A stretch of 64,000 nucleotides of DNA from Hexactinellida sp. DTS-2022 (taxonomy: Eukaryota; Porifera; Hexactinellida), in assembly GCA_028753945.1 (NCBI GenBank), contig JAPNXP010000014.1, forward strand, positions 3,162,001 to 3,226,000, given 5' to 3'. Shown piece after piece: positions 1-64,000 of the stretch (its first letter is position 1; the number at the start of each line of letters is the position of its first letter). The notes under the pieces are model-generated. The model saw nothing but the letters and a program-made list of their open reading frames with translations. It was not told the DNA's origin and ran no database searches. The position numbers and the translations under genes were made by a program.

Positions 1-1838
1 AAATCACTGGAAGTGACCAACGCTGAAAGTACACTCCCCTACCAAAAGTATTCGTACTCCAAAAAATTCCCATAGAAATTAGCAATATAGTCTGTGTAGA
101 AGAATTCACATTGTATTCGTAATATATGATATATTGCAATTTTGATGCCAGATTCTTATTGTACGCATTCGAAATATCCATTTCAGATGCCTTCACCTAT
201 GTTAACCTATGATTACGTTGGAGATTACCATCCTTTGCCACTATGTGCCACTTGTTCCCACATTGTACCATGTTGGAAATTGGAAGTACGGTACATGGTG
301 CCACCGGATTAGATTTTCAAACTAATCAATAAGTTATTGAGATGAAAGCTTTTACAAAAGTTAATTTGGATGAGTTGAATACGATTCTGCAATAAAGATG
401 ACCACATCTCATATATTTTGAATACATTAGGACATAATATTAGACTTATATAATACTATTTCCAATGGGAATATTTGAGTGTACGAATACTTTTGGTAGG
501 GGAGTGTATAACAGAAATGTTAAAATCCTTTGTTTGCGAGCTCGGTCTTTCATTGTCAGATTGTCGGGGTCAGTCATATGATGGTGCGGCGGTGATGTCA
601 GGTAAATATAGTGGTGTTCAGACTCGGCTAAGACAGCTGGAGCCCCGAGCACTGTGTTATGCAATAGTCATTCGCTTAATCTTGCAGTTGTTGACGCATG
701 TAAGAAGTCTTATATCCGCAACATGTTTGGTACTCTACAGTTTCTTCACACATTCTTCAACGGAGCTAAACGTCAAGCAGTATTAGAACATTGCAAACAA
801 AACTCCAATATATCCTCTAGTTCCAAGCAGCGGAGATTGCAATCATTGTCAGACACACGTTGGAGTTCTCGTTTCAGTGCTCTAGAATCCTTTCAGTGTC
901 TGAACCCTGTCGTTTTGGAAGCGTTAGAGAAACTCAGTACCAGTCCAGGAATGGACAGAAGTACAGTTTCAGATGCTAATGGACTCCTCTCTAATATAGG
1001 AACATTCGAGTTCATCCTTTCTATTAATATAGCCAAAATGATTCTTGGTGTGACACAACCATTTGCGAACTTTTTGCAGGCTCCCAAGTTAAATCTACTT
1101 CAGTTTAAAACAACTGCAGAGAGTGTGTATGATACACTGTGTGAGATGAAATCGATTCAGGTGTTTGCAGACGCATTCAATATATGTTCTGAAAGAGCAG
1201 CTGAACTCGGGATCGAAGTACGTTCAACAACAAGAAGAACAAAGAGGCTTGGACTGGCTGATGAGTGTCCCGAATCCTATTATAGAAGAGAATTGTACTT
1301 TGCAGTGCTCGATGAACTTACTTCCCAATTTCAGGAGAGACTGCTTGGAAGAGTAGGTGACGTAGTGACAGCATTCGGAATATTCAACAAAGAGGCCTTG
1401 CAATCTCCTGACTTAGCAGCACCTCACATTACATTGCTTGCACAGTTCTATGGATCAGAAGAAAATGCTGATATACAGGGCAATGCTCTTGCAGCAGAGT
1501 ACAAAGTGTTTCTAAGATGGTGCACAAGAAATATAGACCTCACTAATCCCATTGACTTATTTGATTTACTCTGCTTATTAAAGAAGAAACAAGCTGAATG
1601 CATATACCCGAATATCTTCACCCTATTGAAGATTGGATTAACCCTTCCTGTTACTTCATGCACTTCAGAGAGAACCTTTAGTGAACTCAGGCTTCTGAAA
1701 TCTTACCTGAGATCAATTATGGTTGAAGAACGACTTTCAAGCCTTGCAACCATTTTTTGTAATAAGGATCTCCACGTGAACATTGAAAATGTAATTTCAA
1801 AGTTTGTTCAGGCTAGTAGTAGAAGACTAGAATTTTAG
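1..1838 (+). pseudogene. hAT transposase (ZMYM1/DUF4371-like), broken
   Basis: The product would be a cut-and-paste transposase acting on hAT terminal repeats in the nucleus. Visible motifs in order are a D-containing YDGAAVMSG at about 574-602, the CNSHSLNLAVV motif at about 657-690, DTRWSSRF near 855, and the C-terminal dimerisation block with CTSERTFSELRLLKSY at about 1660-1710. Reading passes from one frame (475-786) to another (654-1838), so a one-base frameshift lies near 655. Reading 1-31 straight into 509 onwards gives an open frame (...VTNAES / ITEMLKSFV...), so the coding region once ran through the MITE site. The RNase-H first Asp and the BED/TTF finger are outside the window. Confidence 0.85.
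32..506. mobile_element. Tc1/mariner-type MITE inserted in the hAT transposase
   Basis: About 475 bp bounded by imperfect inverted repeats of roughly 30-50 bp. The left end starts cactcccctaccaaaag and the right end is its reverse complement ending cttttggtaggggagtg. TA lies on both sides (30-31 and 507-508). There is no coding capacity. Deleting it with one TA restores the hAT reading frame, which supports a clean TA insertion. Confidence 0.88.
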
Positions 1839-2076
1839 TTTTAGTTTGTGTCTAATTTTCTGTCTCAAAATGGATAACTAATAAGATAAATTAACTTAAA
1901 TTGTTAGCTTAGCTCCCTCTGAGATTATATCCAGGATCCGGCCCTGCACAAAGTTCTATATCTAGTTGTGAGTTGGTATTTGTCTTGATCCTAAATATAG
2001 ACATCTCTTACTGCGTTTGCCTTTTTTATTTAATGGAATAGTTATCTATATTGTTTGACTTTTTTTTCCTAACTAG

Positions 2077-2638
2077 ATATGCGAGCATCTTGAAACAAAT
2101 ATGATAGAAAGGCTTTTTGGATCAAAGCAAGTAGATACGTCATATAATTTCATCTCTGACGAAGTTCCATGTATCTGTCCTATCACGGAACAATGGCAGA
2201 GAAGCTTGTGTAAAAGTGTTGGTATTGATTTCACTGAACAATTAGAAGAAGAGTCAGTTCTGACTGGACAAATTCTCTCTAAATGCATACCTTGCAAACA
2301 GCCAAGATTGAAAAGGATGGAAATTGCTTTTTCAGGTGTATTTCTAAAATGTTATCTGGAAAACAGAATTATCATAGCAAACTAAGATCGGAAGTCTGTC
2401 ATTTTATGGTTACCCAATGCAATCCATTAATTGACAGATACTTGAAAACTATATTATACCAAAAAAGTCCCCGGTATCCTATTTAAAAAATCTTGCATGG
2501 ATGGAGATCATATATGGGGAACAGATGTGGGAATACTGGCCATGTCTTCAATGCTCGATTCAGTGATTTATGTTGCTACAGAGAGGTATGATACAAGCAA
2601 AAGCTGGAAGAGAATAGAGTGGCACCCACAGACTAGGT
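2077..2638 (+). pseudogene. OTU-type cysteine protease-like gene fragment, broken
   Basis: A segment reading KIEKDGNCFFRCISK (about 2302-2346) matches the OTU active-site signature, with Asp and Cys in DGNCFFR. It is followed by QNYHSKLRSEVCHFM and then, in another frame at 2494-2637, DGDHIWGTDVGILAMSSML, the typical WG-x-x-x-E/G-I-x-A-x-S block of OTU domains. OTU proteins remove ubiquitin, but the target of this one cannot be told. A polypyrimidine tract with AG (about 2052-2076) precedes the first open segment and looks like a 3' splice site. At least two frame changes mean it is not functional as read. It may be a host exon or cargo of a transposon. Confidence 0.7.
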
Positions 2639-2690
2639 AACTAAAGACTGTTCACGGTCTGACTTCTCCACTACCATGGATTACTTCAAG

Positions 2691-3744
2691 TCATAGCCTA
2701 CTCTATATATGGCCTGACAGTAGATTTACCAGGGATGCACAAGAAGATGGGAAATTTTACTTTTTTAATGTTTTCTATATTGAGCTACTAAGTTCTTTAT
2801 ACGTCTCTAGGTCATAAACATAACTCAGCCCTGCTATCCCGTGATTAGTATTAGCTGTAATGACAACGGTGATTGGATTTTCATAATTTAATAGTAATAA
2901 TAAACACAAACAGTACAATTTCTAATATACAGTAAATTAGGGATTTTTTTAAGGCCGATCTTGGTGTAAATTTTGCACCAAGATTTTTTGGAGTTACACC
3001 ACGATTTGTGTCGGCCTGGGCCTGTGCAGTGTTGAGTTACACCACGATTATGGGGCGGCCGCGGCCGCTGCAGTGTTGAGTTACACCAAGGCCGCGCTGA
3101 GTTACATCAAAGTCTCAACAACCTTAAAAAAAACCCTGCAGTAAATAATACACAATTATTTGCTTTCTTTGTTTTCTCCCTTTCTCTGGCTCTAGCAGTG
3201 ACACACGACACACTTAACTACATAATGGAAATAAAAATAACAGAGTAATACGAATCATGGTAAATTCAAATAAGTAGACGCATAATTAAGAGAATTTCTT
3301 AAATTTCGCTTTCTATACTTTTTGAAAGAACCAGCGAGTTTTAATTAATAAACTTGGTTCGCAAGAAAGCAATTCGCTGCGGTAAAGACTAGCTTCGATA
3401 ATATGTTCCAACTAAACAAACCACAGCTATTACAAGTAGACTTCCAAATACTTGGATCACGATTATCACGCTTCAAGGATTTGAAGATAGGAGATGTGAT
3501 AATTATAAACCGACATCATACTGTATATACCGAAATGGTGTTCCAAGGGATCCATCTGTAGAAAGGAGGACAACACATATGTAAAGCCACAAGATTGAGT
3601 CAAATGATTGGTAATTTGTGGTAAGGCAATACAAGCATGTCTAAAACTGGTGTATGTTTGTTTACTCAGTTTGCCAAGCATCTAACCAAAACTACACGAG
3701 TCAAAAATGGAAATCGCTCGTCATTAATATTCAAAGGTCTAGAG
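2691..3744 (-). mobile_element. P-element copy A, internally deleted (minus strand)
   Basis: The left end carries the P-type terminal sequence catagcctactctatata followed by tggcctgacagt. Further in, 3466-3740 on the minus strand encodes a P-transposase segment (GKLSKQTYTSF..., DPLEHHFGIY...) that is then joined directly to the C-terminal region (about 3080-3460). Compared with copy B, about 0.5 kb is missing. The 5' half is absent: coding stops where copy B begins. The 3' untranslated part matches the 3' part of copy B (7130-7438) in inverted orientation. A small MITE sits at 2938-3138. Non-autonomous. Confidence 0.75.
2938..3138. mobile_element. hAT-type MITE (CAGGGTTTTTTTTAAGG family), copy 1
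   Basis: About 200 bp. Its ends are tagggatttttttaaggcc and ...ccttaaaaaaaaccctg, and 8-bp duplications cagtaaat lie on both sides (2930-2937 and 3139-3146). The interior carries repeated gttgagttacaccacg motifs and a GC-rich palindrome (gcggccgcggccgc). Two further copies sit at 19188 and 21249. Confidence 0.85.
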
Positions 3745-6700
3745 CACAGCCTACTCTATATATGGCCTGACAGTAACCTAGAAAATATGGATCAAGGATG
3801 AAGGAGAAGATGGTAATATTTATCCAACCACAATATTTAAGGATGCTTAGGTTGAAAAATGTATTAGCGGTATGGGTGGTTTTTGCGTCTTTGTAGATAT
3901 TGATGTGTAATTCTCCAATATGCTCTGTAATTGCATAACTAAGCTTAAAATGTATACAGCATATCTAAGTCCAAACTATTTTTCGAGTGGCATTAAATTC
4001 TTCAGGAAATGCCTCCCCATAGGGGTAATAATGTTTTATTAGATTTCACCGAATTAAATCTAATAAAGTATATTCGATATAGCTCCAAAAATTTGTATGA
4101 TTGATCTGTACTATTAGCACAACATTTGCTTAGCTCACCAGACGCCTATCCCAAGTTTAACCAGTTCTTAACATACGAATCCTAAAATTCGTAAAAAAAG
4201 CGGCCAGAAAGTGGTATTTTTGCTCCTTGCTTGGTCTCCACTCAGCCACTAATCGTTAGTTTGCTTCAATGAGCTTGCAAAATGATCTTCATACTATTAA
4301 GAACTATATCTGAATTTTTGAATGCAATCCCTTGTGAAGTTTATTAGATAAAATTCGGGATATGTCAAAAAAACTATAATTGAGTAATTAAGGATGAAGT
4401 TTTTTGAATCTGAAATGCATATGTGTTATTAAATTTGTCCGTATTACAACTGGATTTAGTTTCAATATACTAGATAATTTTCATACTATATACTAAATAT
4501 GAATTGAAACATCATAGTTAACAAACGACTTGATTAAATCGAATTATATGCATGTTTCTGTCATATTAATAGAGTCCGCTTTCTTTTGGGACATCATTAT
4601 CAGCGATTAAATCATGGCTGACGTAGTGATTAATGCTCTAATATGCATAATATGTCTACACTAGTTGGGATACAGTATGAATATACTAATATATATGACA
4701 ATTGAGTTGAATTATATAATATAGTCAATTAATCTGTTGATGATTCATAAAAAAATATGCAAAACAGAATTTCTAGCCCATTATCAACTGGTTTTGGCAA
4801 TATATGCTAATCACTGAGATATTTGTGCATATTAATGTTAGTTTATATACATAATGTATATAGGTGCACAATATAGTACATATATAACCAAGGAATGTCA
4901 ATTGAGATAATAAAAAAGCTACATCATCAATAATGACGTCACCAAATGTACGTTTTGAAGACTTTGCAGAATATTTTTTCAAAAAATTTCACTTGTCACA
5001 TAATTTTATGATACATTAAATTCATTTCACAGTGTAAACTCGCATTTCAATTTTGTCATAAAAACACCTAAAATTTCAACAGAAGCATCCTTAATTTCAA
5101 AAATAATAATAATAATCAACCACGTTAATTAGAAATATTCTTGAAATATATACAATTATTGATCAGATTTTATTCCAAACTCTACTATTGATGTACAATC
5201 TCATCCTTTTAATTTCGCTTTGGTATTTTATTCATATTAGCTTCTATTCATGCCTAACTCGTGTTCTGTCCCCGGAACCATGTTCCTGTTTTCAAGATGC
5301 CTCAAAGTCCACCAACCCTGAATCATGCCTGGACATGCGCTCTTCGTCGCGAGGATATTGGTGACCTGAAGGTGGTCTATGTATGTATCAATCATTTTCA
5401 GAAAAAAGACATGTACTACACTTTCAAAGTCCCAGAAGGAGATGGTGCTTTACTAAAGTACCGCGGGCGGAGCCAAAGCTGAAGGAAGGCGCTGTAACAA
5501 GTTTACTGTCAGGATGCCCGGCATATTACTCATCCAAACCTAACAAACGGAATCGCTTGTCATACGATGCAAATAGGAAGACTTGATGAACCAAACACTA
5601 TAACTCAGATTGAGATTCGAGAGTCAAGAGAAAGAGAAGTTAGTGGTCAACTCTCTATAGGACTTGAAAAATAAGTTAACCTTGATTTCTTTACCTAATA
5701 GTTGGTTGGTGTGGTTCCGTAATGAGAGTAACATAACGTTTGTTCTCGCTAAAATGGCTGAAAACAATATCTCCGTAGATTTGTACCTTGAAAACAATGC
5801 TTATTTATCCTCAGCATATTTTAATGGTGGTGAGTATATCCGTTCCCATTGCGCAGTTAGTGACATCCGGGAAATTGAATCTATTTTGCAGGAACTTGCT
5901 TTAAAATACAACTCCAGCTCTTATTGGATTATCCCCTTAAGTTCGGTTGTGCATCCTTTGAAGATGTATGTCAATTATATAATTCAGAAAGAACAAGTTT
6001 AGCAAGTTAGCTCCTAATTTGACTATGGGGTCATGTTTTCCGTCTAGCTTAGAGCGTCAAAATGTCAAACTGGTTTTGAAAGTCGTTAACGAATTAACAA
6101 TATCTGCGCTAACTATCCAGAACTAATTGCGTTATCCAGGATATAGAAAGAATACGCCGAAGTTTGTTGATACCCTTCTTACTGTTTGGAAATTATTCAA
6201 TGTTAACACACCATTTAAAGGAATACGTTTGAACGATAATTTCTCTAGACCATTGTCTTTTCATGACGAGCGATTTCTATTTACCTGTGTAGTTTTTGGT
6301 TAGATGCTTGGCAAACTTTACCAGAAAAAATTGGTAAAAACTGAGTAAACAAACATACACCAGTTTTAGACATGTTTGTATTGCCTTACCGCAAATTACC
6401 AACCATTTGACTCAATCTTGTGGCTTTACATATGTGTTGTCCTCCTTTCTACAGACGGATCCCTTGGAACACCATTTCGGTCTATGCCGTATGATGTCGG
6501 GTTCTAATTATTACATCTATCTTCAAATCCTTGAACCGAGCATCGACTTGAACTTTCTAGCATATTAAACATATTTACTGACCAACAAGACACTTCCTTT
6601 CAATCTATTCAGTCATTTGTTGAGTAATTTTCTTCTCCGTATAGCTTATTCCACTACTGATGGTGAGTTCAAGCCATTTCTTGATGAGATTAATGATCTA

Positions 6701-7438
6701 TCAACAATTGATTGTGGTTCACAGTTGCTTCAATCATTAGCCTTTATTGCAGGCTATACTGTCCATCAGTACCTGAAACAAACAAAACAGTGTCATGTCT
6801 GTCTACATATGCTAACAGTTGATAAAGAATTTCTGCATGATTTAGACCTGGACTCTCAGTATAAACTTCTGCAGATAACGGACCTTGGCAGACTTAAATA
6901 TCCATCTGAGCCAGTTTTAAATTCCATACTTGTTTTATGGAAGACCTTTAGTGGCATCGAAAACAATAAAGAGCTGTTGGCGAAGCTTGTAAGTGGACCA
7001 TCTAGAAAAATACTATTTGAACTCACGTTGATGTATTGGACGATAGTGATAATCGTGATCCCAGTATTTGGAAGTCTACTTGTATTAGCTGTGGTGTGTT
7101 TAGTTGGAACATCTTATCGAAGATAGTCTTTACCGCAGCGAATTGCTTTCTTGCAAACAAAGTTAAGAATTAAAACTCGCTGGTTCTTTCAAAAGTATAG
7201 AAAAGCGTAAATTAAAGAAATTCTCTTACTTAATTATGTGTCTACTTATTTGTATTTATTATGATTTGTATTACTCTGTTAATTCTTATTTCTATTATGT
7301 AGTTAAGTGTGTCGTGTGTCACTGCTAGAGCCAGAGAGAAAGAGGAGAGAGGAAAGAAAGCAAATAATTGTGTAGTATTTACTGTATATTAATATTAGAA
7401 ATTGTACTATTTGTGTTTATTATTACTATTAATAGATT
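3745..7438 (+). mobile_element. P-element copy B with degenerate THAP transposase
   Basis: The 5' end at 3745 (cacagcctactctatata) matches the 5' end of the P element at 41449, including the following aacctagaaaatatgg. Coding begins at about 5252 with a THAP zinc finger (VPVFKMPQSPP..., VYVCINHF). It continues through LISLPNSWLVWF (5680-5715) and then jumps at about 5930-5980 to a segment equivalent to LYNSE..LAPNLT, so the central RNase-H core with both catalytic Asp residues has been deleted. The C-terminal part, including LEHHFGLCRMM (6470) and the 6617-7126 open segment, is recognisable through several frame changes. The 3' end is cut at 7438 and joined to a MULE fragment. The 3.75-5.2 kb stretch is AT-rich non-coding leader. 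Confidence 0.8.
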
Positions 7439-7439
7439 A

Positions 7440-8325
7440 CCACACCAGTTTCGTTACCAACTGTTACGTGTAGTCGCTATAATTTCACTGAATTCTAAAG
7501 CTGTTGAAGGGATCCTAGGTTATACGATTTTTTCGCTCGAAACATCGTAGATTAGCATTCTGAGACGAAAATTTCACATGCCCTTGGATTATCTCTTGTA
7601 ACATCATCGAGTACCTTCATTAGATTTGTTTGAGATTTTTTGCAATCGTTTTACATTTCCTCTTAAGGGCAAATAATTCATTTCGGGAGGCCTCGGAGTT
7701 GTGGTTATGAAGCTTTAAAGGTTAATTACATCCCTTTCACGATTGAGTTTGCACGTTCATTTGCAGCCATCTCTGAACAATACACATCTTAGATAAACAA
7801 AATTATCCTTTGATTTAGATTGGATGTATTTATTTCCATCTGATGTAGTGACTTTCCCAAAAGTGAGTTTGTATTCTTTTATTGTTATTCCATTTAATTA
7901 AGTTATCGTACGTGTAAACCACGCCAAATGTTGTTATATATAATTCTGAGAGGAATCCTTTCAGAAATGGAACTGAAGTTTTGTTTCTGCAAAAGATCAA
8001 ATTAGCGACAAATGATAATATTTTTGTTGCCACCCTAATACCTTTGTTGACAGTTGGTTTTCCATTGTGAAATCAACACTTTCAATCTTCGTCGATTATT
8101 AAGAAACAGGTAGAAATTAAACTTAAAAAAATATAAAAATCAAAAATTAATTACACCAATCATGTGGAAATGAAAGTCGATTAAAAAACAATTCTAACAA
8201 ATGCAAGTTAGCCATAAAACAATTCTAAAAAGCAAGTTAGCCAAAAAACAAAAATTCTAACAAATGCAAGTTAGTCAGAAAACAGTTAACAAATGCAATC
8301 AGTTGGAACTCTAACAAATGCATGC
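7440..8325 (-). mobile_element. MULE fragment, 5' portion, with terminal repeat array
   Basis: This is an inverted partial copy of the MULE at 46531-49025. The sequences ccacaccagtttcgttacc (7440), the tttgcagccatctctgaac region and aacaacatttggcgtgg are reverse complements of 47100-47830. The outer end (8160-8325) holds about five degenerate units of attctaacaaatgcaagttag, the same array that caps the longer MULE. Only the N-terminal coding end is present and it is broken. Its junction with the P element at 7438/7440 is abrupt. Confidence 0.8.
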
Positions 8326-10660
8326 ACTCCGAACCGAAACCGGTCAGTTTAGTCTCTAGGACTTATATTAGTTAACGGTATCGAGCTATTGTATTTACTA
8401 TTGCAAATTTCTATAAAAAATAGACTGAACTCATTTTTATATTTATTGGCCAAGCACTGCAGAAGGCATTAATCTAACGTTTGTAGTGGTTTTGTGTTTC
8501 TTACAAGCGTATTTTCAGTGTAATGAGCGATTTTCTGCAGCGGTCCTTTGGTTTCACCACTTTGAACGATTATCAGTACTGTAATCCTCAACTTTTGTAT
8601 GATTGGTGAAATCTATACTCTATCCTAGCAGTCACTGACAAAAATAATCAACAATTGATCAATAAAAAAAATTAAAAAGTGAAAATTTGATAATTTATGG
8701 CCTATAATCGCATTCGACGGTACGTTTTATTGAACATTTTTTTCTCAGACACCCGAGGTGCTAGAAGCAAAATGTACGTCTTAAAATACTTGCAATACCC
8801 GACTTCCTATCCGCCAATAATACATTTCTTGACTCTAACACGCACCGTTTTCAAAATGATGCATATATGGGCATGTAGTGTGCCCATTTTTGATGACGCA
8901 GCAAATTTCTTCTCCTAAATTATAGACACTAGAGCTTAGCTCTTACCATCTAATCACATCAACAACCCATTATAAACACATTGGACGAAGAAATGATACC
9001 ATTATCGAAATGGCTACAATCCTATAAATTCGCATGCCCATATAAGGTGGTGTCATTTCAGTGATGTGACCCTAAACCTGGAATTTAGATATAACCCTAG
9101 AGCTTAGCTCTAACTTCCTGGTAACATCATTAATCCATTTCAAGCTAGAAGGTAAAGTTTGATATTGTATAAAATAATTTTCCACATGCTTAACGGTGAT
9201 TCCAATCGTGATTAATTGACATTTCCGGGAAATCGGTTTCTGTTGTACGAAATTTTTTTTTTGCAGATTATTATACCTTTATATTATATTTTCTAAAATT
9301 CAATCAAAATTTGGTGGAAAAATTCTAGGAACACCGATATTCACGTAATTTCACACCTCCATATATGGTATCTTCTGGATTACATAGCAAATTTCTGCGA
9401 AAATTATTTGTAATATGTGCATAAAAGTAAAGCTAATATAATTTTTAATGTAAATACAGCGGGGATATTACAAAACACGTAAGATTATATAATAAAGTCA
9501 TAAGGTGGAGTATTACGGGAAATATTCACCTAACATTCAAATGGTTGTATCTCAAAATAATAAAACAGGCATTTTGATCATACAGAAACCTTAGTTTTGG
9601 GATTTTGAAATAATAAAGATGAAAAATTGGAACTGCATTCTTTTCAATATACTTAGAGGAACAAAAAATCGGAAGTAGAATATGCAATTAGGGATTTGAA
9701 AAAATTTAATGATTGAAAATTAACGAAAAAATGCACTTTATTGAAGAAAACTAGACATAATTTCGTAAAATGTAAAGCAAGCGGAAAAGAAAAATTAAAT
9801 TCAATGATATCGCTCGTTTAGAATATTCAAAACTAATTCAATTTGATAAATAACCATTAGATAGAAGTTGGGAAGAACTCCTACTAAGTTAACTTAAGCA
9901 TATTATACTGTGTTATAGTCTATGGGAAGCCATTTATAGAATTCTCTTATTATTTTAGTTTCATAATGAAAATTGATTTTTTTTAAATCTAGTTATTCTT
10001 AGAAATGCATATAAAGATGCTGTTAAAAATCTTAGGCTGTTACGCTGAAGCAATAAAAAGTTACTATATTAAATTTCAAATCGCGATTGGAATCACCCTT
10101 AAGTTCGAACAGTCCAAAATGGGAATAATTGGATTGCTAGACGCCGGAATTGATGCCGGAGTTTTTTGAGAAAGATACAATAGATTAAGTACGCTCCACC
10201 GCGTATCAAACTTATGCTCCGACCCCAAAGGATTTCTAAGGAAAAATATTTTCTTGTCGATTCTTGATAAAAAGTACAGGACTTATTTGATTACACCACC
10301 CAAACCTAATGAAATCACTGTATAATGCCAAATGTATAAGTTTTTCATTATTTCTGAGAAAATTTTCTTTGATATGGATACTTATCAATAGATCGATCGT
10401 GGGTGGGAACATAAAAAATGGCGGAATAGTTTTTTTGTAGAAATTCAAATGGTAATTGTAATATATACACGTATACTAATTGTTGAAGAACGTAAAAGCA
10501 TATTTTAATGAGAACCAATCCCGTCACAGTTTTCAATATTAAAAGCAATTAAATTTTGAATATATTGGAAATTATTTTTTCTGCTACAACAAAATTATAA
10601 TTCGCAATTTAAACTTTAGGAAAAATCGAACTACTCCTAAAATGCAATAAACTTAAATTT
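8326..10660. other. AT-rich non-coding stretch with dispersed repeat fragments
   Basis: I see no credible gene here. Phrases such as agagcttagctct, ccatatatgg and long runs of gatgacg..agcaaattt recur at 55590-55900 and 60600-61000, so part of this stretch is a dispersed non-coding repeat. The short open frames have no recognisable domain or codon structure. Confidence 0.5.
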
Positions 10661-10664
10661 GCTA

Positions 10665-10735
10665 ACCACCGCAGAGTAGCCATAGATTACCAGAGAGGAG
10701 CCTTCGTGCTCCTCTGTGTTGTGTGGTATTTTTTC
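10665..10735 (+). ncRNA. Candidate small structured RNA next to PPT1 (tentative)
   Basis: A perfect hairpin (agaggagc, loop cttcgt or similar, gctcctct) sits inside a possible outer pairing of aaccac with gtggtt-like sequence. It is followed at once by a run of six T, the signal that ends RNA polymerase III transcripts. I could not match it to tRNA, 5S or a known snRNA. A chance or MITE-derived hairpin is quite possible. Confidence 0.2.
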
Positions 10736-11019
10736 TTATATTACTCTCCTTGTTACAAGTATCACACTCCATACTTGATCTATCAATGAAACTTAATCAA
10801 AGTCGAATCAAATCAAATAATCTATCAATTAATCAATCATTCCTATTTCGATTTGTCAATAAATTCAGAAGAGTATTAAGAAATTGTCCAGTTTAATTGT
10901 TAAAAAATATCCAAGGTAGCACAAGTATAACCTCTTGTCGTGGGAACATTTTTGTTGTATTTGTGGGTTTTATAATTTAGTAATCCTGATCGAAATTTAG
11001 TTTTTCTTTAAACTTTGCT

Positions 11020-11054
11020 GTGATTTTTCTTATTTACCCATTTATCTTTTTAGC
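11020..11054 (+). promoter_or_regulatory. 3' splice-acceptor-like sequence immediately before the PPT1 start codon
   Basis: A pyrimidine-rich tract (ctgtgatttttcttatttac, then catttatctttttag) ends in AG at 11052-11053, one base before the ATG. This is what a 5'-UTR intron acceptor or a spliced-leader trans-splice acceptor looks like. A possible cis donor (ccaag/gtagca) lies near 10914-10918. Confidence 0.55.
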
Positions 11055-11948
11055 ATGTTTCTACCACTTTGTTCATTGTTTTTTGCTAGTTTAGTAATGG
11101 GATACGACCCATTGGTTATATGGCATGGAATGGGTGATTCTTGTTGTAATCCTTTTTCTATTGGCAAAATAATAAAAGGAATAGAAACTATGGCTCCTGG
11201 TATATATGTTCATTCTTTAAAAATTGGTGACAATATGATTGAAGATGTTATGAATGGTTTCTTTTTGGAAATAAATAAGCAAATTGAAATGGCATGTAAT
11301 ATTATTGGCAATGATAGTAAACTATCAAGTGGATACAATGCGATGGGGTTCTCACAGGGCGGACAGTTTTTGAGGGCTGTTGCCCAGCGTTGTCCTACAC
11401 CTCCAATGAAAATATTGCTATCAGTTGGAGGTCAGCATCAAGGTGTATTTGGATTCCCACGTTGTAATGCTGAAGATTCTATACTTTGTAGGGTTGTAAG
11501 AGATATTCTTAATTTAGGTGTTTATTCTAACACCGCCCAAGAGAAGTTGGTCCAAGCAGAATATTGGCATGACTCTAACAATGAAAAAGAGTACATTAGA
11601 AAGAGCAATTTTATTGCGAAGATAAACCTAGAACGTGCAACAAGTTCAGATAAACAAGATAAACTGAATCTACTTAAGTTAAAATTAATCGTATTCGTTA
11701 TGTTTTCTAATGATACAATGGTTGAACCAAAAGAGAGCGAGTGGTTCGGGTTTTACGCTCCCGGAGACACCAAAGTATTAATCCCTCTTAACCAAAGTGA
11801 TATTTATCTTCAAGATCGTCTAGGGCTTAAAGAGATGGATGTTAACAAGAAGTTAATATTTATTGAGTGCCCTACAGATCACCTACAGTTTAGTGAAAAA
11901 TGGTTTATGAAAAATTTGATGCCTTTTATCAATGGTACCTATGTCTAA
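11055..11948 (+). CDS. PPT1: Palmitoyl-protein thioesterase 1 (PPT1)
   Basis: A soluble lysosomal hydrolase that removes palmitate from cysteine residues of S-acylated proteins during lysosomal breakdown. The 297-residue open frame is close to the human length (306). Residues 1-16 form a hydrophobic signal peptide (MFLPLCSLFFASLVMG). Family motifs are visible in order: PLVIWHGMGDSCCNP (19-33), MGFSQGGQ with the nucleophile Ser100, VGGQHQGVFG (124-133), AEYWHD (168-173), SNDTMVEP with the acid Asp220, EWFGFY (229-234), QDRLGLKEMD (253-262), and TDHLQFS with His276. The Asp-to-His spacing of 56 equals that of the mammalian enzyme (233 to 289). NQS (246-248) and NGT (293-295) are possible N-glycosylation sites. 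The start is the first ATG after a splice-acceptor-like AG. The whole gene is one exon, unlike the multi-exon vertebrate gene. No breaks are seen, so it is probably a working host gene in a transposon-rich setting. Confidence 0.94.
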   Translation: MFLPLCSLFFASLVMGYDPLVIWHGMGDSCCNPFSIGKIIKGIETMAPGIYVHSLKIGDNMIEDVMNGFFLEINKQIEMACNIIGNDSKLSSGYNAMGFSQGGQFLRAVAQRCPTPPMKILLSVGGQHQGVFGFPRCNAEDSILCRVVRDILNLGVYSNTAQEKLVQAEYWHDSNNEKEYIRKSNFIAKINLERATSSDKQDKLNLLKLKLIVFVMFSNDTMVEPKESEWFGFYAPGDTKVLIPLNQSDIYLQDRLGLKEMDVNKKLIFIECPTDHLQFSEKWFMKNLMPFINGTYV

Positions 11949-11976
11949 TTTGCCTAAATTTATCTTTCTTATTTTG

Positions 11977-12045
11977 AGGACGAATAAATTTGTGCTTGAA
12001 TTTCCTCGATGTCTTGTAATATTTTGAAATAATAAAAAGTATTTT
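11977..12045 (+). terminator. Polyadenylation region of PPT1
   Basis: Candidate AATAAA signals occur at about 11983 (gacgaataaattt) and near 12028-12034 (gaaataataaaaag), 35-90 bases after the stop codon, with T/GT-rich sequence around them. This implies a very short 3' UTR. Confidence 0.5.
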
Positions 12046-12049
12046 CTCA

Positions 12050-12649
12050 ATAATATTTTACAGCTTTTTATCTAAGTTAACAAATGTTTATACAAATGTT
12101 GTCACATAATTCATAATAATCATAAAAAAGTGTAACACATCGGTTTAAACTACTTTCTAAACATTAAATGCATTGATGCCATCATGCCAACCTCTGGAAA
12201 CCAAAAATCGGGAGATTTTGCCATAAACTATACAATATCATTATTTAATATGTTTGGATATCTACAATTAGAAAACGTTTCTTTTTCTAGTTCTATCTAT
12301 CAATTTCTTCCCGAAACTCTCGTATTCACCCAATATATGCAATAATACAACAAAAACGAAATAGCTAGATCAATGAATTGTGATTTACAAATTATTTTTA
12401 AAATTAGATATATATGTCCATGTAGAAGATTTAAATATCTTCAAAATTTCTCGTAATTATGGACACTTTTATGCATTAGCGTTCTTCTCTCATGAAATTT
12501 ATATTGATGAAATGATTTTTAGTGTTCTTATAATAAAAACTCTATAGTCCTGCTAGGGAGGGGTATTATTAATATTGTTATAATCCGCACAGTTCTAAAA
12601 TCATTCTTTCTGATTTCAGGCAGTACGTATGAGCAGCCTGAATAGACCA
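12050..12649. other. Non-coding AT-rich stretch
   Basis: I see no open frame with recognisable content and no clear repeat boundary until the element that starts at 12650. Confidence 0.5.
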
Positions 12650-13389
12650 CATAGGCGTAGAAGTAGCCCGGGCGGCCCGGGCCTGCCCAGGCAGATTCTA
12701 GAAACACACGGGCGGCCCGGGTAGATTTTGAATCGAATTATCAATTTACTATAATAGTACCAATGATTTCTCAAAAACTTACATAGTGCACTTGATTGAA
12801 TCTCCATTCAATTACGTAAAACCTTATTTGTTAGTGTTGTAGTTACTTGATATAGAACACTGCTAAGTGTAACTCTCCAACCTGCAATCCGAGATTGTCT
12901 AAAAGGAATATTGACGATGGCTCTAAACAACCAAGTATTGCTAACTATTTCATGTCGGATAAAATACTGAAGCTGCTGAAAATATTCAATTTTGGGAGCA
13001 TTTATTTGTAGGATTAATTAACCCCATAAATTTATTGCTCACAAAATTGAATATTATTTAGCAGACTTGAAATTTTTAGCGATACTTGGCTCTTTTGAGC
13101 CATCCTCAAAATACCTTTTAGACATTCTCGGAGAGCAGAATGGACCTTAAGACCTGTCAAGGTATATACCGACTACAACACAAACAATAAGGAATACGAA
13201 TTGAATAAGAAATTCAATTAAGTGAACTATATAAGTCTTTGGAGAAGGCACCATCGATAAATTGTAGTACTAAAGTAAATTGATAATTCGATCCAAAATC
13301 TACTCGGGCCGAGCGGGTATTTTACCCCAATGGGTTAATATCGCGCCCGGGTAGATTTTAGTGATTTTGGGGAAACCTTTACGCCTATG
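12650..13389. mobile_element. Foldback non-autonomous element, CATAGGCGT family, 8-bp TSD
   Basis: A 740-bp element with ends cataggcgtag and ...acgcctatg and a perfect 8-bp duplication atagacca on both sides (12642-12649 and 13390-13397). The arms are inverted copies of each other over about 300 bp: the cgggcggcccgggtagattt and aattatcaatttact motifs reappear inverted at 13280-13350. No coding capacity. The 8-bp duplication and CA start fit hAT or P superfamilies. A second member sits at 16581-17539. Confidence 0.85.
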
Positions 13390-13459
13390 ATAGACCATTA
13401 GGGATATAGAATTCAAATTTGCCAAGAAGATAGAAAATTAACTCTATATTTTCACCCCC

Positions 13460-14273
13460 CAGTGGCGGATAAGGCATGGGCGGATAGGGCGGCCGCCCGG
13501 GGCCCAGGCTTAAAGGGGGCCCCATACAAATTGATGAAGCAAATCCCTACTACTACTAGTAAGAAAAATATCAAATTTCGGGATAAATTCTAGAAATAAC
13601 CAGCATACTACTTGAAGATTCTAAAGTCTAAACTAATGAGCTGCTAAAGCAATCTTGGATTAACAAAAATGGCCACCCTAGGGACATAATTGACTTCATG
13701 CAATATATTCTATTTTTATAAAATCCTAGGTGCTTCTTGGGCTATATATTGTGGTGTATTTGAGTCCTAATTAGAGATCAACTAATAATTTTAAAACATA
13801 ATATAATTACATTGACAGTGTAAAGCGTGGTTATTTTTCAAAAAAGTTGAAAGAAATTTCTTTACCTCATTAATTCACAATTTCGCTTATATAATTTTCT
13901 TTTCTTTTCGTGAATAGTTAAATATTTACCAATTCAGTTCAATGCATAAGTTACTGATGTGCTTCACTTACTAAGTACAGTCGAAACCGGTTTTTTCTAA
14001 CCAATTCTTTGCATGGAAATAAAGTAAGAAAAATCCGATAGTTATAATAAACCGATTCAAAATAACACAAAATTGGAATTTCTTACACGTTTAAAATAAA
14101 TAGTTAGTTAGAAAAAACCGATTGGTTAGAAAAAACCGGTGTTAGAATAAACCGGTTTCGACTGTACTTACACCTTTGGATATTCATTTCGTGGATATTT
14201 TAAAGTATTTTATGTTAAAGGGGCCCATAGTATACTTACCGCCCGGGCACCAGGGTCCGTTAATCCGTCTCTG
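13460..14273. mobile_element. hAT-type non-autonomous element
   Basis: The left end cagtggcggataagg and the right end (reverse complement cagagacggattaacgg) form imperfect inverted repeats. GC-rich subterminal motifs gggcccaggc and gcccgggcac follow. The flanks (caccccc versus tttgcacc) do not give a clean duplication. It contains the MITE at 13978-14164 and has no coding capacity. Confidence 0.65.
13978..14164. mobile_element. TA-MITE with CAGTCGAAACCGG ends
   Basis: A 187-bp element with ends cagtcgaaaccggtttttt and ...aaaccggtttcgactg, flanked by TA. Internal repeats of gttagaaaaaaccgg are present. It is typical of pogo/mariner-derived MITEs. Confidence 0.85.
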
Positions 14274-14461
14274 TTTGCACCTCGAAGCCCAATTCCTAAG
14301 TTTCGTCTTTGTTTCTCAATCACATCGAAATTTGTCTACTGGTCCAGTGACATTATAGTTCAAATTCCAAATTAAATATTCAGATGTTGTATTCTCCTAA
14401 AGATTTACAAATTTATCAATTAACATGGATAGATCGCTAGCAAATTTTAGATATCATTAAC

Positions 14462-14655
14462 TGTTTTACTGTACCGACTATACTTAGTATAGTTTCCCAG
14501 TTTGAAAATTACTACCTTGGTTAGTTATTACTGTGCCGACTATACTACAGTATAGTAGCCCAGTTCTAATCTTACTGCCTTGGTTAGTTATTATTATTAT
14601 TATTATTGTGCCGACTATACTATAGTATAGTGGCCCAGTATTGATCTTACTGCCT
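14462..14655. repeat. Tandem repeat, three units of about 65-75 bp
   Basis: Each unit contains ccgactatac followed by a short palindrome (actatagtatagt) and cccag..t..cttactgcctt. Unit starts are near 14471, 14531 and 14610. The last spacer includes a (att)n run. No gene. Confidence 0.7.
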
Positions 14656-14749
14656 TTATTTTTATTTTTTCTCCGTAGACGGTGCCCTGCCCAGAGTTTT
14701 ATAGTTGATGTGCTGAAACTTGGCGTATAGGTGCGATGGGACCGTCTAA

Positions 14750-15002
14750 TTTGCATTTGGGGTTACGATTTTTGATTAACAAATTTTGGACACATTTTTA
14801 ACACCTTTTAAAGAATTTTTGGTCCATAACTCCAAAAAGTTATACTAAACCCTCAATTTTTATTTTATCATTGGATTCACCATAAAATTCTGCGTCGGAT
14901 GGGAGAAGACAGATTTTAATAATGGGTTTGATTCATGCCATAAATGGAGGTTTAAATTCCCTTTGTTTACTAACACTTCAGTTCAATTGAAAGTGTTAAA
15001 TC
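14750..15002. repeat. Dispersed non-coding repeat (second copy near 50930-51185)
   Basis: The motifs aattttggacacattttt, accttt.., and attccctttgtttactaac followed by acttcagttcaatt also occur at 50930-51170 in the same order and orientation. The copy here abuts the truncated 5' end of the THAP region of P-element copy C. Confidence 0.6.
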
Positions 15003-15981
15003 AAGCAGTCCATTTAGTCGATATTCTTGTAAACACCTTTGTATGTGAAAATCATTTTCATATCGAAGATATTTTCGCACCCATTTTGTACCTTCTGGAC
15101 CAAATGGAATACTTCAAGAAGTTCCTCGGAAGTTTCCATTACTTCGCAAGGGAGCTGTTCCATGCTACTCACCAGGGTGTCCCAAATATCTTTCAGCATC
15201 CGAATCATCTCATCCTAGTAAAGGTTAAAGTTCGAATCAAATGTAGACCAATTTTTCAGTCGTATGATACGAGAAAGTAGGGAAACATATATACTTGATG
15301 AAGAGAGATTTGGTGTAGCTATAATCTAGATGAATTGAAACAAAAGCTTAGTCTCATTATTCTTAACAACTGGATATTCTGGTCTAGTGATGATGATTCA
15401 GTCCATTTTATATTTCCACAATTGGAAATTCTACCATTACAATCATAGCAGCCCTAATAATTAATTCTCATTTATGTACAGAAGCTTCTCTCTACAACGA
15501 ACGCTCGAATTTGTTAGAGATATCGTCAAATTGAAACACTCCTGGATGAAATTCTAGACAATTTGCCCCTAAATACTAATACTCCGACTGATCAAACACA
15601 ATACCACATTCAATCAGTCAAACGCATATAATCAAGGCTATCGACACTATTGATAACTCGAGTGACTCAGGGTTGTTAAATTAAGAAAATGTAGCATCTC
15701 CGCTTACCTCCCACGACTTAACTTTATTTTATGCCAGTTTGAAAATATCATGGTACCGAAAAATAGCGCAGATACAACGTTATTGCTCGGGTATGTTAAT
15801 TAATTAAGTGAAGCAATCTAAAAGGCAAAAGTTCTCCATAAATTTTAGTGTTTGTCTTTAAGTATTGTCACTCAAAGCCCATATTTATTTCCACGCATGT
15901 CATACATACTTACAATCACTCGATTGTTTATCCCTACCACATTTCCAATTTTCCACACATTACAGACTTCATCGACCTATT
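15003..15981 (+). pseudogene. P-element copy C, 5' part (THAP region), degenerate
   Basis: The end of a THAP finger can be read: NTFVCENHFHIEDI (about 15028-15070), then, after frame changes, GILQEVPRKFPLL and GAVPCYSPGCPKY, the THAP C-terminal AVPx(F/Y) region of P transposases. The remaining 0.7 kb is a decayed leucine-rich middle region that I can follow only in patches. The 5' end is missing. At 15982 a hAT-type element interrupts it, and coding resumes at 22577. Confidence 0.7.
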
Positions 15982-16580
15982 CAGTGGCGGCGCTAGCTCT
16001 CCGGGACTGATGGGGCTGAACTGGGCTTCAACTATTTTGGTGGGGCTGAACCATAGACTCCTTTAGATAAGGACTGGAACGTCGCGATCTCGGGATTTTT
16101 AACTTGTGCATGAGAGCTCCAATTTTTAAAAATTGAAAAAGCATTAGATTTCCGGTTTCCAAATGTGATTTTTGGCATATAGAGGTAACTTTTGGCACCC
16201 GTCAACAATTTGAGGTTTTCACTCAAAATTTCTCACACCTCGACAAGTTATGACGTCATTGTCACATTTCGAGAACCTTGAAAGTCACTTAATCGCACAT
16301 AATTCGCGCACTCTAAGAGATAAAAATCTGAAAATTTAATAGAACATGGACATTAATGATGCGGACACGTTGGTCACACCAGATTGCCAATATGCTTACT
16401 CATTATCACATGATGACGTAATCACTAAAATTTCACATTGTTAAATTTGACTATTTAGGCATATTCACGCTTTATTATCAATGTTAGAAGTGTATAAACC
16501 ATACACCAACCGCTTTGCGGTTGGTGTGGTTGGGTTCTGCCGCGAAGCGCGTTAATATCTATATAGATTGACGCTACAGT

Positions 16581-17539
16581 CATAGGCGTCGTTGCGGGGG
16601 GGGCGGGGGGGCCTGCCCCCCCCGGAAAAATGTCGGGGGGGGCAGCATAGGTCTCGCCCCCCCCAGATTTCGCATACCTGCCAACCTATTTGAGTCATGT
16701 CCCTATACAGGGCTCCAATTTTCCCCTATACATTGGCCAAAATCAATGTACACCTCCCAAAAATCTCTCGCTCGCTGCGCTCGCTCGTCCAAGGAATTAC
16801 TATTCACCTACATTGTGAAATTAGTACTTGGAAAGGAGAAAGCATTGAATTATATATTGTACAGGGAATCCCTGTACGCTTGAATATATATATATATATA
16901 TATATAAACAGGGTTTCATCCAGGCGTATACAACGCGCCTGTAGGCGCGTAAATTTGGATGAAAAAATTTCTAGTCGCGCGAAAATCGAGAGATGCTCCC
17001 ATAGACTTAATACAAAATGATTAATTTAGGCGCGTGTGAGCGATCTCAAACTAAATCTAGGCGCGCGCGAAATTTAGTCTGGATGAAAGCCTGTATATAA
17101 ACCAGTTGTGCCTTTATGTGGTCAATGCAGAATGCATGGCAGAATATACTATCATCACTGTAGACATTTTTGGGCATTATTTGACACATAAATAGTAAAT
17201 TAAAAATCCCTGTACGCCTGTACTGAACCGCCAAAATGTTTAAATACTGTACTGGGCAGGGATTCCCTGTAGGTTTGGCAAGTATGATTTCGTCCCCTCA
17301 GCTGGCGTTTCTCTTGAAAATTGGTTGAAACAGTGGAGGATAACAGCTTTTTAATATGCCAAAAATTTCAAGTTGCATAAAGCTTTCTCAGTAAATTTAC
17401 ATCTCACTTACGTTATTTATTTACCTTTTATACGTGATTTTTGCGTATTAATTGCATAATAAAATAAATGTCTTTTTTAAATGTTATCTGGCTGCCCCCC
17501 CCCAGATTTTTAGAAAAATTGGAAAGTTCGACGCCTATG
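16581..17539. mobile_element. Nested non-autonomous element, CATAGGCGTCG ends, 8-bp TSD
   Basis: The ends are cataggcgtcg and cgacgcctatg. The perfect 8-bp duplication gctacagt lies at 16573-16580 and 17540-17547. Runs of G (left) and C (right) lie just inside the ends. It shares its terminal motif with 12650-13389. It carries an inner acagggaatccctgt motif pair and the MITE at 16909. Confidence 0.88.
16909..17093. mobile_element. hAT-type MITE, CAGGGTTTCATCCAG ends, 8-bp TSD
   Basis: A 185-bp element with ends cagggtttcatccag and ctggatgaaagcctg and the 8-bp duplication tatataaa on both sides. It is the innermost layer of a five-deep nest (P element, 6.6-kb hAT, CATAGACTCC element, CATAGGCG element, this MITE). 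Confidence 0.85.
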
Positions 17540-19187
17540 GCTACAGTATATCTATATAGACTAGGGCGCCTCGTTTGCTAGGTCGCTTCCGCATCATTAA
17601 TGTGCATGTTTTCTATTAAATTTTCAGATTTTTATCTCTTAGATTGCGCGCGAATTATGTGCGATTAAGTGAATTTTCAGGGTTCTCGAAATGTGACAAT
17701 GACGTCATAACTTGTCGAGGTGTGAGAAATTTTGAGTGAAAATCTCAAATTGTTGACGGGTGCCAAAAGTTACCTCTATATGCCAAAAATCACATTTGGA
17801 AACCGGAAATCTAATGCTTTTTCAATTTTTTAAATTGGAGCCTCTCAAGACTCAAGTTCAAAACACCGAGATCGCGACGTTCCAGTCCATATCTGAAGGA
17901 GTCTATGGGCTGAACGTTGATTAAAAGTTATCGAAGCAAAATACAATAATTAATTTTGGACTGTACTTATATGGAGCTGAGTTGCTGGTAACTGAAGTAG
18001 TTTTTATTTATGCTAAATTTCATTTCTGAGCTTATGGGTCTTTTAGAATTCAAACATTTCCTTATATGGCAGTTCAGTTACCAGTAACTGAGCTCCATAT
18101 AAGTAATCTGTTAATTTTGGGCACATTATGAATAATTTTGAATCAGCTGTCCATTGAATAAACGTTAATATACTAGGTTTGCAATACCTACTATTTATTC
18201 GGAATTATGACAATGATGATCATTCTAAATTTGATATTAAGACAATAGCGATTATTCTAAATTATACAAGGTAAAAACCCTAACCATCTAAGGAAGTGCC
18301 TAACCAAACTTTTTAAGGTTTTAATTGATACTTTAGGTCACTAGGAATAGTTTAAGCCCAGACAACATTTTTGAAAATTGTTGGTTTTCACACAAACGGT
18401 GACGTCATCACACGACTAATTTTTCACACTATCGGTAATAACTATTGATCTATATGTCGCCATGACATGAAATTTATATATTTGAATAGGGCGTAAGAAA
18501 ACCTATCGATTGATGTATAAATTATTTTAATCAGACGTCATCTGTATTTTTGTTTATGACGTCATCATAAATTTACTTTCGAGAGATTCAGCTGTTTATC
18601 ACGACAAACGTCACTTTACTCGATTTGAATTATTATGTTGACCTTATGCATGTTATAAATAACTTCCGCAAAGGACGTACACACGTTTTCGCAATTTTCG
18701 GAACTATAATATAGACTAATACTTAGTACATATACGACAATAATCCACCGATACATATATTCCAATATGTCTGGTGAAAAGATTGTGCATTTTTTGAGAT
18801 AAAAGCACCAAATTATGTACAGTTGTTGCATTCTAGCTACTGATCACCTTTATCTATTGCGCATAGCCCAATTTATGGAAAAATGAAATATTCAGGGGGT
18901 CAAAGATTAGTGCCCAATGGAATTCTCCGGCAGTATGAACCAAGGATAGACCATTCAAATGCATTCATAGCGACTGTATATTGTCAGATTCGTCCTCAGC
19001 ACTAAATTTCCAGCATTTGAGGGCAATATTTACTATATTTGGGGAAATTATTCTTCGTTATTCCAGTGCAACAGTAGGAATGTTGTAACATTCCGATCTC
19101 AAAATTGCTACTAGCCAATACGAGTGATACCTTGTTTTCTCGGCTGTGGGCACTGAGTGCGATTTTGCTATTAGAAACACTCTAAAT

Positions 19188-19340
19188 CAGGGTTTTTTTA
19201 AAGGTTGAGACCTTGGTGCAACTCAGCGCGGCCTTGGCGTAACTCAACACTGCAGAGGCTGCTGCCGACCCGAATCGTGGTGTAACTCCAAAAATCTTAA
19301 TGCAAATTTTACACCAAGATCGGCCTTAAAAAAAACCCTG
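19188..19340. mobile_element. hAT-type MITE (CAGGGTTTTT family), copy 2
   Basis: The ends are cagggtttttttaaagg and ccttaaaaaaaaccctg, flanked by the 8-bp duplication ctctaaat (19180-19187 and 19341-19348). It has the same gttgag..acacc interior as copy 1. Confidence 0.88.
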
Positions 19341-19686
19341 CTCTAAATATTAAAAAGTATGCAGGATTTTATACAGAAAAGTTTCCTATGATTACTCATT
19401 AGCATCCTAGAAACAATCACATCGCCAACTGGGGGTCAGGGGGGCGCTGTTAGCCCTCCAGTGGGGTCCAGGGGCAAAGCCCCTGGAAGCCAGTAACAAT
19501 ACTAGAGACTAGTACTAGATCCAGCAGTAGAGTGCTATTGCTATTCGCCAAGGAAAAATAGGGGCGATGCCAGGATGCCCCAACCTCTGTATAAAACCCT
19601 GGTATGTATTGTTCCATATTCCTGCACAAGGCATAATGACCCAGAAATTTTGATTCGGCATTTTCAACACCTATAATGCTTCAATA

Positions 19687-19860
19687 CAGTAGATGTCGGA
19701 TATAAGCACACCGGTTATAAGAACATATCGGATATAAGCACACTATGTTGGAAAACGTTTGCCATCTACCCTGTATAATTTATGTCTGTTATAACCACAT
19801 GCCGGTTATAAGCACCATAAGTGCAGTTCCCGACGATGTGCTTATAACCGGCATCCACTG
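19687..19860. mobile_element. pogo/mariner-type TA-MITE (CAGTRGATGYCGG family), copy 1
   Basis: 174 bp. The left end is cagtagatgtcggatataag and the right end cttataaccggcatccactg, flanked by TA. Repeated ggttataagcac motifs lie inside. Other copies are at 20729-20902 and 63456-63629. Confidence 0.88.
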
Positions 19861-20000
19861 TATTTTCAAATACAAGGTATTGTTTCAATAATATCATTTA
19901 TGCAAGGTCCTTGTGTCTAATTAGCATCCATTGCTGAATTCTTTATCCAAAGTATCTATTTGCATGGCCGTAAATCCGTAAATAGTGGGAGGATGAAGTC

Positions 20001-20589
20001 AATATTTCCAAAAAAAGGGATTGTTTTCAATGATGCTATTGATGCAAGGTTCTTGGTCTAATTAGCGATAAATTGCTGAAAGTAGTTAGAATTTATTATT
20101 ATTTGAACTAGAATAAATGCCTATTATGCCAAATAGACATGGGCGTATATCCAGGGGGGATTGGTGGGGAATATATCCCCCATCCTTTGGAGTGGAGGTG
20201 ATGCTCCATACAATCATACCCCCCATTTTGTGTTAAAGGATGCCTTAATGGAGTATCTTCCGACTACTTTCTAAACAAATCTCCAGCATTAAATTGCCAA
20301 ATTTATTTCTATTATTATAGCATTTGTAACTTTCTATTATTATAGCATTTGAAAGCTAGACGTTGATTATTTAGCAAGGGAATTTGCTAGTAGATCTGAA
20401 ATACAGGTAAACCTCCCAAAGCGGCACCCATCGGGAGAATGATTTTGTGCCGCTTCTCGGAGGTTGCCGCTACTCGGAGGTGCCGCTTTGGGAGGTTTAC
20501 CTGTACTTAGAAAAATCTATCGAAGTTTCAGTCTACTTTTGATATTATTTTTGAATTTATCTTTATTAATAAGTAATATAAAGTGTGGT
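20001..20589. other. Spacer of the long palindrome
   Basis: Single-copy AT-rich sequence between the arms. It holds a short MITE (20404-20503) and a degenerate echo of arm sequence (tgcaaggttcttggtctaat near 20040), hinting that the arms once reached further inwards. No gene. Confidence 0.6.
20404..20503. mobile_element. 100-bp TA-MITE, CAGGTAAACCTCCC ends
   Basis: The ends caggtaaacctcccaaagcg and cgctttgggaggtttacctg are inverted and flanked by TA. The interior repeats tgccgct..cggaggt. It is a tiny pogo/mariner-type MITE. Confidence 0.85.
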
Positions 20590-20728
20590 ACTTCATCCTC
20601 CCACTATTTACGGATTTACGGCCATGCAAATAGATACTTTGGATAAAGAATTCAGCAATGGATGCTAATTAGACACAAGGACCTTGCATAAATGATATTA
20701 TTGAAACAATACCTTGTATTTGAAAATA

Positions 20729-20902
20729 CAGTGGATGCCGGTTATAAGCACATCGTCGGGAACTGCACTTATGGTGCTTATAACCGGCATGTGGTTATAA
20801 CAGACATAAATTATACAGGGTAGATGGCAAACGTTTTCCAACATAGTGTGCTTATATCCGATATGTTCTTATAACCGGTGTGCTTATATCCGACATCTAC
20901 TG
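20729..20902. mobile_element. TA-MITE (CAGTRGATGYCGG family), copy 2 in right palindrome arm
   Basis: An inverted duplicate of 19687-19860, with ends cagtggatgccggttataag and cttatatccgacatctactg and TA flanks. Confidence 0.88.
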
Positions 20903-21248
20903 TATTGAAGCATTATAGGTGTTGAAAATGCCGAATCAAAATTTCTGGGTCATTATGCCTTGTGCAGGAATATGGAACAATACATACCAGGGTTTTATAC
21001 AGAGGTTGGGGCATCCTGGCATCGCCCCTATTTTTCCTTGGCGAATAGCAATAGCACTCTACTGCTGGATCTAGTACTAGTCTCTAGTATTGTTACTGGC
21101 TTCCAGGGGCTTTGCCCCTGGACCCCACTGGAGGGCTAACAGCGCCCCCCTGACCCCCAGTTGGCGATGTGATTGTTTCTAGGATGCTAATGAGTAATCA
21201 TAGGAAACTTTTCTGTATAAAATCCTGCATACTTTTTAATATTTAGAG

Positions 21249-21402
21249 CAGGGTTTTTTTTAAGGCCGATCTTGGTGTAAAATTTGCATTAAGATTTTTT
21301 GGAGTTACACCACGATTCGGGTCGGCAGCAGCCTCTGCAGTGTTGAGTTACGCCAAGGCCGCGCTGAGTTGCACCAAGGTCTCAACCTTTAAAAAAACCC
21401 TG
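21249..21402. mobile_element. hAT-type MITE (CAGGGTTTTT family), copy 3 in right palindrome arm
   Basis: An inverted duplicate of 19188-19340 with the same 8-bp duplication (atttagag) at 21241-21248 and 21403-21410. Confidence 0.88.
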
Positions 21403-22576
21403 ATTTAGAGTGTTTCTAATAGCAAAATCGCACTCAGTGCCCACAGCCGAGAAAACAAGGTATCACTCGTATTGGCTAGTAGCAATTTTGAGATCGGAAT
21501 GTTACAACATTCCTACTGTTGCACTGGAATAACGAAGAATAATTTCCCCAAATATAGTAAATATTGCCCTCAAATGCTGGAAATTTAGTGCTGAGGACGA
21601 ATCTGACAATATACAGTCGCTATGAATGCATTTGAATGGTCTATCCTTGGTTCATACTGCCGGAGAATTCCATTGGGCACTAATCTTTGACCCCCTGAAT
21701 ATTTCATTTTTCCATAAATTGGGCTATGCGCAATAGATAAAGGTGATCAGTAGCTAGAATGCAACAACTGTACATAATTTGGTGCTTTTATCTCAAAAAA
21801 TGCACAATCTTTTCACCAGACATATTGGAATATATGTATCGGTGGATTATTGTCGTATATGTACTAAGTATTAGTCTATATTATAGTTCCGAAAATTGCG
21901 AAAACGTGTGTACGTCCTTTGCGGAAGTTATTTATAACATGCATAAGGTCAACATAATAATTCAAATCGAGTAAAGTGACGTTTGTCGTGATAAACAGCT
22001 GAATCTCTCGAAAGTAAATTTATGATGACGTCATAAACAAAAATACAGATGACGTCTGATTAAAATAATTTATACATCAATCGATAGGTTTTCTTACGCC
22101 CTATTCAAATATATAAATTTCATGTCATGGCGACATATAGATCAATAGTTATTACCGATAGTGTGAAAAATTAGTCGTGTGATGACGTCACCGTTTGTGT
22201 GAAAACCAACAATTTTCAAAAATGTTGTCTGGGCTTAAACTATTCCTAGTGACCTAAAGTATCAATTAAAACCTTAAAAAGTTTGGTTAGGCACTTCCTT
22301 AGATGGTTAGGGTTTTTACCCTGTATAAATTAGATGTTTCACAATGATGATTATCCTAAATTTGATGACAACGAATTTTTAAAATGTAATTAAACCTCAA
22401 TAATTTAAATACTTTTTATATAACTGGTTTATGATTGGTTTAAGATTGAAATTTGAAATACTTGTTTCTAAATATTTCTTAGTTTGTCTCTTCTCAGCCC
22501 CATCAAGTGATGGGGCTGACAAAAATATTTGATGGGGCTCTAGCCCCATCTAGCCCCATCTCTAGCGCCGCCACTG

Positions 22577-24330
22577 GACCTATTGGATTGGAAAGCGAAT
22601 ATTTTATTTTCCTAAAAAGCTCTACACGTGACTTCTCAGCAAAAGAACGTTATTATCCAAATTGACGAAGTTCATGTGAAATCCGATATCACATACAAAG
22701 GTGGCAAAATCATCGCACCTACAATGGACACTGGAGACCCTGTAAAGACAGTTTTAGCAATAATGGTTTCGAGTCCCCACAAAAAGTGGTCAACAACCGT
22801 TCGATTATTCCCGCTTTCATCTACCAACGCTTTAGAACTGTTCCTCACTATCAAATCTGTAATTGGTGATATCGAAAAATGTGGTTTATTAGTTCAGGTA
22901 CTATGTTCAGATTACTAACCTCAAAATGTGAATATCTTCAAGATGTTTTCCATTGATCAAAGAACACTCCGTCCTATTGTTCCTCATCCATATGATATTA
23001 ATCGAAACCTTGTCCTTTTATTTGATGCCGTTCATATAATAAAATCTATTCGGAACAATTGTCTTAACACCAAAAATTTTAACCACACCTTTATTTTCCC
23101 TCTATTGATTATATTTCAATTGAACATATAAAACATCCTCTTACTCAGTACAAAGCATGCTTTGAAGATGTCCGATTGCTTTATAAACAAGAACAACATT
23201 ATTTCGCAAAAATTGCTCACCACCTGACATCAAAATCATGTTGGCCCACCAGTTTTGAACGTCAGAGCGTGAAATTAGCTCTCAAGGTATTTAACGAATC
23301 TACTATCTACTAATGACGCCTTGTCAAAGCCTCTTGTCAAGGATGATCCTCGCTTCCTCTTTTTAGAACGCATATTCTCCTGGTTTGATGCATGGGAAGC
23401 AATCACAAGAACTAGTAAGGCATCACTATCCCATCAGACCTTCACTAGTTTGCGTCATACATGTTAAGATCTACCTCACTTAGTTCGCCACCTAACCAAC
23501 ACTTGTGCATTCTCATACGTTCTGACTACATTCCTCCAAAATGATGCATTAGAGCATCACTTCGGGATAATTATACAGACAAATGTCTGGAGCAAACTAT
23601 CATATTTCCTTCTATTAAATTCTTGAGTATGAGCGTAGACTGAAGGTATCCAGCATTTTAAATCTGTATCAATCTTCTACAAAACAAATTTCAGTCAGAG
23701 ATTTCATCAAGCAATTTTCTAATTTTTCAAGATCCAGGATGTTCGACTGTAACATCTCTACCCATCGAAAAATTTATAGACAAACTCGCGGAAATAGAAT
23801 CAATCGAGTATGATTATCAAACGTTGCAAGCACTAGCATTTATGTCAGGATATGCAGTACATCAATTTTATAAGCGGTCTGAGAAATGTTCTACCTGTTT
23901 GAATTACCTCACTATCGATAAAGAAATTATTATCGAACATTCACCAGACTCAAAATATCAATACTTAGAGTTAGTTGACAGAGGATCACTTAAGTGGCCT
24001 TCAGATGTTATTTTAGAAGCAGTTGTCATAATTTATAAGATCTTTTTTGCAATTGACAACGACAAGTCACTTATGTCGGAGCTGGTAAAAGGACATTCGA
24101 AGAAGACTTTAGTCGCATTGGATATTAAATACATCGAGAACACAGCTAGTGAAACTTTTGTATGCCATTGTTGCAACACATCTCTTTGGGATATTTTGAA
24201 GCATGTATTTGGCGTCATAACCAATTGTCTCATTTCCAACAAAGTCAGTGATTATAATTCTCATCTTGCTAATCGGGGAAAAGATTCTCGAAAGATGAAG
24301 AAATTTATTAGTATAATATTAATTAATTAA
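22577..24330 (+). pseudogene. P-element copy C, 3' part (catalytic and C-terminal regions), degenerate
   Basis: Continues the P transposase broken at 15981. Readable blocks are VIIQIDEVHVKSDITYKGG (22647-22703, with the likely first catalytic Asp), LFDAVHIIKSIRNNCL (23020-23067), a frame-shifted AFSYVLTTFLQ..LEHHFG region (23510-23570), and an open 168-codon C-terminal segment at 23824-24330 (LAFMSGYAVHQFYK, CSTCLNYLTIDKE, DRGSLKWPSDVILEAV). Several frame changes and stops make it inactive. It belongs to a different subfamily from the copy at 38019-41449, judging by many differences in otherwise alignable blocks. Confidence 0.8.
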
Positions 24331-24403
24331 TGTGATTCATATTTGTTTTTAGTCGGAGATACAAATAAGATTCAAAACAATGTTAATATTGTAGTAAAAT
24401 GGT

Positions 24404-24983
24404 GCGTGACCTACGTTATATAAGGCCTATGCACCAACTTTGTGAAACTGGACCGTGGATTAAAGGAAGGCTATTGATAAATAGGTTATTTATCATTATC
24501 TAATTAACTAGTAGTGATAGACCTCATAAGTATTATATAACTATATAGGAACATGGTATCAAGGTATACATATCACCCTTCAGAATTCAGCTATGTCATC
24601 ATTTATTACGTAATCACTATTTTTGGTGGGTATTATCTTGTTTTTATTGCCTGCTTTTAACATAGTTAGACGCGTTATAAATGTTCAAAATTGGGACATG
24701 ATGATGCCCATAACTAGTTAGATGAAATATATCGAAATTATAAATGGAATGTTGACACATTCCTCGGTTGCCAGGGAAATGTATATTTCCTAATGAGCCA
24801 TAACTCCAGAACTATCGATTTTATGTAAACTAGGCTAGTACTGATCCATCCGCAATAGGTAATTTCCTATTCTTTGATAATACATTATATATGCCTAACT
24901 ACAATAGTTTTTGAGATAATGAGTGTATTACCTCATAAGGAGTTAAGTGCTAATTATTTTATTATCTCAAGGCTGGGTATATA
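24404..24983. mobile_element. Foldback MITE with P-like end, left part only
   Basis: Starts with gcgtgacctacgttatataa then ggcc. It shares gataaataggttatttat, actatataggaac, ggtatcaaggtatacat and cacccttcagaatt with the complete copy at 44847-45803. The right arm is missing where a TA-MITE and the Ginger element begin at 24986. Confidence 0.75.
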
Positions 24984-24985
24984 TA

Positions 24986-25086
24986 CAGTCAACATCCGGT
25001 AACTCGAACCCTCAGGGGAATGAAAAATCCGTTCGAGATAACGAATGTTCGATTTAACGGGCATTCGAGTTACCGGATGTTGACTG
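24986..25086. mobile_element. 101-bp TA-MITE, CAGTCAACATCCGG ends
   Basis: The ends cagtcaacatccggtaactc and its inverted copy gagttaccggatgttgactg are flanked by TA. A related degraded sequence sits inside the MULE at about 33210-33300. Confidence 0.88.
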
Positions 25087-25092
25087 TATATA

Positions 25093-27240
25093 TGTTACAG
25101 TTAAAACGTATAATCAGTTATTATGTATAATACCTGAAAATTTCAGGGATTATACATAATAACTGCAAGTTTGCCTCGGCTTTTAGACATACCTGAAATG
25201 GAACAGCATAGTAAAGAATGGTGAGAAAGTGTATATTTGCAACTACAATGAATGGACAACAAAGATAGTTGGCTTCCCACTTTTAGATATATAAGGATTT
25301 AATGAAATCTTTTTCTATATTTCAATAATGGAACTTGACATTGAAGCACAGTTCAGAGAACAACTCTATAAGAGTTATAAAGACAACAAGCGTGTTTGCT
25401 GCCTAAGGAAGAATACCAGAATATCATCAGCCAGCTTCTTGAAGCTACAGCTACTACCAAAAAGTCGCCACACCAGTATTATTTGCTGAAGAAGTATGAA
25501 GTCCTTGAGTGTGGTTATGTTAAGAAGCTCATCCGTAAACGTGAAGATAATGAAGCTATCTTCTATTTCGTGTCAATTGAAGAAACGTTTGATGTCATCA
25601 AGCGTGCCCACATGCTACAGGTCATGGTGGTCGAGACAAGATGATAAAAGAGACTAATAAGAAGTATGCCAACATCACCCAAGAAGCACTCAACATCTTC
25701 AAGTCATCATGCATCCAGTGCCATAAGAAGCGGAAGAGGACGACTACCAAAGGTGTAGTTGTTAAACCAATCCTGTCAAAGGATTTCAGTTCTCGTGCTC
25801 AGGTTGATCTGGTTGATATGCAGTCAATGTGCCAGGGACATTATAATTGGATCATGAACTACCAGGATCATCTTACTAAATTATGTGTACTTAGACCTCT
25901 CACCTCGAAACGAGCCGCAGAAGTCGCGTACCAGTTACTGAATATTTTCCTGTTATTAGGTGCACCTGCTATCTTACAGAGCGAAATGGTTCAGAATTCA
26001 CTGCACAGGTCATTATAGAGTTGAAGCAGCTGTGGCCTGATCTTGTCATTGTTCATGGCAAGCCCATACATACACAGAGTCAAAGTTGAAAGAGCCAACT
26101 GTGATGTAAAGACATGCTGGTAGCTTGGTTTGCCGACAACAACACTAATGAGTGGACTGTAGCACTGAAGTTCGTCCAGTTCCAGAAGAATTCCAGTCAT
26201 CATAGCGGAATCCGGAGGTCTCCTTTTGCTGCTTTGTTGGGTTCTGAATGCAAAGTTGGTTTGACATTCACCAGTTCCAACTCCAGCCCCAGACACATCT
26301 ACCGAGACTGACCAAATTGCCACATCTTTGTTACCAGAGGCAGCAGAATCTGATGACCTATCAACTATCATCAACAGACAGAACAATATCCTCATCCAAC
26401 GAAAGAGAGCAGCAGAATTACAACTACAACAGGCTGAGAAGATGGTGAAAAGAAGCAAGATTGTACTATCAGAGGTAAAGGTTGGTGACAATGTGACTAT
26501 CCCTATCCCTTCTGTTGACAGAGGTCGCACAGATCCCCACAACCTGATAGGTATCGTGACCGATATAAGTGACAAATGACATGTACACTATAGCCGTAAA
26601 GTCCTGTATTTTGAACTCGAAGTATTCACGCAATCAGTTTGACGTGTGTGCCACATCCCTCTACACCATGGGTGACTTATCTACTGAAACAGTGATTTCT
26701 CTCCGGGCAGCTGTGCAGCAGGAATCCAACTGTGGTGGACAGGGATTTGTGAGATGCAATTGTGCTGGTGCAAAGAGGTGTAAACCAATAGATGTCGGTG
26801 TTTCAAAGCACGTTTGATGTGCAATTCCAGATGTCATTCCAGCCTTTCTTGCTTCAACAAAAACTCTTGTTGTTTTTGATAAACTTTTGAAGATGAGACT
26901 AGCAATATGTTCATCAAATGTCAAAGTGATTTATATTTATCTGTTTCTTTATCATATTTACCATAAATGAATAAACAATATCAGTTAAATAGTTAATATG
27001 TCTAAAAGCCGCGGCAAACTTTCAGTTATTATGTATAATCCCTGAAATTTTCAGTTATTATGTATAATCCCTGAAATTTTCAGTTATTATGTATAATCCC
27101 TGAAATTTTAAGTTGTTATGTATAATCCCTGAAATTTTCAGGCATTATGTATAGTGCCTGATTGAATCAGTTATTATACATAATACCTGAAAATTTCAGG
27201 TATTATACATAATAACTGATTATACGTTTTAACTGTAACA
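25093..27240 (+). mobile_element. Ginger-like integrase DNA transposon (fossil)
   Basis: A 2.1-kb element with inverted ends tgttacagttaaaacgtat and atacgttttaactgtaaca, flanked by the 4-bp sequence tata on both sides. TGTNR ends and 4-bp duplications are known hallmarks of Ginger elements, whose transposase is a Gypsy-like integrase. The interior (about 25330-26580, plus strand) encodes a KRBA2/GIN-like integrase. It shows an H2C2 zinc-binding region (CIQCHKKRKR), SRAQVDLVDMQS and NYQDHLTKLCVLRPL of the catalytic core, then LLGAPAILQS and a C-terminal tail. It looks broken, with several interruptions. The flanking tata lies in an AT repeat, so the duplication is weak evidence on its own. Confidence 0.75.
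27023..27150. repeat. Subterminal tandem array inside the Ginger-like element
   Basis: About four to five units of 29 bp (ttcagttattatgtataatc plus cctgaaatt) lie just inside the right end. The left end has a single equivalent unit near 25118-25160. Such arrays may be transposase binding sites, which is an inference. Confidence 0.8.
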
Positions 27241-27252
27241 TATATATATATA

Positions 27253-27746
27253 GTAGGGTCAAAAATGAAGGTTCCGTGACCAACCTCTGGCTAGTTAAGT
27301 TTTATGCCTGATTCTGATACTTTAGGATATATCTCGCGATTTAAGCTCCCATGCCGCTCTGGAAAGTTTGGGCAAACTTTTTTATAGCGACAAATTCAAA
27401 GGGCCTCTGGCAATAATTTTGAAAAATTAAGGTCCCTCTCTGAACATTTCATAAATTGAGATTAGAGTATTTTCCCGATTGAGTTGAAATTTTCAGTGCA
27501 GCTACTACTTATTGTATACTGTTCAAAAATACTCTAATCTCAATTTATGAAATGTTCAGAGAGGGGCCTTAATTTTTCAAAATGATTGCCGGAGGCCCTT
27601 TGAATTTGTCGCTATAAAAAAGTTTGCCCAAACTTTCCAGACCGGCATGGGAGCTTAAATCGCGAGATATATCCTAAAGTATCAGAATCAGGCATAAAAC
27701 TTAACTAGCCAGAGGTTTGTCACGGAACCTTCATTTTTGACCCTAC
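27253..27746. mobile_element. Palindromic TA-MITE, GTAGGGTCAAAAATG ends, copy 1
   Basis: A 494-bp element with arms of about 220 bp that are inverted copies, from gtagggtcaaaaatgaagg to ccttcatttttgaccctac, flanked by TA. A second copy with an extra central palindrome is at 61926-62983. No coding capacity. Confidence 0.9.
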
Positions 27747-27756
27747 TAATATTTGT

Positions 27757-28209
27757 TTGTATGTTCCGAATTGATTGAAGAAACTGGACGGTTTCCAATT
27801 GTAATTTTTGGCATATAGGGGTAACTTTTGTCACCCGCCAACAAGTTGAGGCTTCCACTCAAATTTTCACACCTTGACAAGTTATGACGTCATTGTCACA
27901 TTTCGAGAACCCTCAAAATTCACTTAATCGCACATAATTCGCGCCCTTTAAAGATAAAAATCTGAAAATTTAATAGAACATGTACATTAATGATGCGGAT
28001 ACGTTGGTCACACCAGATCGCCACTATGCTAACTCATTATCGCTGATGACGTAATCATTAAAATTTCACATGTTAAATTTGACTATTTAGACCTATTTAC
28101 GCATTATAATCAATATTAGGAGTATATAAACCACACACCAACCGCGAAGCGGTTGGTGTGTGGTTGTGTTCTGCCGCGAAGCGACCTAGCAAGCGAAACC
28201 CGCTAGTTA
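27757..28209. repeat. Hairpin-ended dispersed repeat, copy 1
   Basis: Begins tgtatgttccga.ttgattg and includes a tgacgtcat site, aattcgcgc, and a terminal GC hairpin (caaccgcgaagcggttg) followed by gcgaagcgacctagcaagcg and ending near gctagtta. It is shared with 29008-29471 and with the arms of 16052-17907. No coding capacity. Confidence 0.8.
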
Positions 28210-28379
28210 TATTGATTTAACATGTAAAATCATAATCGATTGTTTCAACTTGGAAACCACGACTAGCTGGGATTTTTTGACTAGGTAGAATTTTTAAAAA
28301 TCGATTCAGAAACAGTAGAAACATCCATCAACTTACAACATCCATGATCTGAGTATATTTTCTCCTTTTCCAGCTTGCG

Positions 28380-28885
28380 GTTAAACCAATCTTTGCTCAG
28401 TGTTCTGATTCTCCCTTGGGATTGGCTCCTGGCTTTTGTACATAATCGAATAGCCCATCTTTGTTTTTATGTTCATTTGGTACACGCGACACGGGTTTAA
28501 TTCGAAGTGCATCATATAATGGAATATTCCAGACTCCGGTATCAAATAATAGTTCAAGATCTATTATAGTAATAATATGTTGAGCATTATCTTTTTCTGA
28601 ATAAGTTTCGACTGTTTGATTAAATTCTGAATAGAACAGAGATTCCGAGCTTCCATCTTTGTTTGCATTCTTCCTCCCACCTTTAAAGAAGTCTCATCGA
28701 GTGTAAAAGTTTCAGAAGATTCTAGATGAGGAACAGGAAGTGTCAGGGGTAATGCGTAGAAATAGATCAAAAACTGGCGCGTTGTTCAGGCGGAACGTTG
28801 GGTCTCGGCATTGAGCTCTTCTCTTTGTTTTCTGTAGGCTGCACCGCTCAGTTTAAGCCTTTTATTATTTCTCATTTTACATACT
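28380..28885 (-). pseudogene. Probable hAT transposase N-terminal fragment
   Basis: On the minus strand from about 28885 the sequence reads KRLKLSGAAYRKQREELN, the lysine-rich start typical of ZMYM/TTF-type hAT transposases. This is followed by an acidic or ordinary linker (SSETFTLDETSLKVGGRMQ, 28640-28720) and TGVWNIPLYDALRI (near 28540). Stops break it, and the finger and catalytic parts are absent. The assignment rests on the short N-terminal motif. Confidence 0.5.
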
Positions 28886-29007
28886 ATTCTCATTTTGGAA
28901 GTAAGCTAATTTTGTTATCATAATAATTTATTGAATACGCAATTTCGCATACAATATCTATGCTATTAATACAAACCTATATGTGTATATGTCAGTGTGT
29001 ATGTATA

Positions 29008-29471
29008 TATATTTGTATGTATGTTCCGTGTTGATTGAAGAAACTGGACGGTTTCCAAATCTGATTTTTGGCATAATAAGGGTAACTTTTAGCACCCGAC
29101 AACAAATTTAGGTTACCATTCTAAATTTCTCATAACTCGCCGAGTTCTGACGTCATTCCAACATTTTGAGAACCGTGAAAGTTATTTAATGACATAATTA
29201 TCACCTTCCTAGAGATAAAAATCTGAAATTTAATAGAACATGCACATTAATGATGCGGACACGTTGGTCCAGATTGTTACTATGATTACTCATTGTCGTA
29301 TGATGACATAATCATTAAAATTTCACATTGTTAAATTTGACTACTATAGGACTATTTGGGCTATAATTAACGTTAGAAGTATTAATTAAACTACACACCA
29401 ACCGCTTCGCGTTTGGTGTGTGGTCGTGTTCTGTTGCGAAGCGACCTAGCAAGCGAAGCGCGCTAGTTATT
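29008..29471. repeat. Hairpin-ended dispersed repeat, copy 2
   Basis: The same order of motifs as 27757-28209 (gttccgtgttgattgaag, tgacgtcatt, aaccgcttcgcgtttggtg hairpin, gcgaagcgacctagcaagcg, ending cgcgctagttat). Confidence 0.8.
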
Positions 29472-29474
29472 ATA

Positions 29475-30289
29475 TCAATGTTTTCCTTCATATTGTATCA
29501 AATTGAATTGACTGAATCGACGCAATCTATTTGAAACAAGTTACCGTCTTTTAGTTTGTGGCTTTTTTTGCTGAACAATAATAGCAGGGGTATTATAATA
29601 TTAGGTTTCCTATTGTTGAATATCATTATCAAAGATAATAATTATCGTCGATTGTTCTTATGCCGTAGACTAGACCACAATTTATGCAGCCCCCTTAATA
29701 GTGCCTCCAGGGCTATCTGCCCCTGCCCTTAGCAACTCCCCTCTCTCTAATGAATTTTTTTTATATTACAAGTATATTCATTTCAAATAAGTTGCTAATT
29801 TAATGTTTCAATGTCTTTTGTGCTCAAATGAACATACAGTGGTGTTTCCGTAATAGTAAGCAGCATTTCAGTAAGCGAACTTGCTCTTAGAGGAACTAAA
29901 TTAAATTAAATGCTCGCTTGGAAACTGAACACATGTCTTGTGATACAGTATAGCCTAATAGCAAGCAATGTCTATAAAAAGGTATAATTCACTATTATCA
30001 GCATACTTTTGTCCACCAAACGATCAGTTATTATTATAAAATACACTATATATTTGGAAAATAGCAAGTTTGCTGTGCATAATCAGTAAAATTGTAGCAC
30101 AATAGTAAATCACAAATCATAGGCGCCGAACTATATATATCCCCGTGTGGGCAGTGCCAAAAATAGGCAAATCACTTCTGTAAACATAAACTTATGTCAA
30201 ATAATCGAAGTTCACACACTCTTCTAGCGTCTTCGCATATATCACTTCACGCATGCTGTTCTTCTCGACGAATTCGTTTACCACCCAGA
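29475..30289. other. Non-coding stretch
   Basis: No convincing gene. A possible MITE end (cagtggtgtttccgtaatag at 29838) is present without a clear partner. Confidence 0.45.
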
Positions 30290-30756
30290 GTTGCACGCGG
30301 CCCGAAATTTCTAACCGCGCCCCGGCCCTCGACCCGAAATATTAAGTAAACCCGGGCCATAGCCCGGGCTCCGGCCCGCGAATGACTTATTCGGCCTGAA
30401 AAAAGCCCGCATGGATAATTTTGGCCCGCGAGAGGCCCGCAGCTTGTTTGTTGCTGCTTGCAGCTTGTATATAAATTTCAATATGTTTGTTATTAATTTC
30501 AGGTGAAGAGAATAATTAGGGAATCCTTGAGTGAAACCGAGTTTGTGAAAACTGATGAATAAGGGAAAGATTAGATTCTTACTTCTATGTATTCCCAATT
30601 GGAACTCGTGACAATTCAAAATAATAATGCGGATTATAATGGGACTAATTCCCGGTCGGCCCTCGCGGCCCGTAAAAATAGTTTTTCGGCCCGAAGTACA
30701 CGGGCCGCCCGCGGGCTGGGTGCGAGCTTGCGGGCCGACTCGGCCCGCGTGCAATA
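30290..30756. mobile_element. GC-rich inverted element with GGCCCG repeats
   Basis: GC-rich flanks dense in cggcccg (30294-30445 and 30645-30752) are inverted relative to each other around an AT-rich core. The outer ends gcacgcggcccg and cggcccgcgtgc match as inverted repeats. I see no clear duplication. The open frames across it are a by-product of the GC repeats. Confidence 0.6.
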
Positions 30757-31020
30757 CTATAACCACCTCGCGCATGTCCAGCAAGTCGACTTAATTACTG
30801 TTTATCTACAAAGTCGCACGGTGATTAATTCTTCCTTGAGTCATTGAAGTTCTAAGCCATGTCCTGATAATCCTCTGAAACGAAAACGACCTCTCTTCCT
30901 CACACCTGGTCCCCGGATTGGAAAAATACACTTTCTAAAACATCCATGTTAGTGCAGGCTGCTCTGAGGACATGATTTTCCTTGATAATAACCCGACACT
31001 CCTCTGTAGTGAAGGAATGG

Positions 31021-31107
31021 CGGACACATCGTCGCCGGACATTTCGTCGCCGGACATTTCGTCGCTTGGACATTTCGTCGCATGTACATTTCGTCGCATG
31101 TACATTT
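31021..31107. repeat. Left terminal array of the MULE
   Basis: Five to six units of 15-18 bp based on cggacatttcgtcgc, inverted relative to the right array at 33303-33506. Confidence 0.88.
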
Positions 31108-31379
31108 GACATCCGCTATATCGGATGTCTGTTAATTCAAACTAAGACCGAAGAATAAGTCCATTGGTTCATTAAGTTGTCTTTAATAAATCACTTCTAC
31201 CAAAAGCCAAAAAATTCATTGTAAACAATTGTTTTTAATTTACAATTAAATTCAAGTAAGCTTTGATGACAGTTGAAATCATATAAAATAATAACAGTAC
31301 CTAGGTTGTAGTTACTGATGTACGTATATAAATACGTGAGATAATAGGATATATTATTAAATATTTATTCGTAACAACA

Positions 31380-32788
31380 ATGGCTACATCTTTCAAAATC
31401 GAAATACTCAAGAGTACTAAAAATAAGGAGAAAGCCTACATTGAAGGGTTTATTTATACTCTTAATAAATTTTCCCCACAAATATCACATTGGGTTTGTG
31501 AAAATCGTGGAACCTGTAAAGCACGCATATCTGCAAATGATGCAAATGTTGTCAAACCTACAAGCGTTGCAGGTATACATTCCTCTCATACACATGGGCC
31601 AAATACCTCCAGAGTTGAAATGATTAAAGGCGTCACTAAAATGAAGACTCGAGCGGAAAACTCGGAAGAAAGTACTAGATTAATATTCGCAAGTGGGATT
31701 GAAACAATGACCGATTCAGCTATTTCTACTCTAGTTAAATTTGACTCGCTTAAACGTACAATCCGTCGTCATAAATCTGCTAAAGGAGACTTTAATATTT
31801 CAACCTCTGCTGAAGATATAACTATCCCTGAAAATTCAGAACAACATTGAAAGGAGAATCATTTTTATTATTTGATTCCGGGATTGGCGATGTCAACAGA
31901 ATATTAGTTTTTGGTACACATCAAATGCTTTCACTTTTGCGAGATTCGAGCAATTGGTTCGCAGATGGTACATTCAAAGTAGTACCAAATCGATTCTTTC
32001 AACTGTACACCATTCATTGTGAAAAAGATGGTTATATAACACCCTGTATATATACACTCTTGAAAAACAAAATGGAAACAACATACAGGAAATTATTCAG
32101 AATTTTAATTGATTTAGAACCATCCCTAAATCCATCTCAAATCATGGTTGATTTTGAAAAAGCAGCCCTTAATGCATTAGAAGACAACTTCCTTGCTGTT
32201 ATCTCTGGTTGCTTTTTTCACTTTACGCAAAACATATACCGCCAAATTCAGGCAAAAGGATTAGTAACAAGCTATCTAGAAGATGAAGAATTCGCGATGC
32301 AGATGAAAATGTTACCGAGCCTAGCTTTTGTCCCCGAAAATGATGTAATCGATTGTTTCTTGATACTAATGGCTGATTTTCCGCACTCAGCATTAGATAT
32401 CGCTGAATATTTTGAGGTAAACTACCTGGGTCAAAGACTTCCTGACCAAAGCCGAAGAGTACCACCTTTTTCAATAAGGATATGGAATATGCACCAGAGG
32501 GTAACTTCAAAATTAGCAAGGACAAACAACGCAATCGAGGGATGGCATAACGCATTCAAATCAGGAATAAATTGTCATCATCCAGGTTTTTTGAAGCTAC
32601 TAAGTCATCTACAACGGGAGCAATCATTACAAGAGGCTATTTTAGTAAAGCGGGATGCAGGCGAATGTCCAAAGACCTCAAAACTTAGTGCAGCGAGAAA
32701 TGAAAGAATTTTAAGTCTTGTCGCCAACTACGATAATAGAGAAACTCTCTCATATTTGCGAGGGATAGCTTACAACTTTCAATTCTAA
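31380..32788 (+). pseudogene. MULE transposase with FLYWCH-like finger; one frameshift
   Basis: The first segment (31380-31850, 156 codons) starts MATSFKIEILKSTKNKEKAY and holds a FLYWCH-type zinc-binding region (HWVCENRGTCKAR...H). The second (31847-32788) holds the MULE catalytic core: WFADGTFKVVP (first Asp), QIMVDFEKAALNAL (second Asp), FFHFTQNIYRQIQ with the C/H signature, and ARTNNAIEGWHNAFK (final Glu). The two segments overlap in different frames near 31847, and a single-base indel there separates them. The catalytic DDE set is intact, so the insertion seems young. It would cut and paste elements with these array ends. Confidence 0.9.
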
Positions 32789-33209
32789 GAAGAATAGTTT
32801 ACATTACAAAATCAGTAGTATATATTTAATATTATCGTATTGCCCTGCTAATTTAGCTTTCATTCTTTAAATCTTTTCTTAATTCAATATTAAACTTTCC
32901 AATCTCGTATACCGTATATACTCTAATAGTAGCCCCTATTCGAATAATCGCCTACCTCCAATAATAGCCCCCCAAATTAGCAAATAAAAATTTACCACCG
33001 GTACCCTGAATAGATTTCTTTATCTAATATTAGTCGCAATACGATTATCAATCGACTATATTAATTAAATTGTATCAACATGTGATATTCTCAAAAGTCA
33101 CAAAAATTATTGTTTCAGAAAATGGTCTAAAAAATGATAATCGCCTAGGCTACTATTCGAATAAATACGGTATGTTCATTTATATTCTATGTGAATCATG
33201 GTTATCATA

Positions 33210-33302
33210 CACTCAACATACAGTATCTCGAAACTTTAGGGCATATCAAAATCCGTTCAAAAAGTTTGAATTAACGGACATTCGATAATGCGGATGTTGA
33301 CT
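33210..33302. mobile_element. Degraded TA-MITE related to 24986-25086
   Basis: The motifs acagtatctcgaa, aaatccgttc and gaattaacggacattcgat..gcggatgttgactatg follow the same order as the MITE at 24986. They lie just inside the right MULE array. Confidence 0.55.
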
Positions 33303-33506
33303 ATGCAGCGACGAAATGTCCAAGCGACGAAATGTCCGGCGACGAAATGTCCATGCGACGAAATGTCCAAGCGACGAAATGTCCGGCGACGAAATGTCCG
33401 GGACGAAATGTCCGGCGACGAAATGTCCATGCGACGAAATGTCCAAGCGACGAAATGTCCGGCGACGAAATGTCCGGCGACGAAATGTCCAGCGACGATG
33501 TGTCCG
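33303..33506. repeat. Right terminal minisatellite of the MULE
   Basis: About 13 units of 14-16 bp, gcgacgaaatgtcc plus one to three variable bases. The open frames across it (repeating ATKCP) are artefacts of the repeat. Confidence 0.92.
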
Positions 33507-34124
33507 ATTACCGTATTGAAGGTGGTCTTCGTATTTCGTTTAACTTTTGCTTGTATATTAACTTCGTGGATGCTTGAAGTGTGAGCGAAGCACTTCAGGA
33601 GTGATACCATTCCATAGGCGTAGGACGAATTCCGGCTGTTCCGGCCATGGCCGGACCAGTTTTAATTTATTTTACTATTTTATATAGGAGGGTTCGGTTT
33701 TGGCCGGACCACTTTAACTGTTTGGCCGGAGAGTTTTCAGAGCCGTGCCACGCCCGTGCATTCAGGTCGGAAGAGTACCTTTCGCAGGAGATACCGACGA
33801 TTTCAGATGTCGATTCACAGATTAACTCCTCCAGTTGGACTAGAATCTTCAGATCCCCCGAGAATACCTAAATAAAGAATCCAAAATTGGCTAAATAGTA
33901 CAAAAAATCGCGGAAGATTTCTTCATTCGAACATCCACGCATTATTTGTAAAGCGATTAAATTTCAGTCAAAGATTAGGGGTTTGTGTCTTACCTAATCC
34001 TTTATTGTATGTGCTAGCACAGTAGACTGAAGAGAGTTTGACAATAATGCATGATCACAAATAACTGGACAAGTTAGGTACAGAGATTTATTGTAATCTG
34101 AATTCGCTACAACAAAACCTTTCT

Positions 34125-35800
34125 TTAAAATTTGATTACCATACCTTTTGGCGTTAGCAGAGGCTCCAAATATGGTAGCATAGATCTTCGCGTGAACATT
34201 GTCGATCGCACCATTGCTCTATTTCCAATTTGCCGCTGATCCCGCGGACAATCCATCTCGCTAGGTGCTGCCTGCCACGTAACATAGGTTGTTCTAGGCA
34301 TATGTCCATTGCCTGTGACTTGACCTCGTAAAAGCGAAACTCTGTTCCTCACTACTCATAGCGGCCATCACGCCCATAAGGTTCATGATCTTTGTCCCGC
34401 ACGCCATCAACCGAACATTTACGACTTTGAAATTTCTGCGTTGACGGACCAACGGTATTGTAGAAACGTTGTAGCAGTCTCGCGAAGAAATACTTGTAAA
34501 GAGTTTTCACGTAGCCCACAGCAATGTCCTTATTCTTAGAGGAGGTGCCCTTCACGGAACCGCCTTGAATCTCCAACATGTAATGCAGAATCTTCGAGTA
34601 ACCGGAACAAAAATCGTCCATAGCCGGAGCCCTTAGGACCCAGCGAATAACACATAGGGGTCTGAAGTTTGCCTTCGGCTGAAGGACGGCTTGACGTCCT
34701 TCATCTTCAGCCAGCAGTATCTCCATTTGAGCCTGGTCAAGCACAAGAGCATTGAACTCGCTCCTGCGTCGTGGAGAGTACTGAATAAAGGCCAGGATAT
34801 CCCTAATATATTATTGGGTCTTCTTCAGGTCAGGGTGACTCGAAACGCCGTCTTGGCAAATGAGTGCTATCATAGACTATGGCAGCTGCAATAACTATAA
34901 ATGGCCAGGGGTAGTCTCTGAGTATCCTTGTAGACACTCCATTCTTTCTTCCGCGCATGACACTCGCTCTATCGCTTCCTTGGCGACGACACTTGTCAAA
35001 GGTTAGGTCGTAGGCCAGCAAAGACTGCTTGATCATTGTATATATCATCTCAGCATAGCTTTTCTCGATCGCAATGAATATTACCCACTTCTCTTGAACC
35101 TCGTATTTTCTGTCAACCCAACTCAAGGAAATGGAGAGTTGATCAACCCATCCCTTATCGCAGACATGTCTAATTTGTTTTCTCGTTGCACCATCGGAAA
35201 GCTTCTACAAAATTTCACTATAAATCTCCCACCCCATATGCTTAGCTTTTATCTCACTCTCCACGTGTTCCCTGAGGTTGGGGTGATATTGGCTGACGAA
35301 TTCCATCAGGGACTTGAAATTTCCATCGTCGTGCTCGTGTCTCCTGATAGTATGACCACGTTTATCCAGGCACTTTAGGCAACGCGGCTCTTCAGTCTAT
35401 GCTTTTGAGCTTTGGAGTAGATGAGCTTGGACATAGAATTGCTCGTGGCAGCAATAATGTAGATTTCAAGTGCGTGGTTGTGGATCTCGTAATTCCCATG
35501 CTTCCTCAGATCCTCACTACCCTTCCTGAAAACGTTCCACCCCAGACCTATGAGCAGGGGCGTGCTGGGATTTGGGGGCCCATGCGGGATTTATATTCAG
35601 AAAGGAACTTGTGGGGCCCTATGGCGGCCTTCAAAAGGGGGCCCGAGCGGGAATCCCGCATCGATTGTATGGCCAGCACGCCCCTGCCTATGAGCCTCTG
35701 CTTTTCGTATGTCTCTCTTAGTCTCAGGAACTCCGGAAGCATTTTATCATTCGTTTTGCAAGCAATCCCGTGATTTACGCCACTCTTCATTCAGTTCAGC
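34125..35800 (-). pseudogene. hAT transposase relic (TTF/ZMYM type)
   Basis: Read on the minus strand from about 35800, this shows an N-terminal coil (MLPEFLRLRETYEKQRL), a TTF-finger-like block (GHTIRRHEHDDGNFKSLMEF, 35290-35350), DKGWVDQLSISLSWVDRKYE (35080-35140), and YDLTFDKCRRQGSDRASVM with the second acid region (34960-35010). A stretch like ICVIRWVLRAPAMDDFCSGY follows (34600-34660). Several frame changes and stops break it, and the dimerisation domain was not found. An hAT-type MITE sits in it at 35555-35686. Confidence 0.72.
35555..35686. mobile_element. hAT-type MITE, CAGGGGCGTGCTGG ends, perfect 8-bp TSD
   Basis: A 132-bp element, caggggcgtgctgggatttg to ...ggccagcacgcccctg, with the 8-bp duplication cctatgag at 35547-35554 and 35687-35694. 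The interior is rich in gggccc motifs. Confidence 0.93.
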
Positions 35801-36550
35801 AAGATACACATGGTTGGGCATGTTCAATGACGTTCGAGATTTTGTAAGGTAATATGATAATTAAATTTATTGGAACAATGTATATCCTCAGTTTTTGTAT
35901 TTCATAGTTTTTTTCGAAATTACCCTACACATGTGATAGATTTTTGATGTCTTTTTGATTTATATTGTTTATTAACTTGCTAACTTTTATCTACTTAATT
36001 AAAAAATTTAAAATATTAAAAATAGTTTACTTTACAAATTATAGCCAATTGGATCACCCTTGTACTCATTTTGCAATCTTTAAATTCAGCACGAAAAAGT
36101 TCCCTATTCCTGAAGATTATCCCCTCTCCTCACTACTTTGATTTATTTTAAACTAAAATCAATCTGTAATGTTTATGTGGATATTAATTTAATTCATTTT
36201 CAATTACTCGTTAAAACATTGAGTTTGAATGACTCCATATTACTTTTCTAATTGATGTACATACAAAAATAGCACTGGAATGCAGTGCTAGTGGAACATT
36301 TGATTTGAATCATCCATGTGCTGCATTCGTAATTATTCAGTTCTAGATTGTCTAATTAGTATAGCATTCTACTTTGACGACTAATAGCAACTAACATTAT
36401 TTTCCAAGATCAATAATTGTTTTTCTAATTATTTATCTAACAGTTAACTTTGATCAATCCATTTAACAAATTTATATGATGGTATTGGTATAATCATATA
36501 TCGATGCTGTAACTAATGCAAAATTCGTAAAAAATCCCATATTATAATGA
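35801..36550. other. Non-coding AT-rich stretch
   Basis: No gene or clear repeat boundary seen. Confidence 0.5.
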
Positions 36551-37770
36551 CTCAGATGACAGCGGCATTGCCGCCACAACTGCAAAAGAAGCTCCAACCA
36601 ATCCCACTCCTGTCTAGAACGTGGAAACATATAGGGATGGACCTTATATGTGATTTCTCTGAGAGCAAAGATGGTTTAAAGTTTAAACATATTTAGTCAC
36701 TGTTTGTTACCTGAGCAAATACGTTGCAGTGCGCCCTCTCAAGTCGAAGACATCAGAATAAGTAATCCAGAATCTTAAGGAAATCTACCTCGATTTGGGA
36801 TTACCCGATATTATTCAACACGACCAAGGAAGTGATTTCACAAGTAATGTGAGTTGCATAATCATTTTCTACATTATAATCAAATATTATCAGTGACATA
36901 TTGCTAAATATTTATTTCTAATAATATCAGCACGCATTCGATAGTAATCTTGCATAAATTATTCATAGATATTTCAGGAATTTCACCGTAAATTAGGAGT
37001 TGAAAATCGTAGTACTCGTGCACACTACCCGATGGATAACGGTTTAGTCGAAGCGCATAATAAGATTCTCAAAAGGTTAGTGTATTAGTTAACTATACGA
37101 TAACGGCATTTACAATGCATGATTTAGGATTTTATATCAACTTATGAAAATATTTTTTGTAAACTAAACAAAATGGAGATCCAGACTGGGAATCATTGGT
37201 CCAAACTGCTCAAAGCTGCTGCAATAACAATGAATTCCACCTTTAAAAGGACCCTTGGAAAAACTCCATTCAAGGTTATGTGGGGAAGAGAGTCCCGGCA
37301 TCATGATCTTTTGTCGGTCATTAACAACCTGCAGTGCAACACTGAAGAAGGTTTTGCAATAGACGATGCTATTATTAGCGAAGTCATTTCTCCACTCGAT
37401 GATATTGAAGATATATCAGACATCTTTGCTCCCACCACTTGACAATCTCCAAGAAGAAGTTTCTAGTATTGATGAATCTCTTACTTCTACACAGCAATCA
37501 GCAATGGATAGTATCAACTTAGAGCAAATCAAACAGAAGATGCAATATGATAAGAAGGTCAACGAAGGACGGTGAGCTGATCTTTATACATTCAACACTG
37601 TTTATTAATCACATTATATTATCATTATCCATCTGTTAGTGCCTCTCTGAAGATGGATGAGAAGATCGTCAAAACTAACATACCAAAGCTAAAATACTTA
37701 CCCAAAACGAAGAAGAAATCAGAATATTTGGGGCCTTACACGGTGTCAAAAGAAACAGATAGTATGTTAC
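36551..37770 (+). mobile_element. KRBA2/GIN-like integrase relic with introns (fossil)
   Basis: The integrase core is visible in pieces: HIGMDLICDFSESKDG (36630-36680), LDLGLPDIIQHDQGSDFT-like sequence (36790-36840), RAHYPMDNGLVEAHNKILKR with the final catalytic Glu (37015-37075), HWSKLLKAAAITMN (37190-37232), TPFKVMWGRES (37263-37295), and C-terminal KLKYLPKTKKKSEYLGPYTV (37690-37750). Splice-like junctions separate the pieces (gt at about 36849, ag before 36977, gt near 37076, gt near 37572, ag near 37639), so the gene had introns. It looks broken. No TGTNR ends were located. It could be a Ginger relic or a host gene derived from one. Confidence 0.65.
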
Positions 37771-38018
37771 TTTTGCAGTGAAGTGCGAATTTGGAGTATT
37801 CGCGATTACACTGGTGTAAATGCGAATCAATAGATCACTAATGGTTTCGAACTATTTGAATTACAGATTTCTAACAATTTAGTGGGAAATTTTATTATTT
37901 CACAATCAATCAGATAATGACATTGGCAGAAAATAGCGCTGCGTGCATATTATGGTGTAACACTTGCGATTTGTTATAATATACGACAATTAGAACACTA
38001 CTTAAAAATAAGTAATAT

Positions 38019-41000
38019 CATAGCCTACTCTATATAAGGCCTACCATCACATGTACCATGAATGAAGTAGTGTACGATATGAATTACTATGTTACAATAC
38101 ATAATGGTAGGAATGTGTTATTTGTTCTCTTGTTGAGAGAGAAACACATACTACTGTGTTTCCTAATTCTAATAATTTCACAAATAATGGAAACAAAACA
38201 TAGAATAATAAAGGTAAATATGTAAGTGTTCAATGGGTATGTATCCTTCTTAGTGAGCGAATTTTTTAAATTTACGCTTTTCTATACCTTTAGAAATAAG
38301 AGCGGAGTTATAATTCTTGACTTTATTTGCAAGGAGACAATTGGAAGATGTGAAAATAATTTTCTTTATGATAATAATCAGAGAGACACCACAAGATATG
38401 CAACTTGAGTCACCAATCATACTAGTGTCTTCTAAGAATATCAACGTAAGCTGGACAAGAGACTTTCTGAATGATCCTTGCATGAACATCGCCGTCAAGT
38501 TGTCTTTGCTCTCAATCGCAGTAAGAGTCTTCCATAAAGTTATTATAGAGTCTAGTATAACCTCGGATGGATATTTTAGACCGCCACGGTCGGTTAATCT
38601 TATAAGTGTAAGCTCAGGTTGTGAATCTTCATAAAAATGAAAATCCTTATCAATAGTTAAAAATTCATTGCAAACATGACATGACTGAGTGTTTTTCAAA
38701 TACTTATGTACTGAATATCCAGCGATAAAAGCCAATGACTGAACTATTTGTCTACATTCAATGGAAGTTAAATCACCTATTTCATCCATGACCAGTTGCA
38801 CATCTATTTCGCTATCATTACAAGTATCACACGTTGTTGAGTATGAATGGATAAATGTTTGAAGTGAATTAAACCCAGATTCTTGTTGGGACGAAAATAT
38901 CTTCAAAATGTTGGATAATTTTAGGCGGCGTTCAGTTTCAAGAATTTGAAGATATGTAATATGATAATTCGAACCTGACATCATACGATATAGGCCAAAA
39001 TGATGTTCTAACGGATCTGTCTGTAAAAAGGAACTCAAGAGATATTTAAATCCACAAAACTCAGTTAAATAGTTGGTAATCTCAGGCAAGACAGTACACG
39101 AATGTTTGATGCTGGTAAAAGTTTGCTTACTTAATTTTCCTTTATCGCCTGGTAATGCTTGCCAAGCTTCTAACCAAGTTACAACACAAGCTAAGAAGGA
39201 AAATCGTTCGTCCTGGAATATTAAAGGTCTTGAGAAATCATCATTTAAACGTTGACCTTTAAATGGTGTGTTTATATTGAATATTTTCCAAATTTTAAGG
39301 AGGATATCAACAAACTCATGAGTATTGTTTCTGGTTTCTGGCTGACGAAGTTCATTTTGTAATTTCAAAGCTGCAATTGTCAATTAATTGATTACTTTCA
39401 GAACTAGTTTCACATTTTGGCGCTCAATGATAGAAGGAAAGTATGCTTTGATAGTTAAGTTTGGAGCTAATTTAGCTAAGGATTGTTTCTCTGAATTGTA
39501 GAGGAGGCGCACATCATTGAAAGATGCTGATAGAACTTGAACTGGATCTTCATAAGAACTTAACTGAATGTTTTCAAAGTTGGGGAAGTGAAAAGTTTTA
39601 TGAAAATCTTGCTGATTTAACCAGTTGTTTCGAACTGATTTCAAGAGGTGTACAGAATAAAAAATAAAAAGAGCTTTCTTTGGTGGCAAGAAGGGTGTGG
39701 TACATGAGTTTCTAACTTCTTATTTGGAGAGAATTGCTTGAATAAATTCACATTTAAGGGATAATTATCTGTAGAAATAATTTGTACTTTCAAATCGCAA
39801 GATTCAATATCCAAAATACAAGATCTGATTATGGGAAAGAGAAATTCAGCAGTGATGGATGCACAAGGTATTAAACGAGCAATACAGGACCATTTCTTAT
39901 GTAAACTTGAAATCATGATGGCAAAAACAGTTCTTGTCGGGTTATCAGGGGATAGGTTAGGACCAAATATTTTACCACCTTTATATGAGATATCAGACTT
40001 AACGTGTATTTCATCCATCTGAATGATTACATTCTTCTCTTGAGGGCTAAAAGAAGAACTAACCTGGCTAAGGTATGTACTAAAATCATTTTCCAGGCCG
40101 AAGGATGAGTACAACTTCTCTAGCGTATGAACATGTGGTAGAGAAATGCATTCTGAACTTTGAAGAAAACTGTAACTCGCAGGAGAAATTAAATGCGTTT
40201 TTAAAGCCAAAATTTGAGTAATAACATTATATCTTCTTCTCTTCTTAGGAATATCAGAGTTCTCTAATTGCCCAAGGATAAATTGCAATTTTGTCACTAA
40301 ATCAGAATAATTAGATCCTAATTCATCATCATCAACAAGATCAAATATTGCTTCATCAATATGTTCTTTTGCTTTAGATATATGTTGTGAATATCTCTCG
40401 TTAGGAAAAGAGTTTTGCTTAAGAGTAATCTCTGATAATAGAGTTTCAATCTGTCGAATATCAGTGATAGAGTTATGGGAAAGAGAACAAACTTGCCCAT
40501 ATAGATAGCCAATCACTGATAAATAGGTATTTATTTCAAGCGAAACATCTACAGAAATCTTATGATTATCCATCTTTGGTAAGAATAATCTAATACAGTT
40601 ATCCTTTGAAAACCAAACTAGCCAGTCAGTTGGGAGTGTAATTAAACTTAACTTATCTCGAATTTCTTGTACACAAAGAACACGAAACTTTTCCAACTCT
40701 TCATTCTCTGATTTCAGACTGAGATTAATTGCTTGGTTTAAGAAATCTTGCTCCTTGGAGTCAAAAGAAAGACGAGTGCTTTTGACCCCGGTTGATAGAG
40801 TGGATGAGTAATAGGGAGGACAACCTGGAAGTAGATAAGGAACAGCGCCAAGTTTCAATTTTGGTCTTCCGCGCGGTACCTCATAGAATGTGCCATCTCC
40901 TTTGGGTACTGTGTGAAACAGTTCAATATCTTCCTCCAGAAAATGCTTAGAACAAACATACACAGTTTTGAGATCACAAATATCTTCACGATGGAGAGCA

Positions 41001-41449
41001 CGTATCCAAGCCTGGCGAATCTCAGGTGGACCTTCAGGGAGTTTAAATACTGTAACACGTTCTTCAGGGGTATAATTACCCTTACATCCGGGAGCAGAAC
41101 AGTTAGGCATTGAAAAACTAGTTCTAATTATAAATGTTGGGGAAAATATTAATTAAATAAGACATTGTTTACTCTGGCCTAAACAGAGCAAACAAAGGGG
41201 TGAATAAGGAATTGACAACCCATAAAGGTTGGGAAAGGCAGGGAAAGCCTGGTTAAATAGATAATCGGGTGACTACTGGGAAAAAATATATACAAAACGT
41301 ATTTGAAAGTTGATGAAAGTATTTTGTAATATATAGTACTTATATAAAACTAATATTTCAATTTATGGGTTGATAATATATCGTACACTGCTTTATCCCT
41401 AGTCCAGATTTTCGAGGTTGATGGTAGGCCTTATGTAGAGTAGGCCATG
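38019..41449 (-). mobile_element. P-element copy D, full length, nearly intact
   Basis: 3.4 kb with terminal inverted repeats catagcctactctatataag and its right-hand partner (reverse complement catggcctactctacataag, both followed by gcctaccatc). Flanks gtaatat and gcaatat may be a worn 8-bp duplication. The transposase (next entry) reads minus from 41110 to 38250. The leader (41111-41449) and the 3' region (38019-38249) are short. Confidence 0.9.
38250..41110 (-). pseudogene. P-element (THAP9-like) transposase, one frameshift and one stop
   Basis: A nuclear transposase of the P superfamily, roughly 950 codons. Residues 1-95 are a THAP C2CH finger: MPNCSAPGCKGNY, ...VYVCSKHF, ending AVPYLLPGCP. 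Then a helical/leucine-rich region, and the RNase-H core with VIIQMDEIHVKSD (first Asp) and IISTDNYPLNVNLF (second Asp). LFIFYSVHLLKSVRNNW follows, where related copies have FDxVH. DPLEHHFGLYRMMSGSNYH (final acid region) and a Cys-containing C-terminus (CHVCNEFLTID, CISCGVS) complete it. A frameshift lies near 39680, and an in-frame TAA at about 39384 stands where copy B has GAA (VNELT). Otherwise open, so this is a recent insertion. Confidence 0.92.
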
Positions 41450-41699
41450 GCAATATATATAAGACAATAGTTGTATAAATGTAAGTGTATCTAAACGCAA
41501 TGAATGGCTCGGAAGAGAAGAGGTTTTTCCAGGAAAGTATTGAAAACGTGAGAAAGAACGTGAACTCTGAACTGTATTCTCGTCAGGATATGAAGAAAAG
41601 ATAAGGACACTGTCTTCAGCCAAGCCAAGCAGTGGAAAAGAACTTCCAAGATGGCATAGAACACGTCAGAGGTATACCACAGTACAATTCCAGTCTTCA

Positions 41700-42350
41700 T
41701 CAATTCTCAACCTGAGGGGCAAGAATGGCACAACAAACAAACGTGTAGTAGCATTAGAAGATCTCTATGATACTATTAAAAAGGTCCACATTGATCAAAA
41801 TCATAGTGGTAGGACCGGATTATATGAACGAATTTCATCACTGCTGCATGGAGTTACAGTAAAGATTTGTCAGCTTTTCGTTTCCCACTGCAAGAAATGC
41901 CAACCTAAGAAATCGAGGAATTCCATTAAATCCCTTGTTGTCAAACACATTTCCTCTTCGTCATATTTATCTCGCGGACAAATTGACTTGATTGACTATT
42001 CAACTGTATTTCCTGAAGACAATTCACCCTATAAATGGCTTCTAGTATATCAAGACCATTTACAAAGTTTGTTCGTCTAAGTGCATTAGTGAATAAGACT
42101 GCTGAAGAAGTTGCAAACTCTAATGGATTTTTTCTGCGATTTGGGAGCTCCGCTTATCCTTCAGAGTGCTAATGGACGGGAGTTTAAAAATTCACTACTG
42201 TTTAACATGCTGAATGAAAACTGGCAGTCAATAAAAATCATTCATGGGCTCCGCGTCATCCTGAAACTCAAGGCTCAGTGGAAAGAGATAACCAAGACAT
42301 CAAAAGTCACTTCACTGCCATGATGTTCGAGAACTCGGAAAACTCTTGGG
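41700..42350 (+). mobile_element. KRBA2/GIN-like integrase relic (fossil)
   Basis: Fragments of an integrase are recognisable on the plus strand: KSLVVKHISSSSYLSRGQID (41928-41988), then LIDYSTVF, KWLLVYQDHLQ (42035-42070), and LMDFFCDLGAPLILQSANG (42120-42178), which matches the family block DLGxPxxLQSDNG. It looks broken in several places. Neither ends nor duplications were identified. It is more divergent from the 25-kb copy than a recent duplicate would be. Confidence 0.65.
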
Positions 42351-42436
42351 TTAAGTGTGTCCGCCAAGTGCAATATAAGAAGAACACCAGCAAATAATAA
42401 ACTGATACATATTATTCATTATTAATGAATCATAGC

Positions 42437-42586
42437 CAGAGGCGGTCCCAGGGGGGGTCCAGGGGGTCCGGACTCCCCTTCTTTCTGGACTAATGAAATT
42501 GCCTGTCAGAAATGCCTCTTCAGAAATTATTTCTGGAATTTTGTAAATTAGACCCCCCCCTTTTATTAAATCCTGAGACCGCCCCT
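42437..42586. mobile_element. 150-bp MITE, CAGAGGCGGTCCCAGG ends
   Basis: The left end cagaggcggtcccagg and right end cctgagaccgcccctg are inverted repeats. The sequence atagc occurs directly outside both ends. Poly-G/C tracts lie inside. It interrupts or ends the FEN1-like gene's 3' part. Confidence 0.8.
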
Positions 42587-45500
42587 GATAGCCTCCATTC
42601 ATCTCCAGAGTCCCCACTTGAAAGGAAGTCTGAGACCTCCCAGTCGCTCTCGTTTACAATGCTATCCGCGAACGAAATATCTTCTTCTTCAATCAGCAAA
42701 GGTTGTGCAGCAGCTTCTTGAATTACATCCATCTCATCGTCCGCTTGGTAAATGAGATTACTACTATCACTGATTTCTTCACTGTTCCTCAACGTCATCT
42801 GGCTCATTTTTCTTCTCTTACGCCTCCTTCTTTGTGGTTCTAGGATATCTTCTGCATCTGCATCCCCGTCATCTACATTTTTTAAATTACTTTCCCTTTT
42901 TCGCCTCTTGCTACTCAGCGATAGTGGTAACTGACTCCCGGTGAACCATACTGCACAACAAGTTTCTGCTACTCGAACCATATCCATCCATAATTGCTGA
43001 AGGGTATGATTAATTATTGATTTCAGTACACCGACGCCAGAAGTAAACTTGATAGTGGACTCGCTTGTTGACTTGTACAACAGAATCAGGATCTGGTGGG
43101 AGAACCATCGACGACTTCACTTCCATTTATTGACAAACGAATTCTGTTTGGATATAGGTTTCTTTCTGCTTTCCTGTATAAAGCATCGAACGAAGAAACT
43201 CCTTTGCACTTTCCACAATTTCCTCTGTGATAGACTGGTCTTTATCATGATCCATGAGTAAGTCTGCTTTACTTGGCGTGTTCAGGAGCTTTTTCATGAC
43301 CTTTACTTTCCCCACATTAAACACGTATGATGTTGTGTCGCAACCTGTCATAGCATGTACCGCTGGAAGAGCGAGACATATCTTTTGGCCCAGAAATGTG
43401 CAGATTGTTTAATATCAACATATTTATTGTGATCATATTTCAGATACCACTTCTTCTGAACGTTGCACTTTGCGTATGCCCATATTAATTGATGAGAACG
43501 TCGGTTTCTTTTGAGACCACAACATCATTATCATCCAGCGAAGCATGTAGTACCAGACGCTTGTCAGCTTCTTCCTGATTGCACTTGTAAAGGATGCTAA
43601 TCTCTCCATCTCTTATGGAATACGTCGTGCCTCCAGCAGTCATTATATATGGATGCTGTAATAGGCTTATTCCCTCTCTCGTTTCAGGGTACTTTACAAC
43701 GAGTCGTATAAGTTCTTCCTTATTCTCCCCGCTATTCAAGAAATCTTGCCATTTGCTACCTTGCAGCATGTGTTGATCAAACCCTTCTATTATAACTCTT
43801 GGACCTGACTCGCCCCTTTCCTTTCTCGTGCCTCCTTTTATGCTGTCTTCTTTGTAGGTGTCGTTTATGTGTCCCACTTGAATTGCTTCTGACTCTTTAG
43901 GTGGTATTATGAACTGCAACAAACTCTTCAGCCATTCGCGGTAAGTTTTCTTTGGGTGCAAAGATCGAATTGCAGCAAGGCCTTTCAATAAACCATGAAC
44001 AAATTTTGGGTGTGTTTTCGAAAATTGAACAGGATTCGTTCATCAAATAATTTCTGAGCGATGCCTTATTTGACTGCCTTAGTGTTGATTCTGATGTAGC
44101 CACAGCTAGTGGGATTGTTGTTATTGGGTATTGAAATGCCTCTTCAAATTGACCGATTTTGCAACGATAATACCGAAGGATTGGCGATCTTCTTTCATTA
44201 GAGATACTGCTTTGGGGGGTTGTTTTCTTCTTCTGACATCGTTGTTTAGCTTCACTTTATTGATTGGAGAAAAAAATCTTTGACATTGCTTTCGAGTCTC
44301 TCGTTAACGAAGGTCTTGAACAAGACATTTCCAGAGCGGAAGCATTGAGCATGTTCCTGACAACAGTTTTGTCGATTTGAACACCAGTTGGTGAACATTT
44401 TGGTGGGCTTTTGTCAAAGGGATTGACATCGTAACTTCTCAGCTGCCTCTTTAGACTCTTTACATGATCTGCATGTTTTTGTTTGCCACCCTGAATCAAC
44501 TCCTTATGGTGGAGGACGTCTTAAGGATCAGTTATTCCCTATAGGTCTGCTGAAGTTTACTGTGGATTTGGATGGTTCTTATCCATGTATTTACAGCCTT
44601 TGTGTTGGTACTGAAACCGGAACGGAAAGGTCCAGCAGTTCCTTTCGTTTCTTTATTGACCAATTCCGTAATTAAGTCACCGTGAATTGATGAAAATGGC
44701 TTACCTCCGATGCTACCCCCAAACCTTTCGCCTTCAGTTCTCCAAAAACTGGGTGGCTTTGTTCTTCCATGGAGCGTAAGTAGACATGTTGATAGCTACA
44801 ATATCGTGCGTAGTTTTGGTGGTTGAATGCAAAGACTTGATTCAGTCGTGACCTTCGTTATATAAGGCCTTACTACTGAGTTAATTTTGCTGGACCATGG
44901 ATTACTTAAAGTCCATTGATAAATAGGTTATTTATAATTATCTCCATAACTAGTAATGATATACGTCATAAATGTACTATAACTATATAGGAACTTGGTA
45001 TCAAGGTATACATAGCACCCTTCAGAATTGTGCTATTTCACCATATGATGACGTAATTGCTATTTTGGGTGCGAAATATTATCTCAAAAGTTAATGGAGG
45101 AAATTTACATTTCCCTGGCAACCGAGGAATGTGTCAACATTCCATTTATAATTTCAATATATTTCTTTTAACTAGTCCTGGGCATCATCATGTTCCAATC
45201 TTGAACATTTATAACGCGTTTAACTATGGTAAAAGCAGGTTATTAAAACACGATGAAATAATTAGCAAGTAATTTTTCTAAGCTAATTATCTCATTATCT
45301 CAAAAGTTAATGAAGTTAAGCATTAATGATGTATTATCAATGAATAGGAAGTTACCTATTCCGGATAAATCAGAACTCGCCCAGTTTACACAAAATTGAT
45401 AGTCTTTGAGTTATGGTTCATTTTAGGAAATTTACATTTCCCTGGCAACCGAAGAATGTGTCAACATTCCATTTATAATTTCACTATATTTCTTTTAACT

Positions 45501-46125
45501 AGTCCTGGGCATCATCATGTTCCAATCTTGAACATTTATAACGTGTTTTACTATGGTAAAAGCAGGTTATTAGAACACGATATTTCGCACCCAAAATAGC
45601 GATTACGTCATCATATGGTGAAATAGCACAATTCTGAAGGGTGCTATGTATACCTTGATACCAAGTTCCTATATAGTTATAGTACATTTATGACGTATAT
45701 CATTACTAGTTATGGAGATAATTATAAATAACCTATTTATCAATGGACTTTAAGTAATCCATGGTTCGGAGTAGTAGTAAGGCCTTATATAACGAAGGTC
45801 ACGATTCAGCATATCCCTCTCAGATTGGAGGTGTAGTTCTATGTTTCCTTCTCTAACGGCTGAAACCATTGCCAGCATGGACGAGACATCTTTGAGGTAA
45901 GAAATGGTCATGCTTGCTTCAGTGCTATATCAGCTCGAGTTAAATCTGAAATAGGTTCTCAAATCCTGATGACTTCACAACATTGCCAACTGTGCTTGAA
46001 CTATGATGTTTTCTTAGAGCAACAAGCGAAAACAGCAATTCAGGTTCTGTGATGGTATGGCCGGAAGTAATTTCTTCGACTTTGAACTGAACAAGAGCGT
46101 CAAAGCATTCTTTGTGGACTCTCAT
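42587..46125 (-). pseudogene. FEN1/XPG-like (PIN-fold) family gene of unknown role, broken by a foldback MITE
   Basis: Read on the minus strand. An N-terminal region MRVHKECFDALVQFKVEEIT (46066-46125) is followed, after 45803, by NHQNYARYCSYQHVYLRSME, HGDLITELVNKETKGTAGPF and STNTKAVNTWIRTIQIH (44570-44840). Further on come NPFDKSPPKC, TFVNERLESNVKDFF, TIPLAVATSESTLRQSNKA, VIIEGFDQHMLQGS, then EEADKRLVLHASLDDNDVVV with ETDVLIN (43485-43570), AMTGCDTTSYVFNVGK (43305-43355), and an acidic tail (42600-42950). EAD, TD and GCDTT resemble the metal-binding acids of FEN1/XPG nucleases. That likeness is my inference; I know the family only as multi-copy uncharacterised proteins in invertebrates and fish. 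Frame changes are frequent. Reading across the MITE gives ERDMLN/QVFAFNHQ. Confidence 0.65.
44847..45803. mobile_element. Foldback MITE with P-like ends, complete copy
   Basis: A 957-bp element with ends cgtgaccttcgttatataag and ...ttatataacgaaggtcacg. The two arms of about 470 bp are inverted copies meeting near 45320. The sequence gattcag flanks both sides, part of an 8-bp duplication [ga]ctgaatc on the coding strand of the FEN1-like gene. The subterminal tatataaggcct matches the P-element ends at 38019/41449. No coding capacity. Confidence 0.88.
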
Positions 46126-46139
46126 GCATATATAGTAAT

Positions 46140-46530
46140 GACGTCATTCGAACGCTTGAGCTGCAGACCCCGAGGCTATTATACCTGAATCTAAATACCA
46201 CTGCTTGTATCCTCTACAATTATGGCGTTTGAAGAGCAACTTTTGTCTCATCTTTATAGAGCACCTTATTCTTCCAGAGGATATGGCACAACTTGGAAAA
46301 AATCGCTTCATCAGAATGGACGTATATGTAGGGAAATTTCTAGGTCTTGTATGATGCCCAGCAGGAAATCAAGGTATTCTTTACTCCTCGTTTAAGTATA
46401 TTAGTTTTAGAAAGAAGTTAATCGTTGTGATTATTTCTTTAACCAATTAATTGGTAGGACAGTAACCATAAGTCATAAGAAATCAAGGAATATATTATTG
46501 AAATTCAGGAGAAATAAAATGGTTTAAATG
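46140..46530. other. Non-coding or unrecognised stretch
   Basis: Possibly more 5' sequence of the FEN1-like gene (minus strand), but I could not follow a frame. No other signal. Confidence 0.35.
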
Positions 46531-46536
46531 TTACAG

Positions 46537-47062
46537 TTGACTAACTTGCATTTGTTAGAATAGTTTTATGACTAACTTGCATTTGTTAGAATAGTTTTAT
46601 GGTCGACTTGCATTTGTTAGAATAGATTTATGGTCGACTTGCATTTGTTAGAATTGTTTTATGGTCGACTTGCATTTGTTAGAATTGTTTTATTGCTAAC
46701 TTGCATTTGTTAGAATAGTTTTATGGCCAACTTGAATTTGTTAGAATAGTTTTATGACTAACTTGCATTTGTTAGAATTGTTTTATGGACAACTTGCATT
46801 TGTTAGAATTGTTTTATGGCCAACTTGCATTTGTTAGAATTGTTTTATGGCCAACTTGCATTTGTTAGAATTGTTTTATGGTCGACTTGCATTTGTTAGA
46901 ATTGTTTTATGGCCAACTTGCATTTGTTAGAATAGTTTTATGGCCAAAATGCATTTGTTAGAATTGTTTTATGGCCAACTTGCATTTGTTAGAATAGTTT
47001 TATGGCCACTTGCATTTGTTAGAATTGTTTTATGACTAACTTGCATTTGTTAGAATTGTTTT
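46537..47062. repeat. Left terminal array, about 17 units of 31-32 bp
   Basis: The unit is ttgcatttgttagaat followed by [a/t]gttttatggccaac with variants (gtcgac, gactaac). It is inverted relative to 48827-49025. Confidence 0.93.
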
Positions 47063-47438
47063 TTGATCGATTGTATTTCCACTTGATTGGTATATTTAAT
47101 TTTATATTTTCTAAGTTTAATTTCTACCTGTTTCTGAAAAACCTATGAAGATTGAAGTGTATATTTCACAATTTTAAACAAACTCTGTCAACAAAAATAT
47201 TATCATTTGTCACTAATTTCATGTTTTCCAGAAACCAAACATCAGTTTCATTTCTGAAAGGATTCCTCTCAGAATTATATATAACAACAACATTTGGCGT
47301 GGTTTACACGTACGATAACTTAAATTGAATATACAATAGAAGAATACAGACGCACCGGTGGGAAAGTTTTCACTACATCAGATGAAATAAATACATCCAA
47401 TCTAAATCAAAGGTAATTTTGTTTATTTAAGATGTGTA

Positions 47439-48782
47439 TTGTTCAGAGATGGCTGCAAAGCAACGTGCAAACTTAATCGTGAAAGGGATTTAATTACGCC
47501 TTTAAAGCTTCATAACCACAACACCGAGGCCTACCGAAATGAATTATTTGCCCTTAAGAGGAAATGTAAAACGGTTGCAAAAAATTCGCAAACGAATTTA
47601 AGGAAGGTATTCGATGATGTTACGAGAGATAATCCAAGGGCATGTGAAATTTCCTTTTCAGAATGCGAATCTAGGATGTTTCGAGCGAGAAAAACCTTAG
47701 AACCTAGGATCCCTCAAACAGCTTTAGAATTCAGTGAAATTATATCGACTACTACTTTCGGGAAGTTTTTTAAATTTAGCCTAACAGTGGGTAACGAAAC
47801 TGGTGTGGTATTCTATTCAGATTCAATGAGTGAGTTTCTATTGAATTTTACTAACATACAATATGTTGGCACATTTTTTAAGGTCCCCATTCAATTTTAT
47901 CAGTTGTGGACTATTTTATTTCAGTGGGAAGACACAGTCTACCTGCAATTCATTGTTTAATGACCGGAAAGAGACAAGATTTATACCAAACAATATTAGA
48001 ATCCGTCCGACATAACATTCCTCACTTTAGACCTCAGGCATCGATGTCAGATTGGGAAGAAGGCCCCGAAATGCTTTTAGAGTAACCTATCCCCAGCTAA
48101 AGATTTATGGATGCTGGTTTCATTTCATCCAGCGAATTTGGGCGAAAACCCAAGAACTCAGTCTTGTCGAGGGATATCGTAAAAACAAGAAATTGAAAAA
48201 TTTATCAAAACATTGATGTCCATTCCATTTTTGCCACATCCCTTAATTATTCCCACTTTTGATTTTATTCAGATGCCAACTAATGTAGAAAATTCGGATA
48301 AAATCAAACTCGAAACACTAAAGAAATATTTCAAAAGAAGATGGTTAATTCGAATATCTCCAGAGGATCTTTCTATCAATGAGCTCAACATTGCAACCAA
48401 CAACGGAGCAGAAAGTTATCATTCAAAACTAAAAACCAACATACGTACAAGTCATCCAAGGATTTGGACTTTTATAGGAGTCCTAAACAACATAATTCAG
48501 GATGTGGACAACGATGTAGGACGTTTGTGTCAGAGCAGGCAAATCAGTAGGCCACAGAAAAGGAAGGATTTAAAGAATTTCGAACAAAGGGATAGATGCA
48601 AGCAAATGTTAATTGATGGCGATTATGATCCATGGCAGTTCCTGGAAGTTATTAGAAGACCTAAGCCAATCTTGTCCTATATGTCGCTCGAATATTCAGA
48701 ACATGTTCCAAATATTCATTCATCAATATCCGGAGTAATTGTTGTGTTCTTAAGTATAATAAACCATTTCGTATACTGTTAG
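47439..48782 (+). pseudogene. MULE transposase relic
   Basis: The first open segment (47439-47960) starts within a FLYWCH-like region (CKATCKLNRERDLITPLKLH-NHNTEAY). It continues with ALKRKCKTVAKN and then the start of the catalytic fold (GVVFYSDSM). A frame change leads to AIHCLMTGKRQDLYQTIL and RPQASMSDWEEGPEM (about 47950-48070, with the likely second Asp). Another segment at 48213-48782 gives ELNIATNNGAESYHSKLK (final Glu in NNGAESYH). At least two frame changes or stops are present. Confidence 0.82.
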
Positions 48783-48826
48783 TAAATCAGGTTATTTTGT
48801 GCACCATGACTTAAGACATAGGTATA

Positions 48827-49025
48827 AAAACAATTCTAACAAATGCAAGTCGACCATAAAACTATTCTAACAAATGCAAGTTAGTCATAAAACTATTCTA
48901 ACAAATGCAAGTTAGTCATAAAACTATTCTAACAAATGCAAGTTAGTCATAAAACTATTCTAACAAATGCAAGTTAGTCTTAAAACAATTCTAACAAATG
49001 CAATCAGTTGAAATTCTAACAAATG
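48827..49025. repeat. Right terminal array of the MULE
   Basis: Six to seven units of attctaacaaatgcaagtta plus gtcataaaact, inverted relative to the left array. Confidence 0.92.
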
Positions 49026-50173
49026 CTGCGCCCCCATTATTAGCTGACATATCTTTATCTCAATAGCTAGTAATGACAGATATATGATTACGTAAACTCT
49101 ATTTTTCGTGGGAATTATCGTGTTTTTATAGCCCGCTTTTAACATAGTTAAACGCATTATAATTGTTCAAAATTGGAACATGAGGATTTCCATAACTAGT
49201 TTATGAAATATATAGAAATTATAAATGGAATGTTAACACATTCCTCGGTTTCCAGGGAAAGCCATATTTCTTAAAATGAGCCATAACTCAAAAACTATCT
49301 ATTTTATGTAAACAATGCAGGTACTGTCTGTACTGATCTATCCGCAATTGGAACTTCCTATTCATTAATAATACATTTTCTAGGCCTAACTTCAATAATC
49401 TTTGAGATAATGAGTGTACAGTGGAACCCCGCGTATCGGGGCACCTCCGTCCAAGCGCTCAGCGCTCCGATACGAGGGAGTGCCCCGATATGCGGGGTTC
49501 TAAGAGAACTCCAATATGTTTGGTTAAAAAAATTAAGTTAGCACCTACACAACAAATCATACACATATAGTCAAAACCTAGAGTTAAGGCAGATATTTAA
49601 GCAGTACTACACTTTACAATTCCACATTATACTTTACCTACACTAGAAGTCACAAATCTATGATATTCACGGAAATTTCTTTTTGAAAAACTCCCTCGAT
49701 TAAATCTGCACGAGTCTCTAGCGTGAGTGAGTGACGCTTAGCGGTCATTACAAAGAATACTAAGCTGCTCAAAAGTAAAAAGCATGTTACTCAAGAGAAA
49801 TAATCTTCGGTGGAGTGCCCCGATAAGTGAATGGCGCCCCGATACGCGGGTTTATTTTTAATGGGAAAAAAACAAATTCCCAACCGACTGCCCCGATCGC
49901 GGGGTTCTACTGTATTACCATATAAAGAATATAAAAACACGATAGATTGCAACGAAAATAGCGATTACGAAATCAAATGGTGATATATCACAATTCTTAA
50001 GGGTGTTATGTATGCCTTGATGTCATGTTCCTAACTTCCTAGACAATTATAATCCATTTCTCAGGTCTGTCATTACTAGCTATTGAGATAAAGATATGTC
50101 AGCTAATAATAAATTACCTTTATGTAATCCATGGTTCGGAGGAGTAGTAAGGCCTTATATAACGAAGGTCACG
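49026..50173. mobile_element. Foldback MITE with P-like end, left end truncated, carrying a TA-MITE
   Basis: The right end ttatataacgaaggtcacg and interior (ataactagtt, attataaatggaatgttaac, ctcggtttccagggaaag) match 44847-45803. The left arm begins at attattagctgacatatc and lacks its terminus because the MULE ends there. The TA-MITE at 49419-49912 sits near its centre. Confidence 0.82.
49419..49912. mobile_element. pogo/Tigger-type TA-MITE, CAGTGGAACCCCGCG ends, copy 1
   Basis: 494 bp from cagtggaaccccgcgtatcg to ...gatcgcggggttctactg, flanked by TA. Subterminal gccccgatacgcggg-like motifs occur at both ends. A second copy runs off the window at 63824. Confidence 0.9.
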
Positions 50174-51300
50174 ATAGATGCTTCCAATTTGTTTATAAGG
50201 GGTCATCGAAGGTGCGGATTTGAAATTTGGTAGCCAATTTAATTTAAATTACTATTTATAAGAAATAATTGAATTCACTAAATTTATGTTAAATTCACAT
50301 TGAAATCGGTGTTAAATTATTAATTATAATAATTATTATTTATACTAATTTGCTAAAGAGCATAATCTCAGAGATGATACAAGATAGAAACAAATTTCAA
50401 ATTTATCAATTGATCATTATACCACGTAACACCCCTATAAATGGGTCTTGACACCTTGTGGTGATGATGATATCATCAAAAAATGTGGTTTTTTTACAAT
50501 TTTGTGAATTATATACTTTGAATGAGTTGGTTGGTGTTGGCTGAACACCCAACACGCACATACAAAATGCTAACTCATCACTTATTAAATTCTTCTGAAA
50601 GTTGAATATCTTGAAATTAAGTGAGCTAAAAAGAAACTTACAACTCAGTAAGGGTCGTTACATTCCGAAACACCTTACTGAATTGGTTTAACACCTTCAT
50701 AGTGATGATGACATGTCGAAAAAATAATCCAAAATTGCAGCAGTGAAGACAACATTTTCCTTTGGAGGCACTATCAATTAACCAACTACCAAAATATAGT
50801 GCTTCGAAAGGAACATGCGTCGGCACAGCTGCAATTTTGTTATTAATATTATTAGTCCGTATTCTCTACACAGAACAAATTTTAATTAACTAGAAGCCCA
50901 AATTTTCAGGATATGTGTCTCATAGGTTACAGATGTGCACCTGGGGTCAGGATTTTAGATTAAAGAATTTGGACACATTTTTGCACCTATTCAATGTTAG
51001 AAAAGGAACAATAAAAAGTGCGCGAATATTCAATTTATATGCATTCGATCTAGAATTTAATTCTACACCTTTTACAGTGCACGAATTCTCAAATTGGGTT
51101 TAGTTTGTGTCACAATTGAGTTGCAAATTCCCTTTCTTTACCAACACTTCAGTTCAATTAAAGGTGTTAAATCTAATTTTATTGTTTCAACTTGTGATAA
51201 CTATATTGATTCCACTTGTGAATTCGAGTAGGCTTCTATTTTCTAAATTAAAACTAAGATTTTGCATCCCATACACAACAACAGATTATGTGATTATATT
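50174..51300. other. Non-coding, partly dispersed-repeat sequence
   Basis: No gene. Part (50930-51185) is the repeat shared with 14750-15002. Repeated aacacc..at..gtgatgatga motifs occur near 50440 and 50690. Confidence 0.5.
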
Positions 51301-51304
51301 GGGA

Positions 51305-51480
51305 ACGACGCATTTGTTAGAATTTTGAAGTTGTCATTTGTCAGAATCTTGAGTTCTTACTTTGTCAGACTGGATTTTATCTCGTTCTGACTTTGTCAGA
51401 CTGGGTTTTTATCGACTTCTGACTTTGTCAGAATGGGGTTTTTTCGAGTTTACTTTGTCAGAATTGATATTATTGTGCTA
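51305..51480. repeat. Degenerate array of gactttgtcagaat units
   Basis: About six spaced units of tttgtcaga[at]t/ctgg, the first reading gcatttgttagaattt like the MULE terminal arrays. It is possibly the end of an otherwise lost MULE. Confidence 0.6.
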
Positions 51481-51637
51481 TGATTTGGGAGGATCATTTT
51501 TTTCATTTTGTAACTTATAATTTATTGTCAACTTTATATAAATAGTTAGAAGAAGATAAATAACTATGATAAGAACCTTAATTGGATGTGATAAGTGGGT
51601 AGGTTAGCTCGTGAATATTTGAACATATCGTCTATCG

Positions 51638-51780
51638 CAGTGGTTCTCAAACCTTTCACAGCGCGTACCACTTCATCAAATATTAGGGTCTCCGCGTAGC
51701 ACCATAATGATCGATATTTAAATAGACCCCTGAAAACGACGTATAACATATCGTACACCAACCAGCCAAAAGTATTTGAA
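51638..51780. mobile_element. hAT terminal fragment (CAGTGGTTCTCAAACC)
   Basis: The sequence cagtggttctcaaacctttc then gcgcgtaccac is the widespread hAT end seen in many animals. No matching right end was found, so it is truncated or decayed. Confidence 0.6.
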
Positions 51781-52588
51781 CAATAAGGATTTCAATGCAC
51801 ACACATCACTCGTCTGGTAACTTATTAACGGCTATCTAAACTACTCTGAAATGACTATAAATATATTATTATAGATAGAAATTGCAAAATATTGTGATTT
51901 CTATTCAATTTTGAAAAAAATCACGAAGTGGCATAAGTATTTCTGCCACGTGCCACTTGTGGGATAAGTGGCACAAATGGAAATGTGGCTGTATCACAGC
52001 AGAAAATATTCAGATTGATTTGAGATTAAGCACTTAGAGTAATTAAACCATGTGGAATTCAAATCTGCTATCAGAATTAATATATTAACATTGCATCTTA
52101 ATGATAACTAATTAATTATTTAATTAGCTAATTATATATTTATTGAGTTTAACGCCAACATAAAAATGTAAATTCGAAAACTTTGCTGTTTTATTATACT
52201 TTAGACATCGTTTCATGTAAATAGCCATTTTGTAACATCTACTAATGTTATTATGCTGGTATAACCTCAAATGTCGGAATACCAATTATTGCTGTTCAAA
52301 TACTTTTGGCCGGGTATTGTACTAAAGTACATTTCCATTGTATTTAATAACATTTCAATTTTGATGTATTTTTAAAGTATACTGATCTACCCCCTCTGAA
52401 GGGCGTAGCTAGGAGAAAGTCTCTGCACGGTCAAATGTACAAGCAGCGAGCGTAGTGAGTGACCTAAGGGGGTTGGGGAGTATACCCCCAGGATTTTTTT
52501 GCAGAGTAATGTTAACTACTAATCTACCTGGAGGAAGCATAATTTACTAACAAAAACAAAATACAATTGATCTAGAATGTGTACTCTA
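51781..52588. other. Non-coding stretch
   Basis: No gene. Near 52395-52490 the phrase gggcgtagctagg..gcgagcgtagtgagtg resembles the end of a further non-autonomous transposon, with no partner found. Confidence 0.45.
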
Positions 52589-53341
52589 CAGAGGGGCTGG
52601 ATGGATTATGGATTATGGATTTCATGGATTTATGATCCATCAAATCCATAATCCATGGATTTTGGATGGATTTGGATTGACAAATCCCAAACTCATGGAT
52701 ATCGAATGGATTTGGATTCTCCAAATTCAAAGGAAATCCATGAAATCCACGAGATCCATGAAATCCATAAGATCCATGAAATCCATCAGATCCATGAAAT
52801 CCATCCGTCAGTACCATTGCAGGCGCTATCAGTATCTATGTTGGGCGATTATAGTGCCTGCATGGTACTGACGGAGGTACAGGTGGTAATTAGGATTTAT
52901 TTCAACGGTTATTATCAATTGAACTAACAGAATTCACGAATCAAATTCGATGTAATCAATACGCCTATCCAAATCTACAACATAATAGAAAATCCATTTC
53001 GTAAACTAACACATTGTACCAGAACGTATGTGTGATACTAGATTCTATTGAAAAGAATTCTAACAAGTAAAGTGAGAAGAAATCAATTAGGAAATTGAAA
53101 CATGGATATTCCATTACATAATAATAATTAAAGTTTATACATACGGGATTTGATGGATCTTATGGATTTCATGGATCTAATGGATTTCATGGATCTGATG
53201 GATCTGATGGATTCATGGATTGGACATGGATTTGATATCAGTATTCCATATGGATATGGATTGGATTTGGATCTATATTCCTGTGGAAAATGGATTAGTG
53301 AATGGATTTGGATTATGATTTTGGTCCATCTGGCCCCTCTG
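52589..53341. mobile_element. hAT-type element filled with ATGGATTT-type minisatellite, perfect 8-bp TSD
   Basis: The ends cagaggggctggatgg and ccatctggcccctctg carry the duplication gtactcta at 52581-52588 and 53342-53349. The interior near both ends (52600-52805 and 53150-53300) is a simple array of atccatgaaatccat and its inverse. A small palindrome (cagtaccattgcaggc...gcctgcatggtactg) lies at 52808-52873. Open frames with repeating MDLMDFMD or EIHEIHEIH are products of the repeat and not genes. Confidence 0.88.
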
Positions 53342-53349
53342 GTACTCTA

Positions 53350-53686
53350 GCAACATTAGAGAATTGAAGGTATTGACGGTGTTGAATAATATCAACAATA
53401 AACTGCCAACAATTCAAATGGCTGAATTAGGGGTGAGCAAGTGCAACTCTGGTCTACTTTTAAAGAGCAGATTCATTGTCCACATGAAATTCCCCGTCGT
53501 TGAAGGGGTCACTTGCCCATAGTTTATCCCTAACAACGCAATGATGTCTCATTTACCAAAATTGGTCCTAAACCTATCGAGTGACCCCTTGTCAACCCCA
53601 TCAGCTATCTGAGTCTAGTTATAAACATAGTGACACTCTAAATAGTTATTTGATGCTGTTTACGACAATTTCCTTAGTTCTCATTA
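53350..53686. other. Non-coding stretch
   Basis: Nothing recognised. Confidence 0.5.
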
Positions 53687-54034
53687 CAGTATATTCTCTC
53701 TAATAGTCCACCAGTGGGTAAAAGGACCCAGGTGGGCTATTAGGGAATATGGAGCATTATAGAATTTATCCTTAAGTAACATCAAATATACATAATATGC
53801 TATGATACGGTATAGTTATCATATATTATTACAAGCAAATATAATCGAGAATATATACGTAGAGTCAATATAAACTATTAGGGAGTATGAACTGTACGAA
53901 AGTAATACGTAATCAAATCTGGTATTTACTAGTCCATCTGTAGTTAGGGGGCCCATGTGGACGCTAGCTTAAATAACATCGAAACTAATTAAGGTGGGCA
54001 AATAGAGAAGTGGACGTTTAGAGAGAACTGAGTG
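53687..54034. mobile_element. TA-MITE with TTCTCTCTAATAGTCCACC end
   Basis: The left end cagtatattctctctaatag, then tccacc, and the right end ggacgtttagagagaactgagtg are imperfect inverted repeats flanked by TA. It is pogo/Tigger-like in style. Confidence 0.7.
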
Positions 54035-54036
54035 TA

Positions 54037-54957
54037 CAGGGAACTTAACACATAATGGTGACAAGCCCTTCGGTCTCGGTCGCTTTGCGACGGATCTGTG
54101 CTACACACCTCAAGTTAACGGCCGCTATGCGGCCTTACTCATCATCCTTGCTACCATGCAAAATGGTAGTGCATGGTATAACAAACCTTTCTACCATTTT
54201 CTATAGTTTTAACTTGTTTATCTATAATACCCGTTGGAAGCAAACTTATAGGTTGATTTTGAATTTTAATTAATCTGTTTACCTATTATAACATTTGGAA
54301 GTTAGTTTATATCTTATTTATAAATACGGTTTCGATTCCCTAATTAATACAATCCGGACAAACACACAAGTAAACAAATAACAATCGAGTTTTAATAATA
54401 GATATACTGGACTTAAGCACTAAATCTTATAATAAACTTAAGAGTTTTTAGAAATATTGCTGCTAGGTCCGGACAAATTACACACTCACGAAATCATTTA
54501 TAGCAAATTGACTGTTTCTGCAGCTGCATGAAGTAGGGTTAAAACTTAAGACGTACTTTCGGATACTACGTACTCTATTAGCCGATTTTTCCTCCTATCT
54601 GATCCACTATAAATGATTCGGTTAATACGTACTCAGATATGACGTACCTCTGATAAGACGTACCAATTTCTATTCCCAAGTAAATAAATATACTTGTATT
54701 TTAAATCGTCAGAACGTACTCGATAAAACTATTAGCAGAACTCAGTTAGTAATTGGTTTAAATGAGTAGGTTTCAACTAAATAGTATTAACGCCTCATAA
54801 GGGGGAAACATTTCATACATTTCACACCTCTCGATAGTATTTCAGAACGCTTTGAGTTAAAATGATTATAGCCATTAGAAATTCTGTAAATACCTGATTT
54901 TCTATACGTATATAATACATTTTAGAACCCTAGGTGTCACGGTTTTCAAAATAACCA
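54037..54957. other. Non-coding stretch
   Basis: No gene. The motif acgtac[ct] recurs every 20-40 bases around 54550-54720. Confidence 0.45.
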
Positions 54958-54959
54958 TA

Positions 54960-55580
54960 CCGTAAACTGGGGCGACTTTGACCCTAGGAGGTTACTTTGT
55001 CCCACAATAGCAATTTTAATTAAATATTTTTAAATAAGAAATATTGCGGTTTGAATACCTTTGGATATATTGTGAGTTTCATTCAACATATTATCAATAT
55101 GATCACAATTATTCATTATTTGGTGAAGTATGTTATTGTAGTTTTATTCATTTGAGTATTTAGAGTATATTTCAACAAAGATTATATGTTTAGAACTTCC
55201 TTGGAATTTTCGAGGAAATACATCATTATGCACATAGTTCATTAAGTCTTCCATGGATTCAAGTATAAAGTAATAATTTTCTAAACAAATCAAAAAAGTG
55301 CATACTGTAAGATTTGTCATTATCGTTTTCATATGAAATGCTTTTATTTCACGTGTTTAACATAATGGGACAATTTCAACTCCATTATATAGGTAGCTTT
55401 GGCACAAGATAAAGTTTTAGAATAATTAGTTAGAAGTACCCCAAAGTTTAGCTATCTCATTATTTGAACATTTTATGTGCTACCAATAAAATTAATTGAC
55501 AAATACTATATTCCCAGAGATTATTTAAAGAAATACATTGATAAACGTGAAATAATGGGACAAAGTCGCCCCATTTACGG
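54960..55580. mobile_element. TA-MITE with CCGTAAACTGGGGCGACTTTG ends
   Basis: Left end ccgtaaactggggcgacttt, right end aaagtcgccccatttacgg, flanked by TA. Internal inverted motifs gtcccac and gggacaa are present. Similar ends are common in animal MITEs. No coding capacity. Confidence 0.85.
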
Positions 55581-55582
55581 TA

Positions 55583-56029
55583 TATGATAATTTTCATGTG
55601 ACCAATTTTGATGACGAAGCATATTTTCCCACTCTTGATCTATGTACAGCAGAGACTAGCTCAAAAATTCTAATCACATCACACAGTGGTTTAAAATGGG
55701 AGTTAGCAAAGAATAGGTATCCTGGTTGCAGATAGACATATGAAATGTATTAAATGCATATGGGTTATCGTATACTAGAAATCGATTGGTGTAATAATAA
55801 TTTCTCTATGGCTTCTACATATTCAGTTATGACGTCATTACACATTAAAAAAAAATCTTTTTCAATAATTTTTTTTTAAATTTTCACTACAATGTAACTT
55901 GGTATTTCTGATAAATAATAAATTACTCCCTAAACTAATATTTTTATTCTTATTTAGCTATATTATATTTAATAATCTCAAATTTTATGAATGAATTATG
56001 AGTGAATCAACAATTTTATCAATGGACGA
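55583..56029. repeat. Dispersed non-coding repeat fragment
   Basis: Shares the order gatgacg.agca.atttt, gacta.agctc and aatcacatcac with 8880-8980 and weaker parts with 60700-60900. It borders the 3' end of the RAG1-like gene. No gene. Confidence 0.45.
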
Positions 56030-56486
56030 TTATAACGCATTATTATAGTTATCTCTACAAGCCTTAGCTCTTCTTGTATGACTGTGTTCCCCACACTTTT
56101 CGCAGACTAAATTTGATCGATATAGATTTAGTACGGGATCACTTTCCGAAGCCAATCTCACGAAAATGTCCATCACATTATCTTCGAACGAAGACTTCCT
56201 TGCGAGATTATCCCTATACTTTCTTAGTAGCTTGTTGTATGCCTCGGATCCTTCCTCAGAGAAACTTTTCAAGCCACGGCCATGGTTGAACTCTTTCAAA
56301 ATTTCTTCTGAGTAAGTTAATACCCTATGCAATGTAGGTGTAATGAACGCCCGCGCCCATGGTAGAGACTCAACGATCATGATATAAGTTTCTGTACACA
56401 GATCCCCAAATACTTCAGTATCAATAATTCTGTCAGAGTTTATTATTCTAAGAATAGCGGACAACTGGGTATGTAGCTTTGAGAGC

Positions 56487-59158
56487 AGAGGCGGCGCCAC
56501 GCTGGGGAAAGGTGGGGCAAATGCCCCACCTGGCCTTCGGCTTGCCCCACCACTGGTGGGGCAAGTCTTATCAATAGCTTAGAATTTATTTGGGCGCTTT
56601 TGAAGTTTTTTTTCGCTCGTCTTCTTAATAGGACGCTTTTTAAACCCAATTTTGTAGCATGGATACGTTTCAATTGGTTTTAATGTTTTATACCTTGTTA
56701 TTACTGTTAGTCTTACCATGAAAAAACTTATGGCGTCGCCTACCGCTGCCGAAACTACCAGCTCACCCTCAAGCTCATGCTCTATGGTTGTGACCGGTTC
56801 TCCTGCCAAGCGAGCCAGAACGGATCTGCCCGACGTAGTTGACTTCCCTAAGATTGACGGTGTCACTGATGTTGCTCGTAACCTTTCTGAGTCACCTTCC
56901 CAGCCAATCCTCAAGGAGTACAAAAAGACCATGTTTGGGGCTATTTCACGATCATTCAACAAGAGTTGGTTTACTGGGAGATCTTGGCTAGAGTACTCGC
57001 TTTCTGCTAATGCGGCGTTTTGCTACTGCTGCCGTGCCTTTTCCAACTCCTCCACTAGCGATCAGTGGACGAAGATTGGGTTCGTTAACTGGAAAGGCGC
57101 CATGGAAGAGAACAAGGGCTTCAAATCACACGAGGCTTCCGAACCTCATATCACAGCATCTCTGAAGTGGTGCAACTTCAAAGAAAGCTTCCGCAGTGGA
57201 AACATCATTGCCAAGATGCAAGCAATCTCCTGACAAGATATCCTTGATAACCGCCACTTCATCAAGACAGTCATCCAAGCAGTTGTTCTATGCAGCGTGC
57301 AAGACTTGGGTCTGCGTGGTCACCGCGAGGGAAGTCTTACTGGAGACTCATCGGAGCTGGGCTTCAGCTGTGGAGATCGTAACAGAGGCAATTTGCTTGA
57401 GATTTTGTCATCGTATGCCGTGCATGATCCTGTCGTCAGAAGGAAGCTAATGAGTGGTCCCAGTAACGCGCAATACACCCATCATTCTATTCAGGACCAG
57501 CTGCTATCTCTCCTCTCCAAGTATGTACGTGACGACATCCTTGCCAACCTGAAGTCAGCAAAATTATTTGCTATTTTGTGTGACGAGACAAAGGATGTTG
57601 GAAAGAAAGAGCAACTTTCCATATGCCTGCGCTACGTCGATTGTGGGGTACTCCATGAGGACTTCTACAACTTCGTGAAGGCAGACGGCTTGGATAGTCG
57701 CTCGGTCATGGCCGTTCTGAAGGAACAACTGGAAGGAATGGGCGTGGACTCGGCAAGCCATTTGATCGCCCAGTGCTACGACGGAGCGAGTGTGATGTCC
57801 GGTCGTTTGGCAGGACTACAGGCGCTGATGCGTCAGTCTGTGTGCCCCTTAGCGATTTACTTACATTGCTGGGCCCATCGTTTGAACTTGGTAGTCGTCG
57901 CTTGCGTGTATGGCATTGATAGGGCTACCTGGTTTTTCGAGCACATGCAGACGCTCTATAAGTTTTTCTCCGCCAGTGTTCCCCACGACTACTTCCAGGC
58001 TGTACAGCAGAATCTGCGAGAGAACACTTGCGACGGTAAAGCGTTGACCCTGAAGGAGCTGAAGTCTCTGTCCAAGACGAGATGGTGCTGCCAAGCTGAA
58101 GCGTGTGACGCCGTCGTCGCCACTCTGGGAAGCATCATCGCGACTGTGGAGCACTTTGCAGACGACGACTACAGAGATAGACAGGCTGCTGCTCAGACAA
58201 TCGTAGGGTTCATCGATACCGACTTCGTAGTATGCCTTGTTCTATTTCAGAACGTCCTCCGTAAATGTAGTGTGGCGGCAAACTACCTGCAGAGTACAGA
58301 AATGGACACAAGCACGGCTGTTGAGCTCGTCACTGCACTGAAGGATGCTCTTTCAACCCCAGAGTTGTTCGACGAGATATGGACGACTGCAACCGCACTC
58401 ACTCAGGCACACGACATTGCTGCTCCTCTCCAGATCCGACGCCGAAAATGTAGGGCCAACGCCAACCAGCAAACTTGGACACGCAGGGACTATAAAGAAC
58501 AGGTGTTTGACAAGGTGATCAAGTTGTTTGTTGACGAGCTCGAAAAACGTTTTGACAAGACAGTCTGTGACATCCTTCGCGCCATGGCTTCACTAGTCCC
58601 TCAATCTACGCATTTCCTAGACTTCGAAACCTTGAATCCCTTCGTCATGCACTATGCCCTCGACGCGAAGTTGCTGAAGAGTGAGATAGATGTATTCTCA
58701 GCCCAATACAAGAATGCCGAGCCTGGATGCAAGTCTCTACTTGATGTGCTACAATTTGTAGAGCCCTTCAAAATCTGCTACGCACAGCTCTACAAAGCAC
58801 TAGTTATTGCAGTAACCATACCAATAACCACGGCTGAGAATGAAAGGTCATTTAGCTGCCTGAAGAGGACTAAGACGTACACTCGCAGTGTGATGAACGA
58901 TGAACGCCTTGGGGACTTGGGTACCCTATCTATCAATAGAGAGCGTGCATCTAACATCAATTTCGAGGACATCGTAGATGCGTTTGCAAGCCTATCGGAC
59001 AGACGGATGGGGCTCATATAGTACTAGAACTATTGTGTCAATTTGTGTGTCTACCTATATTTTTTGATAGTTGTTTTATAGTTAAACATTTTGCCCCATC
59101 ACAGATGTCCCTTGCCCCGGCCAGCCCCATCGCTCATTTTGGTCTGGCGCCGCCACTG
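56487..59158 (+). mobile_element. hAT DNA transposon, complete and nearly intact
   Basis: A 2672-bp element with ends cagaggcggcgccacgc and ...ggcgccgccactg. The 8-bp duplication is tttgagag (56479-56486) and tttgagtg (59159-59166), with one mismatch. Subterminal tggggcaa/ttgcccca motifs occur at both ends. It encodes the transposase at 56718-59021. It inserted antisense into the RAG1-like gene. Confidence 0.95.
56718..59021 (+). pseudogene. hAT transposase (TTF finger, ZMYM1-like), single in-frame stop
   Basis: 768 codons in one frame, broken only by a TGA at about 57231-57233 after NIIAKMQAIS. A TTF-type zinc finger occupies roughly residues 75-130 (SWFTGRSWLEYS, AFCYCCRAF). The catalytic RNase-H fold follows: AILCDETKDVGKKEQLS (first Asp), CYDGASVMSGRLAG (second Asp), LHCWAHRLNLVVV (the C-x2-H signature), TRWCCQAEACDAV, and a C-terminal dimerisation domain with TTAENERSFSCLKR and MNDERLGDL (final Glu). 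GC content is higher than its surroundings, which suggests recent arrival. Its ends resemble those of the 6.6-kb element at 15982-22576. Confidence 0.94.
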
Positions 59159-60069
59159 TTTGAGTGTTTCTTTATGTTCAGTTCTAACAACTGACAATAT
59201 ACATTCAATGTAACTAGATTCGAATGAAATGCTCGACGCGCTGCCAGTAGAGGTTGTGCCTCCTCTCGAGTCAGGCTGGTCTATTCTCAATCCTGTTTTT
59301 CTTCCTCTAGCGTTCTCACAAATATCATCGATTTTTTTATTGCTAATGAGGTTGGTGACCATGTAAGTTTACCACAGTTTAAATGATAAACTAGAAGGTT
59401 GAACCACCTGAAAATGCAAGTGTATGAATGCAACGGTGATGCTGGAAGGATATTTATTGTTGAGGTTGGTTCGGGAGTTAAATTGCACCGTTCGTTAGAA
59501 GGAAGTGAGAAGAAACAATCGCGATCTTCTATTTCGCCATAAAGTTGAATCGCGTCTGTGATATATCTATTAATAGGAAATCCCTGTATTATCCAATCAC
59601 CATCCTTTAGTTCTTTGTGGGCAGCGGTGCATAATTGCCAACTTGCCCGACCTGCGCCAGATAGAATTGATGCCATTTTCCTAATCAAACATAGATCGAA
59701 CAATGTCAACACGGACATGATCATTACTTTCAAGAATAAATCCTTCACTCTTCATTAGATCTGTGTCCGGGTTGATCAAATCGCTCATGAATTGCTTTAT
59801 GTTAACTTGACTTTCTTTCGCAGCTTGAAGGAAAATCGGGCGCTGAGTGAAAGGAGAATTGGGACAGGTATTTTTCCAAATTTCCCGACCACTAAAACTA
59901 GTGTCTGTATTGGCTTGAACAGAATAGGATGAATGACTTTGTATCTGTATTTGTTTTTGATTGATTGTATACAGTGTAACTTCCGGAGCCATCTAGTCCA
60001 ACTGCTACCTGGAATTGCAGAGGAAAATCTTGACGCTCTTTCCGCAGAAATGCATGGAGTGAGTATATA

Positions 60070-61430
60070 CAACACACTACTCGTTTATCATAGTAAGCTG
60101 ATATTTTCAGATCTATACTGGGTATATATGTAAGCTATTTTAAGACTACTAATGCTCTAATATAAGGCTTCTAAGTACTGATATTTTTTGAAATTATTCT
60201 TTTATGCTCCCATAGAGAATAATATAGTACTAAAAGCTTAGTTCTGAAGAATTGAAAAAGAGTACAGATCTAAAAATCGGTCTAATCCATTCTACCATAT
60301 CCCCTTGAGTTCCTCTAGGAAGGTGCTAATATCAAAAAGTCAAATTTTTCATCGGAATTGCTCGATTTTAGAAAAAACGGACGTTTTCCCACATTTGAGC
60401 CACATTTTTGCTCCCAAAGGGCCCCAGTTTGTATATTAAGAACGAATTCGGACAATCGGAACTGTAATAGGTCTTAATTTACTTGTTATAGTGGTATATT
60501 CCAAATCTCAGCTTTATAACTACAAAAAGTTCCCCAAAACTAAGCTTTAAAATTGTGGCATGCTAGAATTAGATATGGTGGTTTACAGGTGGCAGAGGAT
60601 TTTCGACACGTCTACAGCGAAGAATATTGATTCGGGAAGGAATTTAAATCGGCCATCTTGCTGGAATTCAATCACTGATAGTGTCTGAAAGTTAGAACTA
60701 AGCTCTAGATCACTTTTGAATTTGGATTTCTTTCTTTTGATGGTCACATGACACCTCCATATATGGGCATTCGAGGTTATAGCAAGGTAACCATTTGGTT
60801 TTGAATGATTTTTGAGTTTGCAATGATTTAGAGATAATATATCAATGTGAATAGTAATTTATAGCTAAGCTCCAGAGTCCCCCGATAGGAGATACAAATT
60901 TGCATGTGTCATGAAATTGGTCACATTCACACTACCATATATGGCAGTGTCGAAAACGGTACGTCCTAGGCTTATAAAATGTATTATTTACATATGGGAA
61001 ACCATGTGTGCTGATCATTAGTACCTAGTGATATTTGAATTTATCTCTTTTCGTCTCTGAGTTACTAATTAGTTAAGAATCCGTACCCTAAAGATCGCCG
61101 AAGGGCTATAACTATTGCAATATCCACTTTTTACAAAAAAAATTGCTGAGTTTTGAAAAAATTTCCTCAGACTATCATATGTCTGAATATTGAAAATTCT
61201 TATCACAATTACTAGTTTATTTACGGTGTTGAAGTCCTTTGCCGTTATAAAACCGAGTTTGAAAATGAAATGCCGCACCATTAAAACGTTCATAACTCTG
61301 GAAATAATAGTCGTATCGATGAGTCCCATCAATAGATAACATCCTACCGCAGTGTCTGTAAAAATATTGAAAATATCTGACCATTTCTAATTTCCCAGTT
61401 ATTTTCTGCCGAAACAGCGTTGAGCTTTGG
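60070..61430. other. Non-coding segment inside the RAG1-like gene
   Basis: No matching transposase sequence is seen on either strand. It contains dispersed-repeat phrases (ccatatatggg, aactaagctctag, gtcacatgacacc) also found near 8900-9400. Boundaries are estimated from where RAG1-like reading stops and resumes. It is either an inserted element or an intron. Confidence 0.5.
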
Positions 61431-61925
61431 GAGGAGGTACTGTTGACATTATTCTACAAAATGTATGACGAACGTACTGGGCATATGGTACATATACGTC
61501 TGGAGTTACAGAATTGGGGTACATTTTAATATATGTTCGTAAATTATGTTGTTTCTTTGTTCCACAACCTTATGGTAAGCAGGCAAACAGAAGTTGCTAG
61601 ATAGCAAGTGATGTTGTAGATGAATATTTCCTCCTCCCTATCTCTAAGAAATCTATAAGGAATACTTCCCTGTTAATTCCTAGGTCTTGCTTCAATATCT
61701 TACCAAATTGACCAGGGAACCTATCATACACAATGGACTTGGAACCTTTGCTACCGCTCGATTATCTGTTTGATTGGACAGTAATTGTACGGCAAGTGCC
61801 GCAATCTTTACTTCCGAAGTATTCTCAATAATTGAGAGGGACTTGATGGATTCGAGGACACTAGAAAGTCTAGAACGTTGCTGCTGCAATGAAAGATTAT
61901 TAATACTCTTTCCATGATCCACATA

Positions 61926-62983
61926 GTAGGGTCAAAAATGAAGGTTCCGTGACCAACCTCTGGCTAGTTAAGTTTTATGCCTGATTCTGATACTTTAGGA
62001 TATATCTCGCGATTTAAGCTCCCATGCCGGTCTGGAAAGTTTGGGCAAACTTTTTTATAGCGACAAATTCAAAGGGCCTCCGGTAATCATTTTGAAAAAT
62101 TAAGGCCCCTCTCTGAACATTTCATAAATTAGATTAGAGTATTTTTGAGCAGTATGCAATAAGTAGTAGCTGCACTGAAAATTTCAACTCAATCGGGACT
62201 ATACTTTTAATGTAATAACCTTTTGAAGATTCTTACGTCATTTGTCACCATGGGAGGTCCATTCTTTAAACTATTTTTTAAGGGATTTGAGGCATATCTC
62301 ATCCTATATACATGCAATAACCTTTTAACTCGCTATGTAGTATGTCTCCATGTAAATCTCGGTAATAGACCTAAATTTACCACTTTGACTATACAAAAAT
62401 TAAAAAATCCAGTCATTTGACGTCAAAATTGTGATAATTATATATATAAAGTGGCCGAATAAAACGATTATGGGTCAATTTTTTTTGCTTCGTCACCCCC
62501 ATGTGAGATCTCCAGAAGAGTCAAAGTGGTAAATTTAGGTCTATTACCGAGATTTACATGGAGACATACTACATAGCGAGTTAAAAGGTTATTGCATGTA
62601 TATAGGATGAGATATGCCTCAAATCCCTTAAAAAATAGTTTAAAGAAGGGACCTCCCAAGGTGACAAATGACGTAAGAATCTTCAAAAGGTTATTACATT
62701 AAAAGTATAGTCACGATTGAGTTGAAATTTTCAGTGCAGCTACTACTTATTGCATACTGTTCAAAAATACTCTAATCTCAATTTATGAAATGTTCAGAGA
62801 GGGGCCTTAATTTTTCATAATGATTCCTGGAGGCCCTTTGAATTTGTCGCTATAAAAAAGTTTGCCCAAACTTTCCAGACCGGCATGGGAGCTTAAATCG
62901 CGATATTATCCTAAAGTATCAGAATCAGGCATAAAACTTAACTAGCCAGAGGTTGGTCACGGAACCTTCATTTTTGACCCTAC
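61926..62983. mobile_element. Palindromic TA-MITE, GTAGGGTCAAAAATG ends, copy 2
   Basis: The same ends as 27253-27746, flanked by TA. The centre (about 62216-62700) is an extra palindrome (taaccttttgaagattctta inverted at its far side) with internal gaaacatact-type repeats, producing mirror open frames at 62223-62420 and 62468-62686 that are not genes. It inserted in the N-terminal part of the RAG1-like gene. Confidence 0.9.
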
Positions 62984-63309
62984 TAACAGTGAGTATGGAT
63001 ACTTCTTCTTCGTCATCTGAATGCAAATCCAGGGGATTAGAAATACGATTCCTCTTCAACTCGGGTTCCATGGAAATATTAGAATTCCACCATTCTCCTT
63101 CCAAGGAATCTAGATATTTATTTGCCTTCCTGATTTTAGATCGTACTCTGAGGAACACCGCTTCCAATTGTTTGCTAGTTTGGAAGTCAATTCCAAAGTT
63201 CTAAACTAGGTAATCGAGGGTTGTCGAGACACAATTATTGTGGTCTTTAGAACTTTTGCAAGTTCAAGGTGAGAATTAGGGAAAGTTAACTCTTCAGCCA
63301 TAGAGAAAA

Positions 63310-63455
63310 GCGTAGAAAAAGATCGAATTATCAGCAAGTACAAATTATCAATGCTATATTCATTATAACATACGTATTTATATACATATTAACATATGGC
63401 TATTGATGTACAACAATTGTGTAGTTAGCGTAAATATAACTTGTAGTTACGAGTA
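63310..63455. other. Non-coding leader of the RAG1-like gene
   Basis: AT-rich sequence upstream of the putative start codon at 63299-63301 (minus strand). No terminal repeat of a RAG-like element was recognised. Confidence 0.4.
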
Positions 63456-63629
63456 CAGTGGATGCCGGTTATAAGCACATCGTCGGGAACTGCACTTAAG
63501 GTGCTTATAACCGGCATGTTCTTATAACCGACATAAATTATACACGGTAGATGGCAAACGTTTTCCAACACAGTGTGCTTATATCCGATATGTTCTTATA
63601 ACCGGTGTACTTATATCCGACATCTACTG
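63456..63629. mobile_element. TA-MITE (CAGTRGATGYCGG family), copy 3
   Basis: The ends cagtggatgccggttataag and cttatatccgacatctactg are flanked by TA. It is very similar to 20729-20902. Confidence 0.9.
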
Positions 63630-63823
63630 TAATACATTTGTAATTTGCATAGCAACCAAAAACTCACAATGGAATTCAATGAAAGTTTTTATGTTGCGCT
63701 TTGTTTCGGGATTTGTCATTTTAATATATGTTTATACAAGTTTTTCTGCATAACAAGTATTAATTTCTTAGTGGTGTTTTAGTGTTTAATTTTGCAGTTA
63801 CTTCAAAAAGAATTTAATTAATA

Positions 63824-64000
63824 CAGTGGAACCCCGCGTATGGGGGCACCTCCGTCCAAACGCTCAGCGCCCCGATACGAGGGATTGCCGCGATATGCGG
63901 GATTCTAAGAGAACTCCAATATGCATGTTTGGTTAAAACAATTAAGTTAGCACCTACACAACGAATCATAGACATATAGTCAAAACCTAGAGTTAAGGCT
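63824..64000. mobile_element. pogo/Tigger-type TA-MITE, copy 2 (cut by window end)
   Basis: The left end cagtggaaccccgcgtatgg and following sequence match 49419 onwards, including gagaactccaatatg and caaaacctagagttaaggc. The right end is outside the window. Confidence 0.88.

Follow-up and report, generated by a model that had tools for sequence, protein, structure and literature searches.

The minus-strand remains at positions 56030-60140 of the window, the whole 64,000-nucleotide stretch of DNA analysed here, are very probably those of a dead transposase of the Transib/RAG1 superfamily, and sequence comparisons make Transib a probable, and the preferred, name for them over RAG1L. The Transib family is kin of the transposons that yielded the enzyme shuffling antibody genes. 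Overall, these remains are best explained, with reasonable confidence, as a fossil Transib-superfamily DNA transposon of a presumably eukaryotic genome, which in its architecture most resembles the 'Subgroup I' of PMC9435367. The coordinates of the recognised parts are collected in Table 1.

Table 1. Parts of the fossil transposon and the elements inserted into it (positions in the window).
Feature	Position	Strand	Basis
Transposase C-terminal part: catalytic Glu, SDPVL block, Cx2Cx4Hx6C tail, stop	56030-56485	-	phmmer, Pfam, SW
hAT transposon inside the transposase, 2,673 bp	56486-59158	+	DUF4371 6.7e-16, Dimer_Tnp_hAT 4.9e-9
GGTTSTG piece, placed at HzTransib GTTNDGN motif	59159-59368	-	local match
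154-codon frame at expected zinc-binding place: CTAA, RAG1-length spacer, LHSY	59290-59751	-	eye and spacing
RNase H region piece with WKNTCPNSPFTQRPI and proposed second Asp (codon 59684-59686, at frame break)	59684-59992	-	SW
VGLDGSGSY piece; first catalytic Asp (codon 59991-59993)	59898-60134	-	weak local match
Gap with nothing recognisable (an intron or later insertions)	60135-61400	-	frames
Frames with LGINREVFL, GRRKY, LPAYHKV, at HzTransib core start	61500-61690	-	by eye
Possible nonamer-binding-domain-like frame	61695-61931	-	SW, weak resemblance
Palindromic MITE, interrupting upstream frames	61924-62985	.	arms 97-100% complementary
Possible N-terminal part (MAEELTF..., SKIRKANKYLDSLEGEWWNS..., acidic stretch); one frame change, one stop	62986-63313	-	frames

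In a phmmer search of PDB sequences, the C-terminal piece matched residues 345-468 of HzTransib (6pqn; Helicoverpa zea) with an E-value of 2e-10 and 44.5 bits, compared with 0.017 and 18.8 bits for BbRAG1L and 0.31 or worse and 14.6 bits or less for RAG1, and all seven of the seven PDB sequences listed at E <= 10 were HzTransib, BbRAG1L or RAG1. Its SW score against HzTransib (149) was reached by none of 1000 shuffles and by none of the 181 window frames 60-120 codons long that start below position 55000. Among 2,003 six-frame frames of at least 20 codons from the whole window, the C-terminal piece ranked first both with HzTransib (1.7e-12) and with mouse RAG1 (0.0061) as query, and a combined profile of the two, which was misaligned upstream, found it at 2.1e-11. 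The Pfam RAG1 family matched it at 0.0092, under the gathering score. GLTP, which Pfam placed slightly ahead (0.0057) and likewise under its cut-off, was set aside as an identity since the PDB search returned HzTransib with GLTP absent. No significant match came from NCBIfam (best 0.22) or from PHROGs (best 0.023, for 62986-63313). The AlphaFold prediction of the C-terminal piece alone had a mean pLDDT of 46.

Upstream of the hAT insertion, the RNase H region piece scored 59 (SW) at HzTransib residues 144-185, a value that none of 1000 shuffles and none of the 181 window frames attained, and with HzTransib as query it ranked second among the 2,003 window frames (0.18), on the same strand as the C-terminal piece and co-linear with it. 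With mouse RAG1 as query it came third (0.95), behind a chance frame, with the misaligned profile it came sixth (3.3), and a PDB search listed nothing for it at E <= 10. When 60140-59159 was aligned to HzTransib with frameshifts allowed, the alignment beat all of 300 shuffles and all of 112 stretches of the first 55 kb; its score of 59 is that of the RNase H piece alone and so is not independent. The VGLDGSGSY piece found its best match at the expected place, HzTransib 107-134, with its Asp aligned to D109, at a non-significant score (31; 288 of 1000 shuffles); it aligned with mouse RAG1 at the wrong place and gave no Transib or RAG1 family match in the PDB at E <= 10. Likewise, the GGTTSTG piece best matched HzTransib 307-330, the expected place, with a score (33) that is non-significant alone (182 of 1000 shuffles). 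The E-value of the C-terminal piece and the shuffle result of the RNase H piece thus bear out the superfamily proposed in the initial annotation, and the peptides named there do lie on the minus strand in RAG1 order. Of the two catalytic ends it had located, the last Glu stands at codon 56243-56245, inside the significant C-terminal alignment, while the first Asp, given as 59990-59992, is shifted by one base; both residues occupy their family places, the Asp in a weak alignment.

The transposase is a pseudogene, killed by frame changes and stops, by the MITE and by the hAT. The latter, already recognised in the initial annotation, carries, besides its DUF4371 and hAT dimerisation domains, short inverted ends (CAGAGGCGGCGCCA / TGGCGCCGCCACTG) and an imperfect 8-bp target duplication (TTTGAGAG / TTTGAGTG; 7 of 8 bases alike), and is therefore a hAT element. 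Relatives of the MITE occur at 27246-27752 of the window. A palmitoyl-protein thioesterase match was obtained as well. That the remains represent a domesticated, still-used host gene derived from RAG1 or Transib is highly improbable: open frames of 103, 154 and 182 codons are the only point in its favour, whereas almost all junctions show a frame change or a stop, two transposons lie inside the gene and the proposed second Asp falls at a frame break.

After subtraction, as numbers, of the 2,673-bp hAT and one 8-bp duplication, the first Asp and the last Glu are separated by about 356 codons, as had been noted initially, close to the 362 of mouse RAG1 and to the 362 of BbRAG1L (from residue numbers in PMC7204232) and compared with 310 in HzTransib. 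From the second Asp to the His, both placed by eye, we counted 85 codons, against 87 in mouse RAG1, 83 in amphioxus BbRAG1L and 50 in HzTransib, which has about 35 fewer. Similarly, the C-His distance is 67 codons (RAG1 68, HzTransib 34) in a sequence that is not alignable. With anchors chosen by eye, the RP and GTT motifs lie 193.0 codons apart (HzTransib 156, mouse RAG1 about 192), and GTT and Glu 111.3 (HzTransib 102, mouse RAG1 about 116). The proposed active-site His (codon 59428-59430, in LHSY), placed by eye and spacing, lies in a frame that has no alignment of its own, and a stop-free run as long as the frame that holds it arose in 6 of 2000 shuffles. The two halves of this frame matched HzTransib at wrong places with scores reached by 255 and 727 of 1000 shuffles, and no alignment of them with either HzTransib or RAG1 was obtained, so that the assignment to the alpha11-alpha12 region, the RAG2-binding part in RAG1L (PMC9435367), is one of length.

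The tail, described initially as non-standard for a Transib, is indeed unlike that of HzTransib. It reads Cx2Cx4Hx6C, an inexact counterpart of the CTT1/CTT* motif Cx2Cx3GHx4C (spacing x4/x6 instead of x3G/x4), and the pattern Cx2Cx4Hx4-6C, written after the tail had been seen, had this tail as its single occurrence when the six-frame frames, 77,955 residues in all, were searched. These features bear on an ordinary HzTransib-like transposon, of the Subgroup II to which HzTransib itself would belong, judging from PMC9435367, with the extra length a later insertion and the tail motif a product of chance. HzTransib is the best sequence match, sharing SEEGSEAYNK, SDP, GTT and NPxP-type motifs, and zinc-region halves that fit neither protein would be in line with an insertion. 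However, the extra ~37 codons lie inside an open frame and bring the RP-GTT distance to that of RAG1, and the tail pattern is unique among the frames of the window, which leaves such an origin quite unlikely.

PMC9435367 characterises Subgroup I Transibs through three features, the alpha11-alpha12 region, the CTT1 tail and TIRs that are asymmetric, and from the order of a figure legend in that paper the ctenophore and Hydra Transib-9_HMp proteins appear to belong to them. The transposase described here resembles this subgroup, likened by its published description, in combining a zinc region of RAG1 length and a CTT1-like tail in a Transib-like protein with no RAG2L seen, and differs from it in the tail spacing, in its possible long N-terminal region and in its ends, which were not found. 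Neither CAC-starting inverted repeats with a clean 5-bp duplication nor TIRs, asymmetric or otherwise, were found when 48.8-56.0 kb was scanned against 63.2-64.0 kb; two weak pairs agreed in 8 of the 14 bases of the ends and in 4 of the 5 of the duplication, and the ends may be lost or lie outside. A CAC-ended pair at 55682 / 63575 lacked a duplication and, by a rough uncomputed estimate, is expected by chance. By architecture, the remains are somewhat more readily assigned to the Subgroup I type than to another, a call that is provisional because the comparison was confined to HzTransib, mouse RAG1 and 62 residues of BbRAG1L, and because of the missing ends.

Further upstream, the gap contains a segment (60748-60988) resembling 8816-9056 of the window (blastn, 69% over 248 columns), and segment 61923-61400 aligned to HzTransib with a non-significant score, reached by 20 of 300 shuffles and 26 of 208 other stretches. 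Of 599 window frames compared by SW with the mouse RAG1 NBD, the one at 61695-61931 ranked first, with a score that none of 1000 shuffles reached; by phmmer it was second of 2,003 (E 0.68), and the weak resemblance was not confirmed by a PDB search. The N-terminal region, considered non-standard for a Transib in the initial annotation, may be less alien in this part. One CGTC occurs in a non-coding frame of the same segment. The outermost part (62986-63313), assigned to the transposase gene on account of its position, had no significant match (best Pfam 0.1, PDB 1.3, PHROG 0.023). CxxC is absent from every one of its frames and from the coding frame of 61695-61931, and the N-terminus may be incomplete.

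The initial annotation had spoken of a RAG1-like gene, and a fossil RAGL transposon, that is, a true RAG1L whose RAG2L decayed away or lies apart, would account for the RAG1-type spacing and for a tail near CTT*, a motif that PMC7204232 reports in essentially all invertebrate RAG1L; moreover, ecdysozoan RAGL genes are fragmented and uncoupled (PMC9435367). BbRAG1L of the amphioxus ProtoRAG (PDB 6b40) does share with the fossil the D1-D2-His-Glu spacing and, with the motif as given in PMC7204232, a similar tail, and vertebrate RAG1 shares the order and spacing of the catalytic residues. However, the C-terminal piece is closer to HzTransib than to BbRAG1L, by 44.5 to 18.8 bits, and RAG1, a host gene working with RAG2 where the element here is a dead transposon, is the least similar of the three. 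When the comparison is restricted to the best 62-residue block, HzTransib gives a score of 89 with the window, BbRAG1L 83 and RAG1 70, whereas BbRAG1L against RAG1 reaches 149; this block alone does not decide, since the three window scores are near each other and HzTransib against BbRAG1L itself gives 87. In the downstream region 48800-56032, none of the 98 frames that lie wholly inside it and span at least 33 codons had a kelch, PHD or RAG2 match at E <= 1, a search that could miss a decayed RAG2L, and the N-terminal coding frames lack the zinc motifs that most protostome RAG1L have (PMC7204232). A true RAG1L is therefore unlikely, and the Transib reading is preferred because no RAG2-like gene was found downstream and no CxxC in the readable N-terminal frames, and because HzTransib is the top match.

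No relatives of the transposase were found in viral_contigs (C-terminal piece; profiles), in genome_contigs (profile) or, with an HzTransib fragment as query, in plasmids or phages, and none of the hAT protein in viral_contigs, an absence that says little on eukaryotes because these collections are viral and prokaryotic. Repeat sequences of the window likewise had no exact match, as one pattern in genome_contigs and two in viral_contigs showed. By analogy with HzTransib, RAG1 and ProtoRAG, the single recognised gene of the Transib would encode a DDE (RNase H-fold) transposase that, in the living element, would bind CAC-ended inverted repeats, nick and then hairpin the DNA at each of its ends, and insert at a new site while duplicating 5 bp there, presumably without a RAG2 partner. 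Its proposed architecture would unite a Transib-like C-terminal block with a zinc-binding region of RAG1 length (alpha11-alpha12) and a CTT1-like tail.

Two models of descent, Transib from RAGL by loss of RAG2L and RAGL from a Transib already possessing the RAG2-contact region, are both given in PMC7204232; PMC9435367 argues for the second from bacterial and Subgroup I Transibs. Any additional RAG2-less element whose zinc region and tail are of RAG1 type is relevant to the choice between them, to which the present copy, being a single decayed fossil, adds a data point and no answer. We offer only tentatively the possibility that it was a RAG2-less Transib of RAG1 architecture, with the RAG2-contact region, a zinc knuckle of the CTT type and possibly a domain resembling the nonamer-binding one, descended from the stage at which RAGL arose by RAG2 capture, in a host lineage, plausibly of animals, from which this type may not have been described before. 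Portions of the antibody enzyme that are absent from the best-studied Transib may have survived in this element.

When the C-terminal piece of the broken gene (160 codons) was used to search the PDB, its best match was the transposase HzTransib (6pqn; 2e-10), followed by the amphioxus ProtoRAG protein BbRAG1L (0.017) and by RAG1 chains (0.31 to 1.3), and all seven matches at E <= 10 were to these three proteins, bearing out the kinship with RAG1 and Transib proposed in the initial annotation. In Pfam, the same piece gave RAG1 at 0.0092, under the gathering score and behind the unrelated GLTP (0.0057, also under the cut-off). As a whole-window control, HzTransib was compared with all 2,003 six-frame frames of at least 20 codons; the C-terminal piece came top (1.7e-12), and next was the RNase H piece (59684-59992; 0.18), co-linear with it and on one strand, and with mouse RAG1 as query the two ranked first (0.0061) and third (0.95). 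Taken one at a time against HzTransib, these two pieces scored 59 (RNase H) and 149 (C-terminal), each above all of 1000 shuffles and all of 181 window frames. The pieces with the first catalytic Asp and the GTT motif matched HzTransib at the expected residues, yet did not beat shuffles, and neither half of the zinc-region frame, scored singly, aligned to it. Allowing for frameshifts, 60140-59159 scored 59 against HzTransib, equal to the RNase H piece alone and above all of 300 shuffles and 112 stretches from the first 55 kb, and 46 against mouse RAG1, which 2 of 300 shuffles and 3 of 112 stretches reached. The upstream segment 61923-61400 was not significant against HzTransib (score reached by 20/300 shuffles and 26/208 stretches). 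Judged from these alignments, the broken gene is a RAG1/Transib relative.

Three-frame translation placed the gene at 63313-56030 on the minus strand and recovered the previously noted peptides there in the order described. Nearly every junction is a frame change or stop, the proposed second catalytic Asp (Asp2) coincides with a frame break, and two other elements, a MITE with relatives at 27246-27752 and a hAT, interrupt the locus; the gene is dead. The hAT, also anticipated by the initial annotation, was confirmed by Pfam (DUF4371, 6.7e-16; Dimer_Tnp_hAT, 4.9e-9), and since its main stop-free frame is open over 595 codons, it is probably much younger than the gene it interrupts.

Features of the broken transposase locus, in gene order
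Feature	Position	Strand	Remarks
MAEELTF... and SKIRKANKYLDSLEGEWWNS...	63313-62986	minus	three-frame translation
Palindromic MITE	61924-62985		follows N-terminal peptides; arms 97-100% complementary
Frame, then GRRKY and LPAYHKV	61695-61931 (frame)	minus	downstream of MITE
Gap between LPAYHKV and VGLDGSGSY		minus	~1.3 kb
VGLDGSGSY, CPNSPFTQRP, CTAA...PLHSY, GGTTSTG		minus	order after gap; hAT and C-terminal piece follow
hAT element	56486-59158		2,673 bp; flanks TTTGAGAG and TTTGAGTG
C-terminal piece	56030-56485	minus	SEEGSEAYNK and SDPVL

Other mobile elements and repeats were seen in the window. A second hAT (612-1835) has a frame of 408 codons with a dimerisation domain (4.4e-11), and a 503-codon frame (39644-41152) holds a THAP and a TNP-like RNase H domain, which we take to be of P-element type. 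At 31021-33506, inverted 15-bp arrays (31021-31107, 33308-33506) enclose one frame that matches FLYWCH (4.2e-9) and another that matches MULE transposase (7.2e-10). The region 46538-49026 follows the same plan and resembles an element whose arms are tandem repeats, perhaps of MULE type: two plus-strand frames (184 and 199 codons; 47406-48779), neither with a Pfam match, lie between a 31-bp tandem array of 16.8 copies (46543-47062) and an inverted one of 5.7 copies (48827-49003). One of 40 frames scanned gave MULE at 0.14, and 46950-47752 is 86% like 7470-8297. Tandem arrays of 9/18 bp at 52733-53221 (ATCCAT-rich, 52733-52805; ATGGAT-rich, 53146-53221) are mutually inverted by eye. A near-perfect palindrome (18256-22334; arms 18256-19999 and 20590-22334, 99.8% identical inverted) arose either by inverted duplication in recent time or as an artefact of assembly; its arms contain two copies (19685-19880, 20709-20904) of a 196-bp repeat whose third copy (63436-63631) is 93% like each. 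Among 56 frames scanned, one matched palmitoyl-protein thioesterase (1.7e-79), probably the 315-codon frame 11001-11945.

Toward the N-terminus, frame 61695-61931 ranked first of 599 window frames (at least 40 codons) when locally aligned with the nonamer-binding domain of mouse RAG1; no shuffle of 1000 reached its score (4/1000 with the following domain included). By phmmer it was second of 2,003 (E 0.68), and its single listed PDB match was an unrelated protein (0.35). These scores hint at a resemblance to the nonamer-binding domain. The most N-terminal frames (62986-63313), which had no significant match in Pfam, PDB or PHROG, are assigned to the gene by position and may belong to it.

According to PMC7204232, Transibs are told from RAG1L by low identity and by the lack of RAG1 N-terminal non-core elements. 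No CxxC pattern occurred in the readable N-terminal frames, and no RAG2L-like frame was seen downstream: of 98 frames (at least 33 codons, wholly inside 48800-56032, both strands), none had a match to kelch, PHD or RAG2 with E <= 1. The C-terminal piece alone gave 44.5 bits to HzTransib, to which the mouse RAG1 catalytic region gave only 19.9. Over the best block of 62 residues, the window element scored 89 with HzTransib, 83 with BbRAG1L and 70 with RAG1 (BbRAG1L-RAG1, 149; HzTransib-BbRAG1L, 87), which places it outside the BbRAG1L-RAG1 pair and hardly closer to HzTransib than to BbRAG1L; HzTransib's lead derives from residues surrounding the block. HzTransib lacks a zinc-binding-region stretch that RAG1 has, whereas the window spacing, with anchors set by eye, sides with RAG1: 85 codons from Asp2 to the proposed active-site His (mouse RAG1 87, BbRAG1L 83, HzTransib 50), 67 from Cys to His (RAG1 68, HzTransib 34) and 193.0 from the RP to the GTT motif (RAG1 about 192, HzTransib 156). 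The extra length sits in a 154-codon open frame, such as arose in 6/2000 dinucleotide shuffles. The tail, CEKCGEHSHTRRAKAC, is the sole Cx2Cx4Hx4-6C in 77,955 residues of window frames, a pattern composed after the tail had been inspected; the invertebrate RAG1L CTT* motif is given in PMC7204232 as Cx2Cx3GHx4C.

Subgroup I Transibs retain the alpha11-alpha12 (RAG2-binding) region and a CTT*-type tail, CTT1, while Subgroup II, to which we infer HzTransib belongs, lacks that region and has a different tail (PMC9435367). By this published description, zinc-region length and near-motif tail fit Subgroup I, an assignment that is provisional because the three reference proteins compared were HzTransib, mouse RAG1 and a short fragment of BbRAG1L, and relatives were sought only in viral and prokaryotic collections, which yielded none. 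Scanning 48.8-56.0 kb against 63.2-64.0 kb gave no convincing transposon ends. By analogy with its family, the element would have encoded a DDE transposase that carried a zinc domain, cleaved at CAC ends by nick and hairpin, left a 5-bp target duplication and needed no RAG2.
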